Program-made: the position numbers and the translations under genes
In this document: positions 1 through 64,000 of the stretch, in pieces
How positions within the stretch are numbered: the stretch's first letter is position 1
Layout: the number at the start of each line of letters is the position of its first letter
Notes under the pieces: model-generated
What the model was told of the DNA's origin: nothing
The model's input: the letters and a program-made list of their open reading frames with translations, nothing else
Databases searched by the model: none
Assembly (NCBI GenBank): GCA_002711995.1
Contig: PASN01000008.1
Coordinates: forward strand, 1 to 64,000
Reading direction: 5' to 3'
Source: Halobacteriovoraceae bacterium
GTDB taxonomy: Bacteria > Bdellovibrionota > Bacteriovoracia > Bacteriovoracales > Bacteriovoracaceae
DNA length: 64,000 nucleotides

Positions 1-1859
1 GTAACAGTAAACTGTCCTGTTCCAATATTGTCACTGGCCTGTCCATCATCAAACTGAACATTGATATTACAATTTTGATCGTAGTTTACATCAGGGTGAA
101 AAGTGACCTCACCAGTGTTCGCATCAACACTTACTGTTCCGTGATCCTGACAATCAGTTCCTGTTGCGGCTACTATTGAATAAGTTCCGTGTCCCTCATC
201 TTGAGACGCTACTGCTGCATCATTAGCAACAACAGTAGCTCCTACGTCTTCATTTAGAGTTGTGTCTGCGATCGTAAATGCTGGCTGAACATTATTAACT
301 GTTATATTAAAGGTTTCTTCGTTGAAATCCATTGTGTCATCTGCTCTTACAACAAGAGTACAAGTTCCAACATCTGTTCTGGCAGGTGTTCCTGTAACAT
401 CTCCAGTTGAAGAACTGATCGACATCCAAGAACAGTCATGTCCAGTCCCGAAAGACCATGAATATGAATCACCTTCAGGGTCGGTAGCGCCCCCCGTGCA
501 AGAATAAGCTGCAAGTTCATTAATTGAAGTTGGACATGATGTAGAAATATTTGGAGCATCGTTTACTCCAGTTACTGAAATGGTCGCTTCTTCAAAGTCA
601 GTACTGGATGAGCCGTTTTCATCGTCAAACACCACTCTTACATTACAAGTAGAATCAAAATCAGCTGCTGGCGTGTATGTCACAGCACCTGTTGAAGGAT
701 CAATAACAACAGTTCCGTTGTCGCTACATTTAATTCCAGTAACATTTGTGTTATCTAAAGAATAAACACCATAGCCTTCTTCATCTGTTGTTACATCGCC
801 CCCAAGAATTACAACTGTTGCAGGGTCATCCTCAGTAATAGGTTGAATTGTAGTTATCGGACTTATAACAGGAGTTACGTTTGTAATAGTAATTGATTTT
901 GTATAATCAGCTGAATCAACTTGGCCATCATTTACTTTAATACCAAGAGTACAACTTCCAACCTGATCATCATTTGGCGTTCCGGAAACAACACCCGTTG
1001 AAGAGTTTACACTTGCCCAAGCACAGTCATTTGATGAAGCAAGTGACCAAGTGTGAGTGTCTTCAGAATCAGAGTCTGAGATTCCTAAAGCTGAGCATGC
1101 ATAAGCTGAGTTTTGAGCAATTGTTGAAGATGAACAGTCTCCAGTGATTGATGGAGTGTCGTTTGTGGAAACAACTGTTACCGCGACTTCGTCAAACACA
1201 GTATTGTCTTCAGAGTTTTCATCATTAAAAACAATTCTCACATTACAAACACCACTATAGTTCATAGTTGGGTGATAGCTCACAGCACCAGTGTTTGGAT
1301 CAATTGAAAGAGTTCCGTTGTCAGAACATTTAGTTCCAGTAGTGGCGGCATTATCTAGCGAGTAAACTCCAAAAGTTTCTTCATTTGCTTGAACTTGGGC
1401 ATCATTTAAAATGACTGTTAGTGGGGAGTCTTCTAGCAATGAAGTATCACTAACTGTTAAAGTGGGAGTAGCGTTTATGATAGTAATTTCAGCAGAGACT
1501 TGTTGCGTACCTGGCAACTTGTCAAAAACCATTTCACAAGTTCCAACTTCATCATCATTTGGACTTCCAGAAATAACCTTGCTTCCATCAATAGACACAA
1601 AAGCACACGTATTGTCTGATGACAGTGACCAAGTCTTGCCATCAGCACGAGCGGTCGCACCAAAGAAGTTGACACATTCAGTTGTTAAGACAGAATCAAT
1701 ATTAGTGGAGCCTTGGTTGATTTCAATGTCACAGCCTAAACTATCTTTATACTCTTGGGTCTCTACACCCAGGCCAGTTGCGCCATCACCAGCACCGCCG
1801 CCTCCACCACAGGAAGAAAGAACTATAAATATTAGAGCAATTGGAATTTGTTTCAACAT
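1..1859 (-). CDS. Large repeat-rich surface lipoprotein (partial, C-terminus off the left edge)
   Basis: The minus-strand frame is open from an ATG at 1859 to the window edge (619 codons visible). The N-terminus is a lipoprotein signal: a short hydrophobic stretch ending in LSSC followed by a glycine-rich linker, so Cys17 is the likely lipidated residue. The rest alternates two Ig/cadherin-like modules of about 95 residues. Type A has paired cysteines, a 'D-S-D-x-E-D-x-H-T-W-S' type motif and a 'GxPNDDxVGxC' motif. Type B has 'EDxxxxV', 'GVYSLDN', 'C-x-DNGT', 'DPxTGAVxYxP' and 'C-N-V-R-I-V-F-x-D-E-N'. At least three A-B pairs are visible. Such modules usually form extended adhesin-like stalks; function is otherwise unknown. 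A GGAAAG ribosome-binding site lies just upstream. The opposite-strand reading of this region is a shadow. Confidence 0.85.
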   Translation of the reverse strand, partial: MLKQIPIALIFIVLSSCGGGGGAGDGATGLGVETQEYKDSLGCDIEINQGSTNIDSVLTTECVNFFGATARADGKTWSLSSDNTCAFVSIDGSKVISGSPNDDEVGTCEMVFDKLPGTQQVSAEITIINATPTLTVSDTSLLEDSPLTVILNDAQVQANEETFGVYSLDNAATTGTKCSDNGTLSIDPNTGAVSYHPTMNYSGVCNVRIVFNDENSEDNTVFDEVAVTVVSTNDTPSITGDCSSSTIAQNSAYACSALGISDSDSEDTHTWSLASSNDCAWASVNSSTGVVSGTPNDDQVGSCTLGIKVNDGQVDSADYTKSITITNVTPVISPITTIQPITEDDPATVVILGGDVTTDEEGYGVYSLDNTNVTGIKCSDNGTVVIDPSTGAVTYTPAADFDSTCNVRVVFDDENGSSSTDFEEATISVTGVNDAPNISTSCPTSINELAAYSCTGGATDPEGDSYSWSFGTGHDCSWMSISSSTGDVTGTPARTDVGTCTLVVRADDTMDFNEETFNITVNNVQPAFTIADTTLNEDVGATVVANDAAVASQDEGHGTYSIVAATGTDCQDHGTVSVDANTGEVTFHPDVNYDQNCNINVQFDDGQASDNIGTGQFTV

Positions 1860-2286
1860 ATAGCTTTCCGAATTATTTGTTACCTCTTAACATTTTCGGT
1901 GCTAACTGCTTAATAATTGAAAGGGTTCTAAGCCTGAAACGAATAGCTTCCAAGCATACATATTAATTTCAAATACTTACGGGCAAAAACTAAAGGAGAC
2001 TTTAGAACCATAGGAAAATAGTTCCATCCAACTTAATCGGCTATGATCGCCAACTTCTTAGGCCGGTTTATCGCCATTTGTGTCACATTAGGGGTAAGCG
2101 TCAAATTTGGAACAAGAGCCATATTGGGTTTAGGAGAATATCCTGTGAAACAATTAACTACTCCTTATTAATCAAGTAAAAACAAGTAGTTGCCATTAAA
2201 CTCTGTACTAAATTTCAGAAATTGATAAAATGAATTTTATATAGAGGCCCTTAATTTAAAAATATCAAGTCAAGGAAGACTAAACA
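1860..2286. other. Divergent intergenic region with a small hairpin
   Basis: This 427-base non-coding stretch separates the divergent lipoprotein and the 2287 gene, so it should hold both promoters. I see a perfect hairpin at 1990-2005 (CTAAAG, GAGA loop, CTTTAG) with no T-tract behind it. No RNA gene was recognised. Confidence 0.4.
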
Positions 2287-3582
2287 TTGTTAAGGATAGC
2301 AAGGATATTAACATTTCTGTTTTCTTTCTCAGCGCTAGCGCAAACTAATGAAAGCGAATACTACCTACTAAAGGAGCAAAGAAATTCTTTAAGCTCTCAG
2401 GTATACTCCATTTACTTGAATCGCATCTGGGGACCAGATGGGATTATGAATGAAATTGCAAAACTAAATAATAAGACCCTAACTCAATTGGGCGAACTAA
2501 CGCCAGGTGAGAAAGTGTTAATCCCCTCACCCCATACTAGAAGCAAATACTGCAACTTTCTTATTACCACAGATAATTTGGTTACCTATAAGTACTTTGT
2601 GAAGAGTGGAAGCGAAAAACTGGAAAAACTTCGCACTAAGGGCAATCTTAATTGTGAAACCGAACAGAAAGATCCCTATGACAACTTTATTTATCTAGAA
2701 GAAAATCAGCTATTAAGCTCAATGATCTACTCCATCTACCTCACTCCCCTTTGGGATCCAGATGGGATTATGCAAGATGTTTATGACATCAACCACCTCG
2801 AAGATGAAACTGAAAAAGACAACAGCATTAAAAGTGTCTATATGATCCCGAAGCTCAAAAGAGCACAGGGATTCAACTATATTGAAGAGATGAATGGGCG
2901 GGTTAAACCTAGAGTTTATATAAATTCCACACCACAAAGAAAGGCACTTCTAAGACTTGCAGGTGGAAAGAAGAAAGAGAAGCCTAAAAAGAAAGAAAAG
3001 CTCATAAAAGATTCTAAATACAGTGTTCTAGGAGCACAAAGTATAAGGTATTCGGAAAGTGACATTTCAAATGTGACAGTGGATATTCTCAGCACTTATG
3101 GTGGCGCTTTTGACATGGAGCTCAAGCTTAAAAACGATGCATACATAAACTTCTACGCTCAGTTTGAATACTTTCCTGAGGTTAAAAATAGAGAAACGGA
3201 GAACAACTACCTCTTTGAAAAGAATGTAAGCTATGAAGACAAATGGCTTAAAGGTCTTAACTACACAGCTGGTTTCTCTGAACCTTGGTACATTCAAAAT
3301 ATCGAAAAAGACGTTTTTAGATTTGTTAGCTCCATAGTCCCTTATGCAGGGGTGGCCAAAAGAGGAAGCTTTGAATCTTTCTCGTTTCGAAGTGAAGTGG
3401 GACTTCTTCCACCACTTGACATGATTAATCAGGATTTAATTGAATTCGGCGCATTCTTTAAACAACACTTTCGTTTCAAACTATTTGGCCAAGACGTCTT
3501 AACTGGCGCCGATATGAAGTATATCAAATTTAAGAATCACACTGACCGCTACATCACCCTATTTGGTGGCCTTACTTTTTAA
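2287..3582 (+). CDS. Secreted protein with duplicated LysM-like N-terminal motif and beta-rich C-terminus
   Basis: The start is TTG at 2287 with an AAGGAAG ribosome-binding site 7-8 bases upstream. Residues 1-18 form a signal peptide ending ...SALAQ. An internal repeat follows: a segment with YSIYL..(I/L)W.PDGIM occurs near residue 39 and again near residue 147. The first copy is followed by a 'L-x-P-G-E-K-V-L-I-P' stretch that resembles the end of a LysM motif, so peptidoglycan binding is possible. A Lys-rich linker (about residues 225-245) precedes a C-terminal half of alternating hydrophobic/polar strands ending in Phe, as in outer-membrane barrels. It may anchor an outer-membrane barrel to the cell wall. 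No close family was recognised. Confidence 0.75.
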   Translation: MLRIARILTFLFSFSALAQTNESEYYLLKEQRNSLSSQVYSIYLNRIWGPDGIMNEIAKLNNKTLTQLGELTPGEKVLIPSPHTRSKYCNFLITTDNLVTYKYFVKSGSEKLEKLRTKGNLNCETEQKDPYDNFIYLEENQLLSSMIYSIYLTPLWDPDGIMQDVYDINHLEDETEKDNSIKSVYMIPKLKRAQGFNYIEEMNGRVKPRVYINSTPQRKALLRLAGGKKKEKPKKKEKLIKDSKYSVLGAQSIRYSESDISNVTVDILSTYGGAFDMELKLKNDAYINFYAQFEYFPEVKNRETENNYLFEKNVSYEDKWLKGLNYTAGFSEPWYIQNIEKDVFRFVSSIVPYAGVAKRGSFESFSFRSEVGLLPPLDMINQDLIEFGAFFKQHFRFKLFGQDVLTGADMKYIKFKNHTDRYITLFGGLTF

Positions 3583-3687
3583 TGCCAGCTTTTTTATCAA
3601 GAATAAATTGTCCTAATCAAAGGTGGAAGCGGCCGGGCTTTTCATGTATAATGGCCATTTGAACAATAATAAAGGTTTACTCGTAAA

Positions 3688-6600
3688 ATGAATTACAATC
3701 AGCTAATTCCACAAAATATTATAGAGGCCGGAGGCCCTTTCTTTTCAGATCAAATGGCCATGCAAGGCAAAAGAGTTTTGGAAACAGCTCGTATTAACAT
3801 CTCTTTCCAGAAAGGAAATGTGGATCGCTACTTTATTATTAGCGGCATTGTTAATGATGGCGAACAAAGACGCAGCAAAGTAAGTTATAAAAAAGAAGCT
3901 GGATCTGTTTCATCTTCATGCGACTGTGCACAGTGGAGTGAAGAAGGACATTGCGCCCATACTGCCGCCCTTTTTTACAAATTCCATCTAAATGAAGCGC
4001 TGAAAAAAGAGCTTGGAGACTCTGAGAGTGGACCCCTAAGGCCAGAGCTATCAGCTTCTGGGCAAGGCGTTCATGCCACCCATTATGGGAGGATTGTTCC
4101 TAACGCCAATAAATTGGAAGGAGCAAGACCAAATTCCACTTACTCCTCTCTTCAATATCTTCTGACCAATAGAAAGGTTGTCCACTTCCCGCTTGCTAAG
4201 ACTCTATCTGGCAAACTAAGACTTGATCTTGTTCCAGCAAACGGACTTGATGAATATGAAAACTTCCCAAACATTGAAGGAAAATTTTGTCCAATCTTCT
4301 CCATTGAAAACGCTGAGGGAAATGTAAAAAAGAAAATAAGCGTATTTGAGTCCTTATATCTATTTGATTGGGAAACAGGAGACGCTTTCAATACTTGGCC
4401 AAATGCCAAAGATCTTATAAAGAATATCCAACGCGAAGGCATTCTTAGACCTTTAAATGATTACCTAAAGATTCTAAGTCCATATATGGATGACGACAGT
4501 CTTAAAATTCTAATTAGACACAGGCCTATAAATGAAATTGAGTTTCAAGATGTAAGCTTCAGATGTTTAATACATAAGTCACAAAGACGATCATTTTTAG
4601 ACTTTGAAATAGAGTTTTTTGATAAAAAAGACAGACTTGTAACACCTCCGCCAATATTTAAACTCATGACCAGTGAGAATGGCCACCTGGATGGATTTCG
4701 TTCTAAAAACGACACCTATGAATTCATTGACGAATTAATGCTATCCATAAAGTTTGAAAATCAAAATTACAAGAAGTCCCTTTATTCATGCTCTAAAAGA
4801 CAAAAGATCTTGGATGATATGGAGTTTGCAAACTCTGATGGGGATATTCTATTCGCCAACGACTCAGCAGACAGTCTCTACAGATTAAGCACTAAAAAGT
4901 TCATGGCAATATTCACAAGTTTCTTTGAGTCTTTCAGTTCAAATTCCGTAAGATTCTCAAACTTCATGGCAGAGTCCAAGAAAGTTCAGTTTCAAATACC
5001 AAAGAATCAACTTCTAGGTGGAATCTCACAATTCCACAAAGACTTGAGTCCATTTGGGGTCTCAGTTTTCTATAATCAAAGTGAAATTAAAACATGGACT
5101 TCAAACATTAAGTTTGAAAGAAAACAGTCCAACCTAGACTGGTTTGAAGTTAACCTGGTTTTAAATAGCCAAGACTTGGAAGTAATCAAGAACGCTGAGT
5201 TCAATGATGACTTCCTTGTGACAGAACAAGGCCTTGTTCTTTTAGATCAAAAAGAAAAAGAGCTTTTAAAGTTCATGAAAAAATACACCAAGCATGAGGC
5301 CACAGGTGATGAGAGCTCAAATGCTCAAGGCATGAACAAATTCTCTTTAACTTTGAATAGATCAAGAATATTTGAACTTTTTGAATTAAAAAAACATGGA
5401 ATTGAAGGGGCCTTAACAGAAGAAGAGGAAAAGATCTGTGAGCGTCTTCTGAACATGGATAAAATGCCAGAGTATCCCCTACCCGACAAACTTAAAGACA
5501 TTGCGCGACCTTATCAGGCCACAGGCTATAATTGGATGCGCTTTCTTCACGAAAACAAATTTGGAGCATGTCTTGCTGATGACATGGGTCTTGGTAAGAC
5601 ACTTCAGACCATTATGTTTCTTCAAAGCATTGTGGATAAAGTTGATCGCATACTTGTTGTTTGTCCAGTTTCCATTCTTATTAACTGGCAAAACGAAATT
5701 GCTAAATTCTCTGACATGGACGTTCACTGCTATTATGGAACTGACAGAGAAAAGCCTAAGGAAGACACCAAGATCATTCTTACAAGCTATGGTGTCATGA
5801 AGAAAGAGGCATACACAACTTTTGCCGATATGAAGTTTGATGTCCTCATCATGGATGAGGTTCAGCACCTTAAAAATATTCGCTCCCAGGGCGCAACCGC
5901 TGCAAGAACCCTGAAAGCAAACTTTAGAATCTGCCTTACAGGTACACATGTTGAAAATGACCTTTCAGAATTTTACAACATAATGGATTTAAGTATCCCT
6001 GGCATTTGGGGGGAGATGAGCTTTTTCAGATCAAGCTCCAATAAAAAGAGCCGCCTGCTTGCCAGACAAACGGTAAGACCTTTTATTCTTAGAAGAACAA
6101 AGGAACAGGTTTTAACTGAGCTTCCTGAAAAAGAGGAAAACCACGTTTACCTTAACTTTACAGATGAAGAGAGAGAGCACTATCTCTCCACATTGGTAAA
6201 TATTAAAAAGCGTATGGAAGTTGCCCAAAAAGGCAGAAAGTACAGCGAAATACTTAAAAGCCTTCTGCAACTTAGGCAACTATGTCTATGGCAAAAGACC
6301 CAGGCCATGCGCAGTTCTAAAGTCGACTTTCTCATGGAGAACTTGGAAGTTCTTCTTGAGGAAGGACATAAAGTGCTTGTCTTCAGCCAATTCACTACAT
6401 ACTTGGACATTATTCAAAATAAAGTCAGAGAAAGAAGTTACAAGCACGCAAGAATTGACGGATCTCAAACACTTAAGAAAAGACAGGCCGAAGTCGAGAG
6501 ATTTCAAGAGGGAGACGCTCAAGTCTTTCTTATCTCCCTTAAGGCCGGTGGCGTTGGTTTAAACCTCACCGCTGCAAGCTATATCTTCTTAATGGACCCT

Positions 6601-6828
6601 TGGTGGAACCCTGCTGTTGAAAACCAAGCAATCGATAGGGCCTACCGTATTGGACAAGAAAACAAGCTTACCGTATACAGGCCAATCATTAAGGATTCTG
6701 TGGAAGAGAAAGTCCTTGTGCTTCAAAATTCAAAAAGAGAGTTGTTCAAAGATCTTATGGCCGCTGACGAAGAATCCTTCTTCAACGGCAAGCTAAGCAT
6801 GGAAGATTTCCAAGCACTCTTAGAGTAG
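3688..6828 (+). CDS. SWIM zinc-finger SNF2-family DEAD/DEAH helicase
   Basis: This 1046-residue protein has an N-terminal SWIM zinc finger (C78-x-C80 ... C89-x-H91), a long middle region as in bacterial SNF2-associated domains, and a C-terminal SNF2 ATPase. The ATPase shows Walker A (DDMGLGKT, about 630-637), motif II (DEVQ, about 723) and the C-terminal motifs 'GGVGLNL' and 'AYRIGQ' (about 985). Members of this family are ATP-dependent DNA translocases that remodel protein-DNA complexes, and bacterial roles are poorly defined. It stands alone on the plus strand and converges on the 6832 gene with a 3-base gap. A second SNF2 gene lies at 30684; the C-terminal tails of the two differ, so they are paralogues rather than a recent duplication. 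Confidence 0.93.
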   Translation: MNYNQLIPQNIIEAGGPFFSDQMAMQGKRVLETARINISFQKGNVDRYFIISGIVNDGEQRRSKVSYKKEAGSVSSSCDCAQWSEEGHCAHTAALFYKFHLNEALKKELGDSESGPLRPELSASGQGVHATHYGRIVPNANKLEGARPNSTYSSLQYLLTNRKVVHFPLAKTLSGKLRLDLVPANGLDEYENFPNIEGKFCPIFSIENAEGNVKKKISVFESLYLFDWETGDAFNTWPNAKDLIKNIQREGILRPLNDYLKILSPYMDDDSLKILIRHRPINEIEFQDVSFRCLIHKSQRRSFLDFEIEFFDKKDRLVTPPPIFKLMTSENGHLDGFRSKNDTYEFIDELMLSIKFENQNYKKSLYSCSKRQKILDDMEFANSDGDILFANDSADSLYRLSTKKFMAIFTSFFESFSSNSVRFSNFMAESKKVQFQIPKNQLLGGISQFHKDLSPFGVSVFYNQSEIKTWTSNIKFERKQSNLDWFEVNLVLNSQDLEVIKNAEFNDDFLVTEQGLVLLDQKEKELLKFMKKYTKHEATGDESSNAQGMNKFSLTLNRSRIFELFELKKHGIEGALTEEEEKICERLLNMDKMPEYPLPDKLKDIARPYQATGYNWMRFLHENKFGACLADDMGLGKTLQTIMFLQSIVDKVDRILVVCPVSILINWQNEIAKFSDMDVHCYYGTDREKPKEDTKIILTSYGVMKKEAYTTFADMKFDVLIMDEVQHLKNIRSQGATAARTLKANFRICLTGTHVENDLSEFYNIMDLSIPGIWGEMSFFRSSSNKKSRLLARQTVRPFILRRTKEQVLTELPEKEENHVYLNFTDEEREHYLSTLVNIKKRMEVAQKGRKYSEILKSLLQLRQLCLWQKTQAMRSSKVDFLMENLEVLLEEGHKVLVFSQFTTYLDIIQNKVRERSYKHARIDGSQTLKKRQAEVERFQEGDAQVFLISLKAGGVGLNLTAASYIFLMDPWWNPAVENQAIDRAYRIGQENKLTVYRPIIKDSVEEKVLVLQNSKRELFKDLMAADEESFFNGKLSMEDFQALLE

Positions 6829-6831
6829 GCC

Positions 6832-7566
6832 TTACCTTATATAAAGAGCGGCCTCTTCGACCTTATCCGCAGAAGGATCATAGTTGTCGCAGATCTTTAT
6901 GGTCTCTCTTTTTACGGCGAAGCCAACATTTTGGTTGTTTAGCTCGAAGTCGTAAGGGTACTCCTTAAACCTGTCAAATCCACCCGGCTTCGTCACATAG
7001 CCGAACTGATTCTCATCTTCGGTGTAAACCTGAATATAGGTGATTCCAACATATTTCTCAGAGAGTTTGTATGGGTAATGCTTTGCTTGCAGTCCCAGAG
7101 TTGCTTGAACTCTTCTGGATGTGGAGAAAGTAACTCCCGCCTCAATACTCATGGCCACGCTTCCTCCTATACCCAGCACCTCGGCGGACAAGGTGGAAGT
7201 CAAAGAAACTTTTATGCTTCTACTCTCTCCCCATTGCGCCATAAAGAACGAAGAATCGTGGCAAGATTCCTCAAAGTATGGAAGGTATGCAACTCGCTCT
7301 TGTTCTTTCACAACATTGTATACCGTAACATATCTCCAGTAGTCATAATCTTGTAGAAAGCTGGCCTTCTGTGCCTTTCCCACAATGACTTTTTGATAAG
7401 ACTCTCTATTAATTGGATCGTAGGCGCTTGGAGCAACGCTTGGAAAGCTTTTGGTTCTGCTTTGTTCAAAAAGCAGATACTTTGGAACCTCAACGACATC
7501 AGCATCTTCAAATTCCATCGAAAAGGAATAATTTACTAAGGTAAGAAATAACAGTGCAAGTTTCAT
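6832..7566 (-). CDS. Secreted protein of unknown function (244 aa)
   Basis: The protein has a clear N-terminal signal peptide (MKLALLFLTLVNYSFS), so it is exported. The mature part has three cysteines spread over the sequence and a mixed composition with aromatic residues. A segment at about residues 117-155 (Ser/Thr-rich, ending in small residues) resembles beta-hairpins such as those of pore-forming or adhesin proteins, but this is weak. The C-terminus is acidic. I do not recognise a family. It converges with the SNF2 gene and no operon partner is evident. Confidence 0.7.
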   Translation of the reverse strand: MKLALLFLTLVNYSFSMEFEDADVVEVPKYLLFEQSRTKSFPSVAPSAYDPINRESYQKVIVGKAQKASFLQDYDYWRYVTVYNVVKEQERVAYLPYFEESCHDSSFFMAQWGESRSIKVSLTSTLSAEVLGIGGSVAMSIEAGVTFSTSRRVQATLGLQAKHYPYKLSEKYVGITYIQVYTEDENQFGYVTKPGGFDRFKEYPYDFELNNQNVGFAVKRETIKICDNYDPSADKVEEAALYIR

Positions 7567-7650
7567 AGGTCCCCTTTTTCTTGAGCAAACGCTATCCAGA
7601 GTAGGGACGAAATAAAAGCGCGGCGGGTTAAACCTTGTAAGAATTACATG

Positions 7651-7755
7651 CTAAATGGAGAAAACACTCAAAGTTTTGGTTACAAACCAGACAACCAAAG
7701 AGATTTTGGTTCCAAAGTAGAGAAGTGAAAGAATAGACATTGCTAACTTTTCCAT
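7651..7755 (-). CDS. Possible 34-residue hydrophobic peptide
   Basis: An ATG at 7755 opens 34 codons that encode one membrane-like segment (LSLLYFGTKISLVVWFV). A TATACT hexamer ends six bases before the ATG, which would suit a leaderless transcript, and no ribosome-binding site is seen. It fills the 248-base gap between two secreted-protein genes. With no homology evidence it may be chance. Confidence 0.2.
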   Translation of the reverse strand: MEKLAMSILSLLYFGTKISLVVWFVTKTLSVFSI

Positions 7756-7814
7756 AATAAAAGTATAGCAACGTCTAAAGGACGCTTGGAAACAACAAGC
7801 ATGTTTTGTAAAAA

Positions 7815-10109
7815 TTACTGGTTGATGGCCTGTCTTCTCATGCCGTAAGTCCAATCTCCTGTGATTCCCCAATCAGTGACTAGGAGACCTAGTACAAGTC
7901 CCCAAGATCCAATTTTACCAAGAGGTTCACGACACATGATCTCAAACATGGCGATATTTAGCGCCATGGCCTTGATATCAAATAAGACGTTTCTTGCTCT
8001 GTAAAAGGCCCAACGGTCAGCGCCAGTGTTGCCTGTTTGAAGCAGTGGCAACTCTCCCATATTTGCCAAGTACATTCTCTCAGCAAGAAGCTCAAGCATC
8101 ACTTCCCTGCCCTCTTCAGTCTCAAGATCCTCTTGAGTAATCTTGAAGTCCTCATCAAGGCTCGAGAACGTGGATAGATTGAAGTATTGATCAAGAAGGT
8201 TTTTGGTGTTCGCCAATTTACTCTTCTCTTCTAGAAAGCTTAGCATTTCTTGGACGTCTTGCTCAAAAGTTGGACTATTCTTTAACTCTTCAAGCTCCTC
8301 TTCTATAACACTAGGCCTCACAGGCCCATCTTGATAGATTTGCTGAAAATATCGTCCGTATCCCTTAGTGCCAAAAAGCATGTCATAAGAGCCTGCGCTC
8401 ACCACATCGATCGCGCCAAACTTTATGTAGCCGTCTAGATATTTTGCCCAAAAGCCTTTATCTGTGTTCGTCACAATTAGGTTTGATGCGTATGTGAACA
8501 TAAAGCCCATGGCCATCTCTTGACCAAGCTTTTCCCAGAAGTACTGGTCTTCGTCTTTTTTATCCCAGTTTTTCGTAAGATAGAATATTGGCGTCCCAGT
8601 GAAACTTAGCGCCCATTTAAACCTCTTAAACTTCTTTTTGGCGGATTCAAGCTGAGCACTTCCCCCGCCATTACAGCCGTTTAATAGCTTGCTAAATATG
8701 CTTGCTTCTCCCGCGGCCTGAGCTCTCGCCCTTTTTGCAAGAGCTGGGGATAGCTTTACCTTCTTAACTTCCATTTTTATTTGAGTTAGTTTCTCTTCAT
8801 CGTATGGAAGCCCTCTTCTTTGCAGGTCTAGAATTTCATCCAGCTCTTTCATTAGCTTGTCTTTTTCCTGCAATTGAAAGTCTCTGGTGATGGACTTGTA
8901 GCGTCTCTCTTCCATATCCTTCACTTTTCTTCTTTGCACAATAAACTGCTTATGAGGCGGAAGCGCCTCATTTGGAATGAAGAATCGTTTATTTGATGGA
9001 TATTTATAGATTTTTTCCACATTCTTTAAAGCGTGCCTGACCTTATAGTTAGGAAGGTAGTCTAGATATACTAAATACTCTGTGAAGCGCTCAAAAGACT
9101 CTTGGTCTCTTCTTAAAGTCATTCCATGTTTCAATGCGAACTCTAGTTGTTCGTGGGTCAGTCTTGATTTTGTAAGCACTCTTTTATATTCAGTTTTTAA
9201 AAAGTTTGGAACATCCGCATCTGCTAGGATATTGCGAATGGCCTCTTCTCTACTCAATGTTTCAGGAGAATTTTTTAGAAATCTCTTATGAGGTTTAAAC
9301 CAAGACTCAACATTATACCACTTAGGACTATACTTTGCGTAGATTCCGTTAATGTTTTTCATTGCGGATCTAATTTTTAGAGCATGTATTTTTTTGCCAG
9401 CGTATTTTTCCAGGTATTCTAAATAAAGACGCAAAGTATTGAACGCATCTTTGTTATTTCTAAGATAAAGGCCACTATCAATGGCAAGTTTAAGATTGTC
9501 AGCACTTAGTCCCGAGCTTCTTAAAATTTGAGAGTACTCTTTTGCCATTCTAGGTCCAAGCTCACTCTCTTTAATAAGGTTATCTATTAGCTTTGCTTTT
9601 TTTGGATCAATGTTCACGTTACCCACAAGCATTTTTCTAACAGTCGAATAGGTGAAACTTGCGTTTTGAAATTCTTTATGAACAAAGACTCTTCTCAGAT
9701 CCTTGGCGGATACAAGCCCTGAGTCTTTCATCAGGTTTGCAAGCTTTGCAACGTTATCCACATAAACTTGATCTCTGGCCACAAAGCTAGACAGAGCGTC
9801 CAGAAATTTTATCCTTCCCTCGCGGGTTTTGAACTCAGGAGATGCCTGAATCGCGTCTAGATAGTTTTTTTCCAGAAATTCTTCATCCCAAAGACTAGTT
9901 TTTTTATAGCCCATGGTTTCCACAGGTATACGTCCATTAAGCAATTTAACGAAATTTATCTCGCAGGGGGATAGCTTCTTCTTGGACTCAAGATAGCTCT
10001 TCGGCACGGCCAGGCCTTTCTTCACAGCTTGCGGCACAGGTGTTCTTGCCCACGTTAAGTTGTTTGCAAACAGTGCGATCAGCAACGTTAAATTTAGGAA
10101 CTTGGTCAT
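7815..10109 (-). CDS. Large exported protein with an internal duplication
   Basis: The 764-residue product starts with a signal peptide (residues 1-21, ending WA-R). It is rich in Lys and Glu and mainly helical. Residues about 175-277 and 291-389 are a diverged tandem duplication: both contain a 'KEY..(I/V)L..S.L..(D/E)(N/Q)L' segment, a 'Y(L)xYL(D/E)' segment, a 'A(L/M)KN(I/V).(G/K)IY' segment and end in 'PHK(R/Q)F'. A Lys/Glu coiled-coil-like stretch lies around 405-470. Several weakly hydrophobic segments in the last 230 residues ('MAMGFMFTYAS', 'MALNIAMFEIM', 'WGLVLGLLVTDWG') could be membrane-associated. Function unknown; no catalytic motif was seen. It is likely monocistronic. Confidence 0.8.
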   Translation of the reverse strand: MTKFLNLTLLIALFANNLTWARTPVPQAVKKGLAVPKSYLESKKKLSPCEINFVKLLNGRIPVETMGYKKTSLWDEEFLEKNYLDAIQASPEFKTREGRIKFLDALSSFVARDQVYVDNVAKLANLMKDSGLVSAKDLRRVFVHKEFQNASFTYSTVRKMLVGNVNIDPKKAKLIDNLIKESELGPRMAKEYSQILRSSGLSADNLKLAIDSGLYLRNNKDAFNTLRLYLEYLEKYAGKKIHALKIRSAMKNINGIYAKYSPKWYNVESWFKPHKRFLKNSPETLSREEAIRNILADADVPNFLKTEYKRVLTKSRLTHEQLEFALKHGMTLRRDQESFERFTEYLVYLDYLPNYKVRHALKNVEKIYKYPSNKRFFIPNEALPPHKQFIVQRRKVKDMEERRYKSITRDFQLQEKDKLMKELDEILDLQRRGLPYDEEKLTQIKMEVKKVKLSPALAKRARAQAAGEASIFSKLLNGCNGGGSAQLESAKKKFKRFKWALSFTGTPIFYLTKNWDKKDEDQYFWEKLGQEMAMGFMFTYASNLIVTNTDKGFWAKYLDGYIKFGAIDVVSAGSYDMLFGTKGYGRYFQQIYQDGPVRPSVIEEELEELKNSPTFEQDVQEMLSFLEEKSKLANTKNLLDQYFNLSTFSSLDEDFKITQEDLETEEGREVMLELLAERMYLANMGELPLLQTGNTGADRWAFYRARNVLFDIKAMALNIAMFEIMCREPLGKIGSWGLVLGLLVTDWGITGDWTYGMRRQAINQ

Positions 10110-10188
10110 TCAGCATCCTTGTTAGCAACTACCTATCGACAAGAATGCGTTTTAAATTGAGCGAAAAGTTAAGAATTATGAAGTATTT

Positions 10189-10908
10189 TCAATCAGATAA
10201 ACGATATTTGTTTTTATATGAGAACTGAATATCCGAATTTTGGTCCAGAAACTCTTGAATTCCCTCGTTGCGAAGCTCGCAAGCAGGGCAGTCTCCACAT
10301 CCATAGCCCATCACACCTTCATAGCAACTTATAGTGTTTTCAAGCAAGTACTCGAGTTTTCCCATCTGGTATGCAGCGTCCAAAGTCTGCCTTTTCGTCA
10401 TAAATACTAGAGGTGTTTTTATCTCAAAGTCTGGATTTGCAAAGTCCAACCTCAAAGCGGCCTGAACGATATCCATGTATTTTCTAGAGCAGTCTCGGTA
10501 ACCGGAATTGGCCTCTTCAAGCTCAATGATACCCATGTAAATGGATTTTGCTCCCAAGAAGTCCGCATGAATAGACGCCACTCTGGCCATTAGACCGTTT
10601 CGTCCCACAACCATAGTGTTTGGAACTTCACCCTCTTTATGTTGGATTTCAAGAGAATGGCCTATAAGCGAAGATTCTGTGATCTGCTGCAAACAATCCA
10701 AGTTTACAATTATGTGGTCCACACCCCAGTCTTTGCAGATCTTTTCCGCCTGCTTAATTTCTTCTGTGTGTCTTTGTCCATAAGTGAAAGTCATGCTCAG
10801 GACATTCGAGGCCCCATGCTTCTCAATTGCCAAGGCAAGACAAATACTTGAATCCATTCCACCGGAGTGAACTATTACCGCTTCTTTTTGAATCTTTTTA
10901 TCAGTCAT
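10189..10908 (-). CDS. queC: 7-cyano-7-deazaguanine synthase QueC
   Basis: QueC converts 7-carboxy-7-deazaguanine to preQ0 using ATP and ammonia, a step in queuosine (tRNA) or 7-deazaguanine DNA-modification pathways. The sequence shows the N-type ATP pyrophosphatase P-loop SGGMDSS (residues 16-22) and the C-terminal zinc cluster C195, C204, C207, C210 ('CGDCPAC'). The length of 239 residues is usual for the family. It lies 9 bases downstream of galE and is probably cotranscribed. Other queuosine genes are absent from the window and no preQ1 riboswitch is seen ahead of it. Confidence 0.95.
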   Translation of the reverse strand: MTDKKIQKEAVIVHSGGMDSSICLALAIEKHGASNVLSMTFTYGQRHTEEIKQAEKICKDWGVDHIIVNLDCLQQITESSLIGHSLEIQHKEGEVPNTMVVGRNGLMARVASIHADFLGAKSIYMGIIELEEANSGYRDCSRKYMDIVQAALRLDFANPDFEIKTPLVFMTKRQTLDAAYQMGKLEYLLENTISCYEGVMGYGCGDCPACELRNEGIQEFLDQNSDIQFSYKNKYRLSD

Positions 10909-10917
10909 GAACTCTAC

Positions 10918-11925
10918 TTACTTCTTTTTAATCCAACTGGAAAGAGTTTCTCCTCTCTCCCATTCAAAGGCCGTCTTAATGATGAAGGCCAGATCGTCAT
11001 ATTTAGGCTGCCAGCCTATTGTTTTCTTTATCTTATCCGCAATGCTTACTAGCTCCGCAGGATCTCCCGCTCTTCGTGGCGCTTCCTCCACCGGGTAGTT
11101 TGCACCTGTCACTTCCTTTACAGAGTTTACGACTTCTCTTACAGAGAACCCATGTCCATAGCCACAGTTAAAGACTTCGCTTGTTTTGTTTTTAAACAAA
11201 AACTCTAGAGCGTCCAAGTGGGCCTGAGCTAGATCCATTACATGGATATAGTCCCTTACACCTGTTCCGTCCGCAGTCTCAAAATCTGTTCCAAAAATAT
11301 ATGTTTTTTCTCTTTTACCTGCGGCCGCCTCACAGTTTACTTTAATGAGATGGGTTGCCCCAGGAAATGCCTGCCCAATCTTCCCCTCAGGATCAGCTCC
11401 AGACACATTGAAGTATCTTAAGGCCACATAATTAAAGTTTTCATGGGCAATGGATGTGTCTTTAAGCATTAGTTCAGTCATAAGCTTTGACTGTCCATAT
11501 GGATTTATAGGCTCTTTTTTAGTCTCTTCGGTGGCCTTGCCTGTTTCTAGCATGCCATACACTGCGGCTGTGGAGGAAAAAATGAAGTTTTCCACATTAT
11601 GCTTCACACACATTTTTACGAGATTTAAGGAGTTTAGCGTGTTGTTGGTATAGTATTTTAGTGGATTCTCAACACTTTCAGGCACCACAATTGAGCCAGC
11701 AAAGTGCATAACACCATCAATTTTATTGTTGGCAAAGACCGACTCAAGAGTCTCAAGGTCTTCTAGATCACCCTCTACAAGCTCTCCATATGTTACAGCA
11801 TCCTTGAAACCAGTAGAAAGATTGTCGTAGACTATGACATTATGTCCCGCTTCTCCTAGAAGTTTAACTACGTGGGATCCAATGTATCCCGCTCCTCCAG
11901 TAACTAAAATTGTTTTATTACCCAT
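10918..11925 (-). CDS. galE: UDP-glucose 4-epimerase GalE
   Basis: GalE interconverts UDP-glucose and UDP-galactose (or the N-acetyl forms) and supplies sugar nucleotides for surface polysaccharides. The N-terminal NAD-binding motif is GGAGYIGSH (G10/G13/G16). The SDR active site is present as 'SSTAAVYG' and 'YGQSK' (Tyr-x-x-x-Lys). The length of 335 residues is normal. It is the first gene of a probable galE-queC operon and is divergent from the 11977 gene. It probably serves the polysaccharide region further right. Confidence 0.95.
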   Translation of the reverse strand: MGNKTILVTGGAGYIGSHVVKLLGEAGHNVIVYDNLSTGFKDAVTYGELVEGDLEDLETLESVFANNKIDGVMHFAGSIVVPESVENPLKYYTNNTLNSLNLVKMCVKHNVENFIFSSTAAVYGMLETGKATEETKKEPINPYGQSKLMTELMLKDTSIAHENFNYVALRYFNVSGADPEGKIGQAFPGATHLIKVNCEAAAGKREKTYIFGTDFETADGTGVRDYIHVMDLAQAHLDALEFLFKNKTSEVFNCGYGHGFSVREVVNSVKEVTGANYPVEEAPRRAGDPAELVSIADKIKKTIGWQPKYDDLAFIIKTAFEWERGETLSSWIKKK

Positions 11926-11976
11926 TATTTCCTCTTAGTGGCAAATCCAGTAAAAATCGGTTTTAATCACACTATT

Positions 11977-14706
11977 ATGAATAAGATTATTTTTCTATCC
12001 CTTTTGACGTTTTTAACCTTTGCGCACGCCCAGCTCGACACCATGCAAGACCGGCCTGAGCTTGATTGGCAAAAGATTGAAAACAAAAACTTTCAAGTCA
12101 TATTCCCAAGCTCCAATAAAGCTGAAGCAAATTATATAATGAACTTGCTTAACTATTATAGAGATCCAGTTAATGAGAGTTATGACGCCGAGCTCAGAAG
12201 CTGGCCATTGGTTCTAAGAACTGAAAGAGCAAGGCCAAATGGTTTTGTTGCCCTTATGCCAAGAAGGAGCGAGTGGTTTTCCCATGCTGCAATCACTCCC
12301 CTAATCTCATCACTTGAGTGGAATCAAAGTCTAGCGATTCATGAATACCGCCACATGGTTCAGTACGACTTTCTCAAAAGAGACAACCTTCAATATGGCT
12401 ACTATCTTTTTGGTGAGTTTGGACAGGCCGCACTTATGGCAGTCACCGCTCCCCAGTGGTATTTTGAGGGAGACGCAGTTTGGGCCGAGACAGTACTTTC
12501 AGATGCTGGCAGAGGAAGAAATCCTAGGTTTAGCGCAAGACTCAAGGCCATGGCCCTTAACAATCAAATCCCAACCTACGATGAATTTCTAGGCAGAGTG
12601 TACACAACAAAAATTCCTAATCACTATGTATTTGGCTACTTTCTTATAACCCGCGCATACAATGTCTATGGGAAAGATGTTTGGAAAGAGATTATCTCCA
12701 AGGCCGCAAGAACTCCTTTAAACCCATACACCTTCTACAACGCTTTCAAGTATGTCACAGGGAAAGAGTTTGAAGACTTTTTTGAAGAAACTTCAAGTGA
12801 GCTTAAAAATAGATGGAAGGGAGAGATAAGCAAAGAAAATGAAGTCTACACCCAATACGAACAACCCATTAAAACTCAAAGTGGTCTTTATTATCTTAAA
12901 AAAGATCTCGATAGCTTCTGGGCCATCTATAAAGACGAAAAGAAAATATCCACACTAAATGTGGAGCCAAGGTTTTCAAAGATAGACATTAAAAACGACA
13001 GACTTGTATACACCCAGTTTCTTCCTCACTACAGATATGGATACAAGGACTATGCAGATCTTTTTGTCATGGATCTGGTTACTAAGTCACAAAAGCAAAT
13101 AACCAAAGGGAGAAGACTTTTTCACCCTTCCCTCCATCCTCACAAGAACCAAATTCTGGCAGTGGAGTTTGCGGACAACTTTAAAGTCAGCATATTTGAC
13201 TTCGAAGGCAATAAACTTCAAGAGCTAAACCCAATAGACTTCACTGTGACAGAGGCGATCTGGCATGGGGATCATGCCATTGCCATAGCCTTTGATAAAG
13301 AGGGCATGAAGCACATTGGCGAGCTGGACTTGATTACAGGAAGATTTAGTCCAATGCAAAAAGCTCTAAGAAACAATGTGTACAATCTTAGACTTTCCAA
13401 AAATAGAGTGTATTTTGAGGCGGACGATGACGGCATAGTGAACGCTTTTTCCATGGATACAGAAACGGGAGAGCTTTACAGATGCACAAATGAAACGATT
13501 GCGGCCTTCGCCCCTTTTGCTCAAAATGATTCACTTTACTATGTTCAGGAAATTGGGAACGGCCAAAGAGTTAATGCTACAGGACTTAACTGTTCTCCAG
13601 CAGGGGATCTTCATACCAACTACTTGGGCAACTCCCCTAGTTCTGACTACCATAATGCAGAAATGATAAAGGTGGAAAACTTTGAAAAGCTTCATGATAG
13701 CAAACATGAATCAACACAATACAATGAATTGCATGGCGCTTTTAAACCCCACTCTTGGAACCTTATTGGAGGCAGAGGTCTTCAGCTCGGCGTTACCACC
13801 CAAAACTATTTAAATACAATCTCAGCGAATGCGGCGATTGGAGAGGGAGTGAACAAGAATGGGCTCTTTGCCAATCTCTCTCTTAATTATAAAAAATACT
13901 ACCCTATCCTTTCCTTGAACATGGATTACCAAGAAAGAGCAAACGACATCGATCAATGGTCGGAGTCATTTGTGGGTGCGGGAATCACACTTCCTTACAC
14001 ATACAGACACGGACTCTTTAACTCATTCAGCGCATTCACTGTAAATGCAGGAAACCTTGAGGTGTCTGAGAGAAAAACAGCTCGAAGCTATGAGCTTGAC
14101 GATGAAGGCCTTCTTCTATCAAGCATGTCTTTTAGCACAAGTTTTTTAAAAGACAGAAGATTTAGAGAGCTGCTTCCAAGTCTTGGAGCAAATTTTCAGG
14201 CCCAATATGTCGACGCAAGCGCTTCCGAGAGCGACTCCTTCTCAAGCTATTTAGGCTTTGCAAAACTAAGCGTTTTCACACCAGGAGTTAGAGTTAATCA
14301 TGGATTTAAAATTGATTTAAGCTCTGAATACCGCCAGGCCGATCCTTTTTCCTACCGAATCGTCTCTCCCGCCGAAAGTGTAAACAACTATGCTTTCTCC
14401 AGAGGATATGAGTTTGAATACGTTTCTGACTGGCAGAAGGCCTCACTCAACTACATGATGCCTATTGCCTATCCAAACTACGCTTTTGACAGGTGGGTGT
14501 ATGTTAATAGAGTCTACACAAATCTCTACTTTGATCATACTAAGACCAGCAATCCACAGAGTCTAAACTCTCTGGGTGCAGAATTGTTCTTTGAGACTTT
14601 GTCTTTAAGAAAAATTCCTCTGACCTATGGGCTTAGATACATCAACACTCTTGAGGACAATCAAAACTTATTTGAGTTCTTTTTCAATTTGGATTTGGTG
14701 TATTAG
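11977..14706 (+). CDS. Outer-membrane protein with peptidase-MA (HExxH) domain, beta-propeller and barrel
   Basis: I place the start at the ATG at 11977 because residues from there form a classic signal peptide (MNKIIFLSLLTFLTFAHA-Q). The frame is open to a GTG at 11938, which would add 13 residues before the signal. The N-terminal domain has HEYRH followed about 35 residues later by 'WYFEGDAVWAE', the gluzincin signature (HExxH + WxxEG) of the peptidase-MA family, suggesting a zinc metalloprotease. The middle part has TolB-like propeller repeats ('FHPSLHPHKNQILAVEF' and similar). The last 300 residues have alternating aromatic strands and end 'FFFNLDLVY', typical of an outer-membrane barrel. 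Protease activity is inferred from motifs only. Confidence 0.82.
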   Translation: MNKIIFLSLLTFLTFAHAQLDTMQDRPELDWQKIENKNFQVIFPSSNKAEANYIMNLLNYYRDPVNESYDAELRSWPLVLRTERARPNGFVALMPRRSEWFSHAAITPLISSLEWNQSLAIHEYRHMVQYDFLKRDNLQYGYYLFGEFGQAALMAVTAPQWYFEGDAVWAETVLSDAGRGRNPRFSARLKAMALNNQIPTYDEFLGRVYTTKIPNHYVFGYFLITRAYNVYGKDVWKEIISKAARTPLNPYTFYNAFKYVTGKEFEDFFEETSSELKNRWKGEISKENEVYTQYEQPIKTQSGLYYLKKDLDSFWAIYKDEKKISTLNVEPRFSKIDIKNDRLVYTQFLPHYRYGYKDYADLFVMDLVTKSQKQITKGRRLFHPSLHPHKNQILAVEFADNFKVSIFDFEGNKLQELNPIDFTVTEAIWHGDHAIAIAFDKEGMKHIGELDLITGRFSPMQKALRNNVYNLRLSKNRVYFEADDDGIVNAFSMDTETGELYRCTNETIAAFAPFAQNDSLYYVQEIGNGQRVNATGLNCSPAGDLHTNYLGNSPSSDYHNAEMIKVENFEKLHDSKHESTQYNELHGAFKPHSWNLIGGRGLQLGVTTQNYLNTISANAAIGEGVNKNGLFANLSLNYKKYYPILSLNMDYQERANDIDQWSESFVGAGITLPYTYRHGLFNSFSAFTVNAGNLEVSERKTARSYELDDEGLLLSSMSFSTSFLKDRRFRELLPSLGANFQAQYVDASASESDSFSSYLGFAKLSVFTPGVRVNHGFKIDLSSEYRQADPFSYRIVSPAESVNNYAFSRGYEFEYVSDWQKASLNYMMPIAYPNYAFDRWVYVNRVYTNLYFDHTKTSNPQSLNSLGAELFFETLSLRKIPLTYGLRYINTLEDNQNLFEFFFNLDLVY

Positions 14707-15317
14707 TGGAAGAAACTCTTTTAGCTCTTAGTCTTGGACTGTCTGGGGGCATATCTCCAGGACCTATGCTCGTTCTGGTGCTTACCCAGACCATACAGTA
14801 TGGACTTAAAGAAGGACTAAAGGTAACTCTAGGTCCACTCATCTCAGACGCTCCGATAATCATTGCGGCCTACTACTTCACAAATCAAATACCAGTCAAT
14901 CTTCTTGATTGGCTCTATCTTCCTGGTGGCCTCTATTTGATTTATATAGCAAAGCATTCATGGGCAATAGACTTTGATTCAATGGATGTGCAAAAACCAG
15001 TGGCAAATTCAATAAGAAAGGGAGTGGTAACCAATGTTCTAAACCCAGCTCCTTATCTTTTCTGGCTAACCATTGGCGCTCCGATAATTATAAAAATGCA
15101 GAGTGCTTCCAAGATGGGCATGTTTTTTTTAGCTTTCTACGCGGCACTTTTGGGAACAAAGGTACTTATAGCGTACCTAATCTCTGTTGGAAGAAATAAC
15201 CAGAACGCTTTAAAGTATATTTCAAAAACGCTGGCCGTAATTATCTGGGGTTATGGATTTTACTTCTTGTTTCTTTGGGTGAAGATGATTTGGGAAGGCC
15301 TGGGCCTTCCCTATTAA
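14706..15317 (+). CDS. LysE/RhtB-family amino-acid exporter
   Basis: This 203-residue polytopic membrane protein has the LysE N-terminal signature 'GLSGGISPGPMLVLVLTQTIQYG' in its first helix and about six hydrophobic segments. Family members export amino acids or related metabolites across the inner membrane. The substrate cannot be told. The GTG start at 14706 overlaps the previous TAG stop by one base (TAGTG), which suggests translational coupling. It converges directly on the S8 protease gene. Confidence 0.85.
   Translation: MEETLLALSLGLSGGISPGPMLVLVLTQTIQYGLKEGLKVTLGPLISDAPIIIAAYYFTNQIPVNLLDWLYLPGGLYLIYIAKHSWAIDFDSMDVQKPVANSIRKGVVTNVLNPAPYLFWLTIGAPIIIKMQSASKMGMFFLAFYAALLGTKVLIAYLISVGRNNQNALKYISKTLAVIIWGYGFYFLFLWVKMIWEGLGLPY
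15292..15311. terminator. Hairpin at a convergent junction
   Basis: GGGAAGGCC at 15292-15300 and GGCCTTCCC at 15303-15311 form a strong hairpin that lies inside the last codons of the LysE gene and just before the stop of the convergent S8 protease. The flanks have only short T-runs, so a bidirectional terminator is likely but not certain. Confidence 0.45.
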
Positions 15318-16499
15318 TTACTGAACTGATTTAAAAGCGTTTACTCTTCCATGCCCTAGCATGCCTTTATATTTTTTATTCTTCTCTTCGATATCATCGG
15401 CTCCCATGTAAAGCCTCTCCTTCACTTCATTAGCGCTTAAATTAGGGTGGGCAGACCAAATAAGAGCTGCAACAGCGGCCGCAACAGGAGATGCCATAGA
15501 TGTGCCATAAAGAGAGCCGTAGGTATTAAATTTTCTATTCACTGTTGAAAGCACAGGATCTCCAGGCGCGCAAATATCAATGCCCTTTCCATAGTTTGAA
15601 AAAGAGCTTTTTCTATCTGGTCGCCAGGCCGATGACTTAACAGAACAAACAAGAATGATATCTTCCAATTTAACTCTAGCTGGATCTTTCTTGCGGTTGT
15701 TTCCTGCAGAGTTAAAAATTAAAACATCATTTGATACAGCGTACTGAATAGCATCAAGATAAACTCTGTCATCTACAAGAATATCAATGTTATAGCTTGT
15801 GTTTATGATCTTGGCCCCATGATCCACAGCATAGTGATAAGTTTCAGCGACGATGGCGCTAGTCCAACGTCCTTGCTCACCATACCAACGAAGAGGCATG
15901 ACTTTAACATTTGGAGCGATTCCAACGACCCCCAAGTTATTCCCGGGCTTAGCAGCAATAATTCCAGAGATATGAGTGCCGTGAGTGGTAGTGTCCTCGC
16001 TCACATCATTGTCATTTGCGATAAAGTCCCAGCCATGTACATCATCTACATAGCCATTATTGTCGTCATCAATATTGTTTCCAGGGATTTCTTCTTTGTT
16101 AGTCCACCATTGTCCCTGCATATCCTCATGGTCAATTCTAAATTCATTGTCAGTTACGGCGACGATAATTTCAGAATCACCCTTTGTAACATTCCATGCA
16201 TCAAGGGTTTGAATCATTCCATGGTGATATTGATCTCCAAATTTCTCATCATTTGGAGTGCTTTCCATGTAGTTTCCATAGTAGGCATAGTTTGGCCATC
16301 CTTCGACCTCAGCACTTTCGGGAGCGTTTATAAGATAGAGGTTTTTCCCAAGTCTTCTTTTGATGCTTTGAATTGATTTTTGATCAATATTCTTAACGAT
16401 GTACTCGCCTGGAATTTGAACTCTAAAGTGTTCACCATGTTTTACTGGTAATGCCCATGACAACATAGGAACGATTGCAATTGCTGAAATCCATTTCAT
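15318..16499 (-). CDS. Secreted subtilisin-like serine protease (S8)
   Basis: The 393-residue product has a signal peptide (residues 1-16), a short propeptide-like region (to about residue 75) and an S8 catalytic domain. The triad is visible: Asp117 ('AVTDNE'), His173 in 'HGTHISG', and Ser near residue 335 in 'GTSMASPVAAA'. The oxyanion Asn lies in 'SAGNN'. An acidic 'DDDNNGYVDD' stretch at about 144-153 resembles a calcium-binding loop. It would be an exported endopeptidase. An 8-base gap separates it from the upstream M64-like peptidase gene, so the two are probably one operon of secreted proteases. Confidence 0.93.
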   Translation of the reverse strand: MKWISAIAIVPMLSWALPVKHGEHFRVQIPGEYIVKNIDQKSIQSIKRRLGKNLYLINAPESAEVEGWPNYAYYGNYMESTPNDEKFGDQYHHGMIQTLDAWNVTKGDSEIIVAVTDNEFRIDHEDMQGQWWTNKEEIPGNNIDDDNNGYVDDVHGWDFIANDNDVSEDTTTHGTHISGIIAAKPGNNLGVVGIAPNVKVMPLRWYGEQGRWTSAIVAETYHYAVDHGAKIINTSYNIDILVDDRVYLDAIQYAVSNDVLIFNSAGNNRKKDPARVKLEDIILVCSVKSSAWRPDRKSSFSNYGKGIDICAPGDPVLSTVNRKFNTYGSLYGTSMASPVAAAVAALIWSAHPNLSANEVKERLYMGADDIEEKNKKYKGMLGHGRVNAFKSVQ

Positions 16500-16507
16500 T
16501 TTTACTC

Positions 16508-18097
16508 CTAATCTATTTGAAATTTTTTCTTATCTATTACTTTCTGTTTTCTAATTTCTTTGGTTTTGAACTCTACTTCCACAAGGTATTTGCCTTCAGG
16601 AAGACTCACTTCTCTTTTGCCTCGAAGCTCTTCAAGCTCTTCTTCCGATCCCCAAAAACCTCTTTTAAACCAGCGAATATCAAGGTTATCAAGATCAACA
16701 GTCTCAACTCGGACCTTTTCTTCCACTTTTACTTCATCAATTAGATCCACAACTTTAAAGAACCTAAGCCATATGTTCTCTTGGTCCACAGGGCAGAAGA
16801 CTTTTGATCTCATATTTCTCATAAGACATTGGTTGTGGGTTGGCCTAAATCCTCTTTCATCAGCGTACGCGTCAAACACATTAAACGCACCTACCACTCC
16901 ATGGGTAAAGTTATAATCCTTTGGAAAGGCGTAGGCATTGGCATATGCCAGGACATTGTCACCATCATGTGAGTGATCTTGAACTCTGATCTCATGCTCT
17001 CCAGAGCTTAAGCTTGTTCTTACTGTATTAAAGAAGCTTCTATCTTTTGTGAACACCCCATCAAGCTCCAATTCTTTGCCATCAAGCATCACTTTCACTT
17101 CCTGGTCATTAGTCCACCCAACAGAGCTTAGCTTCATAGAAAAAGTGTAACCCGGCATATTCGGAAACTTAAACGAGTCCACAAAGTCTGCTCCAGTCAG
17201 ATCCTTCCAAACATAGGCCCCTGTCAAAAACTTTGCTTTGTGAACTTGCGTCTTGCCTTTTACCCAGTGCTTCCATGGAACGTTTGAGCTTCTAGAAAAG
17301 TTTGCGCCACTATAGACTTGCCCACCGTCATACTCCTCTCCAACATTGGAAAAGTTGTGTCCAAGCTCATGTCTTAAAACCATTGAGCCAGAGTTTAGAG
17401 ATCTTGTGGTGATGGCATATCTTCCCCCAAGTCCTCCATAGTAGTCGTCATTTGCAATTACTATAGGATAGTCCACTTTGTTAGAAGCAAGTCTTAGGGC
17501 CCTCTCCATCGCCAGGCGATCTCCTGGCATAACTCCTCTTTTAGAGCCCTTTGGTGCTCTATAAAGACCAAACGCCGTGTCTTTTTCAACGAGATCAGTA
17601 ATTCCAGAATCATTGCTTGGAGTGAATACAACATAGATATTGAATAGTGGAAGATAAGATTTAAAAGTAATCTCTCTAAATAAATCATCCACCATTCTAT
17701 TTACATCGCCAAAATATTTGTCTTTCTCTTCTAAAGTATACCCATCGCCAATGATTGCCAGAACAATTCTGTTTTCATCTCTGCCGGTTTTAACAAGCTC
17801 TCTTACTTCGCTATTTGGAAAGTTCGCTTCAAACTTTTTACTAAAAAGTACTTTTTTCTGAGAAGATGTGATCTCCCCATTTGGAATAAGCCACTCTTGG
17901 TATTGAACGTTTGCAGTAGCTTCTTTCTCAGCAATAGCTTCACGGATATCTTTTAATAAGATCTTTCTATCCACAATCTTATTGATCTTTTGCACGGACT
18001 CTATTTGAACTTTTCCAGATCTGACAGTTTGCTTAACTAGATACGCAGCAAACAACTGGCCTGAAACAATTAGACTTATTGCGAAAATTTTAAACAT
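16508..18097 (-). CDS. Secreted M64 (IgA-protease-like) zinc metallopeptidase
   Basis: I place the start at 18097, where AAGGAG precedes an ATG and a signal peptide (MFKIFAISLIVSGQLFA) begins; the frame is open to 18160. Residues about 100-290 carry M64-like features: 'RIVLAIIGDGYT' and the zinc motif 'HELGHNFSNVGEEY' (HExxH with a following Glu-Glu-Tyr). A beta-rich C-terminal domain follows, then a very acidic/basic tail (runs of E, K, V). The product is about 529 residues. It is likely exported and proteolytic, and sits just upstream of the S8 protease on the same strand. Substrates are unknown. Confidence 0.88.
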   Translation of the reverse strand: MFKIFAISLIVSGQLFAAYLVKQTVRSGKVQIESVQKINKIVDRKILLKDIREAIAEKEATANVQYQEWLIPNGEITSSQKKVLFSKKFEANFPNSEVRELVKTGRDENRIVLAIIGDGYTLEEKDKYFGDVNRMVDDLFREITFKSYLPLFNIYVVFTPSNDSGITDLVEKDTAFGLYRAPKGSKRGVMPGDRLAMERALRLASNKVDYPIVIANDDYYGGLGGRYAITTRSLNSGSMVLRHELGHNFSNVGEEYDGGQVYSGANFSRSSNVPWKHWVKGKTQVHKAKFLTGAYVWKDLTGADFVDSFKFPNMPGYTFSMKLSSVGWTNDQEVKVMLDGKELELDGVFTKDRSFFNTVRTSLSSGEHEIRVQDHSHDGDNVLAYANAYAFPKDYNFTHGVVGAFNVFDAYADERGFRPTHNQCLMRNMRSKVFCPVDQENIWLRFFKVVDLIDEVKVEEKVRVETVDLDNLDIRWFKRGFWGSEEELEELRGKREVSLPEGKYLVEVEFKTKEIRKQKVIDKKKFQID

Positions 18098-18203
18098 GGA
18101 ACACTCCTTGAGAAGAGTATTCTTCCAAGCCACCGATAGTCCGTCAAAGGCAACGCACAATATATAAGAATGTTATGAATAGTTACTGCACTGCTCCCCA
18201 ACT

Positions 18204-18245
18204 TTACTAGGTCCACCTAGTATTTTTACTAGCTAGACCTAGTAA
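18204..18245. repeat. Nested inverted repeats between divergent genes
   Basis: Outer arms TTACTAGGTC (18204-18213) and GACCTAGTAA (18236-18245) are perfect. The left arm can also pair with the adjacent ACCTAGT (18214-18220), and an inner CTAGTA/TACTAG pair is present. The whole is a cluster of ACTAGGT half-sites between the M64 gene and the 18318 glycosyltransferase, so it may be an operator or an alternative-pairing RNA element. Confidence 0.5.
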
Positions 18246-18317
18246 ATCTGAAAGGTCTCCTTAAACCATTGAATTAATAGGTTTAATTTTGATTGTCTTA
18301 AGTCTAATATTAGGTCT

Positions 18318-19439
18318 ATGAGTAAAATATTGATAAGCCAAAAAGACCTTCACGCCACCAAGAGTGGTGTACCAAGAATTGTTCACCAACAACTCAAATT
18401 CTTCTCTAACTCGGGGCATGAGGCCTATGCAATTGCTGAAAGAATAGATAAAGAAGCAGTGCTGAATTCTGGGGGGATACCCTACAAGACTTTTAGATGG
18501 CCAATTAGCGGTTACTACCGCCGAATCAATTACCAAAAAAGAGTGAGCAAGGCCGTAAAAAAGCTAGGCCCAGAGCTTGTTATTGGACATGGGGACATTG
18601 TTGAACAGGATATCTGCTACATTCACAACTGTGTTCACCTGGCATATGAGCTTATCAATGGAAAAAAGATTCCAGCTGACCATGAGGTGGGAAGAATTCA
18701 CGGCGAAATTCTTACAAAGCAAAAGTTCAAGGTTTTGGTTTGCAACTCTCAGATGATGAAAAATGACCTGATGGAGAGATTTAAAGTGCCAGAGGCCATG
18801 ATAGAAGTTCTTTATCCAATGTACTCCTCTGAAAAGTTTAATTTGGAAAGTGGAAAACGCGACAGCAAAAGAGCAGAACTCAAACTAAACGAAGAAGACG
18901 TTGTAATTGGTTTCATTACTTCTGGAAACTTTAAAAAGAGAAACCTCTCCCTTGTCATCGAGTCCGTTGCAAAACTTAAGCAAACCACAGAGACACCCAT
19001 CAAAGTTCTGGTTGCTGGTAAAGACAAAACAGAAAAATACCAAGAAAGAATAAATGCCCTAGGTCTTGCAGAGGACTTCATCTTCCTTCCATCAATTGAT
19101 CGAGTTGAGGATTACTATGCCGCAAGTGACATCTTTGTGCTTCCGGCCCACATAGAAGAATTTGGTCTGAGCATAATGGAGGCAATGGCGTGTGGGAAGG
19201 CGGTGGTCACTTCCAACAAGACCGGTGCCAGTGAATTGATTGAAGGCGACTCCAGGGATTTCATCTTGAAGGATAAAACAGTTGATGAGCTTTTCCGTAA
19301 ACTAAGGATTCTAGTCGAAGAACAAGACCTTAGATTAAAACTTGGACAATTAAACGCTGAAGTTGCAATAGGCCACAGCGACACTGAGAAAGAGAGCTGC
19401 TTTAGTGAATTATTGAAGGCAAAAGGTTTTAATTTTTAA
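18318..19439 (+). CDS. Glycosyltransferase family 4
   Basis: The 373-residue protein has the GT-B layout of GT4 enzymes: an N-terminal domain with 'SGVPRIVHQQLKFF', and a C-terminal domain with 'VIGFITSGNFKKRNL' and the EX7E-type motif 'HIEEFGLSIMEAMACGKAVV' (about 278-297) that binds the nucleotide sugar. It likely adds a sugar to a lipid-linked or surface glycan at the cytoplasmic face. It is a lone gene away from the main polysaccharide region, divergent from the M64 gene and converging on hipA with no gap. Confidence 0.88.
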   Translation: MSKILISQKDLHATKSGVPRIVHQQLKFFSNSGHEAYAIAERIDKEAVLNSGGIPYKTFRWPISGYYRRINYQKRVSKAVKKLGPELVIGHGDIVEQDICYIHNCVHLAYELINGKKIPADHEVGRIHGEILTKQKFKVLVCNSQMMKNDLMERFKVPEAMIEVLYPMYSSEKFNLESGKRDSKRAELKLNEEDVVIGFITSGNFKKRNLSLVIESVAKLKQTTETPIKVLVAGKDKTEKYQERINALGLAEDFIFLPSIDRVEDYYAASDIFVLPAHIEEFGLSIMEAMACGKAVVTSNKTGASELIEGDSRDFILKDKTVDELFRKLRILVEEQDLRLKLGQLNAEVAIGHSDTEKESCFSELLKAKGFNF

Positions 19440-20711
19440 TTAGGACTCAAGAAACTTCATTCGATCTTCAACACCTTCTAGAATGAGCTCTATAAGCTTT
19501 GGATCGATGAGTTTATTCTTTATGGAGACACCTTTAAAGTTTGCTTTAATATTCTCCCAGATAGACTCAAACTCGGCATCACCTAAGTCACATAGGCCTG
19601 CCTGTTTTTTCCAATCAGAAAGTTTAATATCTTTATAGTAGTACTTCCCATCTACACTCCAACTGGAGCGAAGCTTAGCATGTCTTTCAGAAGCGGAACC
19701 TTTCAAGAAATGAGCACTCATAATGTCGTAAAATGGAGTAAGAACAAATCCTCTTTTTGAAAGATAGATACTGATGTTTTTCGAGTGTCCATCCGTATTG
19801 TGTAGGAGATCATTAATCATCGCTAATGTGAAAAGGTTCTTTCTGTCTACTTCACTATTGTTTGATGTCTTAAGTAATTTCATGACCTCTGCAAGACCTG
19901 GCCCTCCATCTCTTTCGTACTTTAAGGAAGGAGAATGTCCCAACGCCTGGCAGAAGTCTTCTTGAGGAACTCTAAAAAGCAATCCTTCTTTCCAGAAACG
20001 ATCAAAACGGGTTACAGAGAGTGCCTTCTCAGACTCAAAATTAACAATCTCAGCTTCGCAGGTTCTAACTCCCAATTGTTTGGCAATATTCAGACCCAGC
20101 CATTCATTTTCCACACTGTCATTGAAATCAATTCCACCTAGTATTTTTCCAATTGGTCTTTTGATAATATGGCTTGTGGCCGTGGCCTTCAAAGGTTCCC
20201 ACCACTTTTGATCCCAATAAAGAAGTGCCATTTTCTCTTGAGCACCTGCTAAAGAGATTTTAAAATCCCCGTCTTCCATTCCTAAAGGAAAGTGCCCTGA
20301 TAGGCTTTTAATCTTTTTGGCAACATCAGAGCTAGTTAAGGCCCTAGCATTCATTCTTTTGAACTCTTGAGCAGTTTCATTCTCAGGGTAGAAACTTAAT
20401 GCACCCACACAGTCTCTTCCAACAGAGCTTAAAATATCAAATTGATTTGTGCTCTCAGCACCAAACTTCCTGGCAATTGATTCCAGAATAACTCTATTTT
20501 CAGGTAGCAGGTTATCAAAGTAAAAGGCTGCTTCACTACCCCGGTATGGTCTATTCACAAAGGGAAGACTAAGTGAGATTGGAAAGCCACTCTCAACCCA
20601 TTTAGAATCGTAAGAAAACTCAATTGAATTATCAGACTGTTTTTTTAGATGACCAACAAGAGACTGGTTAAGATAGACTTTAAGGTTGGTAACAAGTTTC
20701 TTTCTCCCCAT
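19440..20711 (-). CDS. hipA: HipA-family serine/threonine kinase toxin
   Basis: HipA toxins phosphorylate tRNA synthetases (GltX in E. coli) and stop translation, giving dormancy. The 423-residue length matches full-length HipA with both the N-terminal subdomain (about 1-105) and the kinase core. Visible motifs are 'SLAGAQEKMALL' (ATP loop with the regulatory Ser near residue 150), 'HIIKRP', the catalytic 'HNTDGHSKN' (about 304-312) and 'PFYDIMSA' (metal-binding Asp). It lies 3 bases downstream of its HTH antitoxin gene. All key residues are present, so it is probably active. The substrate is not predictable from sequence. Confidence 0.93.
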   Translation of the reverse strand: MGRKKLVTNLKVYLNQSLVGHLKKQSDNSIEFSYDSKWVESGFPISLSLPFVNRPYRGSEAAFYFDNLLPENRVILESIARKFGAESTNQFDILSSVGRDCVGALSFYPENETAQEFKRMNARALTSSDVAKKIKSLSGHFPLGMEDGDFKISLAGAQEKMALLYWDQKWWEPLKATATSHIIKRPIGKILGGIDFNDSVENEWLGLNIAKQLGVRTCEAEIVNFESEKALSVTRFDRFWKEGLLFRVPQEDFCQALGHSPSLKYERDGGPGLAEVMKLLKTSNNSEVDRKNLFTLAMINDLLHNTDGHSKNISIYLSKRGFVLTPFYDIMSAHFLKGSASERHAKLRSSWSVDGKYYYKDIKLSDWKKQAGLCDLGDAEFESIWENIKANFKGVSIKNKLIDPKLIELILEGVEDRMKFLES

Positions 20712-20714
20712 TGG

Positions 20715-20963
20715 TTACTCCAACAAACTGGATAGGTCAGTAGTGTCGATTTTAGGTATCTTGGTAAGGGATAGCTCTAATTTCATTCCTATCATTACTT
20801 TTTCAAGAGTCTTCAAGCTAACACTTTCCCCATTCTCAAGTCTTGATATGGAAACTTGTTTCAGACCAATTTTTTTTGCAAGTTCTGATTGAGTCAGTCC
20901 TTCATTTGTTCGTATCAACCTTAATAGGTTTCCTAATTCTTTTATGGTTCTTGCCTTGATCAT
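20715..20963 (-). CDS. hipB: HipB-like XRE-family antitoxin
   Basis: The 82-residue protein from ATG 20963 (MIKARTIKELGNLLRL...) has a Cro/C1-type helix-turn-helix: 'GLTQSELAKKIGLKQVSISRLENG'. It should bind HipA and repress the operon. The frame is open further upstream to 21056, but that 31-residue extension is hydrophobic and covers the operator region, so I prefer 20963. The C-terminal tail 'DTTDLSSLLE' is short and acidic, as in HipB proteins. Confidence 0.9.
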   Translation of the reverse strand: MIKARTIKELGNLLRLIRTNEGLTQSELAKKIGLKQVSISRLENGESVSLKTLEKVMIGMKLELSLTKIPKIDTTDLSSLLE

Positions 20964-20973
20964 AGACACATTA

Positions 20974-21042
20974 TATTCATATTTTGAATAAAAAACAATT
21001 ATACATATAATGAATACTTTAAATTTATTCACTATATGTATA
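20974..21042. promoter_or_regulatory. Probable hipBA operator/promoter dyads
   Basis: Two inverted repeats lie directly upstream of hipB. One is TATTCA (20974-20979) and TGAATA (20985-20990). The other is a 17-base arm at 21000-21016 that pairs with 21026-21042 with one mismatch, spacer 9. Both contain TGAATA/TATTCA half-sites, and the first has the TATNC-spacer-GNATA layout known for the E. coli HipB operator (TATCC-N8-GGATA). Autoregulation is inferred. Confidence 0.6.
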
Positions 21043-21294
21043 TTTAAGGAACGCATGTTTTTCCAGACAATAAAATTAAGCTAATTTGAAGGCTAGACAC
21101 CCTTTTAAAACCAATATTATTTATATCTTTTATCATTTAAGCGCGCTATACTGTCACGGCTTTTGGAGTTCAATTTCAGCTACATCGTTATCGTTGATGA
21201 TCTTCGGCGCTTAAAATAATTATTTATTTAATAACAATATGAATGAAAAAAGACTCCTGGATACCAGGGTCGAAAATTAAAAAGGACATGTATT

Positions 21295-21525
21295 TTGGAA
21301 AAACTAGGTGCAGTATCAGTAAAAGTTACAGAATCCGACAACGTAAACTGGGCTCTTAAGAAGTTTAAGAGACTTTGCGACAAAAGAGGAATCACTAAAG
21401 AGTACCGTGCTAGAAAAGAGTACAAAAAGCCATCTGTAGAAATGAAAGAAAAACAAGAAGCTGCAGAGAAAAGAAGGCTTAAAGAGCTTAGAAAGAAAAG
21501 AGGAAGACGTAGTCGTAAGATATAG
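21295..21525 (+). CDS. rpsU: 30S ribosomal protein S21
   Basis: This 76-residue basic protein matches bS21: 'WALKKFKRLCDKRGITKEYRARKEYKKPSVE' followed by a Lys/Arg-rich tail. bS21 helps 30S subunits engage mRNA starts. The start is TTG at 21295 with AAGGA at spacing 7-8. The 238-base leader (21057-21294) contains a TATACT -10-like hexamer near 21147 and a small CCTGG/CCAGG hairpin around 21255, with no other gene seen. It is followed by an RRM protein gene 34 bases downstream and is probably cotranscribed with it. Confidence 0.93.
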   Translation: MEKLGAVSVKVTESDNVNWALKKFKRLCDKRGITKEYRARKEYKKPSVEMKEKQEAAEKRRLKELRKKRGRRSRKI

Positions 21526-21559
21526 TCTTTGCTCTTCGTCGCTTATCAAGGAGAATTAA

Positions 21560-21847
21560 ATGAGCGCAAAAATTTATGTAGGAAACCTTTCTTGGAACAC
21601 AGAAAATGAAGGTTTAGAGAGCCTTTTCTCTCAGTACGGAAGTGTTGTTTCAGCTAAAGTTATCACTGATCGTGAGACTGGCAGAAGCAGAGGTTTCGGA
21701 TTCATTGAAATGTCTAACGGCGACGAAGCAGCAGCTGCAATCGAAGCTCTTAACAACTACGAGCATGACGGTAGAAACCTTCGTGTAAACGAAGCTGAAG
21801 ACAAGCCAAGAAGAAACAACTTCGGTGGCGGCGGAAATAGATACTAA
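21560..21847 (+). CDS. RRM-domain RNA-binding protein (glycine-rich RNP type)
   Basis: The 95-residue protein is one RNA recognition motif with RNP2 'IYVGNL' (residues 5-10) and RNP1 'RGFGFIEM' (about 45-52), then a short 'NNFGGGGNRY' glycine tail. Such bacterial RRM proteins bind single-stranded RNA and are often cold-induced. AAGGAG lies 8 bases before the ATG. Its place behind rpsU fits a translation- or cold-related operon. Confidence 0.95.
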   Translation: MSAKIYVGNLSWNTENEGLESLFSQYGSVVSAKVITDRETGRSRGFGFIEMSNGDEAAAAIEALNNYEHDGRNLRVNEAEDKPRRNNFGGGGNRY

Positions 21848-21849
21848 TT

Positions 21850-22602
21850 TTGCCGACGACCCTATTGAGAGGGGATTACGAAGAGCTTGCTAAGCATCGT
21901 CCCTCTCAAAATCAAATTATACAGCTCCTCAAACAACCTGACTTTTTTAGATTGCCAAGAGGAGCTAGTTCAAGAAATCAATCCAAACGACTCGACAAGA
22001 TCCTAGGTTTTAAAATTTCAAAAGTTGAACAGAAGCTTTTAAAAAAGTACAAGGCCTACTACAGCTTTGACCAATCTTGCAGAAAACAAAAGTACCAAGG
22101 CTGTGAAACCTGGATTGGGCTTCATCCCCAAGTGTTACAAACACCTTACAACGAGATCTTTGATTTTTTTGAAATTCTTAGAGTTCACAATCCTAAATCC
22201 ATTGTGGATATAGGAGCTGGCTACGGAAGAGTTGGACTGGTTATGGCCAGCATGTTCCCAGAGGCCACTTTCTCTGGATATGAAATCGTTGAAAAGCGTC
22301 TTGAAGAAGGCAATCGAATCTTTGAAAGACTTGAGCTTGAGCAGTGTCAAATGCACTACGCGGACCTATCTAAAGAGAGCTTTACTCCCCCACAGGCCGA
22401 CGTTTATTTTATTTATGATTTTAGCGATCCACTGGATATTAGAAAAATTCTTAGGCAACTTAGGTCTGTTAATGAAAATAGAAAAGCTTTTGTCATAGCC
22501 AAAGGTGAATTCATTCAACCCATTCTTAAAAAGTATCCTGAGTTTAAATCAATTGTTCCTTTGGCCAAAGGAAAGAGCTGGGATATACTCCAGCTCAATT
22601 AG
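21850..22602 (+). CDS. Class I SAM-dependent methyltransferase-like protein
   Basis: The 250-residue product contains a Rossmann methyltransferase motif I, 'SIVDIGAGYGRVGLVMASMFP' (about 117-137), followed by 'FSGYEIVEKRLEEG' with the acidic residue after beta-2. The N-terminal 100 residues are basic with a short 'CRKQKYQGCETW' segment. Substrate unknown; in this place (after rpsU and an RNA-binding protein) RNA or ribosome methylation is possible but unproven. The TTG start is 2 bases after the RRM stop, which implies coupling. It converges with ugd with no gap. Confidence 0.75.
   Translation: MPTTLLRGDYEELAKHRPSQNQIIQLLKQPDFFRLPRGASSRNQSKRLDKILGFKISKVEQKLLKKYKAYYSFDQSCRKQKYQGCETWIGLHPQVLQTPYNEIFDFFEILRVHNPKSIVDIGAGYGRVGLVMASMFPEATFSGYEIVEKRLEEGNRIFERLELEQCQMHYADLSKESFTPPQADVYFIYDFSDPLDIRKILRQLRSVNENRKAFVIAKGEFIQPILKKYPEFKSIVPLAKGKSWDILQLN
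22575..22596. terminator. Hairpin at the methyltransferase/ugd junction
   Basis: GAGCTGG (22575-22581) and CCAGCTC (22590-22596) form a 7-bp stem over the last codons of the methyltransferase gene, just before the convergent ugd stop. There is no strong T-tract, so termination is tentative. Confidence 0.35.
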
Positions 22603-23913
22603 TTAGATTCTTTTACCTACAGCGTAGTAGTCAAATCCCTCTTCTTTAACTTGGGAAGTCTTATAAAGGTTTCTTCCATCGAAGATAACCGGTGTTTTAA
22701 GAGCAGCTTTTAGTTCTGAGAAGTCTGGAATTCTAAACTCTTTCCACTCAGTAAGAACAACAAGTCCGTCGGCCTCTTTACAAGCATCATACTTGTAGTC
22801 CACCTTTTCAGCGTCAAGCTTATGCTCTTGCGCAAACTTTTCAAAGTTGTCATCAGCAACCGGATCAAAGAACTTAACCTTGGCACCTGCTTCAGTTAGA
22901 GCTTTTGCCATGTAGATTGCGGGTGTTTCTCTGATATCATCCGTATTGGCCTTAAAGGCAACTCCCCAGAAAGCAAAAGTCTTGCCTTTGATGTCGCCTT
23001 TAAAGTGCTTTTTAATTTTTTCAAACATGTATGTCTTTTGCTCATCATTCACCTCTTCTGTGGCGTTGATAACTTTAAGATCAAGATCATGCTTTTTCGC
23101 TGTGTGGATTAAAGCTTTAACGTCTTTTGGAAAACAAGATCCACCGTAACCAGGCCCTGGATACAAGAACTTGGTTCCAATTCTAGAGTCCATTGAGATT
23201 CCATGCCTCACTTCTTCAACATCAGCGCCTGTAAGATCACACAGTCTTGCCATCTCGTTCATGAAAGAGATCTTCATGGCAAGAAAGCAGTTTGCTGAAT
23301 ATTTTGTCATTTCAGCAGATAGATTGCTCATCTGGATTGTTCTAGAGATTTGTCTATTGAACGGCTCATAAAGCTCTTCCATAACTTTAAAAGCTTCATC
23401 ATTGTCCGTTCCAATGATTACTCTTTCAGGCTTCATGAAATCGTTAACTGCAGAGCCTTCTTTTAAAAACTCAGGGTTATTAACAACTATAAACTTCTTA
23501 TCAGTTTTTTCAGAAAGATATTTTTTAACGTTTTCCCCAGTCCCCACTGGAACCGTTGATTTTAAAACTACAATCAGTCCATCTCTCATATAAGGAACTA
23601 GAGAATCAAGTGCAGCATATACATATTTAAGATCAGCAGATCCATCATCCCCACTTGGAGTACCTACGGCCATAAACACTGCTGCAGCCTCTTTTACTGA
23701 TTCATAATCAGTGGAGAAAAAGATTCTTTTGTCATCGATATTTCTTTGCATCATCGGCTCAAGGCCTGGCTCATATATCGGAGACTTTCCATCTCTCATC
23801 ATTCTGACTTTATTTTCATCTATATCGATACAAGTTACCTTATTGCCCATTTCGGCAAAACAAGTACCTGTTACAAGACCTACATAACCAGTTCCAACGA
23901 CTGAAATCTTCAT
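22603..23913 (-). CDS. ugd: UDP-glucose 6-dehydrogenase
   Basis: The enzyme oxidises UDP-glucose to UDP-glucuronate with two NAD+. The sequence shows the N-terminal NAD motif 'VVGTGYVGLVTGTCFAEMG', the middle-domain helix with 'KYSANCFLAMKISFMNE', and the catalytic cysteine in 'GGSCFPKDVKAL'. The length of 436 residues is normal. It could feed uronic acids into the polysaccharide assembled by the right half of the window. It appears monocistronic with a GGAG site before ATG 23913. A related UDP-HexNAc dehydrogenase is not excluded by motifs alone. Confidence 0.92.
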   Translation of the reverse strand: MKISVVGTGYVGLVTGTCFAEMGNKVTCIDIDENKVRMMRDGKSPIYEPGLEPMMQRNIDDKRIFFSTDYESVKEAAAVFMAVGTPSGDDGSADLKYVYAALDSLVPYMRDGLIVVLKSTVPVGTGENVKKYLSEKTDKKFIVVNNPEFLKEGSAVNDFMKPERVIIGTDNDEAFKVMEELYEPFNRQISRTIQMSNLSAEMTKYSANCFLAMKISFMNEMARLCDLTGADVEEVRHGISMDSRIGTKFLYPGPGYGGSCFPKDVKALIHTAKKHDLDLKVINATEEVNDEQKTYMFEKIKKHFKGDIKGKTFAFWGVAFKANTDDIRETPAIYMAKALTEAGAKVKFFDPVADDNFEKFAQEHKLDAEKVDYKYDACKEADGLVVLTEWKEFRIPDFSELKAALKTPVIFDGRNLYKTSQVKEEGFDYYAVGKRI

Positions 23914-24036
23914 ATAAAACTCCTTAAAGAAGTCTTTAATATACTAGATTATAGTGAATTTTCCATGAGTTTTTATCCATACCCGAGCTTATGGAGCTGG
24001 TATGCGAAAACAATCATTTAGACGGTTGAATTTGAA

Positions 24037-26067
24037 TTAGTAAAACGCCCAGCTTCCTCCAAGATTCACCCTACCTCCAGCTTGTTCATCCTCAGTGTAT
24101 CCAAAGGTGATTGTTGGGCCTGTTTTGTCTTTTTTGAGCCAGCTTTTTGAACCCAAAACTTCGGTCACCGCATATGAACCAGGCGCAAATGTTGGCATAT
24201 CTTTAGTTATTGGTGCTTGGTGCCTAGCTTCAATGCTGTAGTTTCTTTTAGTGTCCTCAAGAGCTGCTCGAACTGCATAGTAGTCTCCAATATTTCTGGT
24301 GTAGACTGCAGCATCTAAAGCAGCGTTTAAGTTTTCAGTGGCCTGATATGAAATTCCAGACTTATAGTTAATACCGTTTAAAATAATTCCCTTTCCTGAG
24401 AGTGTGTTCTCAGCTTGGGCCTGTGCATCTTTATTCCAAATAAATGTGTCAGCTTCAACTCTTACATAGGCCCCCACTTCATCGCCCCTATACCTAGCTT
24501 CAGCACCAGGGGTCAAGGTAACCGATGGTTCAGGCATAACACCTGTTTCCACTTTTTCTCCAGTGCTCTTATCCACAACGACACTTTTTGATAGTTGAAC
24601 TTCAGCTCTTAGGTCTAAGTTTGCCGCCACCGAAAACTTGTCAGTCGCCTTATAAGTATAAGTTGGGTTTTGTCTCATATACCCATAAAAGCCCTGAGTG
24701 CTCACTGTTTTATATGCTGTTTCACCATCTGTTTTATAAAAAGAAGCCCCATACTCGATGCCGTTTACATCCGAGTTGAAAGTGACCGCGGAAACCTTTG
24801 TGCCATCAGAGAGTTCACCAGTAACGATGGCGCCTTCACCAAAGTCTGTGCTTGTGTACACTTTGTTAATATTGTAATTTTTAGAGATATCGTTATTGGT
24901 TTTAAAGCCTGATGCTTCTCTTAACATCTTGCCAAGCTCTGTGGGCATTTGCAGCACAGCTTTCCCCTTGGCATCGTAAACTCTATAAGCAATACCAGTC
25001 ACTGGCATTCTTCCGCCTTGCTTCAGTTGAGCGACACCTTTGTTTGAATCATCAACCTGAGTTTCATTATAATTAATTTTATATAACTTGGACGGATCAT
25101 TGGGGTCAACAATCGCAAAAGTTTGGTGAGAGCCCTGTGCCGCTTGATATCCAACTCTATAAATATTTTTTGGATCGATTCCAAGCTCCATGGCAATCTC
25201 GGACTGAGCGGCGACAATGTCTCTACATGTTCCGCCTTCTTCTCCAGTCCCTAGAGTTGAAAATAATTGCTCTATGCTTACGACACTTAAATCACTGGAG
25301 TTGGCCCTTTCTTCCGAGTAAGTACTCAAAAACTTTCCACCTAATTGAGAAAGAAAATCAAGTTTTTCCTCGTAAGAAAGCTTGTCTTTTAAAACTCCAA
25401 TACTCTCTTTCCATTTCGAAGGATTTTGAATTGAATCTGACACGGCCTGTTCAACGCCAAGAATCGACTCAGGGATATCCAAATCAAACTTAACTTTTAT
25501 GTACTTTTTCATGTGACTTACTTTCTCTTCGCTTGAAAGCGTGCCCCATTTAGCTTTAATGTTTTTACGGTATTTGAGATAATGACGTACTAGGACATTG
25601 TAGTCACCCACCCATGCTTGATCGTTATCCCTCATAAATTGAGTATATCTGCTGTAGCTAAAGTCTGAGAGCTCTCTTTGCAACTGATCACCAGTGTTAT
25701 AGCTTGCGTAAGCTCCAACAACCCACTTTCTTTTGGATGCAAGCTCTTTAATTTCTTCCCTGTCTTTTTGAGCATCTGAATACTGACCGTTAACACAGTT
25801 TACATCAACATCTACTGTGGCAGCATTTTTATCCATTGATACTTTATTGTCTGCGTTAACGATTTGCCTAATTTCATCTTGGTAGTGAGTATAGGCCACA
25901 AGTCTTTCGGTTCCTTCAGTGTCTTGTTTAAAATCATCACTTACTGGAGCAAGCTTTTGAACAACTTGATGCGTCTCTTCGGCCAAAACCGCGATCCGCC
26001 CCAAGTCTGTCGTGGCCGCATATATTGAGGTAGAAAGAGATAAAAATACGACCGATGTTTTAAACAT
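24037..26067 (-). CDS. Exported protein with a transglutaminase-like core and beta-rich C-terminus
   Basis: The 676-residue product has a signal peptide (residues 1-17, ending YAA). Around residues 273-323 the order 'GGTCRDIVAAQ' (Cys about 278), 'GSHQTFAIVDPND' (His about 313, Asp about 320) matches the Cys-His-Asp layout of transglutaminase-like cysteine enzymes, which cross-link or hydrolyse peptide amides. Before it is a helical region with 'YASYNTGDQLQREL'. The last 300 residues are strand-rich with repeated 'Y.A.(D/E)' segments and end 'GGSWAFY', as in an outer-membrane barrel. Enzymatic function is inferred from motif order only. Confidence 0.72.
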   Translation of the reverse strand: MFKTSVVFLSLSTSIYAATTDLGRIAVLAEETHQVVQKLAPVSDDFKQDTEGTERLVAYTHYQDEIRQIVNADNKVSMDKNAATVDVDVNCVNGQYSDAQKDREEIKELASKRKWVVGAYASYNTGDQLQRELSDFSYSRYTQFMRDNDQAWVGDYNVLVRHYLKYRKNIKAKWGTLSSEEKVSHMKKYIKVKFDLDIPESILGVEQAVSDSIQNPSKWKESIGVLKDKLSYEEKLDFLSQLGGKFLSTYSEERANSSDLSVVSIEQLFSTLGTGEEGGTCRDIVAAQSEIAMELGIDPKNIYRVGYQAAQGSHQTFAIVDPNDPSKLYKINYNETQVDDSNKGVAQLKQGGRMPVTGIAYRVYDAKGKAVLQMPTELGKMLREASGFKTNNDISKNYNINKVYTSTDFGEGAIVTGELSDGTKVSAVTFNSDVNGIEYGASFYKTDGETAYKTVSTQGFYGYMRQNPTYTYKATDKFSVAANLDLRAEVQLSKSVVVDKSTGEKVETGVMPEPSVTLTPGAEARYRGDEVGAYVRVEADTFIWNKDAQAQAENTLSGKGIILNGINYKSGISYQATENLNAALDAAVYTRNIGDYYAVRAALEDTKRNYSIEARHQAPITKDMPTFAPGSYAVTEVLGSKSWLKKDKTGPTITFGYTEDEQAGGRVNLGGSWAFY

Positions 26068-26374
26068 ATAATCACCTTAAATAGTCTTCTCTTTCTCTTC
26101 GGCTTAAACATCTAAATTTATTAGTAACTTTGCATACAATCTGAAAAAAAGGTTTCAATATAGAAAATTTTAAAATAAGGCTAACACCTTGATTAGACTT
26201 GCTAAGTTTCCTTATTGAAAAGGCCTTAAAACCCCAAAGTATTTAATGATTCTTTATATGAAATTTAAGCTATATAGCACTTTTTTGAAAATTTTGGATT
26301 CCAGAGAAAAATGATAGGGATTTATCTTCCCACTAATTATTCAAAATGCTCACATGATCGAGTTGAAGGTCGAA
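26068..26374. other. Intergenic region, no recognised feature
   Basis: These 307 A+T-rich bases separate the 3' end of fic from the start of the 24037-26067 gene, which is also on the minus strand. They should hold the latter's promoter. A run AAGCTTCGCTTTAAGATTCG lies at the fic stop. I see no gene, and no convincing fifth copy of the helicase 3'-end repeat. Confidence 0.4.
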
Positions 26375-27601
26375 CTAAAGCTTCGCTTTAAGATTCGATT
26401 TATTTATTCGGTAAAAAAACTTCTTGCCCTGTTTAATCTCATCAAGGAGTCCTTTACCTAGCAAGTTTTTCAGCTCCCTCCGTGCTATTTCACGAGACTT
26501 TCCAATATCGGAAGAGTATTCCTCTATAGATATTACTTTGTGTTTATTCAAGCTTAAACGCTGAAGCAATGAAGTTTGATTCCGGGTGAGGTTTTCTCTA
26601 TTCTCTAAAACTGAAATTTTCATTAAAAACTCTAACTTTCTTTCTACCTTGCCAACTGCAGTGACAAGAGAGTCTAAGCAAAAATCTATAAAGTAAGTAA
26701 TATCTAAGTCATGCTCTTTGACCAAATCAAAAGACTTCACATACCTTTTACCGTGTGACTTTAAGTCTGCTGATACAGATAAAAGTTCCACAAATTTCAA
26801 ATCGTTTTTAATCGATTTAAAGTAAAAAAGAGTTCTTGCAGTTCGTCCGTTTCCATCAAAAAATGGATGAATATAAGCTGTGAAATAATGAAGAAGTATT
26901 CCCTTTATCAATCCATGCAAAAAACGGGGGTGATTCGTCGTTAGCTCAATTGCTTCGTCTAGTGCCTCATTTATCTTTTTATGAGGTATTCCTTCATGCT
27001 TTCCCACGTATACGGTATCGTTTCGAAATTTTCCACAAAAGTTTGCATCATCTCCCAATAGCGTATTATTTGAAACGATTTCGTGAATCTTTAGAATTAA
27101 TCCAGTTGAAATGGGTAGAGCAGCATTGTCTTTAATCCACTTCATCGCATTGTAATTGTTGATTAACATCCACTCATCTTTATTTTTTGGACTTTCACCA
27201 GATGCGATTAAGGCCTTGGCCTTTGAACGAGTGCTATTCGCACCTTCATAGATAGCTGAAGTTACGGCCTCCTCAACTGATGCATTCGATATAAATTCGT
27301 TTTTAAACACTCTTTGGGTGCTAATTATTGCAAATAAATTACTTCCAGTTGTTTCTATGTACTGAATTTTTTTTAATATAGAATCAGAGGGGTAAAACCA
27401 AAACTTTTTATCTATGGATTTGAAAAATAACGGAATCGATCCCATTTTTCGATAGGTTTGAATTTTTTCCTTGAGTTGTGGCCAACTTCTTTTTGATTCA
27501 CCAATTTTGTCCAAACGATACTTGATATCCTCTAAAGGAACATACCTTTCCTGGGTATACTTCAACCACAACTCAGTATTTAAAAACTCAAACTCAGACA
27601 T
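26375..27601 (-). CDS. fic: Fic-family AMP-transferase with C-terminal winged helix
   Basis: The 408-residue protein has the Fic motif 'HPFFDGNGRTAR' (about 245-256), which uses the His to transfer AMP to hydroxyl side chains of target proteins. Upstream, 'SAIYEG' (about 113-118) fits the [S/T]xxxE[G/N] inhibitory helix of self-inhibited class II Fic proteins. The C-terminal 100 residues look like a winged HTH ('ISIEEYSSDIGKSREIARRELKNLLGKGLLDE'), giving possible DNA binding and autoregulation. AGGAA precedes the ATG. It is the outermost gene of the toxin-antitoxin island and has no separate antitoxin gene beside it. Confidence 0.92.
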   Translation of the reverse strand: MSEFEFLNTELWLKYTQERYVPLEDIKYRLDKIGESKRSWPQLKEKIQTYRKMGSIPLFFKSIDKKFWFYPSDSILKKIQYIETTGSNLFAIISTQRVFKNEFISNASVEEAVTSAIYEGANSTRSKAKALIASGESPKNKDEWMLINNYNAMKWIKDNAALPISTGLILKIHEIVSNNTLLGDDANFCGKFRNDTVYVGKHEGIPHKKINEALDEAIELTTNHPRFLHGLIKGILLHYFTAYIHPFFDGNGRTARTLFYFKSIKNDLKFVELLSVSADLKSHGKRYVKSFDLVKEHDLDITYFIDFCLDSLVTAVGKVERKLEFLMKISVLENRENLTRNQTSLLQRLSLNKHKVISIEEYSSDIGKSREIARRELKNLLGKGLLDEIKQGKKFFYRINKSNLKAKL

Positions 27602-27609
27602 ATTAATTC

Positions 27610-27777
27610 CTACAAAATTCTCAACCCTTTCTTGTAGTTAACTACAAAAAATACTTAATAAATAGTAGCATATTAGTGGGGCCTAACACTGTCTTTCTAC
27701 AACTTTTGCCACTAAAATTTGTAGAAAGATAAAGGTTTGATAATTTTTCTTTTAAAATCGGTTGCTTACAACTACAA
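27610..27777. promoter_or_regulatory. Cluster of CTACAA/TTGTAG sites upstream of fic
   Basis: The hexamer CTACAA or its complement occurs six times: 27610-27615 (at the fic ribosome-binding site), a perfect 16-base palindrome TTGTAGTTAACTACAA at 27632-27647, a wider inverted pair TTTCTACAA (27694-27702) / TTGTAGAAA (27719-27727), and AACTACAA at 27770-27777. This looks like a multi-site operator, possibly for the winged helix of Fic itself. Confidence 0.55.
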
Positions 27778-27930
27778 CATTTTATTCAAATTTCGGGGGG
27801 CTGGCAAAGTTGCATCATTTTCAAAAAAGCGCAAAAAGGTTTCCTTTGTGCAATTAAAAAATAACAATACTAAAACATCTGAATACATTAACAGCCAAGA
27901 ATGAAAGCTCGGCTAATTATGTAATGCCAA

Positions 27931-28001
27931 GGGTAAAGATCCTATGTCAAACCCACAGGATGACCTACGATTATTACACTCAAGGTGTGTGACATAGACC
28001 C
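27931..28001. repeat. Inverted repeat abutting helicase fragment D
   Basis: CTATGTCA (27942-27949) pairs with TGACATAG (27990-27997), and outer GGGT (27931-27934) with ACCC (27998-28001). The right end falls on the stop codon of fragment D. The rest of 27778-27930 has no recognised gene. It may be a terminator-like structure or mark the insertion boundary. Confidence 0.4.
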
Positions 28002-28095
28002 TAACCATTTACCAGATACTCAAAGTCCTCATAGGATAGTCCAGTTTTAGCGAATGCGGCTAATTTGTTATTGAAGTTCTCCTTAATGAATAAAA
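28001..28095 (-). pseudogene. Displaced 3' end of the SNF2 helicase gene (copy D)
   Basis: Read on the minus strand, this piece encodes the helicase tail: the core A-A-F-A-K-T-G-L-S-Y-E-D-F-E-Y-L-V is identical to the C-terminus of the 30684-33008 protein, followed by N-G and a TAG stop. Homology fades about 31 codons upstream of the stop. There is no start codon or domain. It is the most distal of three such fragments and is in the same orientation as the intact gene. Confidence 0.85.
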
Positions 28096-28116
28096 GCACA
28101 GGTTAACTTTATAGGC

Positions 28117-28458
28117 CTATTCTTCTATATTGTAAGTTGGTATGGAGTTATCTGGATAAACCCTATGATTTAGCATTCTATTATCTATAAGATCTAGCAA
28201 GTAAACGATAGTTTGCTCTTCTTTTATAACTGTTTTCATAAATACACGATATCTTCCATTAGAAAATGGCCAAGATTGATCTCCAGTGCTTGGATGCGGT
28301 GCTGGAGTGGTAGGATTTTGCTTTATAAACTCTTTAACTCGATCATGCTCATCATGAAACTTCTGAACCAACTCAATAGATTCAGTTTGTTCATAAATAA
28401 AATTTTGAATTTCTAAAAGTCTCTCGACGTAGGCCTTTGTCGTAAGAAGCTTAGTCAT
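28117..28458 (-). CDS. RelE/ParE-like toxin
   Basis: The 113-residue protein follows a Phd-type antitoxin gene with a 4-base ATGA overlap. It has the general order of RelE/ParE-like toxins: N-terminal helices ('YVERLLEIQNFIYEQTES'), then strands with 'NGRYRVFMKTVIKEEQTIVYLLDLIDNRML' near the C-terminus. RelE family toxins cut mRNA on the ribosome and ParE toxins poison gyrase; which applies is not clear. The N-terminus is longer and more helical than in the E. coli members. Together with 28455-28709 it fills the interval between helicase fragments D and C. Confidence 0.7.
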   Translation of the reverse strand: MTKLLTTKAYVERLLEIQNFIYEQTESIELVQKFHDEHDRVKEFIKQNPTTPAPHPSTGDQSWPFSNGRYRVFMKTVIKEEQTIVYLLDLIDNRMLNHRVYPDNSIPTYNIEE

Positions 28459-28709
28459 TTTGTTTTTAAATGAGACATTAGCTCATCACCGGAGGGAACG
28501 TTCTGAGTTTCACCATCAAGAATATCAGACATTGATAAAAGTCTTCGTTGCAACGACATGATCTCCATTTGCATTTTGTTGTATTCAGTTTCATTTATAA
28601 GAATGTAACTTTCTCCAGAACGTCTTTGGATTCTTATGGGCTCGCTTGTGGCCAGTTCTAAGTAGTCTTTCATTTCGGCCCTAAGTTTTTTTGGATTCGT
28701 GATTTCCAT
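28455..28709 (-). CDS. Phd/YefM-family antitoxin
   Basis: The 84-residue protein has the family layout: 'KKLRAEMKDYLELATSEPIRIQRRSGESYILINETEYNKMQ' with the DNA-binding N-terminal domain and a C-terminal toxin-binding helix. It precedes the toxin, as usual for this type. A perfect palindrome lies 31 bases upstream. The start is ATG 28709 with GAGGTAT ahead. Confidence 0.85.
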   Translation of the reverse strand: MEITNPKKLRAEMKDYLELATSEPIRIQRRSGESYILINETEYNKMQMEIMSLQRRLLSMSDILDGETQNVPSGDELMSHLKTK

Positions 28710-28739
28710 AATATACCTCGCTTACTCACATATTACCAC

Positions 28740-28753
28740 TAGGTGTACACCTA
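28740..28753. promoter_or_regulatory. Operator palindrome of the Phd-type pair
   Basis: TAGGTGTACACCTA is a perfect 14-base palindrome. Its place 31 bases upstream of the antitoxin start fits an autorepression site. Phd/YefM antitoxins are known to bind short palindromes in their own promoters. Confidence 0.6.
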
Positions 28754-28819
28754 AGCAAGAACCCATGAAAAACTTAGATATCTTTTGGATAACTAAGCTG
28801 CCTTTTCATATCATTTCAA

Positions 28820-28895
28820 TCACTTACCAACTAGATACTCAAAGTTCTCATAAGATAGTCCAGTTTTGGCGAATGCCGCTTTTTGATTTAAGGCC
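28820..28895 (-). pseudogene. Displaced 3' end of the SNF2 helicase gene (copy C)
   Basis: On the minus strand this encodes A-A-F-A-K-T-G-L-S-Y-E-N-F-E-Y-L-V-G-K and a TGA stop, the helicase tail with one Asp to Asn change. About 20 codons upstream of the stop a net two-base loss breaks the frame, and homology ends near 28895. An imperfect hairpin (28773-28797) lies just left of it. It separates the Phd/RelE-like pair from the DUF4160 pair. Confidence 0.8.
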
Positions 28896-28952
28896 TTTCC
28901 ATTTAAATTGTGAAAGTTTTTAATGCAATAAGAAGGAGGAAGAGCTAGTCTT

Positions 28953-29201
28953 CTAGCCCTCAGTACCAGTGCTTTTAAAAACCTCTTGTTCAAGCTTTTT
29001 CAGTCTACTTTCAAAAGAGTTATCAATAAGAACTGATCTTAGTATATCATCCAAAACAATATTGTATGGTCTTCCTTCGGATTTGGCTTTTGCCTTTAGG
29101 GCCCTCACCACGTCAACACTTAAAAAAGGACTGATTCTGGCCTTAGCCGATTTAGGATTATCAAGTGCCTCGTTAATTTCATTAAGTAATTCATTTTCCA
29201 T
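28953..29201 (-). CDS. CopG/BrnA-like ribbon-helix-helix antitoxin
   Basis: From ATG 29201 the product has 82 residues: MENELLNEINEALDNPKSAK..., then 'ISPFLSVDVVRALKAKAKSEGRPYNIVLDDILRSVL', which resembles the ribbon-helix-helix segment of BrnA/CopG antitoxins. The frame is open to 29228, but that would overlap the upstream gene. The start is 2 bases after the stop of the DUF4160 gene. Function as antitoxin is inferred from fold and partner. Confidence 0.65.
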   Translation of the reverse strand: MENELLNEINEALDNPKSAKARISPFLSVDVVRALKAKAKSEGRPYNIVLDDILRSVLIDNSFESRLKKLEQEVFKSTGTEG

Positions 29202-29203
29202 AA

Positions 29204-29461
29204 TTATTCTCCGAAAATTTCCAACCAAAAATCATTCAAAATATCTGAGTTTGACCTTACAAGTTTTAAAAGTGGTCCAATTTCATGATCCTTTAACCCA
29301 TAATTTTTTTTAATAGTGAAGTTATCAAGCCATACTTCGCAAAGCCTTTGATTTTTAAAGTCAATATGGATATGTGCACGAAGTCCTTCATCCTGATAGA
29401 AATAAAACTTTAGCAAATTAATTTTAAGGGCAACATGCTTTACCATGTACATATAATACAC
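29204..29461 (-). CDS. DUF4160-type probable toxin
   Basis: The 85-residue protein shows the DUF4160 pattern 'FYFYQDEGLRAHIHIDF', a conserved 'E-V-W-L-D-N' strand and a terminal 'D-F-W-L-E-I-F-G' helix. Genes of this family are usually paired with small DNA-binding proteins and are regarded as toxin-antitoxin modules; the biochemical activity is not established. Here it precedes the CopG/BrnA-like gene by 2 bases. The exact start is uncertain because Met1, Met4 and Met6 are all possible. Confidence 0.7.
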   Translation of the reverse strand: MYYMYMVKHVALKINLLKFYFYQDEGLRAHIHIDFKNQRLCEVWLDNFTIKKNYGLKDHEIGPLLKLVRSNSDILNDFWLEIFGE

Positions 29462-29487
29462 ATTTCTTGCACATAAATCAATAAGGC

Positions 29488-29509
29488 CTATATACTCGTG
29501 TTTATAGGT
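29488..29509. promoter_or_regulatory. Dyad upstream of the DUF4160 pair
   Basis: CCTATA (29488-29493) and TATAGG (29504-29509) form an inverted repeat 27 bases ahead of the DUF4160 start. It may be this module's operator. It lies 34 bases left of fragment B. Confidence 0.4.
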
Positions 29510-29543
29510 ACTTAAATTAATTATTTGATATTTTATAGCGTCG

Positions 29544-29681
29544 TTATCTCCCTACAAGGTATTCGAAGTCCTCATAGGATAGTCCAGTTTTTGCGAAGGC
29601 CGCTTTTTTGATATTGAAGACCTTTTCGCTAAATAAGCCTTCAATTGCGAAGGTTTTGCACTCCTTCAAGAATTCTACTTT
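29544..29681 (-). pseudogene. Displaced 3' end of the SNF2 helicase gene (copy B)
   Basis: This is the longest displaced copy, 46 codons including the stop, and it matches 30684-30821 without gaps. Of the last 37 amino-acid codons, I count 12 synonymous and 4 amino-acid-changing differences; the last 21 have 9 synonymous and none changing. The end V-G-R and TAA stop are kept. Homology stops at an in-frame TAG at 29682-29684. The pattern is that of a gene end diverged under purifying selection, not of a decaying copy. Confidence 0.9.
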
Positions 29682-29831
29682 CTAGCTTACCGGTAGTACT
29701 CAATTTCTTTACAACATTCCGAACCGCAATGAGGTCACATGATTTCAAGCTCTTAGTTATATAAAGTTTAATCACTCTTTGCATATTATCTCTGACAATC
29801 AATTGTAAACTGAGTGTACAGATGTTAAAAT

Positions 29832-29846
29832 GTAAACCTGGTTTAC
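29832..29846. promoter_or_regulatory. Operator palindrome of the DUF4258-like pair
   Basis: GTAAACC-T-GGTTTAC is a near-perfect palindrome 19 bases ahead of the 29866 start. A weaker second copy of the half-site, GTAAACTGAGTGTAC, lies at 29805-29819. Two spaced sites suit repression by the HTH protein encoded at 30212. Confidence 0.55.
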
Positions 29847-29865
29847 GTCATAAACAGGAAATTTA

Positions 29866-30198
29866 ATGGGTAAACCAATACGGCCCACAAAAAAGACTGA
29901 TAGAGAGCTCTTCAGACTTATAAATAAGATGCTTTCTAACGGCGAGTACTTTTTTAAAAGGCACGCCAAATCACGTCAAAAAGATCGGGCTATAAGGGAC
30001 TTAGAAGTTCTGGATATATTAGAGGGAAAACGCAATAGAAACCGACACCGAAATAAAAGAAAAGATAAATATGAAATTGGAAATGAAGACTGGAACTACT
30101 GTATTGAAGGAAACAATTTAGATAAGAAGAAGATGAGAATAATAATTTCCTTTGAAAACGGCATGATTCCAATAATAACCGTTATGTGGATTGAGTAA
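29866..30198 (+). CDS. DUF4258-like probable toxin
   Basis: The 110-residue basic protein contains 'FFKRHAKSRQKDRAIRDLEVLDILEGKRNR', which fits the 'H-A-x-x-R-x-x-x-R-x-I' motif of DUF4258/MqsR-like small toxins, followed by a beta-strand region ('KMRIIISFENGMIPIITVMWI'). An AGGAA site lies 6 bases before the ATG. It is followed 13 bases later by an HTH protein, the toxin-first order known from mqsRA and higBA. RNase activity is a guess from family resemblance. Confidence 0.65.
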   Translation: MGKPIRPTKKTDRELFRLINKMLSNGEYFFKRHAKSRQKDRAIRDLEVLDILEGKRNRNRHRNKRKDKYEIGNEDWNYCIEGNNLDKKKMRIIISFENGMIPIITVMWIE

Positions 30199-30211
30199 TT
30201 AAAGAGTCACT

Positions 30212-30667
30212 ATGAAAACGAAAACCGCAAAAAATTATACCTACAATGGTCTTGGCTTCCCTATTAAGCTTCAAAATATAACCTTGATGCTAATAGATGA
30301 TGAGTGGTCTCCAAGGATTGATATTAGAAAAATAGCTGTAAACGCAATTAGAGAACTTCCCTATCAAAAAGAAAGGCTGACAGGCCACCAGATTAAATTC
30401 ATAAGAACATACTTTGAGATGTCTCTTAGGGAGTTTGCATCACAAGTTGTAAGTGAGTCCCACAACGCAGTTGCCAAGTGGGAAAGATTTGGAGCCGAAC
30501 CAACAAACATGGATGAAAATATTGAGAGCATGCTTAGGCTCTACATCATTGACAAGGTTTCCACTAAAACCAAAAAACAGGCACAGGAATTTATAAAATC
30601 ATTCAGGATCATTAGAGAAATGAGCTTCATAAAAAAGACCCCAAAGCCTCTTTTGATAAGGGCCTAA
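30212..30667 (+). CDS. HTH antitoxin-like regulator (MqsA/HigA type)
   Basis: The 151-residue protein has a helix-turn-helix at about 49-91: 'LTGHQIKFIRTYFEMSLREFAS' followed by 'SHNAVAKWERFG', resembling the DNA-binding half of MqsA/HigA-like antitoxins. The N-terminal 45 residues would bind the toxin; the zinc cysteines of MqsA are absent. Its stop lies inside a terminator hairpin. With 29866-30198 it occupies the interval between fragment B and the intact helicase 3' end, on the strand opposite to the other modules. Confidence 0.7.
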   Translation: MKTKTAKNYTYNGLGFPIKLQNITLMLIDDEWSPRIDIRKIAVNAIRELPYQKERLTGHQIKFIRTYFEMSLREFASQVVSESHNAVAKWERFGAEPTNMDENIESMLRLYIIDKVSTKTKKQAQEFIKSFRIIREMSFIKKTPKPLLIRA

Positions 30668-30676
30668 AGCCTTTTT
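30658..30676 (+). terminator. Terminator of the DUF4258-like pair
   Basis: AAGG(G)C, a CTAAA loop and GCCTT form a short stem with a one-base bulge, followed by a T-run. It overlaps the stop of the 30212 gene and ends 8 bases before the helicase stop on the other strand. Confidence 0.5.
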
Positions 30677-30683
30677 AGTGCAA

Positions 30684-30821
30684 TTACCTTCCCACAAGGT
30701 ACTCAAAGTCTTCATAAGATAGTCCAGTTTTTGCAAATGCCGCTTTTTTGACATTGAAGGCCTCTTCGCTGAATAGGCCCTCAATTGCTAAGGTTTTACG
30801 CTGTTTTAAGGTTTCAATCTT
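30684..30821 (-). repeat. Helicase 3'-end direct repeat, intact copy A
   Basis: This is the coding end of the helicase gene, and it recurs at 29544 (copy B), 28820 (copy C) and 28001 (copy D), all in the same orientation. Distances between stop codons are 1140, 724 and 819 bases. On the stop side all copies lose similarity right after the stop codon. On the other side they lose it at different points (B longest). Confidence 0.9.
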
Positions 30822-33008
30822 CTCTTCAATGCTTTCTCGCATAATGTAGCGATACACCTGAACTTTGTTCTTCTGTCCCATTCTATGGGCCCTATCGGTT
30901 GCTTGAGATTCAGCTGCTGGGTTCCACCATGGCTCCACGTGAAACACATAATTTGCACAAGTTAGATTAAGCCCTACCCCACCAGTTTTAAGAGTCATAC
31001 CTAGAACTGCTGCCCCCTCGTATTCTTCATAATCTTTTAGGATCTTTTCACGCTTCTTTTTAGGAGTGGCACCAGTGATGATAAATACCTTTTGTCCCAG
31101 CTCCTCAAGTCCTTGTTCTATGGCAAGAAGAGTTGTTTTGAAGTTAGTGAATACCAAAGACTTATGTCCTTCTTCAGAGATTTGAGAAAGCTGTCCAAAA
31201 AGAGCCTTAAACTTTGGCGGCTCTTTGTCATACTTTACCTCTGGCAGAGCTTGCGGATAGGAACAGGCTTGTCTGAGTCTTAGGATAGCACTTAGAATCT
31301 CAAGTTGAGACTTATTATCTCCTTTAAGATAAACCACTTCTTTGATCTTTTCATTGTAAGCAATGGCAATATCTCGATAGATCTTTTCTTGTTTTGCTTC
31401 AAAGTCTAGTTTGATTGATGTTTCAGTTTTATCTGGAAGCTCTTTGAGAATCTTCTCTTTGGTTCTTCTCATAACGAGTGGAGCTGTTTTAAGTTTGAGA
31501 TACTCTAAATCTTGCTCCATGTTTTTAAAGTTCACACCTTTACTTGCTTTAAAGTTAAAGGCCTTCATAAACTCGGAATAGCTTCCAAGAGCACCAGGAA
31601 CAGCAATGTCCACTAGTGAGTAAAACTCCCCGTAGTGGTTCTCCATTGGAGTACCAGTCAGGCAGAACTTAACATTACATGGAAACTTACGAGCGTATCC
31701 TGTACGAGTAGCGGTAATATTTTTAAGATTCTGTGCCTCATCAAATAGAGTGATATTCCAAGTGGCATCATTTTCAAGGTTTTTGCAGTTTCTATTGAAT
31801 AGGCCATATGTAATTACTGTCAGAGAGTTTTTATTTTTTGCTAGAAATTTTTCATGCTTATCTCGAGTCTGGCTTGAATAGTTAAACACCGCCATATCAG
31901 GAGCAAACTTCTCCACTTCGCTCACCCAGTTATAAGTAAGTGAGGTTGGAACCACCACTAAGCAGTGCCCCATCTCATCATTTACTCTTAGCCACTCCAA
32001 TGCTCCGATGGATTGAATAGTTTTACCAAGTCCCATATCATCGGCAAGAATGCCACCAAGGCCTAGTCTATAGAGATCAATCATCCATTGAGTCCCAGAT
32101 TTTTGAAACTCTTTTAGAGGCACAGAGTAGTCTTCTCTATCAAACTCAAAGCTTACCTTGTCTCTATTTTTAAGCTTTAAATACTCAGAAAGTATCTTCT
32201 CCCAGCGCTCTCCACCTTGCACAGGTATTCCCGCCTCGTGCATTGCAAGAAGCTCTAAGGTCTGACTCTTAGGGATTTGCTCGATTTTTGCATCCCAGGA
32301 ATTACTCTTCTTTGCTCCGGCACTTGTGAGTTTTTTCCAAAAGTAATCAAGCCATTTAACCTTTGGAAGAGAAGTTTGAGGAATTAGATAATACTGTCCT
32401 TTATGCTCAATACAGCCTTTTCCATGAAAAACGATATCTTCACTTTTATTTACTCTTTTGCCTTTTAAAAACACTTCAGGGTGAAGTTCAAACCAGTCAA
32501 TTGCCTCGCCTGTTTCGTTGATCTTAAAGATACTTTCAATATCTTCGGCGTTTAATGAGTCTAAGGCCTTGCCGTTCAAGTAAACCTTTGCCCCAGCTGG
32601 CACTGTGGTTAAAAGAACTCCCTCAAGAGCATTTTCTAGATAAAAGCCCGCTCTATTTTTAGCTTGTTTAAATTCTTTAAATCTCTGCTTTGTAAGAACT
32701 TTCTCATCAAGAGTGTTTTTTAACAGATCTGAGATATAGACAAACACCTTTTCAAAGATTGGAGTGATGTTTGTGTCATATAGACTTCCATGAGCTTTAA
32801 AAGTATAGATTCGCTCTTTTCCATCTAAAAAGAGGGAGAGAAAGTCATTAATGATCTTTGAGGCCTTAGTTCCAAATTCATCTTTCCAAATAAGATCAGC
32901 ATCTTTTGTAGTTTTTAATACTGCGGCAACAGCAAGTTCACGAATGCTTCTTTTAAGCTTAGTGTCTGCCAGTTCTTCTTCTTTTGCCCTAATTGCTTCA
33001 TGAAACAA
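30684..33008 (-). CDS. SNF2-family helicase (C-terminal part of a longer frame)
   Basis: The 774-residue product has an SNF2 ATPase: Walker A 'DDMGLGKT' (about 321-328), motif II 'DEAQ' (about 423) and the C-terminal 'GGVGLNL' and 'AHRMGQ' motifs. The N-terminal 300 residues are an SNF2-associated region without a SWIM finger. The assigned start is TTG at 33008 with no good ribosome-binding site. The frame continues upstream through four codons and one TGA into the 33021-34448 gene, so the native protein may be about 1250 residues, interrupted by this stop. Its last 46 codons are the parent of fragments B, C and D. Confidence 0.9.
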   Translation of the reverse strand: MFHEAIRAKEEELADTKLKRSIRELAVAAVLKTTKDADLIWKDEFGTKASKIINDFLSLFLDGKERIYTFKAHGSLYDTNITPIFEKVFVYISDLLKNTLDEKVLTKQRFKEFKQAKNRAGFYLENALEGVLLTTVPAGAKVYLNGKALDSLNAEDIESIFKINETGEAIDWFELHPEVFLKGKRVNKSEDIVFHGKGCIEHKGQYYLIPQTSLPKVKWLDYFWKKLTSAGAKKSNSWDAKIEQIPKSQTLELLAMHEAGIPVQGGERWEKILSEYLKLKNRDKVSFEFDREDYSVPLKEFQKSGTQWMIDLYRLGLGGILADDMGLGKTIQSIGALEWLRVNDEMGHCLVVVPTSLTYNWVSEVEKFAPDMAVFNYSSQTRDKHEKFLAKNKNSLTVITYGLFNRNCKNLENDATWNITLFDEAQNLKNITATRTGYARKFPCNVKFCLTGTPMENHYGEFYSLVDIAVPGALGSYSEFMKAFNFKASKGVNFKNMEQDLEYLKLKTAPLVMRRTKEKILKELPDKTETSIKLDFEAKQEKIYRDIAIAYNEKIKEVVYLKGDNKSQLEILSAILRLRQACSYPQALPEVKYDKEPPKFKALFGQLSQISEEGHKSLVFTNFKTTLLAIEQGLEELGQKVFIITGATPKKKREKILKDYEEYEGAAVLGMTLKTGGVGLNLTCANYVFHVEPWWNPAAESQATDRAHRMGQKNKVQVYRYIMRESIEEKIETLKQRKTLAIEGLFSEEAFNVKKAAFAKTGLSYEDFEYLVGR

Positions 33009-33020
33009 TAGATGAAAAAA

Positions 33021-34448
33021 TCAAGCGTGACGCAGAAGCTTTAAGACATTTTGGCGCTTGGATCCTTTGGCCTGGGGTGCAAGCTCACTATTGTCTTCAT
33101 AAAAGAAAGATCCAAGTCCACTCTCAAGAGCACTTATTATGTATTTAAGCTCCACCTGATGTAGCGCAATTCTTTCATCATCAAAATTTAATGAAAACTC
33201 AATGACGCTTTCATTTTGATCAGCTAGTTCGATATTAATACCAAGCTTGTCTGGTTCCACCCACTCGCATTCAATCTCGAGGCTTTGATGGTATTTGTCA
33301 TTAAATAGATCAAGCCAGTAGTGAAAGCTTCCCCAATCAATGTCTTCTGGGAATTTAAGTTTTAAATCCCCTTTAAGTCCTCGATTTCTCCAAAACTTCA
33401 TCTCTTCTTTATAAGAGCTTCTAAATAAGGTCTTACTAGGCCTGTGATAATAAGAAGCGTTTCCTATATAGACACAGTCATTAAAATCATCAAAGGGAGT
33501 GACTTCCAAATATAGATCACGATCTCCTTGCACCAGTCTCCACTCAGACTTTCCAAGATTTTCAAAGCTTCGAACTTCCAAAATAGAGCTTAAATCTTCA
33601 AAGAGATCTTCAGCAAGATAGACCTTTTTTTGATCATCCAGCACTCTACTTAATACATTTTTTAAAAAGTTATTCTCATAGCGATCCCCGTAAACTCCCA
33701 GAAACTCAAAAGGACTAAAGTCCAGCTCAGAGACATCAAAGCTTAGCTCTTCAAAAAACTCTGGCCCAATCAGAGCGGAATACGGGTGAAAGTAGATATC
33801 TTTTAGAGAAACCAGAGTTTGATCAGAAAACAACAAGAAGCTATGGCCTAGTTGTGTTTGATTCCAATAAGCGCGACTTCCAAGGACATTTTCAAAAAAC
33901 TCATGAAACCTCTCATGAATGTCAGTTTCAAGAATTAATGTGGGGTACGGCTCATCCCCGTGAGAGACAAATCTTTCATAAAGATATTCATCTACCACAT
34001 GATAATCAGTCTTTACTCTTTCTGCTTCTATGTGAAAAAGTCTTTTCATTCCACTGGATAGCTCAGTTTCAACATCCAAAACCACCCCAACAAACTCAAT
34101 CTTGCGCCCGTCAATAAACGAAGAGACCACATTTTGCACAGCATCCACATCCACTTTAATTTCCCAAGGATGAGGAAGTTCATCATTTAAAAGCAGATGA
34201 AAAAACGCCATGGATCGATCAACAAGTTGAGTATTGCCACCAGAGCACACAACAGATCCACTTTTAAAGATTTTTACAGCAGCAACATCACCCTTCTCAT
34301 TTTGAAGAACACCCAAAAGAGCATCATCATGTCTGTGAAAGAACCAATTAAACTTAGAATGATTGGCAGCAAGCCACTGCCTAAAGTTTGCCTTATTAAA
34401 AGGATATTTGAACTCGGATTTAAAAGCTTCAAATTGAACTTTCTTCAT
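33021..34448 (-). CDS. Probable N-terminal part of the SNF2 helicase, separated by one TGA
   Basis: The 475-residue protein has no motif that I recognise. It is acidic, with alternating hydrophobic strands and Phe/Tyr-rich segments, like the poorly conserved SNF2-associated N-terminal regions of bacterial helicases. Its TGA stop (33021-33023) is in the same frame as the helicase start at 33008, with 12 bases (four codons) between. The ATGA at its start overlaps the O-antigen ligase stop, so it is translationally coupled to a polysaccharide gene. Whether the two are separate subunits, a split gene or a readthrough product cannot be settled from sequence. Confidence 0.65.
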   Translation of the reverse strand: MKKVQFEAFKSEFKYPFNKANFRQWLAANHSKFNWFFHRHDDALLGVLQNEKGDVAAVKIFKSGSVVCSGGNTQLVDRSMAFFHLLLNDELPHPWEIKVDVDAVQNVVSSFIDGRKIEFVGVVLDVETELSSGMKRLFHIEAERVKTDYHVVDEYLYERFVSHGDEPYPTLILETDIHERFHEFFENVLGSRAYWNQTQLGHSFLLFSDQTLVSLKDIYFHPYSALIGPEFFEELSFDVSELDFSPFEFLGVYGDRYENNFLKNVLSRVLDDQKKVYLAEDLFEDLSSILEVRSFENLGKSEWRLVQGDRDLYLEVTPFDDFNDCVYIGNASYYHRPSKTLFRSSYKEEMKFWRNRGLKGDLKLKFPEDIDWGSFHYWLDLFNDKYHQSLEIECEWVEPDKLGINIELADQNESVIEFSLNFDDERIALHQVELKYIISALESGLGSFFYEDNSELAPQAKGSKRQNVLKLLRHA

Positions 34449-35719
34449 CCTTTAATAGTCTCCAATGAGTATTTCTTTGGCAGTGGAATAAAACTGATAG
34501 AGTATATAAACCAAAACAGGAATGAATTATTAGCATTTAAAGTATACTCAAACTGACTTGCAACTACAAAGTTAGCTAAAAGAGCAAAGATCACAACAGT
34601 CATAGCATCTTGACGCTTCCACATCTCATATGCCCACATAAGTAAAAATGATACAAATGCCAACAAAGCAAAGACACCTCTATTAGTCGCTGTTTCTAAA
34701 AACACATTATGAGAGTGTCCGCAATATGCTTCTCTATGAGAATGGTCGCACTGAAGAGTTGGAAACTTCGTACAATATTCTGGCCAGAAGATATCATGTC
34801 TTTTCTTTACAGCAGGACAAATACTAGAGAACTGGTTCACTCCGTGACCAAATAACGGTTTCTCAGTAAAAGCAGCAATAGAGGCCTCGTATTGAGACAG
34901 CCTCTTAAGATTTGAGCCGCTTCCTAGCTTTGAAAATAGTCTATTTTCAAAGTTTCCACTTTGAATAAGAAATAGACCAAGTACCATTCCAACGACTCCA
35001 AGAGTGGCCAGGCCATAGCCAAGCTTCCTTTTAAAAAACCAAACTATCACAGGAATAGAAACAAACACCCCAAGTATAGCTCCCCTTGTTTTAGCAAAAT
35101 AGATCCCCACAACCGCTGCAACAAGAGCACTCCAAAACCACTTCTTATTAATTAGGGTACTACTTTTAACAAAAGGAATGCTGGCCAACATCATTGAAAG
35201 TACAAACCCAGTTCCATAGCCATAACGCATGACCTCAGTGAATCCTCCATTTCGAACCAACTCTTCACCACCAACAGCAGTGCTCATGGTTAAGAGGTCA
35301 AACTGAAAAATCACCTTGATAATTCCGTAAACAGCGGCAGCGACAATCGTGAATAAAAAGACATTTAAGATCTTTCTCCACTTAGCAGCACTCAGGTAGT
35401 CTCGAAGATAGTACAGACCCATAATTGTCATAATTGAAAAGAGCTCATACTTTTGCTTTCCAAAGCTTCTCATAGGGCGATTGAGTGTATCCAAGTTGAA
35501 AAAATTAGCGATGTAGCTTAGAAGAACAAATGCCAGAAGAATCCACGCACTTTTAGGGAGCTTATGCTTTTCAACCATCAAGTATTTCCAAGAAAATATC
35601 AAAAGAGGAATCCCAGCGAAGATGTGATAGCCAGAAGGAACTGTCACGGAAACAAAGACGCCTAAGGCCACGAAATAGAAAGAGAAATAGGTCAACTTAG
35701 CAAGCTTTAGGTTTGTCAT
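34445..35719 (-). CDS. O-antigen ligase (WaaL-like) / Wzy_C family protein
   Basis: This polytopic membrane protein (about 424 residues, roughly ten hydrophobic segments) has the Wzy_C loop with 'LFGHGVNQFSS' and 'YCGHSHNVFLETATNRGVFALLAF' in a large periplasmic loop. The family joins or polymerises undecaprenyl-linked O-antigen on the periplasmic side of the inner membrane. I choose ATG 35719, preceded by GGAG at spacing 5; the frame is open to 35731. It is divergent from the sugar transferase gene and opens the unit that continues into the helicase. Confidence 0.88.
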   Translation of the reverse strand: MTNLKLAKLTYFSFYFVALGVFVSVTVPSGYHIFAGIPLLIFSWKYLMVEKHKLPKSAWILLAFVLLSYIANFFNLDTLNRPMRSFGKQKYELFSIMTIMGLYYLRDYLSAAKWRKILNVFLFTIVAAAVYGIIKVIFQFDLLTMSTAVGGEELVRNGGFTEVMRYGYGTGFVLSMMLASIPFVKSSTLINKKWFWSALVAAVVGIYFAKTRGAILGVFVSIPVIVWFFKRKLGYGLATLGVVGMVLGLFLIQSGNFENRLFSKLGSGSNLKRLSQYEASIAAFTEKPLFGHGVNQFSSICPAVKKRHDIFWPEYCTKFPTLQCDHSHREAYCGHSHNVFLETATNRGVFALLAFVSFLLMWAYEMWKRQDAMTVVIFALLANFVVASQFEYTLNANNSFLFWFIYSISFIPLPKKYSLETIKG

Positions 35720-35747
35720 TGTGCTCCACATTTTTTATGATTCACTC

Positions 35748-37055
35748 ATGTTTGGTCGTTTAAAGTCATTTTTACTCATTCTAGGGGATTTGGGAATCCT
35801 TTTCCTCTCTCTGTGGCTTACAGTATTGATATTCAGAGAAGGTAGAATTGACACAGAATTCTATATCAGACATCTGTACCCATTTGGTATTGTTTTCTCC
35901 TTTTGGATACTCACCTATTTTATCGAGGGACTCTATAGTTTAAGAACATTCTCTCCAGAAGGCCTAAGTGTTTCATTAATTAGAACTCAATTGTTCAATT
36001 CAGTGATCACTTTTGTTTATTTCTACTTATTTCCTTACGAGGGAATAAGTCCAAAAACAAACGTATTTATACTGGCATTACTATCCGCAGTTTTAATTTT
36101 TCTATTTAGAAAGTTATTCTTCGCCCTATTTAGTTATAAAGGACTTAAGCTTAAGACACTCATTATTGGTAATGAGAATCTAGCAAAAGATGTTGAAGCA
36201 TCCTTAAAGCAAAAGCCATACCTTGGCTTTGATCTAGTTTCTACAGCAAGCACAACAGACATCCATATTGATGACCAAATTGATCTTGTGGCCGTTGATA
36301 GAAACCAATACAGCGACCAGGAGTTTCTAAAGAGACTGATTGATGGACTCAATAGAGGCATGAATATTGTGGAGCTTACAAAGTTTTCTGAACTGATTAC
36401 AGGTAAAATCCCTGTCAGTGCCCTAAACGAGTCTTGGTTTGTTGAAAACTGCGGAGTGCAGCCAGACCAGGGTTATAAGCTTGCAAAAGGTGCTATGGAC
36501 AAGCTCGCAGCTTTGATCGTTCTTTTAATTGCACTTCCTATTTATATAGTACTGATACCGCTTCTCTTAATATTCTCAGGTCGGCCTCTCTTCTACTCTC
36601 AAATTCGGACAGGCTACAGAAACAAACCTTTTAGAATCTATAAGCTCAGAACAATGACAGTAAATGCTGAAAAAGATGGAGCTCAGTGGGCAACTCCTAA
36701 AGACTCAAGAGTTACTCCAATAGGTAAGTTTCTTAGAAAGTCCAGGTTGGATGAGCTTCCTCAGCTTTGGAACATCCTAAATGGCACAATGAGCATCGTT
36801 GGCCCAAGACCTGAGCGCCCAGAGATGATTAAAGATAAATTAGAGAAAAACATCCCTTTCTATAATTTTAGACACCTTGTTAAGCCAGGTGTTACAGGTT
36901 GGGCACAGGTTAACTTTAGATACGGATTTAGCGAAGAAGACTCTATCGAGAAGATGCAATACGATCTGTATTATGTAAAAAATAAGTCCATTTGGATGGA
37001 CATCAAGATCGTTCTAAAGACAATTAAAACAGTGGTTACGGGCATGGGCCATTAG
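35748..37055 (+). CDS. Polyprenyl-phosphate sugar-1-phosphate transferase (initiating enzyme)
   Basis: The protein has four or five N-terminal membrane segments, a central nucleotide-binding-like domain and a C-terminal bacterial sugar transferase domain: 'YSQIRTGYRNKPFRIYKLRTM', 'SRLDELPQLWNILNGTMSIVGPRPE' and 'KPGVTGWAQVN'. It starts glycan assembly by moving sugar-1-phosphate to undecaprenyl phosphate in the inner membrane. ATG 35748 is preferred because residues from there (MFGRLKSFLLILGDLG) match the usual N-terminus; the frame is open to a GTG at 35721. The exact donor sugar is unknown. Confidence 0.92.
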   Translation: MFGRLKSFLLILGDLGILFLSLWLTVLIFREGRIDTEFYIRHLYPFGIVFSFWILTYFIEGLYSLRTFSPEGLSVSLIRTQLFNSVITFVYFYLFPYEGISPKTNVFILALLSAVLIFLFRKLFFALFSYKGLKLKTLIIGNENLAKDVEASLKQKPYLGFDLVSTASTTDIHIDDQIDLVAVDRNQYSDQEFLKRLIDGLNRGMNIVELTKFSELITGKIPVSALNESWFVENCGVQPDQGYKLAKGAMDKLAALIVLLIALPIYIVLIPLLLIFSGRPLFYSQIRTGYRNKPFRIYKLRTMTVNAEKDGAQWATPKDSRVTPIGKFLRKSRLDELPQLWNILNGTMSIVGPRPERPEMIKDKLEKNIPFYNFRHLVKPGVTGWAQVNFRYGFSEEDSIEKMQYDLYYVKNKSIWMDIKIVLKTIKTVVTGMGH

Positions 37056-37059
37056 GCCC
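37046..37059. terminator. Hairpin at the sugar transferase/aminotransferase junction
   Basis: GGGCC, ATTA loop, GGCCC spans the stops of the two convergent genes, which overlap by 4 bases. No T-tract follows. It resembles the junction hairpins at 15292 and 22575. Confidence 0.35.
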
Positions 37060-38152
37060 TTGCCACCTTCAAAAACTCTCTACAAACCTCATCGATTTGC
37101 TCATCAGTAATTTCAGGAAAGATTGGAAGGCTCACCATTTTGGAAGCGCTTCTTTCAGAAATAGGAAAATCCCCTGCCTTATATCCCAAATATTTCAAAG
37201 CAGGCTGCATATGAAGAGGTATCGGATAATGAATTCCACACCCAATTTGAACACTCTTTAAGTGCTCCATTACTTCATCACGATTTTCCACTTCAACAGG
37301 ATATAAGTGATAAACACACTTGCTGCCCTCTCGAGGTTTAATTACCTTAAAGCCTGCTTCTCCAATCACTTTGTCATACTTTGCAGCTGCGGCCCTTCTG
37401 CCATCAGTCCACTTGGATATATATTTAGCTTTTACAGAAAGAATAGCTGCTTGGATTCCATCCATTCTAAAGTTACCAGCACAAAAATCGTGCTCATACT
37501 TTTTAGTTCTTCCGTGATTGATATGCATTGTTGCTATCTTTAGAAGTTCAGCGTCTTGAGTTATAACAGAACCGGCATCGCCGTAAGCTCCAAGGTTTTT
37601 ACCAGGATAAAAACTAAATGTCCCAAATTCACCAAACGTTCCAACCGCTTTACCATCGATAGATGCAAGGTGTGCTTGAGCGCAGTCTTCTATGATTTTT
37701 AGATCATACTTGTCCGCAATCTTTTTAATCAAGATCATATCAGAGGGATTGCCATAAAGATGAACAGGAATGATTGCTTTTGTTTTATCACCAACCTTTG
37801 ACTCCAGCTGCTCAACATCAATGGAGTAAGTCTCATCAACACAATCAACAAATACTGGAGTGGCCCCTACTTCAACAATAGCTTCCGCAGTAGCAAAGAA
37901 ACTGTTTGCTACTGTGATTACTTCATATCCAGGACCTACACCAAGAGATCTCAAGGCCACAGTGATGGCACTTGTTCCATTTGAACAACCTACAGCAAAC
38001 TTAGAGCCATGAACCTCGCTAAACTCCTGGGAGAACTTTTTCTCATAGTCTCCTTGCACAAACTTCATTGTCTCAAGAACTTCATTAATAGCTTCTTTAA
38101 CTTCACCCTCAATAGACTTGTATTGAGCTTTTAGATCAACAAATGGAACCAT
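37052..38152 (-). CDS. DegT/DnrJ sugar aminotransferase, WbpE-like
   Basis: The 366-residue PLP enzyme has 'GSKFAVGCSNGTSAI', 'IEDCAQAHLAS' and the PLP lysine in 'FSFYPGKNLGAYGDAG' (about residue 187). DegT family enzymes aminate a keto-sugar nucleotide, and WbpE makes the 3-amino group of UDP-2,3-diamino-glucuronate. Behind a Gfo/Idh/MocA dehydrogenase and an acetyltransferase it completes the WbpB-WbpD-WbpE set. It starts on the last base of the acetyltransferase stop, implying coupled translation. Confidence 0.88.
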   Translation of the reverse strand: MVPFVDLKAQYKSIEGEVKEAINEVLETMKFVQGDYEKKFSQEFSEVHGSKFAVGCSNGTSAITVALRSLGVGPGYEVITVANSFFATAEAIVEVGATPVFVDCVDETYSIDVEQLESKVGDKTKAIIPVHLYGNPSDMILIKKIADKYDLKIIEDCAQAHLASIDGKAVGTFGEFGTFSFYPGKNLGAYGDAGSVITQDAELLKIATMHINHGRTKKYEHDFCAGNFRMDGIQAAILSVKAKYISKWTDGRRAAAAKYDKVIGEAGFKVIKPREGSKCVYHLYPVEVENRDEVMEHLKSVQIGCGIHYPIPLHMQPALKYLGYKAGDFPISERSASKMVSLPIFPEITDEQIDEVCREFLKVARA

Positions 38153-38769
38153 TACTTATCCTCATATGGTAAATTTGATTTATTTTTTAAAAATTTTGCG
38201 GGATTTCCACAAACAACTGACGAAGGTTCAACATCCTTTGTGACAACACTTCCGGCCCCAACAACTGAATCCTTCCCAAGGCTCACACCAGGCAGAACTG
38301 TTGAATTCGCGCCAACAATAGCACCTTCTTCAATAATAGGGCCTTTAAGCTCATCCTTTACATTGGGAGACATAGGATACATCGCGTTTGTAAGAACAAC
38401 GTTTGGCCCAAGCCAGCATTTGGTTTTTAATGTAGTGTATTCCGGAACAAAAACTTGAGTGTGGATTCGCACTCCATCTTCTATCTCTACATGATGCTCA
38501 ACAACACTAAGAGTTCCAACACTTACGTTGTCACCAATGTTATTTAGTTCACGAATGTTCGCTTTATTGCCAGTTTGAAAATTCGACCCGATCTTATTTC
38601 CAGCATAAATAATTGTGCCAGCTCGAATCACTGAATTGTCACCAATAACAGTTTCTAGCTCGCCATCTTGGGCCCCTCTAGGAGGCACACCAACAATGCA
38701 GTGATCTTCAATCACCACATTCTTTCCTAGTTTAACATTCTTATAGATCTTGGAGGAGTCTGCTATCAC
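38152..38769 (-). CDS. Hexapeptide-repeat N-acetyltransferase, WbpD/WlbB-like
   Basis: The 205-residue protein is built of hexapeptide repeats (I/V-G-x-N/D-x-x) that fold into a left-handed beta helix, with the ending 'CGNPAKFLKNKSNLPYEDK'. WbpD acetylates the 3-amino group of UDP-GlcNAc3N-uronate with acetyl-CoA. The assignment to this pathway comes from its neighbours: a dehydrogenase (4-base overlap) and an aminotransferase (1-base overlap). By sequence alone any sugar O- or N-acetyltransferase would fit. Confidence 0.82.
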   Translation of the reverse strand: MIADSSKIYKNVKLGKNVVIEDHCIVGVPPRGAQDGELETVIGDNSVIRAGTIIYAGNKIGSNFQTGNKANIRELNNIGDNVSVGTLSVVEHHVEIEDGVRIHTQVFVPEYTTLKTKCWLGPNVVLTNAMYPMSPNVKDELKGPIIEEGAIVGANSTVLPGVSLGKDSVVGAGSVVTKDVEPSSVVCGNPAKFLKNKSNLPYEDK

Positions 38770-39839
38770 TTCTTCATTCCCAATTTACAATGTTCAGCGG
38801 AGAAGCGAAGTTTAACCTCTTTGCCAGTCTCAATTGACTCATAAATAGCTGAAATCAACTCAAGTGACTTTCTTCCCTCAAGACCTTGAACAAGGGCACT
38901 CTTATTTTCTTTAATAGCGGCCACAACATCATTTAAGTACTCAGTGTGTCCAAAGCCATACACATCTGGAGGGTTTACTTTATATTTCTCAACAACTTCC
39001 GCATCAGACTCAATACCTTCTACAAAGTTCCAAATCTTCATCTCATTAACGGCAAATCCGCCAATTTCCACAGTTCCTTTTTCACCTAGAATGGACATCG
39101 ATCCTTCCAGATCTTTTGGACGCGTAGCAGTGGTCGCCTCAATTACTCCAAGGGCACCATTTCTAAATTTCAGCACAACAACGCCAGTGTCTTCAGCTTC
39201 AATGTCCACAAGAGCCGTTGTTGCTTTTGCGTATACTGAGTCAACATCTCCCATCATCCACTGCAGAAGATCAACATGGTGTGAAGCTTGGTTGGCAAAT
39301 ACTCCGCCATCTTCCGCCCAGGTTCCTCTCCAAGGAGCTTGGTCGTAATAAGCTTGGTCTCTACACCAGCGAACTCTAATAGTTCCCATTACAAGCTTTC
39401 CAAAACGGTCCGCTTCCAAAGCTTCTCTAAGTTTTACAACTGGGTAGTTAAATCTATTTTGCTTAACAACAAATAACCTAACTCCGGCCTTGTCACATGC
39501 CTGAAGCATTTTATCGGCATCATCCAAAGTCAAGGCCATAGGCTTTTCTACAACAATGTGTTTTCCATAAGGGGCAAGCTCAATAGTATGCTCAGCATGG
39601 CCACCAGAGTGAGTTAAGATATTAATAACATCTATTTTGTCACCCATCTCTTTCATCATCACATGCATATCTGTGTAGTATGGGACATTATATTTTTCAC
39701 CGTAGAACTTGGCCTTTTCTTCTTCAAGATCACAAACAGCTACCAAAGCTCCATCTTTTACTTTTCCTTCACCAAGGTTTCCGGCATGTTTTCTCGCAAT
39801 GCGTCCACAGCCAACTAAAGCAAAATTTATCATTTTCAT
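38766..39839 (-). CDS. Gfo/Idh/MocA sugar-nucleotide dehydrogenase, WbpB/WlbA-like
   Basis: The 357-residue enzyme has the N-terminal NAD(P) motif 'GCGRIARKHAGNL', the conserved 'EKPMALTLDDADKM' (catalytic Lys) and a C-terminal domain with 'GVFANQASHHVDLLQWMMGDV'. WbpB/WlbA oxidise UDP-GlcNAc-uronate at C3 for later amination. It is first in an overlapping three-gene set with an acetyltransferase and an aminotransferase. The UDP-GlcNAc 6-dehydrogenase needed for the substrate is not beside it; ugd at 22603 is probably for glucose. Confidence 0.85.
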   Translation of the reverse strand: MKMINFALVGCGRIARKHAGNLGEGKVKDGALVAVCDLEEEKAKFYGEKYNVPYYTDMHVMMKEMGDKIDVINILTHSGGHAEHTIELAPYGKHIVVEKPMALTLDDADKMLQACDKAGVRLFVVKQNRFNYPVVKLREALEADRFGKLVMGTIRVRWCRDQAYYDQAPWRGTWAEDGGVFANQASHHVDLLQWMMGDVDSVYAKATTALVDIEAEDTGVVVLKFRNGALGVIEATTATRPKDLEGSMSILGEKGTVEIGGFAVNEMKIWNFVEGIESDAEVVEKYKVNPPDVYGFGHTEYLNDVVAAIKENKSALVQGLEGRKSLELISAIYESIETGKEVKLRFSAEHCKLGMKK

Positions 39840-39878
39840 CCTTTTGTTGTATAAATGCTCTTATACCAAATGACACAT

Positions 39879-40934
39879 ATGAAGAAAAACATATTTTATT
39901 TCACGCCATATTATCCGCCAGACAATAATGCTGCGGCAATACGAAACTATTGGTTCGTTAAAACACTCAAAGAAGATGAGCAGAATGTTCAGCTAGTAAC
40001 CGGCAATGATCTATTATTTAAGCTGCCAAAGAACACAGACTCTGCCATAAAAAGGCTTTGGAAAGAGCAACTTGCGGGAATCGCTTTATTTTTTAAGGTT
40101 CTAAGCTCAAAGCATGATCTCTATTTCTTCTCTTCCCCGCCTTTTATTACGATTCTTCTGGGCTCGCTGGCCTGTAGAATCACAAAAAGGCGCTACATAC
40201 TTGATATTAGAGATATCTACCCTGAGGTTTTTCTGCATCTAGGGCTCCTAAAAGAAGACTCTCCTATCTACAAGTTCATATTGGGCCTTACTAAAAAAAT
40301 GTATAAGTCTGCAGATAGCATTATTACGGTAAGCAAGGGACTTCAAAACAAGATTAGAAATCACAGTCCTGAAAGCAAGGTTGAGCTTATCTATAATGGA
40401 TACGACAGTGATCTATTTAAGCCCAACCCAAACAAGTTTGAAAAATACACAATCGTTTTTCACGGCAATCTAGGCAAATTCCAAAGAATTGATCTTCTCG
40501 TTGAGGTTGCAAGACTTATGGAAAAGAGCCATCCAGACATCCAGTTTAAAGTAATAGGCTATGGACCTGGAGAAAAGCACCTTCAAAACCCACCGAGCAA
40601 TCTTGAGTACCTAGGTCTTATGAAGTATGAAGACATAGCTAGCTACATCGCCAAGTGCCACATGGGAATAAGCCTCAGAACTGACGATGAAATCAGCAGA
40701 GAGGCCCTTCCAGTAAAAGTATTCGAATACATAGGCGTGGGAATACCTGTCATAGTCACCCCCCAAGGTGAGGCATCAGAATTAGTTGAAAATAAAAAGT
40801 TGGGATCTACAGCCAAAAACAAAGCTCAAAAAATAATTCAAAAAATATTAGAGACAAAAAGAATTAACATAGGTTCAGTGGATAATTTTTCAAGGCAGGC
40901 TCAGTCGCAAAAAGTAACTTCTATTATAATTTAA
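39879..40934 (+). CDS. Glycosyltransferase family 4
   Basis: The GT-B protein starts best at ATG 39879 (MKKNIFYFTPYYPPDN); the frame is open to 39855. It has an N-terminal 'PPDNNAAAIRNYWFVKTL' loop typical of WbuB-like GT4 enzymes, 'DIRDIYPEVFLHLGLL', 'VELIYNGYD' and a C-terminal 'EALPVKVFEYIGVGIPVIV' nucleotide-sugar site. It transfers a sugar onto lipid-linked intermediates. The ending lacks the usual last helices, and the gene overlaps the convergent GT9 gene by 11 bases. Confidence 0.85.
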   Translation: MKKNIFYFTPYYPPDNNAAAIRNYWFVKTLKEDEQNVQLVTGNDLLFKLPKNTDSAIKRLWKEQLAGIALFFKVLSSKHDLYFFSSPPFITILLGSLACRITKRRYILDIRDIYPEVFLHLGLLKEDSPIYKFILGLTKKMYKSADSIITVSKGLQNKIRNHSPESKVELIYNGYDSDLFKPNPNKFEKYTIVFHGNLGKFQRIDLLVEVARLMEKSHPDIQFKVIGYGPGEKHLQNPPSNLEYLGLMKYEDIASYIAKCHMGISLRTDDEISREALPVKVFEYIGVGIPVIVTPQGEASELVENKKLGSTAKNKAQKIIQKILETKRINIGSVDNFSRQAQSQKVTSIII

Positions 40935-41988
40935 AATTCAGTTCTACTTCTTTTATTACACTCTCCACGCTAATACTTTGCATACAAGAATTCTTGTTAC
41001 AGCCATATTCAAATCCCAAGTTAAGACAAGGAGAGCACCTTAAAGGAGCCTGTAAGGACACAGCACTCTGATTAAGAGGACCCCACCTCTTTGAATTTGT
41101 AGGACCATTCAGGGCAACCAAATTTGCATTCACAGCTGAAGCTAGGTGCATGATACCTGTGTTAACACTAATAACGAGCCTTGCGGATGATAAGTAATTG
41201 CAGACTTCACCCAAAGAGGTTTCACCAGCCAAATTTCTTACTTTGCCTTTGGGCAACTGCTTTAAAACACTATCATTTTTAATTTTATCTTCAGCTGAAC
41301 CAGAGAGGTAAATAGAATAGCCTTTATTGATGAAGTAATGCCCCAATTTAACCCAGTGATCTTTTGGCCATTCCTTTAAGTAAGATTTTTCACCACTTGG
41401 ACAGATGTGAAATATTATAAAGTCTCGGTCCTTCCGCTCCCCAACGATAATTTCAGGTGTTTTCACAAGGTCCTTTCGAAGCCTGCTAAACAAATTTCTA
41501 TAATTTTCTATTTCATGCACAGATGATAAATGCCTAATTGGATAGTCATAAACATAATGTCGACCTTGGCCTTTAGTTTTAAATCCTAACTTCTTATTAG
41601 ATTTTGAAAAGAATGATAAAATCGCATTTAGTCTAGGCCATTGTCCGCAGTCAAACCACATGTCAAACTCATGCTTTCGTATAGTCCTAATGCTACGAAG
41701 AGGATTTTTAACTGATATATAGACCTTTTCATCAAAAGCACCAATTAAGTCTGCAACCCCACTAAGGCTAGGAGGGCATATTAGAACAAATCTCATGTCA
41801 GGACGAAGCTCCCGTGCCTCCTTCAAAACAGACGCCGCAAGCAGGGTATCTCCAATTGCAGCAGTCATTAGAATTCCTACACGACTGCTCTTAATTTGTT
41901 TTCTTTTTTTGGGAATTACACTTAGAAAGTAAACTAACGGAACTCCGATAAAAAAATCCAAGCTTTTAAGAAGCCTGTTGCCTCTCAT
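40924..41988 (-). CDS. Glycosyltransferase family 9 (heptosyltransferase-like)
   Basis: The 354-residue GT-B protein has GT9 features: 'MTAAIGDTLLAASVLKEAREL', 'ICPSGEKSYLKEWPKDHW' and 'VISVNTGIMHLASAVNANLVALNGPTNSKRWGP'. In characterised members, ADP-heptose is added to LPS inner core. The C-terminal Cys-rich part ('RCSPCLNLGFEYGCNKNSC') is also common in GT9. Here it could act on core or O-chain. It begins at the stop of the upstream methyltransferase gene with a 4-base overlap. Confidence 0.88.
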   Translation of the reverse strand: MRGNRLLKSLDFFIGVPLVYFLSVIPKKRKQIKSSRVGILMTAAIGDTLLAASVLKEARELRPDMRFVLICPPSLSGVADLIGAFDEKVYISVKNPLRSIRTIRKHEFDMWFDCGQWPRLNAILSFFSKSNKKLGFKTKGQGRHYVYDYPIRHLSSVHEIENYRNLFSRLRKDLVKTPEIIVGERKDRDFIIFHICPSGEKSYLKEWPKDHWVKLGHYFINKGYSIYLSGSAEDKIKNDSVLKQLPKGKVRNLAGETSLGEVCNYLSSARLVISVNTGIMHLASAVNANLVALNGPTNSKRWGPLNQSAVSLQAPLRCSPCLNLGFEYGCNKNSCMQSISVESVIKEVELNFKL

Positions 41989-42692
41989 TGATCACCCAGG
42001 TAAAAATTCGTTTCCAATTGTCTGTCGACGGGATATTTAAGATATTCTTGTTTATAGTCTTTTGTTTTTCTCAAGAGCAAAAAAAGACTATAGGCCATGC
42101 TAGGAATAGCCTTCGCCAAGGGTTTAGCAATCCAAGGAGAAAAAGGGTAAAAGTTACTCCCCCTAAAGCTCACAACCTCATACCCTTTTGCAAAAACATC
42201 AATCAACTTTAGTAAATCATTCTTTGTATATCCTCGAAGGTGAGCGGAGTTATTTTGGATGCTAGTAGGTTGTTTTCCCATTAGAAGCAAGAGTCTATTA
42301 TGAAGAGACGCAAGATTAGGAACACCAATCAAGAGATGCCCTCCAACTTTGAGAGTGCGAGACATTTCATGCAAAACCCAAAAAACCTCTTTACTGTGCT
42401 CCATCATTTGATTGCTAATTATCAAATCTAAACAGCCTTCCTGGACTGGAAGTTGCTCTTTTTCAAAATTTATTTTAAACGTTTTTATTCCTCTGCCTTC
42501 GAGCTCTTTAGCATTCTCTTCGTAATACTCTACCCCATATAGAAGAGCATCAGGATTCAGACTTCTAACCAACTCAAGGTCATCCCCTCTTCCAGCTCCT
42601 ACATCAAGAGCGGAATGAACTTGTGGAACGAGTTTAAGTAAGTTGAATATTTCGTTTCGCCCATAATTTAGGCTTTTATCTACTTGGAACAT
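41985..42692 (-). CDS. SAM-dependent methyltransferase of the glycan cluster
   Basis: The 235-residue class I methyltransferase has motif I 'ALDVGAGRGDDLEL', an acidic residue in 'LYGVEYYEENAKEL', and 'DLIISNQMMEHSKEVFWVLHEMSRTLKVGGHLLIGVPN' as in methyltransferase type 11/12 proteins. It may methylate a sugar hydroxyl or cap a glycan chain. It forms a unit with the GT9 gene and is divergent from the 42728 glycosyltransferase. Confidence 0.82.
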   Translation of the reverse strand: MFQVDKSLNYGRNEIFNLLKLVPQVHSALDVGAGRGDDLELVRSLNPDALLYGVEYYEENAKELEGRGIKTFKINFEKEQLPVQEGCLDLIISNQMMEHSKEVFWVLHEMSRTLKVGGHLLIGVPNLASLHNRLLLLMGKQPTSIQNNSAHLRGYTKNDLLKLIDVFAKGYEVVSFRGSNFYPFSPWIAKPLAKAIPSMAYSLFLLLRKTKDYKQEYLKYPVDRQLETNFYLGDQ

Positions 42693-42727
42693 TGTTCAAA
42701 TGGTATAAAATTGGCAAGGGAGTGTAA

Positions 42728-43603
42728 ATGCCAATGAAGTACGTTGTTATTACCAACACATTTCGTAGAGAGCCAAATCTTGTTGCAAGAAGTCTTAAAG
42801 CTTCACTAAATCAAGAATTCAGACCAGAAAAAGTCATTTTAATTGATCAAAATAAGCCTGCACTGGAGATTGACCACACTCTTTTAAACAATCCACGGCT
42901 TGAAATCCAGCATGTAGACGCGAAGGGTGTTTCTGTGGCCAGAAATAGGGCCTCATACCCTACAGATATCGACTGGATTGTATTTTGTGATGATGATGGG
43001 TATATGGATAAAAATTACTCAAAAGTTCTTTTTAATAGTATTAAGGCTTTTCCTGAAATTAGAATTTTTGCTGGCTCCATCATTCGAGATGACAATCTAG
43101 GCTACTACTCACCTCGCCACCGTATTGGTGGAGATATTAATAAATTTAGAAATACGAAGTTGCTGATGGGCTCCAACTTTGCCATTCACTCTAAAACCTT
43201 TTCGGAGCTAGATAAGTTTGACGAATTATTTGGAACGGGAAGCCATTGGGGAAGTGGTGAAGAGTCTGATTTCGCTTGGAAAGCCTTCTTTTCGAAGGTT
43301 CAAATGAGGTACCTCCAAAACTTAATTGTATATCATGTTAAACCATATAATGGGGACCTCAAGCACTCAATACATAAAGCCTACAATTACGGGATTGGGA
43401 AGGGCGCTTTAATTTCCAAATGGCTGTTAAAGAGGAAAAAGCTTATTGTCATATACGAATTGGTTGAGATGACCTTAGTGCCAATAATTAAGTGCCTCAA
43501 GGGATTACTTAGACTCAACAAAGCAGAAATTTTAATTTCCTTGAGCTCTCTAAAAGGAAGGTATATTGGGATTATTAAAGGGTACAAATTTTATAGAAGC
43601 TAA
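42728..43603 (+). CDS. Glycosyltransferase family 2
   Basis: The 291-residue GT-A protein starts at ATG 42728, with AAGGGAG at spacing 5. It has the N-terminal 'VVITNTFRREPNLVARSLKASLNQEF', 'GVSVARNRA' and the metal-binding 'DWIVFCDDDGYMDKN' (DxD-like). A 'GSGEESDFAWKAF' segment resembles the catalytic-base ED motif. It is a lone plus-strand gene inside a block of minus-strand glycosyltransferases. Confidence 0.85.
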   Translation: MPMKYVVITNTFRREPNLVARSLKASLNQEFRPEKVILIDQNKPALEIDHTLLNNPRLEIQHVDAKGVSVARNRASYPTDIDWIVFCDDDGYMDKNYSKVLFNSIKAFPEIRIFAGSIIRDDNLGYYSPRHRIGGDINKFRNTKLLMGSNFAIHSKTFSELDKFDELFGTGSHWGSGEESDFAWKAFFSKVQMRYLQNLIVYHVKPYNGDLKHSIHKAYNYGIGKGALISKWLLKRKKLIVIYELVEMTLVPIIKCLKGLLRLNKAEILISLSSLKGRYIGIIKGYKFYRS

Positions 43604-44409
43604 AAGTACTTCAAAATCAATTCTCGTTTGTACAACAGGTAAGATACAATTCCATAGTAATAGAACCTACGATAGGATTTAAAGAAAACCATATCACGCA
43701 TTAACTCCATAATTTTTTTTCCCCAAAACAGAGGATTTTTACTCCAAATGTATGCAGCAAATACTCCTTGAGAAAAGAGAACTCGACAGTCTCTCGAGCT
43801 ACCTGTGTGGTTATCATCTAATAATTTTGCAACAAAGACATGTGATAGTTTAAATTTAAAACCCTTGTTGTATGCCTGAAAGGAGAAAAGAGTATCCTCA
43901 CCAATTGGAAAGTCTGTTCCTAAACCAATTTTTTCGTTGAACTTTACCGAATTCCAAACTTTTTTCCTAAAACACATTTCAACAGAGCAAATGGATAAAA
44001 CGAATCTCTTTCCTTCAAACATAACGGGTGAAAAAGACCTGTAATCTCGAAATGGAGCACCTAGACTTCCCCTGACTTTAACCACATAAAAATCTTCAGT
44101 ACTTGTGTCTAGCTCACTTAAAAGACTCTTTAAGCCCCAAGAATCAAACCTCACGTCATCATCGGCAATGTAACACACATCTCCATGGCTTTTCGCGATA
44201 CCTAAGTTTCTACTTTTAGCCAGACCGGCCTCTTCAGACCTTAATAAGCTAAAGTCACTTCTCTTCTCTATCCATGCAGGTTCATTTCCTAAAGGCTTTT
44301 GCCAGACCAATATGTACTCTATTCCCTCTAAGCAAGGATACCACTCACTTTCGAGCTTACCAATCCTACTGTTTATTGTGGAAATGATTATTGATAGGCG
44401 TACTTCCAT
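43600..44409 (-). CDS. Glycosyltransferase family 2-like
   Basis: The 269-residue protein has GT-A features: 'LSIIISTINSRIGKLESEW', 'LAKSRNLGIAKSHGDVCYIADDDVRFDSWGL' with the DDD metal site, and 'GLGTDFPIGEDTLFSFQAYNKG' with the ED motif. The start is ATG 44409. An A8 tract (43713-43720 on the minus strand, after G4) is in frame here. It converges on the 42728 gene with a 4-base overlap. Confidence 0.82.
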   Translation of the reverse strand: MEVRLSIIISTINSRIGKLESEWYPCLEGIEYILVWQKPLGNEPAWIEKRSDFSLLRSEEAGLAKSRNLGIAKSHGDVCYIADDDVRFDSWGLKSLLSELDTSTEDFYVVKVRGSLGAPFRDYRSFSPVMFEGKRFVLSICSVEMCFRKKVWNSVKFNEKIGLGTDFPIGEDTLFSFQAYNKGFKFKLSHVFVAKLLDDNHTGSSRDCRVLFSQGVFAAYIWSKNPLFWGKKIMELMRDMVFFKSYRRFYYYGIVSYLLYKRELILKYF

Positions 44410-44415
44410 TGTTTT

Positions 44416-45366
44416 TTAATACCTAAGCTTAAGTTTTTCAATGATTGACTCATAAAGACCCTTTAGGTAACTCAAAGGATCAATCTTTAAGAGCTTTATT
44501 GAGTTTGATTTCCACAGATAAGAAATAGCGAGTTTTTTAACTGAGCGATTCGTTAGAGTTTTAATAAAGCTTACACTTTTTTTAAGGGTCTCTACGTCCC
44601 GTCCACCAAAGATTATGCAAGTCAGTAAATCCTCGGAGATATCAATTTGAAATAACCTTTTCCATGCAATTTTAGAAACAGACACATGAACCTTCCTCTG
44701 TTTGTCCCTGTCACAGCTTACTTGATTTTGATGCACTCTATATTTCAATAGCACCTCTGGGATATTACAAACTTTTCCTATAGACATAAGCTCAACCCAA
44801 TAAAGATAATCCTCAGCACGAAAAAAACTTCCTTCATAACGAATTTTTTTTGCAACATCAGCTCTGGCCATTATAGAGGGATGGCAAAACATTGGTGAAA
44901 AAAGTGATCTAACTCTAATTTCCTCGTCTTTACAAAATAATTTATGAAGCTTATCTCCATTTTCAACTTCTTTAAACCAAGTGCCACAAAGGACAAGCTC
45001 AGAATTAGCCTCCATAGTTTCTACTTGTTTTCTTATTCGCCCAGGAAGTGAAATATCGTCAGCATCCATCCTAGCAATATACTTACCCTGTGAAAGTTCA
45101 AGACCTCTATTTAGAGTTTCAACCAACCCCTTATTTGACTGTTTAAAATGGCGGATTCGCGTATCGCTACCTGCCAGTTCATTTATGATAAGGCCAGAGT
45201 CGTCACTAGATCCATCATCAATTACAATTACCTCTATTTCTCTATAGTCTTGAGTAAGGATACTACGAATAGACTCTTTCAAGTAATCTTCGGAGTTGAA
45301 CACGGGCAAAATGACAGAAACAAGCGGACTAGAGCTTTTCAAAACGCCTTCCAATGTTTTGGGCAA
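44416..45366 (-). CDS. Glycosyltransferase family 2
   Basis: The 316-residue protein has the standard GT2 N-terminus 'VSVILPVFNSEDYLKESIRSILTQDYREIEVIVIDDGSSDD', 'RGLELSQGKYIARMDADD' (DxD) and 'RAEDYLYWVELM' (ED). It adds a sugar from a nucleotide donor on the cytoplasmic side. Its N-terminus overlaps the upstream fucosyltransferase-like gene by 28 bases, so translation may begin a few codons later. An in-frame A8 tract is present at 44844-44851. Confidence 0.9.
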   Translation of the reverse strand: MPKTLEGVLKSSSPLVSVILPVFNSEDYLKESIRSILTQDYREIEVIVIDDGSSDDSGLIINELAGSDTRIRHFKQSNKGLVETLNRGLELSQGKYIARMDADDISLPGRIRKQVETMEANSELVLCGTWFKEVENGDKLHKLFCKDEEIRVRSLFSPMFCHPSIMARADVAKKIRYEGSFFRAEDYLYWVELMSIGKVCNIPEVLLKYRVHQNQVSCDRDKQRKVHVSVSKIAWKRLFQIDISEDLLTCIIFGGRDVETLKKSVSFIKTLTNRSVKKLAISYLWKSNSIKLLKIDPLSYLKGLYESIIEKLKLRY

Positions 45367-46217
45367 AGGTCTATGGTTTTTTCATTATCTACAGCAAACC
45401 ATTTTTGTGGCCTTATTACGTATGAACGACTGGTCTCCCCTAAAAAAGCACCCCACCAGCTAAAGGAACTGTTGGCGATTACGAAATGTCTGCATTGCGA
45501 TATAAGATATATATCAAACTCAGGATTAGATTCATTGCCAGTAATGAATGTTGTTGTAAACTTTGATTTTAAATTTTCTTTGACCCAAGTGGGGTCATCA
45601 GAGAAAACAAAAAGTTTTGGATTTTCTAACTTACTTCCTAAGTAGTTCAAAGCTTTATTATAATAAGACAGTGAGCAGACACCATGAAAGGACGCTGCTG
45701 ACTGATTAGTTATATAGTCGCCCCGTCTAATATGTAAGGCTATGGATTCAGAGCTTAAAATGCTTTCATGATATTTTCGATTTTGCTCACCAATATCTCC
45801 CCTTAACTTAAAATCCTTAAGAAGATATGGCCTTGCTTCCTGTATGTACTTATAGGATTGCCAGTAGCCTGAATACAAGTTGGCTCCACTCTGCTCTAAA
45901 TACTCAGGTCGAAATTCAAACCCCTTTTCCACAACAAAACCAAAAAACTTTGATGGGGCTATTCGATGAAGCAATTGAGAGATTCTTCTTAGTTTACCAT
46001 TCAGTAAAACTGGTTTAGATTTCGTTACTTGAACTTCTGAACCTAACTCATAGCACCCCAAGGCATAGCTCCTAGGAGTTGTTGAACTGTCAAACTTTTG
46101 GTCAAAAAAACTAGTTTCAAGGGATAATCGAAGTCCATGCTTTAGGCTTAATGCCTTTCCGAAAGCATATTGGAACATCTGATTTCCAAGACCGCCGCTT
46201 AAAGAAATAATAATCAA
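45339..46217 (-). CDS. Glycosyltransferase family 11 (alpha-1,2-fucosyltransferase-like)
   Basis: The 292-residue protein shows the GT11 signature 'SLSGGLGNQMFQYAFGKALSLKHG' at the N-terminus, 'ALHIRRGDYI' (about 142-151, GDP-fucose binding) and the C-terminal 'FVIANSSFSWWGAFLG'. Family members move fucose from GDP-fucose to galactose. No GDP-fucose synthesis genes are in the window. It overlaps the C-terminal part of the broken GT4 gene by 4 bases. Confidence 0.92.
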   Translation of the reverse strand: MIIISLSGGLGNQMFQYAFGKALSLKHGLRLSLETSFFDQKFDSSTTPRSYALGCYELGSEVQVTKSKPVLLNGKLRRISQLLHRIAPSKFFGFVVEKGFEFRPEYLEQSGANLYSGYWQSYKYIQEARPYLLKDFKLRGDIGEQNRKYHESILSSESIALHIRRGDYITNQSAASFHGVCSLSYYNKALNYLGSKLENPKLFVFSDDPTWVKENLKSKFTTTFITGNESNPEFDIYLISQCRHFVIANSSFSWWGAFLGETSRSYVIRPQKWFAVDNEKTIDLCPKHWKAF

Positions 46218-47417
46218 TTCTCACCACCCAGCATCTCAATATAAAGTGACTCATAATTCTTTGCAATCCTATCCCAAGTAAACTGAGCCTGCCAAGCCTT
46301 CCGTACCGACTCGCCTACTTGTTCTAAACGACCAGTATCACTTAATATTTGATTTAAGAGATCTGCTGATTTTGATGTATCGATGTAAACCTGCCCCTTT
46401 TTAATACACTTAGTGGGCATCAACCATCCACCCCCCAACCATTCAAGTATTTCAGCGGAATTACCAGCCTCAGAAACGAAGGCCGGCAAAGATGCTGCAG
46501 CAGCTTCAAATATGACCAAAGGCGAACATTCCACTTTTGATGGAAAAACTAATAAATCTGCTTCTTTAAATAGTGATACTAGTTCTTTCCTTGAAAGGTT
46601 TGAAAAAACAACTCTCTTTTCAAGTTTAGTGCCCTTTAATATTTTTTTTTAATTGGCACAGCGAATAATTCTTATTAATTTTTCGCTTCATCCTAGACTT
46701 AAATGAATCCTTAAATAAAACTTCATTTCCATTAAGAACTAAATAGGTATTTTCTCGTTTTGATTTTTCCAAAACTTCAATTGCCTCATAGTGGCCCTTT
46801 AAGCCAGTAAAGCTTCCAACATGAAGAAGTAGATTTGCATCAGAGGGGATCCCCAGTTGTTGTTTAATATTTAAGGTCGCAAGGGAATTGAACTCTCTCT
46901 CATCAGCAGCATTTGGTATCACCTTGAACTTCTCTTTCACATAAGGAGCTGAGAATAAAAAGTCTTGGTACCTCTTAGATAAAAATACTGTTTGATCAAA
47001 GCATTTAAGACTGTACTTCATTTTTTCGAAATATTTTACGAAGGCTTTATCATTTAATCCTGAAAATCCAGTTGGTACGAAAACTTTTTTTCCGTTTAAT
47101 AGCTCAATATTATCTAGGAGTAAGTCACAACTCCACTGCTGAGCGGCAAAAACAGTTATCACATCAAACTGGTTATTTTTTAGAAATTCCAAGTATTGGT
47201 CGGAATCCCCCTTAATTCCGTAAACAGAGTTTCCAGATATACGGAATTGGCGGATAGCAACTCCCTTTACTTCAATATCCTGTCTATCGGGATGAAATGA
47301 GGTGGCAACTGTAACCTTGTGCCCAAACATTACAAGTCTTTCAGAAATTTGTCGGACTACTTCGGACATACCTCCTTTATAGGGAGGGTAAGTTTCGACA
47401 ACATGAAGAACTCTCAT
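46214..47417 (-). pseudogene. Glycosyltransferase family 4, frameshifted in an A9 tract (possible phase variation)
   Basis: The first frame (47417 to 46626) gives 263 residues with the GT4 N-terminal domain ('VVETYPPYKGGMSEVVRQIS') and 'LLHVGSFTGLKGHYEAIEVLE', then ends at 'CQLKKNIKGH'. With 8 instead of 9 A's at 46642-46650, the frame reads on through 'LVSLFKEADLLVFPSKVECSPLVIFEAAAASLPAFV', the EX7E nucleotide-sugar site, to 46214, giving a normal 400-residue enzyme. All other sequence is intact. So this is an OFF state, a recent pseudogene or a sequencing slip. It overlaps the 47414 gene by 4 bases. Confidence 0.85.
46642..46650 (-). repeat. A9 homopolymer at the frameshift of the GT4 gene
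   Basis: Nine T's on the plus strand (nine A's in the gene) mark where the GT4 frame breaks. A tract of 8 restores the 400-residue protein. The neighbouring glycosyltransferases have in-frame A8 tracts. Confidence 0.8.
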
Positions 47418-48244
47418 AGGGCTCTCTTGATCTTATTTATCGTTTTTCGAATTAGATAAAGCGGGTAAGGTGTCAATTTTATTCTTTTAACAGTCCTGAT
47501 TTTATCTTCTTCCAAGTCCCTACTTTTCATCCAGTCCGCAACATTATTGAAAACTGCTTCCATCTTTCTGAACTCTTTAAGGTAATGATAGTCATCTCTT
47601 ACAGAGTTAGAAGAGTCGTAGGTATACCTCACCAATGGTCTGTCTATGAAATGTATGTCTCCAAAACAAGCAAGCTTTAACCAGGTAGCATAATCCTCTC
47701 CAACCCGAAGTTTTTTACTTTCAGGAAAAAGACCAGTTTCAAAAACTAACTTTGTTGGTGCAAGAACGCTGCTGCATATAACATTATTTACCTTCACTAA
47801 TTCATTTAAATTTAGCAAAGTCGGAACGGAGTTTAAAAGCATCCCCTCGGCCTCACCACATTCATTCACCTTTAATGCATTAGAGCAAACACCAGCTAAT
47901 CCAGGATAAGACTTAAAGGCTTCCATCTGTAGAGCGAGTTTATCAGGCTCCCAATAATCATCACTATCTAAAAAAGCTATGTACTCTCCAGTTGCCACTC
48001 TTAGTGCCCTATTGCGAGCCACAGATGGTCGACCGGAATTCTTACCTTCTGATTCGAGAACACTCACTCTGGGATCGTTAGAAAAATTTTCTTTAATTAA
48101 TGCCTGGGTTGCGTCTGTAGATTGGTCATCAGATATAATAACCTCTAAATTTGAATAAGACTGATTAAGGGCTGAATTTACGGCACTAATTATTGATTTT
48201 TCTCGATTAAATACCGGTACAATTACACTAATTAACGGATTCAT
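47414..48244 (-). CDS. Glycosyltransferase family 2
   Basis: The 276-residue GT2 protein begins at ATG 48244 (MNPLISVIVPVFNREKS), where the conserved N-terminus starts; the frame is open to 48265. It has 'LEVIISDDQSTD', 'VARNRALRVATGEYIAFLDSDDYWEPDK' (DxD) and 'GEDYATWLKLA' (ED). It overlaps the upstream methyltransferase stop by 17 bases and ends on the start of the frameshifted GT4 gene. Confidence 0.9.
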   Translation of the reverse strand: MNPLISVIVPVFNREKSIISAVNSALNQSYSNLEVIISDDQSTDATQALIKENFSNDPRVSVLESEGKNSGRPSVARNRALRVATGEYIAFLDSDDYWEPDKLALQMEAFKSYPGLAGVCSNALKVNECGEAEGMLLNSVPTLLNLNELVKVNNVICSSVLAPTKLVFETGLFPESKKLRVGEDYATWLKLACFGDIHFIDRPLVRYTYDSSNSVRDDYHYLKEFRKMEAVFNNVADWMKSRDLEEDKIRTVKRIKLTPYPLYLIRKTINKIKRAL

Positions 48245-48884
48245 CTTGAGCCCAGCTGAGTTCAAGTTGTTCTTGATAGTCTTTCATCCAAATATCTAGG
48301 AGAGGAATCTCTGAGTCATCAAGTAGAAAGTTTCTTAGAAAAGCACGGTTGTGTTTTTCAAAATCCTCTTTTGAACTAATCTTACCAACCTTTTCGACGG
48401 TTAGGTCAATATTATATGTCCCTTTCCAAGAGTTTCTTCTCTTTTTAACTAATTTAAAGTCATTTGTCCTTAATAAAGACAATAAGTGTCGGGTTGTATA
48501 TCCCTCATAGTGATACGCCCAATGTGCCTCATGAGAACCAAATAGGTGTCTAATACCAACCATTTTTCTTCTAAAACTAGAAAGCGGATTCAAGATGGAT
48601 AACGTGGTTAAAAGATAGTCGGGAACCTCAATCCTAAGCTTATCACCAGGCTCCATCCACGAAGACCATCCGGAAGCAAGACCACAAGCAACTGGGCGAC
48701 TAAAATGTTCAAACACATGATGAAGCCTTACCTCTCGAACTTCGCCTTTTTTAAATCTCAGCCTTCTTATATCTGCATGCTCGTCAGCGACAGACTTGAT
48801 CTGAACAGAGTGATCATTCAAGGGGAAGTCAATATTTCGGTATCCTTCAAGATGCCTTTGTCCACAACCTAAATGTAACTTCAT
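48228..48884 (-). CDS. Methyltransferase-like protein of the glycan cluster
   Basis: The 218-residue protein has the start 'KLHLGCGQRHLEGYRNIDF', the usual form of small SAM methyltransferases in polysaccharide loci, with 'VREVRLHHVFEHFSRPVA' and 'MEPGDKLRIEVPDYL' following. The ribosome-binding site is strong (AGGGGAGG). The substrate may be a sugar of the O-chain. Confidence 0.8.
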   Translation of the reverse strand: MKLHLGCGQRHLEGYRNIDFPLNDHSVQIKSVADEHADIRRLRFKKGEVREVRLHHVFEHFSRPVACGLASGWSSWMEPGDKLRIEVPDYLLTTLSILNPLSSFRRKMVGIRHLFGSHEAHWAYHYEGYTTRHLLSLLRTNDFKLVKKRRNSWKGTYNIDLTVEKVGKISSKEDFEKHNRAFLRNFLLDDSEIPLLDIWMKDYQEQLELSWAQDESVN

Positions 48885-48904
48885 AATCCTCCCCTATCAA
48901 ATCC

Positions 48905-49813
48905 TCACATATAAAACGAATTCATAATATTTTCAATTTTGGATTCATATGTATGGTCTTGAATATACTCCTGTTGACGTATTATATTTTTAACAAACTT
49001 CTCTCTTCCAAGGGACATTACATTATCTACTAAATTTGAAATATCTCTATCAAAATAATCGTTGTCTCCAAAAATAAGTTCAAACTCTCTAACATTCGAA
49101 AAACCCAATTGACCATAAGATATATTCTTAAAGAGTCTACAAGGCAAGTATCCTTTACTAACTTGCCAACCTGAAGCAATAGCAGGTGCAACTCTTGAAT
49201 TTCTCACTAAAAAGCTATTTAAACTATCGGGAACCCTAGAAACCCGACAAAAACCAACTCCATAACGCTTAAGAGCACTTTTAAGGTAGTTAATTTCATT
49301 TTGATTTCCTTGATTAAGCTCGTTATTCCAAACGCTACCGACCCAAAATACCGATGGACTCCGCAGGGAAAATACAGGTTCTTTAAATTCTGATTTTAAC
49401 AAATTCGTACCCCAAGCCTGATAAAGGGTTTTGTCATCATGATTGTAGACAGTTGTTTTATTAATTTTTTCAACATTCTTAAAACCAAGCACTCCCTTGG
49501 TGAAAACTTGAAGTTTCCTAACTTTTTCGGAGTCACCCCAGCCAACCTCTAGGTTATGAAGGCAATAGAAGGCATTTGAATTGTAGGGTAAATACTTTGC
49601 AGCTTCGCCAACAGCAATTACCAGGTCCCCACTCTTCACATATTTACAGTTATCTGGAAGATCCTCGACCCAAACACAGGGAAACCCAAGTTTTCTTAAA
49701 GTGGAATAAAAAGAACTATGGATAAATCTGTGTGTATGCCATTGATCTCGCAATCCCCAAATTACGACTTTTGAGAATTTTCTTTGGTACCCAGTTATGC
49801 TCTGTTTTTCCAT
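48905..49813 (-). CDS. GT-B-like glycosyltransferase, family uncertain
   Basis: The 302-residue protein starts 'MEKQSITGYQRKFSKVVIWGLRDQWHTHRFIHSSFYSTLRKLG'. The 'SYGQLGFSNVREFELIFGDNDYFDRDISNLVDNV' part near the C-terminus resembles the 'CgeB-like' group of glycosyltransferases, in which the donor site lies in a C-terminal Rossmann domain. No clear DxD is present. It is 1 base after the start-side neighbour and part of the minus-strand unit. Confidence 0.6.
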   Translation of the reverse strand: MEKQSITGYQRKFSKVVIWGLRDQWHTHRFIHSSFYSTLRKLGFPCVWVEDLPDNCKYVKSGDLVIAVGEAAKYLPYNSNAFYCLHNLEVGWGDSEKVRKLQVFTKGVLGFKNVEKINKTTVYNHDDKTLYQAWGTNLLKSEFKEPVFSLRSPSVFWVGSVWNNELNQGNQNEINYLKSALKRYGVGFCRVSRVPDSLNSFLVRNSRVAPAIASGWQVSKGYLPCRLFKNISYGQLGFSNVREFELIFGDNDYFDRDISNLVDNVMSLGREKFVKNIIRQQEYIQDHTYESKIENIMNSFYM

Positions 49814-50683
49814 TCAGTCCCTAGAGAGTGTGAAGGCTTTGCGTGCTTTAATGGTAAATTTAAAAAAATATTTTTTAATTGTATCTCTGATATAGAGCCA
49901 CTTAAACTGATCACCAGTCTTAAGCTCATCTTCAAATGCCAAATTTAACCATCCCCCTTCATAGCCGCCTGAAGTCTCCAAAAATTCATTCCAACGTTTC
50001 AAGTAAAAAAGCCAATCATCCTTCTGCCTTACAAGGTTTGACTCTCTCACCTGGGTATTAGCATCAGCGTAATGTTCAACGAAGCTATTGGGTGCCGCCT
50101 CACATATATAGCCCTTTTCCCACATTCTCAAAACAAGATCTCCATCTGCGTGATAAAAGTGAAAGCTTTCCTCATCAATAAAATCTACGTCCTCTAAAGC
50201 AGATCTTAAATATAAACCATGATTGACGAACATTTTCTTTCCAATCGTAAGTCCTACCATGTAGTCCTTATCCACTGGCCAATTTCGCCAATAAAAAGCG
50301 AGAGCACATAGCCTCACCCCCTCAGAGAGCCTTTTTTCAAAAAGGCTAATTCCATTCTTTAATGATCCTGGAACTAATAGGCAATCATCGCTGATCATGC
50401 ATATATATTTCCCTTGGGCACTTTTAAACCCTAGATTCATAAAATAGCCCCAGCTTCGGCGCTTAATAGTTTTTCCTCGCCACCGGCCCCGATTATGCTG
50501 GATTATTGAAATAATGTCTTTCTGTTTGCCAAGCCACCCAATGGTACCATCATCACTTCCACCATCAACGACAATAATCTCACTCGCAACTCCAGCTGTA
50601 TCCAACTCAGATCTAACAGTAGCAATAGACTTCTTCAAAAATTCCAGACGATTAAATGTTCCTAATACAATAGAAAGTTCCAT
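49814..50683 (-). CDS. Glycosyltransferase family 2
   Basis: The 289-residue protein has 'LSIVLGTFNRLEFLKKSIATVRSEL', 'ASEIIVVDGGSDDGTIGWL', 'KSAQGKYICMISDDCLLVPG' (DD metal site) and 'FHFYHADGDLVLRMWEKGY' (acidic motif). It would add one sugar of the repeat unit. It ends flush with the downstream gene (stop and start adjacent). Confidence 0.88.
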   Translation of the reverse strand: MELSIVLGTFNRLEFLKKSIATVRSELDTAGVASEIIVVDGGSDDGTIGWLGKQKDIISIIQHNRGRWRGKTIKRRSWGYFMNLGFKSAQGKYICMISDDCLLVPGSLKNGISLFEKRLSEGVRLCALAFYWRNWPVDKDYMVGLTIGKKMFVNHGLYLRSALEDVDFIDEESFHFYHADGDLVLRMWEKGYICEAAPNSFVEHYADANTQVRESNLVRQKDDWLFYLKRWNEFLETSGGYEGGWLNLAFEDELKTGDQFKWLYIRDTIKKYFFKFTIKARKAFTLSRD

Positions 50684-50689
50684 AGACTA

Positions 50690-51904
50690 CTACTTTATAA
50701 GTTCCTTATAGATTTGAATATATTTGTTTGCAACATTTTGTGGTTCAACCTGTGCAAGAATAGAGTTTCTAACAATGACTGGGTCGAATGGCCTCATTGC
50801 AAAGAAGTCCGATATTAACTTTTTTACCGAAGCCTTATTTGGCTTCAGTGCAAGAAGTCCGTTAACTCCATCCACAATAACATCCTTCATACCTCCCCTT
50901 GCAAAACTTAAAACAGGGGTACCGCAGAGCAGGGACTCTACCATTACGTTAGGAAAGTTATCTTCCCTTGAGGGCAAAAGGTAGGCATCAGACAATGCAT
51001 AAATTTCTGCCATTTTTGATTGATCTTTAATTCTTCCCAAGAATCGAATATCTGGATTTCCTTCGAATTCGCCTGAGTGATCATCACCTACAACTAGCAA
51101 TTTAACACCCTTTTCTACCAAAGTCGGAACAGTCTGTGCCAACAAATCCCCACCCTTGCGAAAATTATCAACACTTTGACTTACAAAAAGAAGAACTTTA
51201 GTGCTTTCTAAAAAACCATATTTTTGTCTAAGCTCCCTTTTACTCTTCAGGTTAAATGTTTCAACATCAATACAGTTGGGAATGTGAGAGTGATTACAAC
51301 CAGCAAAGAGCTCACTATGTTGAGACTTTTCAACCAGCCATTTAGAAGGAGTGACCACATGAATCCTCCCAGCGAATGATAAGGAGTACCTTTTAATTTC
51401 TCTATACTTTTCTTCAACTTCTTCGAGAAGTAATTTAAACCTTTCCATATCACCCTCATAATGTGCCCCCCCAAACAAGGGATTCATATCATGAAAAGTC
51501 CATACGATTGGCCGATCAACTCCCTTAAAAAAAGAGGGGAAATTGATAAAGTCAGAAATCCAATGAAGGTGAATTATGTCGGGTTCAAAATCCCTTACAA
51601 ACTTCTCTACACGATATTCATTAAGAGGAGTAGAAAAGATTTCAAAGTTCTGACCACTAGTAACTATTTTCTGATGCTCTCTGGTTAGACGATCGAATCG
51701 CGTTTTAAAAACTCGATTAACTTTCCTCACGAATGGCTCTTTGTGCTGAAACTCTATTACACCTTCAGTCAGCCTCGTTTCTTCACCTACATACTTGAAT
51801 AATGCATTAGAACTAATACCTGAATCAAGTAAGGCCTGATGCAACCTTAGACAAGCAATCCCTGCCCCCCCGCCTGAATACGTATTAATATGTAAAACTT
51901 TCAT
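50690..51904 (-). CDS. Glycosyltransferase family 4
   Basis: The 404-residue GT-B enzyme begins 'MKVLHINTYSGGGAGIACLRLHQALLDSG', has 'WTFHDMNPLFGGAHY', 'IPNCIDVETF', 'FVSQSVDNFRKGGDLL' and the site 'SREDNFPNVMVESLLCGTPVLSF'. A G7 tract (51865-51871) lies in codons 11-13 and is in frame. The start overlaps the upstream methyltransferase stop by 4 bases. Confidence 0.92.
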   Translation of the reverse strand: MKVLHINTYSGGGAGIACLRLHQALLDSGISSNALFKYVGEETRLTEGVIEFQHKEPFVRKVNRVFKTRFDRLTREHQKIVTSGQNFEIFSTPLNEYRVEKFVRDFEPDIIHLHWISDFINFPSFFKGVDRPIVWTFHDMNPLFGGAHYEGDMERFKLLLEEVEEKYREIKRYSLSFAGRIHVVTPSKWLVEKSQHSELFAGCNHSHIPNCIDVETFNLKSKRELRQKYGFLESTKVLLFVSQSVDNFRKGGDLLAQTVPTLVEKGVKLLVVGDDHSGEFEGNPDIRFLGRIKDQSKMAEIYALSDAYLLPSREDNFPNVMVESLLCGTPVLSFARGGMKDVIVDGVNGLLALKPNKASVKKLISDFFAMRPFDPVIVRNSILAQVEPQNVANKYIQIYKELIK

Positions 51905-52809
51905 TTTTTTTGAGCAACAACTAAGATAGAGTGACCAATAACTTTTTTAGCAAACAGGCTCAAAACCCGATGCCTAAAGAATCTAAGCTTCTCCTTAAAC
52001 ACAATCTTTCTTACAAATTTAGGAGCATGAAACTTAGTCATTAAGTAATCTGTATACCAGTCGTAATGGGCCTCCTGCAACGGTTCTTTAAGAACTTCGA
52101 TCACATTAAAGCCAAAATAATTCAAAGCCCTTTTCAAGCTATTCTCCGTCCACCAACCTATATGATGGGGAGGAAAGTTCAAAGTACCTCCATCACAAAA
52201 TTTAATAAACGAATCGTTATTTGGCACACTAACCATCAGCTTGCCACTCTCTCTCAAAGCTCTTTTAGATTTAACAAAAAATTCCTTTACATCGGGAAGG
52301 TGCTCCAAGACCTGGTAAGAACACACCACATCAAAAAACGATTCCTTACCTTCAAAAAAATCTTCATCAAATTTTCCCACAGGGATATGCTTTTCCTTAC
52401 AAGCATCTAGAGCTTTTTGGTTATATTCTACGCCCCAAACATTACACCTCACTTCACTCCGGACTCGCTCAAGGAAATAACCAGCACCACACCCGACTTC
52501 CAAAATATTGTCATCTTCTTTTAAGTGCTTTCGAGAAGACTCGTGCTCCCACTTCCAAGGAGCATAATACCATTCAAATCCTTGTAATTTTTCGTAAAAT
52601 CCATTACTTCCAACTAAAGGTGGGTGAAAAAATTCATAGTCAGTACTTGGGCACTGGTAAAGACTGATTCTATCCCAACCTCTCATCTCACTTTCAACTT
52701 CTACGCCATAAAGAGTTTTGTATTCCAAAATTATTCTTTTTACGTCATAATCTTTTACAAAGATACTTTCTTGACCGCTCACAGGTGATTTAACACTCAC
52801 TTCTTTCAA
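51901..52809 (-). CDS. SAM-dependent methyltransferase of the glycan cluster
   Basis: The 302-residue protein has motif I 'NILEVGCGAGYFLERV', 'VWGVEYNQKALDAC' and 'FDVVCSYQVLEHLPDVKEFFVKSKRALRESGKLMVSVPNND'. It resembles methyltransferase type 11 proteins with an N-terminal zinc-free extension and an aromatic C-terminal part. The start is TTG at 52809, with a GAGGGG ribosome-binding site that lies inside the tail of the preceding glycosyltransferase when that is read in the restored frame. Confidence 0.85.
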   Translation of the reverse strand: MKEVSVKSPVSGQESIFVKDYDVKRIILEYKTLYGVEVESEMRGWDRISLYQCPSTDYEFFHPPLVGSNGFYEKLQGFEWYYAPWKWEHESSRKHLKEDDNILEVGCGAGYFLERVRSEVRCNVWGVEYNQKALDACKEKHIPVGKFDEDFFEGKESFFDVVCSYQVLEHLPDVKEFFVKSKRALRESGKLMVSVPNNDSFIKFCDGGTLNFPPHHIGWWTENSLKRALNYFGFNVIEVLKEPLQEAHYDWYTDYLMTKFHAPKFVRKIVFKEKLRFFRHRVLSLFAKKVIGHSILVVAQKK

Positions 52810-52936
52810 CTATTTTCCCCTCAAAAACTTTAAAAGTTTCCTAATATTCACTTTGATGCCTTTTTCAACCTTAGGAGGTTTGAAAAAGTCTCCCACAATA
52901 TCAATTGCACAATTTGACTCTTCAACAGGAATTTTT

Positions 52937-53743
52937 TCAACAGCCCCCCCCCGGATTCAACTCCCTCCAAACATACTTTAAATCTTCTCCACAATTCTCT
53001 CCACTTCCATCATGACCAACATTGTTAACAAAAGAGTGAGACGGGTGAAGACAAAGTCCATTCTTCAAAAAAACTGATGCATACCATTTTATTGCCCAAG
53101 TATTCAATTTCCCATCGACATTCATAGTTAAATGGGAAAAAAAATCATATTGATTGTTTATATTGAATTTGCCTTTTTCCTTGCGGCGTAAAATTTTATT
53201 CCTTAGCTCAACTGGATCTAATTCCAGCTTTTCCCAAGATTTTTTCCATGTTCCCCACCCCCAACAAGATGTGGCCCGATAAAAAAAAGTTTCCGGCAAT
53301 TTGGAGTTCCACTTATGAGGATACCAGTAGCCACTAATATGATCCACTCCCTCGACATTTTCATAAATTTCAAGGGACTGGTTCATGAAGTTTAAAAATC
53401 CTGGGGACAGAACAAGGTCATCCTCAAGCACAATAACCCTATTATACTTATTAATAATATCAGTGACACCTGTAATTATAGATTTAGCTAATCCAAAATT
53501 CTCATTCCTTGAAACAACTTCAACCTTTCGTGCTTTATCAAATCTTTTCGCAATTTTCCTAACCAGATTAATATTCTTCATACTAACTCCTGAACAATCA
53601 GTTTTTGGGCCATCGCAAAAAATAAATACATCACTATCTGCAACTTCAGGATTCATTGCAAGTGACTCTAATAATGCTTTCGTATGATCTGGTCTAGCAT
53701 AGTTAAAAATTACAATTGGAGCGAATTTACTATTCATCCTCAT
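52937..53743 (-). CDS. Glycosyltransferase (GT-A, GNT-I-like) truncated by a G9 tract
   Basis: The 268-residue product has 'APIVIFNYARPDHTKALLESL', 'VIVLEDDLVLSPGFLNFMN' (EDD metal site), 'SCWGWGTWKKSWEKL' and 'GLCLHPSHSFVNNVGHDGSGENC', the pattern of glycan GT-A enzymes of the GNT-I/HlpA-like type. As written it ends 'NPGGGC' right after nine G's. With eight, the frame runs on through 'AVEKIPVEESN' and a basic 'KVNIRKLLKFLRGK' tail to a TAG at 52810, giving about 310 residues that abut the next gene. This would couple the two. An OFF state of a contingency locus is likely. Confidence 0.85.
   Translation of the reverse strand: MRMNSKFAPIVIFNYARPDHTKALLESLAMNPEVADSDVFIFCDGPKTDCSGVSMKNINLVRKIAKRFDKARKVEVVSRNENFGLAKSIITGVTDIINKYNRVIVLEDDLVLSPGFLNFMNQSLEIYENVEGVDHISGYWYPHKWNSKLPETFFYRATSCWGWGTWKKSWEKLELDPVELRNKILRRKEKGKFNINNQYDFFSHLTMNVDGKLNTWAIKWYASVFLKNGLCLHPSHSFVNNVGHDGSGENCGEDLKYVWRELNPGGGC
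52944..52952 (-). repeat. G9 homopolymer at the frameshift of the GT-A gene
   Basis: Nine C's on the plus strand (nine G's in the gene) sit at the frameshift point. Poly-G tracts of this size are known contingency elements in Campylobacter, Helicobacter and Neisseria. Eight G's would restore the frame. Confidence 0.8.
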
Positions 53744-53901
53744 TTTTTACTATCTAAGTGATAGCATGGCAAAAAAAGTCGACATCCAAAGAACGCCGCA
53801 CCGAACAACTTTTAATTTATTTGCATTAATTTCGGATATAATTAAGTTTGTTTTGTAATACCTCATATAGTAAAAAATGTTCTCAAGGATAACAAAAAGA
53901 C

Positions 53902-54591
53902 ATGACACCTGAAAGCATAGTAAAAAAAATCAGAAAAGACGGATATGTAATCATCCCAAACTATTGGTCTCCAGAAAAATGTGAGTTGGTCAAAGAGCAA
54001 ATAGATCACTCCATTACACGTTTTTCAGACAGGGTTTGGTCTGATCATATCAAAGCAGATCAAAGGATATTTGGTTTTAACAGGATATCTAAAGAAGCAA
54101 CCCAGCTCTTAAAAGACCCCCAAATAAATAAGACTTTTGACCTACTTACTAATAGTCAAAACAGAGTGAGCTTTGTAATGGCTGGTAGACTCTCACACAA
54201 GCATAAGAACTTAGGCTCTGGGCAGGGATGGCATAGAGATTGTTCACGCAGCGAACAATATAAGGCAATCCTTTATATATCAAATGTGACCAAAGATAAT
54301 GGACCTTTTCAATACATCAAGAAAAGCAACACAAAGCTCCACAGGCTTAAGATGAAACTGCTTTACGACTTTAATTGGTATCAGGATCGGTTTAGCACCC
54401 ATCGCGAAGAGAATGCACTAAAATCCCAAAAGTCGGAAATTTTTAAGGCCGAGCCAGGCACACTAATACTTGCAAATACATCTGGAATTCACCGAGGCAT
54501 GCCCATTCAGAATGGTTCTCGCTACGCACTTACTATTTACATGTGGCAAAGTGGGTTAATCCCTGACCACATTAAGTCTCTAATGATTTAA
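53902..54591 (+). CDS. Phytanoyl-CoA dioxygenase (PhyH)-like Fe(II)/2-oxoglutarate oxygenase
   Basis: The 229-residue protein has the iron ligands of PhyH enzymes: His and Asp in 'GWHRDCS' (about H110, D112) and His in 'SGIHRGMPI' (about H197), followed by the Arg in 'GSRYALTIYMW' for 2-oxoglutarate. Such enzymes hydroxylate small molecules, and some modify sugars or polyketides. Its position ahead of the nonulosonic acid genes suggests sugar hydroxylation, which is inference. Upstream bases 53744-53901 separate it from the divergent glycosyltransferase. Confidence 0.85.
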   Translation: MTPESIVKKIRKDGYVIIPNYWSPEKCELVKEQIDHSITRFSDRVWSDHIKADQRIFGFNRISKEATQLLKDPQINKTFDLLTNSQNRVSFVMAGRLSHKHKNLGSGQGWHRDCSRSEQYKAILYISNVTKDNGPFQYIKKSNTKLHRLKMKLLYDFNWYQDRFSTHREENALKSQKSEIFKAEPGTLILANTSGIHRGMPIQNGSRYALTIYMWQSGLIPDHIKSLMI

Positions 54592-54661
54592 TATTCATGT
54601 TTTGAGGTGACGCATTTCTATAAAAAAGATACTTTATGGAGGTGCAAAATAGGACAAGAAG

Positions 54662-55390
54662 ATGAACTTAAAATATAAATATTATGCAATCTGCCCAGCA
54701 AGAAAAGGCAGCAAACGAGTTATCGATAAAAATATCAAGCCACTCAACGACACACCTCTCTTCCAATATACTGTTAATTTTTTGGAGAAATTAGATTTTA
54801 TTCATAAATCCTTTATCTCGACTAACGACAAACGAATTCTAGACTTTCTTAAAGAACATTCAAATATTGAAGGAATAAGAAGAGCTGATAAGTTATGTGA
54901 AGATAAAACTTCAGATCTTGAACTCCTTACCGACTATATTGAAAATTTAAACTTATCTAGCCACGAAATAAATCAGGCGGTAATAATCCTATTGAGGCCT
55001 ACAAGCCCCATACGTAAAGTGAACGAATTATTAAACATGATAACCATGTTTGAATCTGATAAATTCACTTCCGTCCGTTCTGTGGTTAAAGCCCAAGGTG
55101 TGCATCATCCGTACTGGATGTTCTCTAAGGAGGATAATGGTACCGCTCGAGAATTTGTTGAAGGAAAGACAATTCAATTTTTTCATCAAAGTCAACTCCT
55201 CCCAGACGCCTATCGCCTCACAGGAACTTATGACCTAATCCCTATGAAAAACATTTTTCAAAACAAAAATCTTTATGGTTCAAGGATGGGATTATATGAA
55301 ACTGAAATGATAACTGCGATCGATATTGATACTGAATTCGACTGGAAAGTAGCAGAAGCTTTAATAAAAGGACTTAGCCATGAAAAATAA
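54662..55390 (+). CDS. neuA: Acylneuraminate (nonulosonic acid) cytidylyltransferase, NeuA-like
   Basis: The 242-residue enzyme has the CTP-binding start 'YYAICPARKGSKRVIDKNIKPL' (Ala-Arg-Lys-Gly-Ser-Lys-Arg at 13-19), 'LLRPTSPIRKV' and a C-terminal 'AIDIDTEFDWKVAE' with acidic metal ligands. It activates a nonulosonic acid as CMP-sugar. The next gene, a NeuB-type synthase, overlaps by 11 bases. The sugar (sialic, legionaminic or pseudaminic type) cannot be told from this gene alone. Confidence 0.92.
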   Translation: MNLKYKYYAICPARKGSKRVIDKNIKPLNDTPLFQYTVNFLEKLDFIHKSFISTNDKRILDFLKEHSNIEGIRRADKLCEDKTSDLELLTDYIENLNLSSHEINQAVIILLRPTSPIRKVNELLNMITMFESDKFTSVRSVVKAQGVHHPYWMFSKEDNGTAREFVEGKTIQFFHQSQLLPDAYRLTGTYDLIPMKNIFQNKNLYGSRMGLYETEMITAIDIDTEFDWKVAEALIKGLSHEK

Positions 55391-56450
55391 ACTTATATTT
55401 AACAAGGAAATCACCCTAGGAGGAAAGGTCATAAATCAAACCTCCCAAACTTTCATCATTGCCGAAGCAGGAGTAAACCATGGTGGCGACGTTGAATTGG
55501 CAAAAAAAATGGTTGACGTCGCTAAAGAAGCAGGAGCTGACGCTGTAAAGTTTCAAGCCTTCAGAACTGAGAAACTAATTAAGTCAGACGTAGAGAAAGC
55601 TGAGTATCAAAAAACAACCACAGGTGAAAAAGAGTCACAGGCACAAATGCTTAAAGGCTTAGAGTTAAACGTTGAAGCCTACATAGATCTAAAAGAATAT
55701 TGTAATCAAAGACAAATCCTGTTTTTAATCACCCCCTTTGATGAGTTTAGCCTGGAGGAATTAGAGAAGTTAGACATAGATGCTTATAAGATAGGGTCAA
55801 CAGACGCGACAAACATCCCCTTTTTAATTAAGGTAGCAAAAACAGGTAAACCGATCCTCTTTTCAACAGGCATGTGCTACTTAAGTGAAGTACAATTAGC
55901 ACTGTCGAAAATGGCCTTGCACAACAAAAATATAATTTTACTTCAGTGCGTTGCAAACTATCCTATCAGTGACAATGAGGCAAACCTAAACGTTCTAAGT
56001 ACTTACAAAGCAGAGTTCGACATTCTTCTGGGCTACTCAGATCATTCAACTGGAGTCGGTGCAGCACCTTTTGCAATTCCATTAGGAGCGAAAGTCCTTG
56101 AGAAGCATTTCACACTTGATAAATCACTAGAAGGGCCCGATCATAGTGCGTCCTTAAGCCCACGAGAACTCAAAGAGTTTGTCAACTTGGTAAGAAGAGT
56201 TGATCTTTTTTTAGGAAAAGAAGAAAAGGCTCCTACAACATCAGAAAAGCATACGAGGAAGGCATTACAAAAATGCTTAGTAACCCTTACCAGTATTAAA
56301 AAGGGAGAACTTTTCACTGAAGACAATATTATAGCAAAAAGAACTGGGGGGAATGGCATTTCTCCTATTCACTCAGAAAAAATCATTGGGACTAAAGCAA
56401 CAAAAAACTATGCTCCTGACGACATTATAGTTGAAAGGATTGAAAAGTGA
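55380..56450 (+). CDS. neuB: Nonulosonic acid synthase, NeuB-like
   Basis: The 356-residue protein has the NeuB TIM-barrel ('FIIAEAGVNHGGDVELAKKMVDVAKEAGADAVKFQAF'), 'LGYSDHSTGVGAAPFAIPLGAKVLEKHFTLDK' and a C-terminal SAF/antifreeze-like domain ('GNGISPI', 'IIVERIEK'). NeuB condenses phosphoenolpyruvate with a 6-carbon amino sugar to a nine-carbon keto acid. The overlap with neuA and a 4-base overlap with the NeuD-like gene indicate one operon. Confidence 0.93.
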   Translation: MKNKLIFNKEITLGGKVINQTSQTFIIAEAGVNHGGDVELAKKMVDVAKEAGADAVKFQAFRTEKLIKSDVEKAEYQKTTTGEKESQAQMLKGLELNVEAYIDLKEYCNQRQILFLITPFDEFSLEELEKLDIDAYKIGSTDATNIPFLIKVAKTGKPILFSTGMCYLSEVQLALSKMALHNKNIILLQCVANYPISDNEANLNVLSTYKAEFDILLGYSDHSTGVGAAPFAIPLGAKVLEKHFTLDKSLEGPDHSASLSPRELKEFVNLVRRVDLFLGKEEKAPTTSEKHTRKALQKCLVTLTSIKKGELFTEDNIIAKRTGGNGISPIHSEKIIGTKATKNYAPDDIIVERIEK

Positions 56451-57046
56451 GAAACATCATCATAGGAGCTGGAGGTCATGCAAGGTCGTTGATTCCGCTA
56501 GTTATTCAGAACTTAGGCCTTGACACGTGTGTTGCCGATGAAAATTTTTCTGTTAAAGAAGAAATTTACCCTGGAATCTTCCTAGATCGACAAGTTCCTA
56601 TTGAAACAATAAACAAAAATATTATTTTGGCTATTGGAGACTCCTTAAAGCGAAAAAGTCTTTATGAGCGCTTTAATGTTTATAAGCCGAACTTGGTACA
56701 CGAACTTTCATTTATAGAGGAATCAGCAATTCTCGGTGAATCTAATCAGATCTTTGGAAATGTTATAATTAACTCCCTTGCCAAAATAAATGATAATAAC
56801 ATTATAAATACTGGCTCCATCCTGGAACATGAAGTCGAGGTTGGTAGTCATAACCATATTAGTGTTGGAGCTAATATATGTGGTAGAGTAAAGATTGGAG
56901 ACAACTGCTTCATAGGAGCTGGGTCGACGATTATCGATGGGATCAAGGTTTGTGATGATGTTATTATAGGTGCGAACAGTGTAGTTATAAAAGATATTAC
57001 AGAGCCTGGAACATATATAGGAAATCCAACAAGGAAAATTAAATGA
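56447..57046 (+). CDS. neuD: NeuD/PglD-like sugar acyltransferase
   Basis: The 199-residue protein has an N-terminal Rossmann-like piece ('IIGAGGHARSLIPLVIQNL') and then hexapeptide repeats of a left-handed beta helix, ending 'VIKDITEPGTYIGNPTRK'. NeuD/PglD types acetylate an amino sugar or the nonulosonic acid with acetyl-CoA. It overlaps neuB and the next gene by 4 bases each. Confidence 0.88.
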   Translation: MRNIIIGAGGHARSLIPLVIQNLGLDTCVADENFSVKEEIYPGIFLDRQVPIETINKNIILAIGDSLKRKSLYERFNVYKPNLVHELSFIEESAILGESNQIFGNVIINSLAKINDNNIINTGSILEHEVEVGSHNHISVGANICGRVKIGDNCFIGAGSTIIDGIKVCDDVIIGANSVVIKDITEPGTYIGNPTRKIK

Positions 57047-57897
57047 TTTACATATCTTCCTCTTGTGTAAGGCATAAGTATATTCGAAATTCAATTAAGG
57101 ATTTGGTCGAACAAGGGTACAGTAATATTGAACTATCTGGAGGAACACAGCCTTACTCAAGCCTAATTGAAGACTTAATAAGCCTAAAGAAGGAGTTTCA
57201 TCTCAACTATAGGTGTCATAATTATTTCCCTCCACCAGAAGAACCATTCATTCTAAACCTGGCCTCCCCAAATAAAAAGTGCTCTAGGAAAAGTTTAGAT
57301 CATATCAAAAAGGCAATTGAATTAACAGAAAAGCTCGGTGGAAAGGAATATGGATTTCACGCTGGTTTTTTCATTGACATCCCGGTATCCGAGATTGGAA
57401 GACCTATAACCCCTCAAAGCATTCTCCCTAAAGATAAATGCATCAAAACATTCTACAGGAATGTAAGAGAGCTAAGAAGCTTCACTGACTTAAACTTATA
57501 TATTGAAAATAATGTACTCTCTTTTGAGAACTATCAACGTTTCAATAATTCGAATCCGTTTATGTGTGCTTCGAGAGAGGAATGTTTGGATGTCATCAAT
57601 GACCTGGGTGTTAAACTACTTCTAGATGTAGCCCACCTTAAGGTAAGCTGTAACTCCCTAAGCCTTGATTTCTCAGATCAAATGGCAAGCTTATTAGAGG
57701 TGAGCGACTATATCCATATTAGTGACAATGATGCTCTATCAGACTCTAACCAAAAGTTTATCGTCAACTCGCAACTATTTAAGACTCTAAGTAAAAACAA
57801 AGAGTTATTAAAAGACAAAACTTTTACTATTGAAGTTTACAGCGGATTGAGCGATCTCCAAGAATCGTTACAAACCTTAGAGCAATTGATACAGTAA
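57043..57897 (+). CDS. TIM-barrel xylose-isomerase-like sugar isomerase/epimerase
   Basis: The 284-residue protein has AP-endonuclease/xylose-isomerase-like features: 'GYSNIELSGGTQPY', 'YGFHAGFFIDIPV', 'LYIENNV', 'LLLDVAHLKVSC' and 'YIHISDND', with metal-binding His/Glu/Asp residues at strand ends. Family enzymes shift keto/aldo or epimer centres of sugars. In this operon it may make or edit the NeuB substrate, standing in for a NeuC-type epimerase that I do not see. Function unproven. Confidence 0.75.
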   Translation: MIYISSSCVRHKYIRNSIKDLVEQGYSNIELSGGTQPYSSLIEDLISLKKEFHLNYRCHNYFPPPEEPFILNLASPNKKCSRKSLDHIKKAIELTEKLGGKEYGFHAGFFIDIPVSEIGRPITPQSILPKDKCIKTFYRNVRELRSFTDLNLYIENNVLSFENYQRFNNSNPFMCASREECLDVINDLGVKLLLDVAHLKVSCNSLSLDFSDQMASLLEVSDYIHISDNDALSDSNQKFIVNSQLFKTLSKNKELLKDKTFTIEVYSGLSDLQESLQTLEQLIQ

Positions 57898-59318
57898 TGC
57901 TTAAAAAAGACCATAAAGAAGTTTTGGACATTATCTCAGAGGTCGAACGACCAGCTCTTACATCTTTAAAAAGCTGTGGGATTCATATATGGCCATTAAT
58001 TAGATATCAGATAATCCAGTCACAGTGGAATGAGACAAGAAACAAGCTTTCAAATAAAGACTTTTTGGATCAAAATCATACCTTTATAAGTGACTATAAG
58101 TCTTACTATCTAGAGGCTAAGTTTAAGTTTAAATTAGGGCGATACTTACAAAGATTTTATCAGAGTAAAAATATAATTTTTTTCTACAGGCAAGAGGAGT
58201 TACAGATAGATTCGAAAGGACAAAAAGTATCAACAATTGGGGAGGGGGTTTGTTCTTACTTTAAAACACTGGGAGAGAGTGCTGAAACTCTTAAACTGGA
58301 TGATGCGGACTTTTTGGAACTTTTTGAAATAAAATTTCAAATCAACCTCAAAAGAATATTTCATCAAGTAAAAAAGGAACAACTTTTTGAAATGTTATTG
58401 GAGGTCTTCACAGATAAAGAGAAAAGTACCCTTCGGCTTGATTTCAATTGGATTTTCAATGATATTGTTTACATTCAGACCTATTTTGAGCTATACGTTC
58501 AGATTTTAAGAATCTTAAAGCCAAAGTGCATCTTCTACACGGTTTTTTATCATCCAAAATCAATGGCATTAGCACTTGCAGGTCGCTCCCTAAAAATAAC
58601 TACTACAGAGGTCCAACATGGGCTCAATGGAACCTACTGTCCATTGGAAGGGCATTATAAATATATTCCGGAAGAAGGTTATAATATTTTGCCAAACTGT
58701 TTCTGGCAATGGGATCAAGGCTCAGTCTTGAGGAAGGGATGTTTTTCTAGTATTGCAAAAGTAATGAATCTAGGCCATCCAGCATTTCAATACTTTAAAA
58801 ATGTTGCTCATTCGCCCTCTTATATTACTCGTCACAAAACCATAATCCTTGTTGCTTTACAGCCTGGGGATGACCCAATCCCTAAATTGATTATGGACTT
58901 AATTAATGATAGGTCCTTATCTAGTTTTCAATGGCTTATTAGAACTCATCCTAGGGCACATCCTTTAGACTCTAAGCTTGTTGAGGAGCTAAATACAAAA
59001 GAAAATGTAGAAGTAGAAAGTCCAAGTAAGGAATACTTAGCGACCTTATTAGTTAACTGTGACATATTCATCTCAAAATGGTCCACGATTTTGGTTGAAG
59101 CCGCTCTATACGGAAAGCAAAGTATCGCCATCCATCCCAATGCCTTAAACATGATGGAGGATGCGATAAAAAACAAACTTATTCAATTTGCTTCAGATCC
59201 TGAAAGCCTAAAGCTCCTATTAAGAACACCAAAACCAAATTCACAACCTAAACCCAATGCTGCTCAAAGTGATCACATAATTTCCACTTTAAGAAAGGAA
59301 TACCTATGTGCGGAGTAA
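57897..59318 (+). CDS. GT-B-like capsule/surface-glycan transferase, family uncertain
   Basis: The 473-residue protein has 'TTEVQHGLNGTYCPLEGHYKY' and a C-terminal 'WLIRTHPRAHPLDSKLVEEL' and 'CDIFISKWSTILVEAALYGKQSIAIHP'. These are like the donor-site motifs of CDP-glycerol, polysialyl and Kdo-type transferases (GT-B). A role in transferring the CMP-nonulosonic acid is attractive because it follows neuA-neuB-neuD. The start is one base from the previous stop, and asnB starts 13 bases before its stop. Confidence 0.6.
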   Translation: MLKKDHKEVLDIISEVERPALTSLKSCGIHIWPLIRYQIIQSQWNETRNKLSNKDFLDQNHTFISDYKSYYLEAKFKFKLGRYLQRFYQSKNIIFFYRQEELQIDSKGQKVSTIGEGVCSYFKTLGESAETLKLDDADFLELFEIKFQINLKRIFHQVKKEQLFEMLLEVFTDKEKSTLRLDFNWIFNDIVYIQTYFELYVQILRILKPKCIFYTVFYHPKSMALALAGRSLKITTTEVQHGLNGTYCPLEGHYKYIPEEGYNILPNCFWQWDQGSVLRKGCFSSIAKVMNLGHPAFQYFKNVAHSPSYITRHKTIILVALQPGDDPIPKLIMDLINDRSLSSFQWLIRTHPRAHPLDSKLVEELNTKENVEVESPSKEYLATLLVNCDIFISKWSTILVEAALYGKQSIAIHPNALNMMEDAIKNKLIQFASDPESLKLLLRTPKPNSQPKPNAAQSDHIISTLRKEYLCAE

Positions 59319-61069
59319 ATGTGGTGCTCTCAAAGGTCACCAACAAAGAAGAAATAATCTCCTCAATGAATAAAAGTATTAACCACAGAGGGCCTGATGA
59401 TCAAGGAATTTGGTACAATAATGATATTGCAATAGGAATGACTCGCCTATCCATTATTGGCCTGGAAGACGGTCACCAGCCATTTGAGTGCGAAAGCCTT
59501 GTCTGCGTTTGTAATGGCGAAATTTACAATTACCTCGAACTGAAGAATGACCTTCAAATGCAGGGTGTTTCTTTCAAAACAATGAGTGACTGCGAGGTTA
59601 TACCTCACCTGTATAGGAAATATGGTACAGACTGTTTTAAAATGCTTAGGGGAATGTTTTCAATATGCATTTGGGATAAAAATAATAGGCAACTAATTAT
59701 TGCTAGAGATCGAGTGGGGGAAAAGCCTTTATACCTTTCGCGAACTTCCAAAGCACTATTCATAACATCTGAAATTAAATCTTTGACATCAAACAACCTT
59801 ATCACACCATCTTTAAACAATAGTCATTTGGAAAAAATTATTGAATTTAATTGGCCAGTAGATGTCACTCAAACTTTTATCAATGAAGTTGAAAGAGTTA
59901 AGCCTGGTGAATATCGAATATTCAACTCAGAAGGGATTGAAATTAGCAGAAATTTTTTCTGGAAATTAAAATATGTAGAAAACACCGAATTAACTTTTCA
60001 AAGTGCTAAAACAAAAACTCTTCAACTTTTAGATGAGTCAATTAAGATAAGACTGCAAAGCGAAGTTCCTATTGCTGTTTTATTAAGTGGAGGAATAGAC
60101 TCTTCATTAATTGCCGCGATTGCCAGCAAGTACAATAAAAACATCAATGCCATTACAGTTGGATACAAGGGAATGCCGGAATGTGATGAGCGTCCATTAG
60201 TCAGAAAGTTCTGTAAAGACTTTAACATTCAGCTGCACGAAATAGAATTAGATCCTAGTGAACTCAAGCACTCTTTTAAAGAGCTTATTAACTTCGTAGA
60301 TGAACCAATTCCTGACCTTTCAACAATCTCGCAATGGGCTATCTATAAGAAGGCAAAAGATATGGGATTCACCGTACTTTTATCTGGAAATGGAGGAGAT
60401 GAACTATTTTTTGGATATCCAACCCACAACAGGGCAGCATACATGGCCCAAGAGTACCTTTCAAATCTGTATCATCCAAATATATTTAAAAGAATTGGTA
60501 AAATATTCTCAAAACTTCTAAAAAGCCCTCTAAAAACTTTAAAGATCCTTGAGACTTATGACAGTGAAAGAATGCTAAAACCAGAGCGGAGCGACCTGGA
60601 TTTAAAGATTTCAACCTTTTCACGAATCCTGACCTTCTCCCCGCTTAGTGAGTTAAAAGACTGTATCAATGAAGAGAGCAATGCAATCTATGGAATGGCA
60701 AAATTCCTTCATCAAAGCTGGCTTACTAACAACTGTTTACAAATTGCAGACAAGTTGGGGATGGGAGCTTCAGTGGAAGTTCGCTGCCCCTTTGTTGACC
60801 AAGAATTAATTGACTTTGTAAACACAATTCCCTTAGAGATTAATTTTTCAAAAGATGAATCAAAAAAATTTTTAAAAGAGATATCAAAAGGCTTGGTTCC
60901 GGATTACATATTAAAGGCTCCAAAGAGAGGCTTCACACCACCATTCGATGACTTAAGCTATATTGTAACAGATCAAAGACACATTAAAAATGCTAACAAC
61001 AGCTTTCAAGGAAGATTTTGTGAGTTATTAATAGAAAAGACGCTTTCACCTACACAGAAACCACTTTAA
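59306..61069 (+). CDS. Asparagine-synthetase-type glutamine amidotransferase (AsnB-like)
   Basis: The 587-residue protein begins MCGVNV, so Cys2 is the glutaminase nucleophile, and has 'SINHRGPDDQGIW', 'NGEIYNY' and the synthetase P-loop 'LSGGIDSSLIA' (about 260-270). AsnB homologues in polysaccharide loci often amidate uronic or nonulosonic acid carboxylates (for example WbpS), so this may modify the glycan and not make free asparagine. It overlaps the previous gene by 13 bases. Confidence 0.9.
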   Translation: MCGVNVVLSKVTNKEEIISSMNKSINHRGPDDQGIWYNNDIAIGMTRLSIIGLEDGHQPFECESLVCVCNGEIYNYLELKNDLQMQGVSFKTMSDCEVIPHLYRKYGTDCFKMLRGMFSICIWDKNNRQLIIARDRVGEKPLYLSRTSKALFITSEIKSLTSNNLITPSLNNSHLEKIIEFNWPVDVTQTFINEVERVKPGEYRIFNSEGIEISRNFFWKLKYVENTELTFQSAKTKTLQLLDESIKIRLQSEVPIAVLLSGGIDSSLIAAIASKYNKNINAITVGYKGMPECDERPLVRKFCKDFNIQLHEIELDPSELKHSFKELINFVDEPIPDLSTISQWAIYKKAKDMGFTVLLSGNGGDELFFGYPTHNRAAYMAQEYLSNLYHPNIFKRIGKIFSKLLKSPLKTLKILETYDSERMLKPERSDLDLKISTFSRILTFSPLSELKDCINEESNAIYGMAKFLHQSWLTNNCLQIADKLGMGASVEVRCPFVDQELIDFVNTIPLEINFSKDESKKFLKEISKGLVPDYILKAPKRGFTPPFDDLSYIVTDQRHIKNANNSFQGRFCELLIEKTLSPTQKPL

Positions 61070-61214
61070 CGGCTACATTTAATCTCTCATTATGTATACC
61101 GTACCGACTCATTACTCCACTCTCCTCTCCAGCTCGGAAAGGAGGCACTCAGATTGACCAACAGCAAAAGCCTTGTGTAGAATCTAAATAAAGTAATACC
61201 CGTGGAAAACTTCA
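61070..61214. other. Intergenic spacer within the nonulosonic acid unit
   Basis: These 145 bases lie between the amidotransferase and the CBS-DegT gene on the same strand. They contain a GTACCGACTC stretch but no recognised terminator or promoter. Confidence 0.3.
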
Positions 61215-62645
61215 ATGATTGAAAAATTATTATGCTCAAAAGACTCCTTATTGCTCGATGTCCTCAAAGTTATAAATGAAAATGAAAAAGGTATTGCATT
61301 TATAGTTGATGAGAATAGAAAATTATTAGGGGTCATAACTGATGGAGATATTAGAAGATCTCTACTATCTGGTGGAGACTTGCAAGAAGACGCCCTAAAA
61401 CATTCCAACAGAGATTTCACATACGCTACCAACAAGGAAAGTCTTGAGGCTGTTCTTAAAAAGGCTGTAAAAGGTAGAAACATCATCCCTATCCTTAATT
61501 CAAAAAAAGAGGTAACTGATTACTTTGAATATAGTGCTGAGGTCAGAGTTCCCGTTGCAGCCCCATCACTAAGGGGAAACGAGTTTAAATATTTAACAGA
61601 AGCTTTTCTATCTTCCTGGATTTCAAGCTCTGGTCGATATATTAACCAATTTGAAAGAAACTTCTCTAATTTCACTAAAACGAAGCACGGAATTGCTGTT
61701 TCTAATGGAACCTGTGCTTTACACTTAGCTTTGCTAGCTTTAAACATAGGTCCAGGAGATGAGGTTATTGTTCCAGACCTAACCTTTGCCGCTACAATCA
61801 ATTCGGTAATTCATGCAGGTGCAACTCCCGTCATTGTGGACATTGATGAAACTACTTGGTGTATCAGCCCTCCTAAAATAGAGGAGTCAATTTCACCAAG
61901 GACCAAAGCCATTATTTGTGTACATTTATTTGGCCAACCGTGTGATATGGAGTCAATACTTGAGATCACTAAAGAAAACAACATTTCCCTTATTGAAGAC
62001 TGTGCACAAGCACACGGTGCTCAATTTAAAGGTAGGCCTGTCGGCTCTTTTGGAGATGTTGGCTGCTTTTCATTTTTTGGAAACAAGATTATCACAACAG
62101 GAGAAGGTGGCATGTGTGTTACCAATAACTCAGATGTTGATAAAAAGATAAGACTTCTCAGAGACCATGGAATGAATAAGGATAAAAGATATTGGCATGA
62201 TGTAGTCGGTTTTAACTATCGACTAACAAACCTTCAGGCTGCTATAGGAGTGGCCCAGTTGGAAAATATTTCTAAAACCTTATATTGCAGAGAAAAAATT
62301 GAACAAAAATATAAGTCAGTTCTAGATAAATTTAATTTTTTAAAACTGCAGGCTCCCCCCTCCAGAAATTGTGACAAGGTTACTTGGCTTGTATGCGCTC
62401 TTGCTCAGGACAATAAAACAAGGAACCTTGTAGTTCAAACTCTATCACGAAATGGAATTGATACTAGGCCTTTCTTTTATGCTCTAAGTGAAATGCCTCT
62501 TTATAAAAAGTATGTTTGCTCTAATGAGGTCAGCGTGCAAGTCTCTCAAAGAGGTATTAGCTTTCCAACAGTTTTAAACTTAGAACCAAGTTATTTTGAG
62601 AAGTTCAAGTTAATAATGGAAGAAGAGATTGCAAAATCTCTGTAA
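61215..62645 (+). CDS. CBS-domain / DegT aminotransferase fusion
   Basis: Residues 1-112 are a CBS pair ('IAFIVDENRKLLGVITDGDIRRSLL', 'IIPILNSKKEVTDYFEYS'). Residues 113-476 are a DegT/DnrJ/EryC1 PLP aminotransferase with 'GIAVSNGTCALHLALLALNIGPGDEVIVPDLTF', 'IEDCAQAHGAQ' and Lys about 293 in 'FFGNKIITTGEGG'. CBS pairs bind adenine nucleotides. In legionaminic acid loci CBS is usually fused to the nucleotidyltransferase (PtmE), so the fusion to the aminotransferase (LegC-like) is unusual. It probably aminates a keto-sugar for the nonulosonic acid. Confidence 0.85.
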   Translation: MIEKLLCSKDSLLLDVLKVINENEKGIAFIVDENRKLLGVITDGDIRRSLLSGGDLQEDALKHSNRDFTYATNKESLEAVLKKAVKGRNIIPILNSKKEVTDYFEYSAEVRVPVAAPSLRGNEFKYLTEAFLSSWISSSGRYINQFERNFSNFTKTKHGIAVSNGTCALHLALLALNIGPGDEVIVPDLTFAATINSVIHAGATPVIVDIDETTWCISPPKIEESISPRTKAIICVHLFGQPCDMESILEITKENNISLIEDCAQAHGAQFKGRPVGSFGDVGCFSFFGNKIITTGEGGMCVTNNSDVDKKIRLLRDHGMNKDKRYWHDVVGFNYRLTNLQAAIGVAQLENISKTLYCREKIEQKYKSVLDKFNFLKLQAPPSRNCDKVTWLVCALAQDNKTRNLVVQTLSRNGIDTRPFFYALSEMPLYKKYVCSNEVSVQVSQRGISFPTVLNLEPSYFEKFKLIMEEEIAKSL

Positions 62646-62668
62646 TTTAAGGCATGATAGGAATTTGA

Positions 62669-63655
62669 TTAAGCTTTAAAATTTTTTCTCTGTAAACCAA
62701 TGAATGCAGAGAGCCTGTTTCGAGAAAAAAACATAAAGACGTCTAACTTCTGAAGAAAAGAAATTTTATTGTTTAAAAAAAACTTATTTACCAATATATG
62801 AAAAAACTTTCTCAAAGAACTTATTTCTTTAATCAAAATCAATTGTTTTATAAACAAAATAGAGTTTTTAGCATTAAGGTTCATTTTTGAATCAACTATG
62901 TATTCAGTCCAAGTCAATAAAGAATTCAAGCAAGACAGGTAGACCTCTAAACTGACTTCTCCTAGTTGAAAAAGATTATAAATATAGCCCACTCTTTCAC
63001 CTATACCATAGTCCCCAGGACGTTCGATGCTTTTTTCAGAAATACCAATAGAACTATAATAGTCTACTTCAATAATGTTGTATCCCTTTACAATCAGAAG
63101 ACGCCCTTTTAGAGCACAGTTCATGGCCGTCGCAATTTGGGGGTAAATAGCTCTATCTGTTGGGGGTAAAACTGACAAGTCGATAAGCTTTCTATTATAA
63201 ACGTTACCTCCTAGCGTTCCAGACCTCATAAATACAAGTGCTGCAGAATGTTCAGTTGGTTTAAAACGGTCAATTTCCCATATTTTATGACCTTGCTCAT
63301 AAGAAATGAATGAGTATTCTTCCGTTTCTATAAGATTTATAACCTTCCCCACGTAGTCGTGCGACAATCTGTCATCATCACCAATAAACATAATGTTGTC
63401 TGATTTTGCATACAGAAAACACAAGAAAATGTTTCTACCAGGACCAACATTAGCACTATTTCGAAAGTAACTTATTTGTTGTTTTTCAAGCAATTCTGTA
63501 CAAACTTTTTCAGTGCTATCAGTTGAGTGGTTATCCACCACTAAAATTTCTACCACTGAACGGTTCAGCTTTAAGAGGTCGTTTAAGCACTTTTTTAAAA
63601 TCTCGCCCCGATTAAAAGTAGGAATCGCAATTGTTAACTTTTCACGACCATTCAT
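62669..63655 (-). CDS. Glycosyltransferase family 2
   Basis: The 328-residue protein has 'LTIAIPTFNRGEILKKCLNDLLKLNRSVVEILVVDNHSTD', 'VGPGRNIFLCFLYAKSDNIMFIGDDDRLSHDYV' with the DDD metal site, and a Lys/Phe-rich C-terminus. It starts in a 4-base overlap (ATGA) with the transketolase-like gene upstream, so the two are coupled. It converges on the CBS-DegT gene. Confidence 0.88.
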   Translation of the reverse strand: MNGREKLTIAIPTFNRGEILKKCLNDLLKLNRSVVEILVVDNHSTDSTEKVCTELLEKQQISYFRNSANVGPGRNIFLCFLYAKSDNIMFIGDDDRLSHDYVGKVINLIETEEYSFISYEQGHKIWEIDRFKPTEHSAALVFMRSGTLGGNVYNRKLIDLSVLPPTDRAIYPQIATAMNCALKGRLLIVKGYNIIEVDYYSSIGISEKSIERPGDYGIGERVGYIYNLFQLGEVSLEVYLSCLNSLLTWTEYIVDSKMNLNAKNSILFIKQLILIKEISSLRKFFHILVNKFFLNNKISFLQKLDVFMFFSRNRLSAFIGLQRKNFKA

Positions 63656-63999
63656 AACAGGCTATTAACTTTTCTTAAATAATCTTGAGTACCTGCGACA
63701 TTAGTGAACCCATTAAGACTCTTCGAAAAGACTTTAGGTAAACCAATAACTTTTCCATGTGAATACAATTCTATAAGGTTTTCCGATAAGAACGAATATA
63801 ATCCACATTGTTTTTGATGCTCTTCAAAAACAATGATTTCTGATAAACCAGACTGAATAAGCTCTTGAAGTTCCTTAATCGCACAAAGGCTGAGGTTATT
63901 TATGGTTGCAATTGAATAGTCTGAATACTTATTTAAATTTAATACTTTGGAAGATATTGAGCCAGTAGATATTATGATTTTTTTATGGTTGGATTCTCT
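63652..63999 (-). CDS. Transketolase C-terminal-subunit-like protein (partial)
   Basis: The minus-strand frame is open from the right edge to the TGA at 63652 (115 codons). It has the C-terminal transketolase pattern 'KIIISTGSISSKVL', 'IATINNLSLCAIKELQELI' and 'IIVFEEHQKQCGLYSFLSE'. In surface-sugar clusters, split transketolases (N- and C-subunit genes) transfer two-carbon units onto keto-sugars. The N-terminal portion and any N-subunit gene lie outside the window. Confidence 0.8.
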   Translation of the reverse strand, partial: RESNHKKIIISTGSISSKVLNLNKYSDYSIATINNLSLCAIKELQELIQSGLSEIIVFEEHQKQCGLYSFLSENLIELYSHGKVIGLPKVFSKSLNGFTNVAGTQDYLRKVNSLL

Positions 64000-64000
64000 G

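Follow-up and report, generated by a model that had tools for sequence, protein, structure and literature searches.

The 3′ end of a helicase gene has probably been replaced several times by small incoming cassettes, mostly toxin-antitoxin pairs

Results

Organization of the helicase locus

We analysed the first 64,000 nt (positions 1-64,000 of the forward strand, hereafter the window) of contig PASN01000008.1 from a Halobacteriovoraceae bacterium, whose genome assembly (GCA_002711995.1) comprises 23 contigs with a completeness of 96%. Reading outward from a SNF2-type helicase gene, the locus consists of the present gene end A, a DUF4258/HTH cassette, a displaced helicase end B, a DUF4160 pair, end C, a Phd/YefM pair, end D, a Fic gene and end E (Table 1). 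Ends A-D are four copies in register at the helicase stop codon, while E, a fifth, follows the Fic gene. The cassettes measure about 0.6-1.6 kb and hold little beyond a toxin-antitoxin pair or the Fic gene. Pfam scores for DUF4160 and Fic were above the curated cut-offs and those for Phd/YefM, DUF4258 and the MqsA-like protein below them; on such weak family similarity, cassettes 1-3 are putative toxin-antitoxin pairs. A search of the window with six integrases of related loci detected no integrase similarity, and the window contains neither a tRNA nor a tmRNA gene.

Table 1. Coordinates of the helicase array and of the tmRNA locus of the same genome. Positions refer to the window unless locus L178 is named.
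Feature	Position	Strand	Remarks
SNF2-type helicase core ORF, 774 aa	30684-33008	-	Pfam SNF2-rel_dom and Helicase_C; orthologs in phylum
Present gene end A, last ~40 codons	30684-30823	-	Part of helicase core ORF
Cassette 1	29866-30667	+	DUF4258 protein 29866-30198; HTH protein 30212-30667, weakly similar to MqsA-type antitoxins
Displaced helicase end B	29544-29683	-	81% nt identity to A over 140 nt
Cassette 2	28953-29461	-	DUF4160 protein 29204-29461 (Pfam); small partner 28953-29228
Displaced helicase end C	28820-28898	-	In frame, ends ...KAAFAKTGLSYENFEYLVGK stop
Cassette 3	28117-28709	-	Phd/YefM-like antitoxin 28455-28709; candidate toxin 28117-28458, no family
Displaced helicase end D	28001-28092	-	In frame, ends ...LAAFAKTGLSYEDFEYLVNG stop
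Cassette 4, Fic-family protein	26375-27601	-	Pfam Fic; PADLOC SoFic
Displaced end E, decayed, outer edge of array	26322-26357	-	SCEHFE*LVGR stop
Most conserved stretch of gene end, candidate exchange site	30712-30734; also 29572-29594, 28848-28870, 28029-28051	-	
tmRNA gene	L178 15201-15573 (G000:C1)		
Displaced tmRNA 3′ end, 70 nt	L178 14503-14572		

The SNF2 helicase family is spread across the phylum, where its orthologs are one open frame of about 1200-1400 aa. In the window an in-frame TGA (33021-33023) splits the gene into the core ORF and an ORF of 475 aa that carries no Pfam domain (33024-34448), and the interrupted gene may, judging by this reading frame, not be fully functional.

Silent and amino-acid-changing differences between the ends

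The initial annotation held that A and B differ mostly at synonymous sites, and its counts were reproduced exactly. Across the last 37 codons there are 16 nucleotide differences, which comprise 12 synonymous and four changed codons (L>F, E>K, A>V and V>I), and across the last 21 codons there are nine synonymous codons and no changed one, the 21-codon cut having been chosen in that annotation after the data had been seen. By the NG86 method, the 37 codons give a dS of 0.82, a dN of 0.047 and a ratio of 0.06, and the 21 codons a dS of 1.36 with a dN of 0. We simulated decay from an ancestor equal to A, with B evolving neutrally and 0-25% of the changes falling on a purely synonymous A branch. 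A neutral B should carry 8-10 changed codons in 37 and 4.6-5.7 in 21, against the observed four and none; the simulated probability of at most four changed codons in 37 was 0.0012-0.017, and that of none in 21 was 5e-5 to 2e-4. Placing half of all changes on the selected branch raised these probabilities to 0.22 and 0.002, respectively, but such a scenario is not predicted by an equal clock. The upstream 16 codons contain all four changed ones (three synonymous and four nonsynonymous there versus nine and zero in the last 21; Fisher P = 0.019), so that the strong signal is confined to the last ~21 codons. The weaker constraint upstream may perhaps reflect a variable linker, a part that varies among orthologs too.

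The same pattern extends to the outer copies. Pairwise dS among A-D over the last 20-21 codons was 0.5-2.3, values near saturation and drawn from few sites, and dN/dS was 0-0.15 in all pairs except C-D (0.36-0.40); C and D compared with A and B gave 0.02-0.15, as in the A-B pair. Both C (stop at 28820) and D (stop at 28001) read in frame to their stop codons. High dS combined with low dN/dS in all A-D pairs fits poorly with local duplication followed by unselected decay, and it lends support to the claim, made from A and B, that the fragment or the present end had been under selection before it arrived.

End E had been missed in the initial annotation. It consists of 36 nt right after the Fic stop codon, 26 of which are identical to B, while the best of 546 random 307-nt intervals reached 23. 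When 54 nt were compared, similarity to A, C and D was not significant and that to B was borderline, whereas the last 30-42 nt gave significant matches, so that the assignment of E concerns its stop-proximal part only. Relative to A, the number of changed residues in the last 11 codons is zero in B, two in C, two in D and three in E, including a stop; this outward rise in decay would fit insertion beside the gene each time, though four points prove little.

Relatives of the helicase end

If the copies came from different lineages, they were predicted in the initial annotation to cluster with different species; a single cluster of closest relatives with dN/dS near 1 was named there as evidence to the contrary. 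The first expectation was not borne out: A-D form one clade in the helicase-end tree (support 0.975), with no close ortholog. The copies therefore do cluster together, but their dN/dS is low rather than near 1, which leaves the reading standing. Since A-D are one clade and no close ortholog is at hand, the tree cannot separate donors, and the single clade indicates that the ends derive from one unsampled group of close relatives. Among 369 phylum genomes there was no close helicase tail, the best match reaching 67% aa identity over 126 aa; GTDB contigs, in which six loci were found, gave helicase tail matches of only 43-46%, and viral contigs and plasmids yielded no close relative of the helicase. 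Nor did any of these four collections provide a second genome with the array or with a close helicase end. The KAAFAKTGLSYEDFEYLVG motif is absent from the ortholog tails, and downstream of the orthologs we saw no convincing displaced ends within 1.5 kb (6 kb for a few). Both same-genus genomes (81-82% complete) lack a detectable helicase ortholog and gave zero matches to the flanking gene at 24037-26067, so that no empty site was located in them; an excised circle was not seen either. It is from the synonymous divergence, rather than from a donor sighted directly, that we infer transfer of ends between species.

A conserved stretch within the ends

Within the most conserved stretch of the gene end (Table 1) lie 14 nt, AAAACTGGACTATC, that are identical in A-D. 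This sequence has four exact matches in the genome and none elsewhere in 129 family genomes, where the core of the end gave only coincidental matches with three mismatches. A 15-nt block of this stretch is identical at 14-15 of 15 positions in all six A-D pairs and lies at or near each pair's maximum likeness. The 14 nt encode a conserved protein motif as well, and the excess of invariant third positions is no more than suggestive. The longest exact in-register run is 17 nt between A and B and 14 nt between A and D. Sequence on both sides of the conserved stretch is gene-like in B, with homology to the gene continuing for ~24 codons further upstream; site-specific exchange in its simple form does not require such an extent, whereas homologous exchange would produce it. 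We know of no integrase for the helicase-end site.

Comparable gene ends in this and other genomes

Locus L178 (G000:C1) of this genome carries the tmRNA gene and, separated from it by a DUF4160/DUF2442 pair (14573-15156), a displaced tmRNA 3′ end (Table 1). The two tmRNA ends differ at only four positions, which make up two compensated T-stem pairs (C-G to T-A and C-G to G-C). Compensated pairs do not come from decay, which points to two working tmRNA genes of different lineages. Beyond the displaced end there is a tyrosine integrase (11502-12665), and ~16 nt at 5136 may represent a third tmRNA end.

Similar cassettes sit at the ends of other genes. In G018 (L152), the 3′ end of a BrnA gene is separated by a cassette-3-like pair from a 67-nt copy of itself, and the two ends are 97% identical, with two differences that are both synonymous. 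In G022 (L158), a recombinase-like gene end and its decayed, displaced copy flank a DUF4160 pair. The logic that cassettes carry their own gene end, as proposed for the helicase locus in the initial annotation, applies independently at the tmRNA and BrnA ends and is thereby strengthened.

Further repeats were observed elsewhere. A cassette-3-like pair in G256 is flanked by identical 106-nt direct repeats (L156, 2251-2356 and 4418-4523) and is apparently recent. In G240, two toxin-antitoxin pairs lie between a tRNA-Leu gene and repeats of ~70 and 305 nt (L157, 4431-8090), the repeats including a tRNA-like 3′ end. Two more loci belong to the genome under study: at L177 (G000:C21, 6222-7714) a tyrosine integrase, 35% related to the fpg integrase, and an HTH gene adjoin tRNA-Arg, and at L076 (G000:C5, 2864-2972 and 4754-4861) a 109-nt direct repeat of 85% identity takes in the beginning of a small lipoprotein-like gene and may represent a displaced 5′ end.

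Relatives of the cassettes

Relatives of cassette 1 (73-83% aa identity) occur in four other genera (G016, G078, G028 and G143) and in G016 and G028 adjoin fragments of the start of fpg (mutM); cassette 1 had no plasmid match. Relatives of cassette 3 (68-70% aa identity) occur in G102, G083 and G088, with a decayed one in G080, and in all four genomes the stretch with the relative also holds a tyrosine integrase, an HTH_17 protein and fpg. In G083 (L147), an island with cassette-3 cargo is delimited by 23-nt repeats, one at the start of fpg and the other at a distance of 6.3 kb (3150-3172 and 9454-9476), and G080 (L151) has a similar repeat pair at 10524 and 1623, in which a second fpg-start repeat bounds the island. 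The cargo is thus the same in ordinary islands and, without an integrase, at the helicase end; none of the fpg-island relatives of the cassette families in other genera lies at a helicase site. The loci at which the fpg start is accompanied by a tyrosine integrase and a cassette-3 pair are L146, L147, L148 and L151. Locus L116 of G016 has three fpg-start fragments (4478, 8641 and 10546) with toxin-antitoxin genes between them, two of the fragments sharing 155 nt at 88%.

Discussion

Taken together, these observations make serial insertion of cassettes that bear a gene end well supported, and the full reading, a tandem accretion of integrase-less cassettes at the helicase 3′ end that resembles cis-mobilizable elements (CIMEs), is one that we consider likely. 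The 3′ end of the gene would act as an insertion hot spot where small integrase-less cassettes pile up successively. Each newcomer would come with a helicase 3′ end of its own, derived from a related lineage, which would be joined in frame to the gene body and take the place of the previous end, pushing that end downstream. Accordingly read, B, C, D and E would be former working ends, those farther from the gene having been displaced earlier. Strand exchange would take place in or near the invariant AAAACTGGACTATC, most likely by a tyrosine recombinase supplied in trans.

The agent of exchange is the part of this scheme that meets the strongest competitor. Homologous recombination would introduce a circle or transformed DNA carrying a cassette and ~140 nt of helicase end, by a single crossover or through longer flanks, duplicating the end each time. 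An array with no detected integrase and an end B that resembles the gene on either side of the core speak for it, as do the duplicated ends elsewhere, which vary in length from 55 to 155 nt. However, exact in-register runs of at most 17 nt (A-B) and 14 nt (A-D) offer little for RecA-type exchange, related cargo travels in integrase islands with 23-nt repeats, and integrases classically use tmRNA and tRNA 3′ ends, which serve as sites here too. The invariant 14 nt, the block that is best in all pairs, the shortness of exact identity, the shared cargo and the tmRNA site lead us to favour an integrase in trans by a modest margin, and homologous recombination is a serious though less probable account.

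A further possibility is that the array was built whole in another species and was imported once with its helicase end, no insertion having occurred in this genome. The two same-genus genomes, incomplete as they are (81-82%), have no detectable helicase ortholog, as an import would predict. Serial insertion would nevertheless still be required somewhere, and the tmRNA mini-island displays the same process at another locus of this very genome, for which reasons we regard a single import as rather unlikely.

Another alternative, already put forward for restriction-modification genes, is insertion with a long target duplication, after which the distal copy would decay free of selection. It too would bring together selfish-type cargo and duplicated flanks, and the 67-nt repeat of G018 (97%) and the 106-nt repeat of G256 (100%) both look recent. 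Yet this explanation is improbable, since a neutrally decaying B should carry about twice the observed four changed codons in 37 (~8-10) and 4.6-5.7 instead of none in 21, and compensated tmRNA pairs are incompatible with decay. For the helicase and tmRNA loci, the silent and compensated differences disfavour it. That the displaced ends are kept in place by selection, as a functional small ORF or site, rather than being relics is the least credible account, because, although C and D retain frame and stop, decay grows with distance from the gene, a stop codon immediately upstream of the homology closes the frame of B, which has no obvious start codon of its own, and E lacks the core.

Preferring serial insertion of end-bearing cassettes, we can regard displaced ends as receipts of past insertions, in which silent or compensated differences would reveal a foreign lineage even without the donor. 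If the cassettes move without a recombinase of their own, they would be among the smallest laterally moving selfish units, rewriting host gene ends as they go. More speculatively, minimal toxin-antitoxin cassettes of Bacteriovoracaceae-like bacteria could constitute a recombinase-free class whose ports are the 3′ ends of unrelated genes (the helicase, tmRNA, BrnA and the recombinase-like gene are the port genes proposed), so that core genes are continually re-ended; we put this forward as a tentative idea that is more apt to fail than to hold.

Several known systems share parts of this arrangement. At icd of E. coli, phage 21 and e14 bring an alternative 3′ end that replaces the end of the resident protein gene, but, unlike the helicase array, these are prophage-type elements with their own integrase. 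Islands at dusA similarly supply the present gene end and leave the original end at their far side, though they use the 5′ end of the gene, 21-bp sites and intact integrases (PMC4482086); the fpg islands are closer to them than the helicase array is. Integron cassette arrays are marked by attC hairpins and IntI, and the repeats of the helicase array are coding gene ends.

CIMEs have lost their integration and transfer genes while keeping attL and attR, and accrete in tandem at gene ends, for example at the 3′ ends of streptococcal fda, rpmG and rpsI (PMC5704250; PMC7563491). The helicase array resembles them in having integrase-less cargo between att-like repeats, arranged in tandem at a protein gene's 3′ end, and in that a newcomer would enter at a site that includes the gene end. 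The window shows no integrase, its cassette genes are toxin-antitoxin-like or Fic, and direct repeats A-E lie in the helicase 3′ end, their role as recombination sites being putative. The array differs from CIMEs in having no ICE or IME in tandem, in cassettes of only ~0.6-1.6 kb and in repeats of up to 80-140 nt that have diverged at silent sites. At the helicase site we detected no integrase-bearing element standing in tandem with the cassettes, and for this reason we claim likeness to CIMEs and not membership.

The ssrA islands of Dehalococcoides also stand in tandem downstream of tmRNA, with a displaced ssrA 3′ end marking the limit of each, and 15 of them are described as lacking an integration module (PMC3146451). 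They differ from the present case in their 20-bp repeats, serine recombinase and reductive dehalogenase cargo, and the portion of that account drawn on here reports no displaced ends with compensated pairs. Long target duplication by restriction-modification genes (Nobusato et al. 2000, cited in PMC3031569) is alike in its selfish-type pair, long direct repeats and absence of a recombinase, but, as that work is represented in the citing article, the repeated sequence duplicates the local target, whereas the helicase ends, with a dS of 0.5-2.3 and few residue changes, are not copies of one local sequence and appear to stem from diverged lineages. Compared with all of these systems, the helicase array is best described as a variant, in which the distinctive features are very small toxin-antitoxin cassettes, a helicase gene as target and long ends that record past selection.

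Follow-up and report, generated by a model that had tools for sequence, protein, structure and literature searches.

The reading frame of a glycosyltransferase gene is broken at a minus-strand run of nine G's (G9) in the 64,000-nucleotide stretch of DNA analysed here as a whole (the window), and this break is probably an error of base calling or assembly rather than an on/off switch; we infer that the sequenced cells are without it. Error is the best explanation because this assembly is judged unreliable at long G runs, on the grounds that ftsA, an essential gene of cell division, is broken at a run of eight G's and that a run of ten G's in tgt alters an invariant valine. On this explanation, the intact gene would belong to a surface-polysaccharide cluster of a member of the Bacteriovoracaceae and encode an ordinary glycosyltransferase of ~310 aa, with a GT-A fold, a metal-binding E-D-D motif and a conserved C-W-G-W-x-T-W sequence. 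The intact enzyme would end just before a methyltransferase gene, to which it would probably be translationally coupled, and misreading of the long G run by the base caller or assembler would generate the frame break at G9. (What this means in practice is that frame breaks at long G runs of this assembly are not to be read as phase variation without recourse to the reads.)

The broken gene and its tail

The G9 run lies within the coding frame, and its length sets that frame. It occupies positions 52952-52944 of the minus strand (nine C's at 52944-52952 on the plus strand), and the glycosyltransferase frame that opens with ATG at 53743 meets its stop at 52937, just past the run, after 268 aa. 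The sequence stays open in another frame as far as a TAG (52812-52810), a stretch of 44 codons that includes one spanning the run; this TAG abuts the TTG at 52809 with which the next methyltransferase gene starts (Table 1). An earlier note on this DNA had described a glycosyltransferase frame cut short by G9 and a TAG placed directly before the methyltransferase TTG, and both features are there in the sequence; its figure of 42 codons to the TAG needs correction.

Table 1. Features on and around the two broken glycosyltransferase genes of the window
Feature	Coordinates	Strand	Basis
G9 homopolymer tract	52944..52952	-	sequence
268-aa open frame, GT-A fold glycosyltransferase (GT2/GNT-I-like); predicted catalytic domain complete, C-terminal end missing	52937..53743	-	
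C-terminal tail of the G9 glycosyltransferase gene, other frame, ending at TAG 52812-52810	52810..52943	-	
Following gene, SAM methyltransferase (Methyltransf_23); its TTG start adjoins the TAG	51901..52809	-	
A9 tract (T9 on the plus strand), the other break in the locus	46642..46650	-	
N-terminal piece, GT4-type glycosyltransferase	46626..47417	-	
C-terminal piece, GT4-type glycosyltransferase split at A9, other frame	46214..46534	-	

The shortest of the 95 homologous frames has 295 aa and the median is 309; all 95 are open through the site of the tract. (The set is made up of the best 80 of 469 confirmed homologs together with loci from the genome search, and includes at least two duplicate pairs, L080/L110 and L106/L111.) The possibility that 268 aa is the normal length of the family is rejected, since no homolog is that short. 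At the other extreme, the open frame of homolog L015 (genome G018) reaches 563 aa and carries a long C-terminal extension. The placing of this bacterium in the Bacteriovoracaceae relies on L080 and L106, two MAG records of that family, whose homologs yield the same alignments and tails as L110 and L111, from genomes G068 and G120 of the window's own family.

Only in the frame that ends at the TAG is the coding score of the tail positive, and the tail closes with I-P-x-x-E-S, as do homologs L027 and L029. Its match to the family profile spans positions 265-300 of 306, directly beyond the 3-254 covered by the N-terminal piece, and scores 2.5 bits, which is weak on its own; 1 of 500 shuffles reaches that score, and none does so at the tail's place. 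An open frame arising by chance is rejected by the positive coding score and the collinear profile match. Because the homologs are at least 295 aa long, and because the tail has the family ending, the coding score and the profile match, the gene is, as judged from sequence, truly broken in this assembly and the tail is part of it. The suggestion that the layout at the TAG is the natural end of an intact gene is borne out by the homolog lengths, by the resemblance of the tail to the family and by the ordered C-terminal helices of a modelled homolog (see below).

With a true indel, fixed or recent, the gene would be a young pseudogene, or its product a shortened enzyme, and the accessory locus around it would be changing fast. 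The locus does look accessory, with essentially no match in the two other genomes of the genus (a search for the locus found nothing there except two stretches of 32-47 bases in one of them, and a search for the glycosyltransferase protein found no match in either), and the catalytic domain is intact. The tail retains coding character and family resemblance, however, so that any loss must be very recent, and a true indel leaves the break in ftsA unexplained; this origin is decidedly improbable.

The predicted enzyme

The profile scores of the glycosyltransferase lie below the curated cut-offs (20.6 bits against 27 for PF13641, 18.5 against 25.4 for PF03071); of the 32 relatives in the alignment, 21 match PF00535 at E values up to 0.001 and 19 match GNT-I. 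The acidic metal-binding motif E107 D108 D109 is invariant in all 32 aligned sequences, and C160-W-G-W is also among the invariant residues of the alignment. The model of the 268-aa form has a mean pLDDT of 90.8 and is confident except at residues 260-268. That of the full-length homolog L027 (317 aa) has a mean pLDDT of 94.0 and places helices at 270-283, 288-295 and 298-315, beyond the catalytic domain; its best PDB matches are POMGnT1 (5ggf) and GnT-I (1fo8), at a TM score of about 0.4-0.5 and 12% identity. The motif, the model and the fold matches of the homolog place the protein among GT-A enzymes. Going by the models, the short form would keep a complete catalytic domain, and the tail lost from it would be ordered.

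Long G runs across the genome

The 3.70-Mb genome contains six runs of at least eight G's, against 10-29 expected, and four of at least nine (either strand), against 1.8-6.4 expected, the expectations coming from Markov models of order 0-3 derived from 526,654 sampled bases. For runs of at least nine the expectation per 64 kb is about 0.03-0.11; the earlier description of G9 as very unusual in this DNA therefore stands for the window and does not extend to the genome. The six runs of at least eight are distributed one each to this glycosyltransferase gene, ftsA, tgt, a class-II DAHP synthase gene, an FA_hydroxylase gene and an intergenic site. There is neither an excess of long G runs nor a concentration of them in surface genes, one of the six being in a polysaccharide gene. 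Among the five coding runs, the frame is lost at two and an invariant residue is altered at a third; of the remaining two, one is doubtful and the other normal.

The other frame-breaking run is the most telling. The genome's only ftsA match is broken at G8, with 249 aa open (L012:853-2120; the run at G000:C18 63923-63930), and in each of the other 31 genomes that have a match, ftsA is 409-468 aa long (39 genomes were searched and 32 have a match, this one included). Each half matches FtsA, the two in different frames and over consecutive parts of the protein, and ftsZ lies directly downstream. Base-level alignment at the G8 site covered three relatives, the genus mates G001 and G002 and, in addition, G019, and each of these has one more base there. 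A cell lacking FtsA is not expected to be viable, and ftsA could not plausibly be a gene that is switched off.

Slippage of RNA polymerase or of the ribosome on the run, yielding some full-length protein both here and from ftsA, would reconcile a broken ftsA with life, and slippage on homopolymers is established in general (see also PMC6260861). Nevertheless, this explanation is highly improbable for G9: a search of the homologs for a conserved site of programmed frameshifting or slippage found none (95 of 95 are open), runs of this kind are absent from the relatives' ftsA and from the glycosyltransferase family, and the substitution in tgt is left unexplained.

That substitution is at a G10 run (L009; G000:C12:41463-41472) that keeps its frame intact and encodes Gly at a position occupied by Val in 29 of 29 relatives; the DNA of two genus mates was also compared at this site. 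The G11 run in the FA_hydroxylase gene encodes Gly-Gly-Gly at a place where 19 relatives have mostly bulky hydrophobic residues, several of them with one Gly or Ser, and may, on this comparison of sequences, be a weak sign of error. The DAHP synthase gene has an intact G8 run that agrees fully with its family.

What supports error at G9, besides the other runs, is that neither the tract nor the short form occurs in any homolog among the 95 frames (the longest G/C run in these frames is seven, and none has a run of eight or more). Counting against error are the intact G8 of the DAHP synthase gene, the retention of frame at the G10 and G11 runs, and the presence of two breaks within one locus.

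Frame breaks and run length

The frequency of breaks increases with tract length. G/C runs of 6, 7, 8 and 9 are broken in 0 of 46, 1 of 26, 1 of 2 and 1 of 2 cases, respectively, in a sample of 526,654 bases that is non-random (most of its stretches were placed on known G7 runs), and the single sampled runs of 10 and of 11 bases are unbroken. A/T runs coincide with frame changes in 1 of 52 cases at length 8 (an ordinary gene overlap at 51904), in 1 of 7 at length 9 (the GT4 gene of the window) and in 0 of 1 at length 11. These rates rest on the frame-change model, since a strict flank test is too strict near stops and left both breaks of the window unclassified. The frame-change list has 139 entries, mostly ordinary gene overlaps, of which seven regions were read closely; four homopolymer frame breaks were recognised in the sample, at A9, C7, G8 and G9 runs. 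(The C7 run, at L124:13203-13209, coincides with a frame change within a gene that encodes a Calx-beta protein in its second part.)

The dependence on length would fit errors and true slippage alike. Nearly all of the shorter runs lie outside called frame changes (25 of 26 G/C runs of 7, 46 of 46 G/C runs of 6 and 51 of 52 A/T runs of 8), and because of this the assembly is considered to be mostly good, a further point against error at G9.

The polysaccharide locus and the case for phase variation

The broken gene has as its neighbours glycosyltransferase genes, methyltransferase-type genes, a polyprenyl glycosylphosphotransferase gene, NeuB-, NeuD- and PseF-like genes and sugar aminotransferase genes; by this predicted content the locus is a surface polysaccharide cluster. 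NeuB-, NeuD- and PseF-like genes and a LegC-type aminotransferase gene are located at 54662-57046 and 61215-62645 of the window, so that genes for synthesis of sugars of nonulosonic-acid type adjoin the glycosyltransferase cluster. Minus-strand G runs of 7, 7 and 9 lie within 1.5 kb of each other (51466-52952), and the two G7 runs fall in an open GT4 gene, where they code for stretches rich in glycine. A promoter scan around the glycosyltransferase gene found no more than is found in shuffled sequence.

The second homopolymer break that had been reported in the locus is real: a GT4-type gene is split at A9, and the two pieces on either side match consecutive parts of GT4 profiles. Two of the four breaks of the sample thus lie no more than 6.5 kb apart in the polysaccharide locus, and the other two are in the remaining 462,654 sampled bases. 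The Poisson probability of two or more breaks in 64 kb is ~0.03, for a window that was picked by a reader seeking such features; clustering of the two breaks is weak evidence, and it is the strongest point left in favour of phase variation.

A contingency locus would work by slipped-strand mispairing at G9 (and at A9 of the GT4-type gene), toggling glycosyltransferases and varying the surface glycan, with the assembly representing an off or shortened phase. A glycan gene with the tract within its coding frame, a break against the family length and two breaks within 6.5 kb are what would be expected of such a locus. So is the structure, in that the part retained in the short form is a complete, confidently modelled catalytic domain and the tail that would be lost is ordered: toggling, if it occurs, removes the C-terminal tail and leaves the catalytic domain in place. 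Set against these are the six G runs of at least eight where 10-29 are expected, with one of the six in a polysaccharide gene, the absence of the tract from all 95 homologs and the similar break inside ftsA, and a contingency locus at this site is rather unlikely. Its fuller form, in which G9 and A9 together toggle two glycosyltransferases of a nonulosonic-acid-bearing cluster and allow a bacterium of a predator family to vary its own glycan, for example against phages, is quite unlikely.

The earlier note had taken phase variation to be likelier than chance, and had named absence of the tract from relatives as an outcome that would refute this. None of the 95 homologous frames has a G/C run of eight or more, the genome has no excess of such runs and a like break occurs in ftsA; the proposal is not supported. 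Error of base calling or assembly remains the preferred reading of the G9 break.

Comparison with known systems

The GT2 and GNT-I enzymes of GT-A fold (PF00535, PF13641, PF03071; structures 5ggf and 1fo8) have the E-D-D motif and the fold in common with the window protein, and are related to it by weak profile and PDB sequence matches. The window protein falls below the Pfam cut-offs and the TM scores of the best fold matches are low, and donor and acceptor are accordingly not to be deduced from these likenesses.

The poly-G glycosyltransferases of Campylobacter, as described for example in PMC539331, PMC6321876 and PMC3068675, likewise have a G run in a glycan gene, and there, as here, a change of one base in its length breaks or restores the frame. 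The Campylobacter genes are distinguished by many tracts, by variation of tract length between strains and by a link to surface genes, whereas in the genome examined here a single polysaccharide gene contains such a tract and tracts are not in excess. A full-text literature search for homopolymer phase variation in Bdellovibrio returned nothing on these bacteria by title; should the tract prove variable, the group would gain an uncommon example of phase variation through simple repeats.

Homopolymer tracts are prone to sequencing artefacts, Illumina included, according to PMC8808543. The G9 break resembles the singletons of the GeneTack survey in that it stands alone, is confirmed by homology and affects a gene with intact homologs, and that survey (PMC3711429) states that singleton breaks confirmed by homology are expected to be sequencing errors and not genuine indels.
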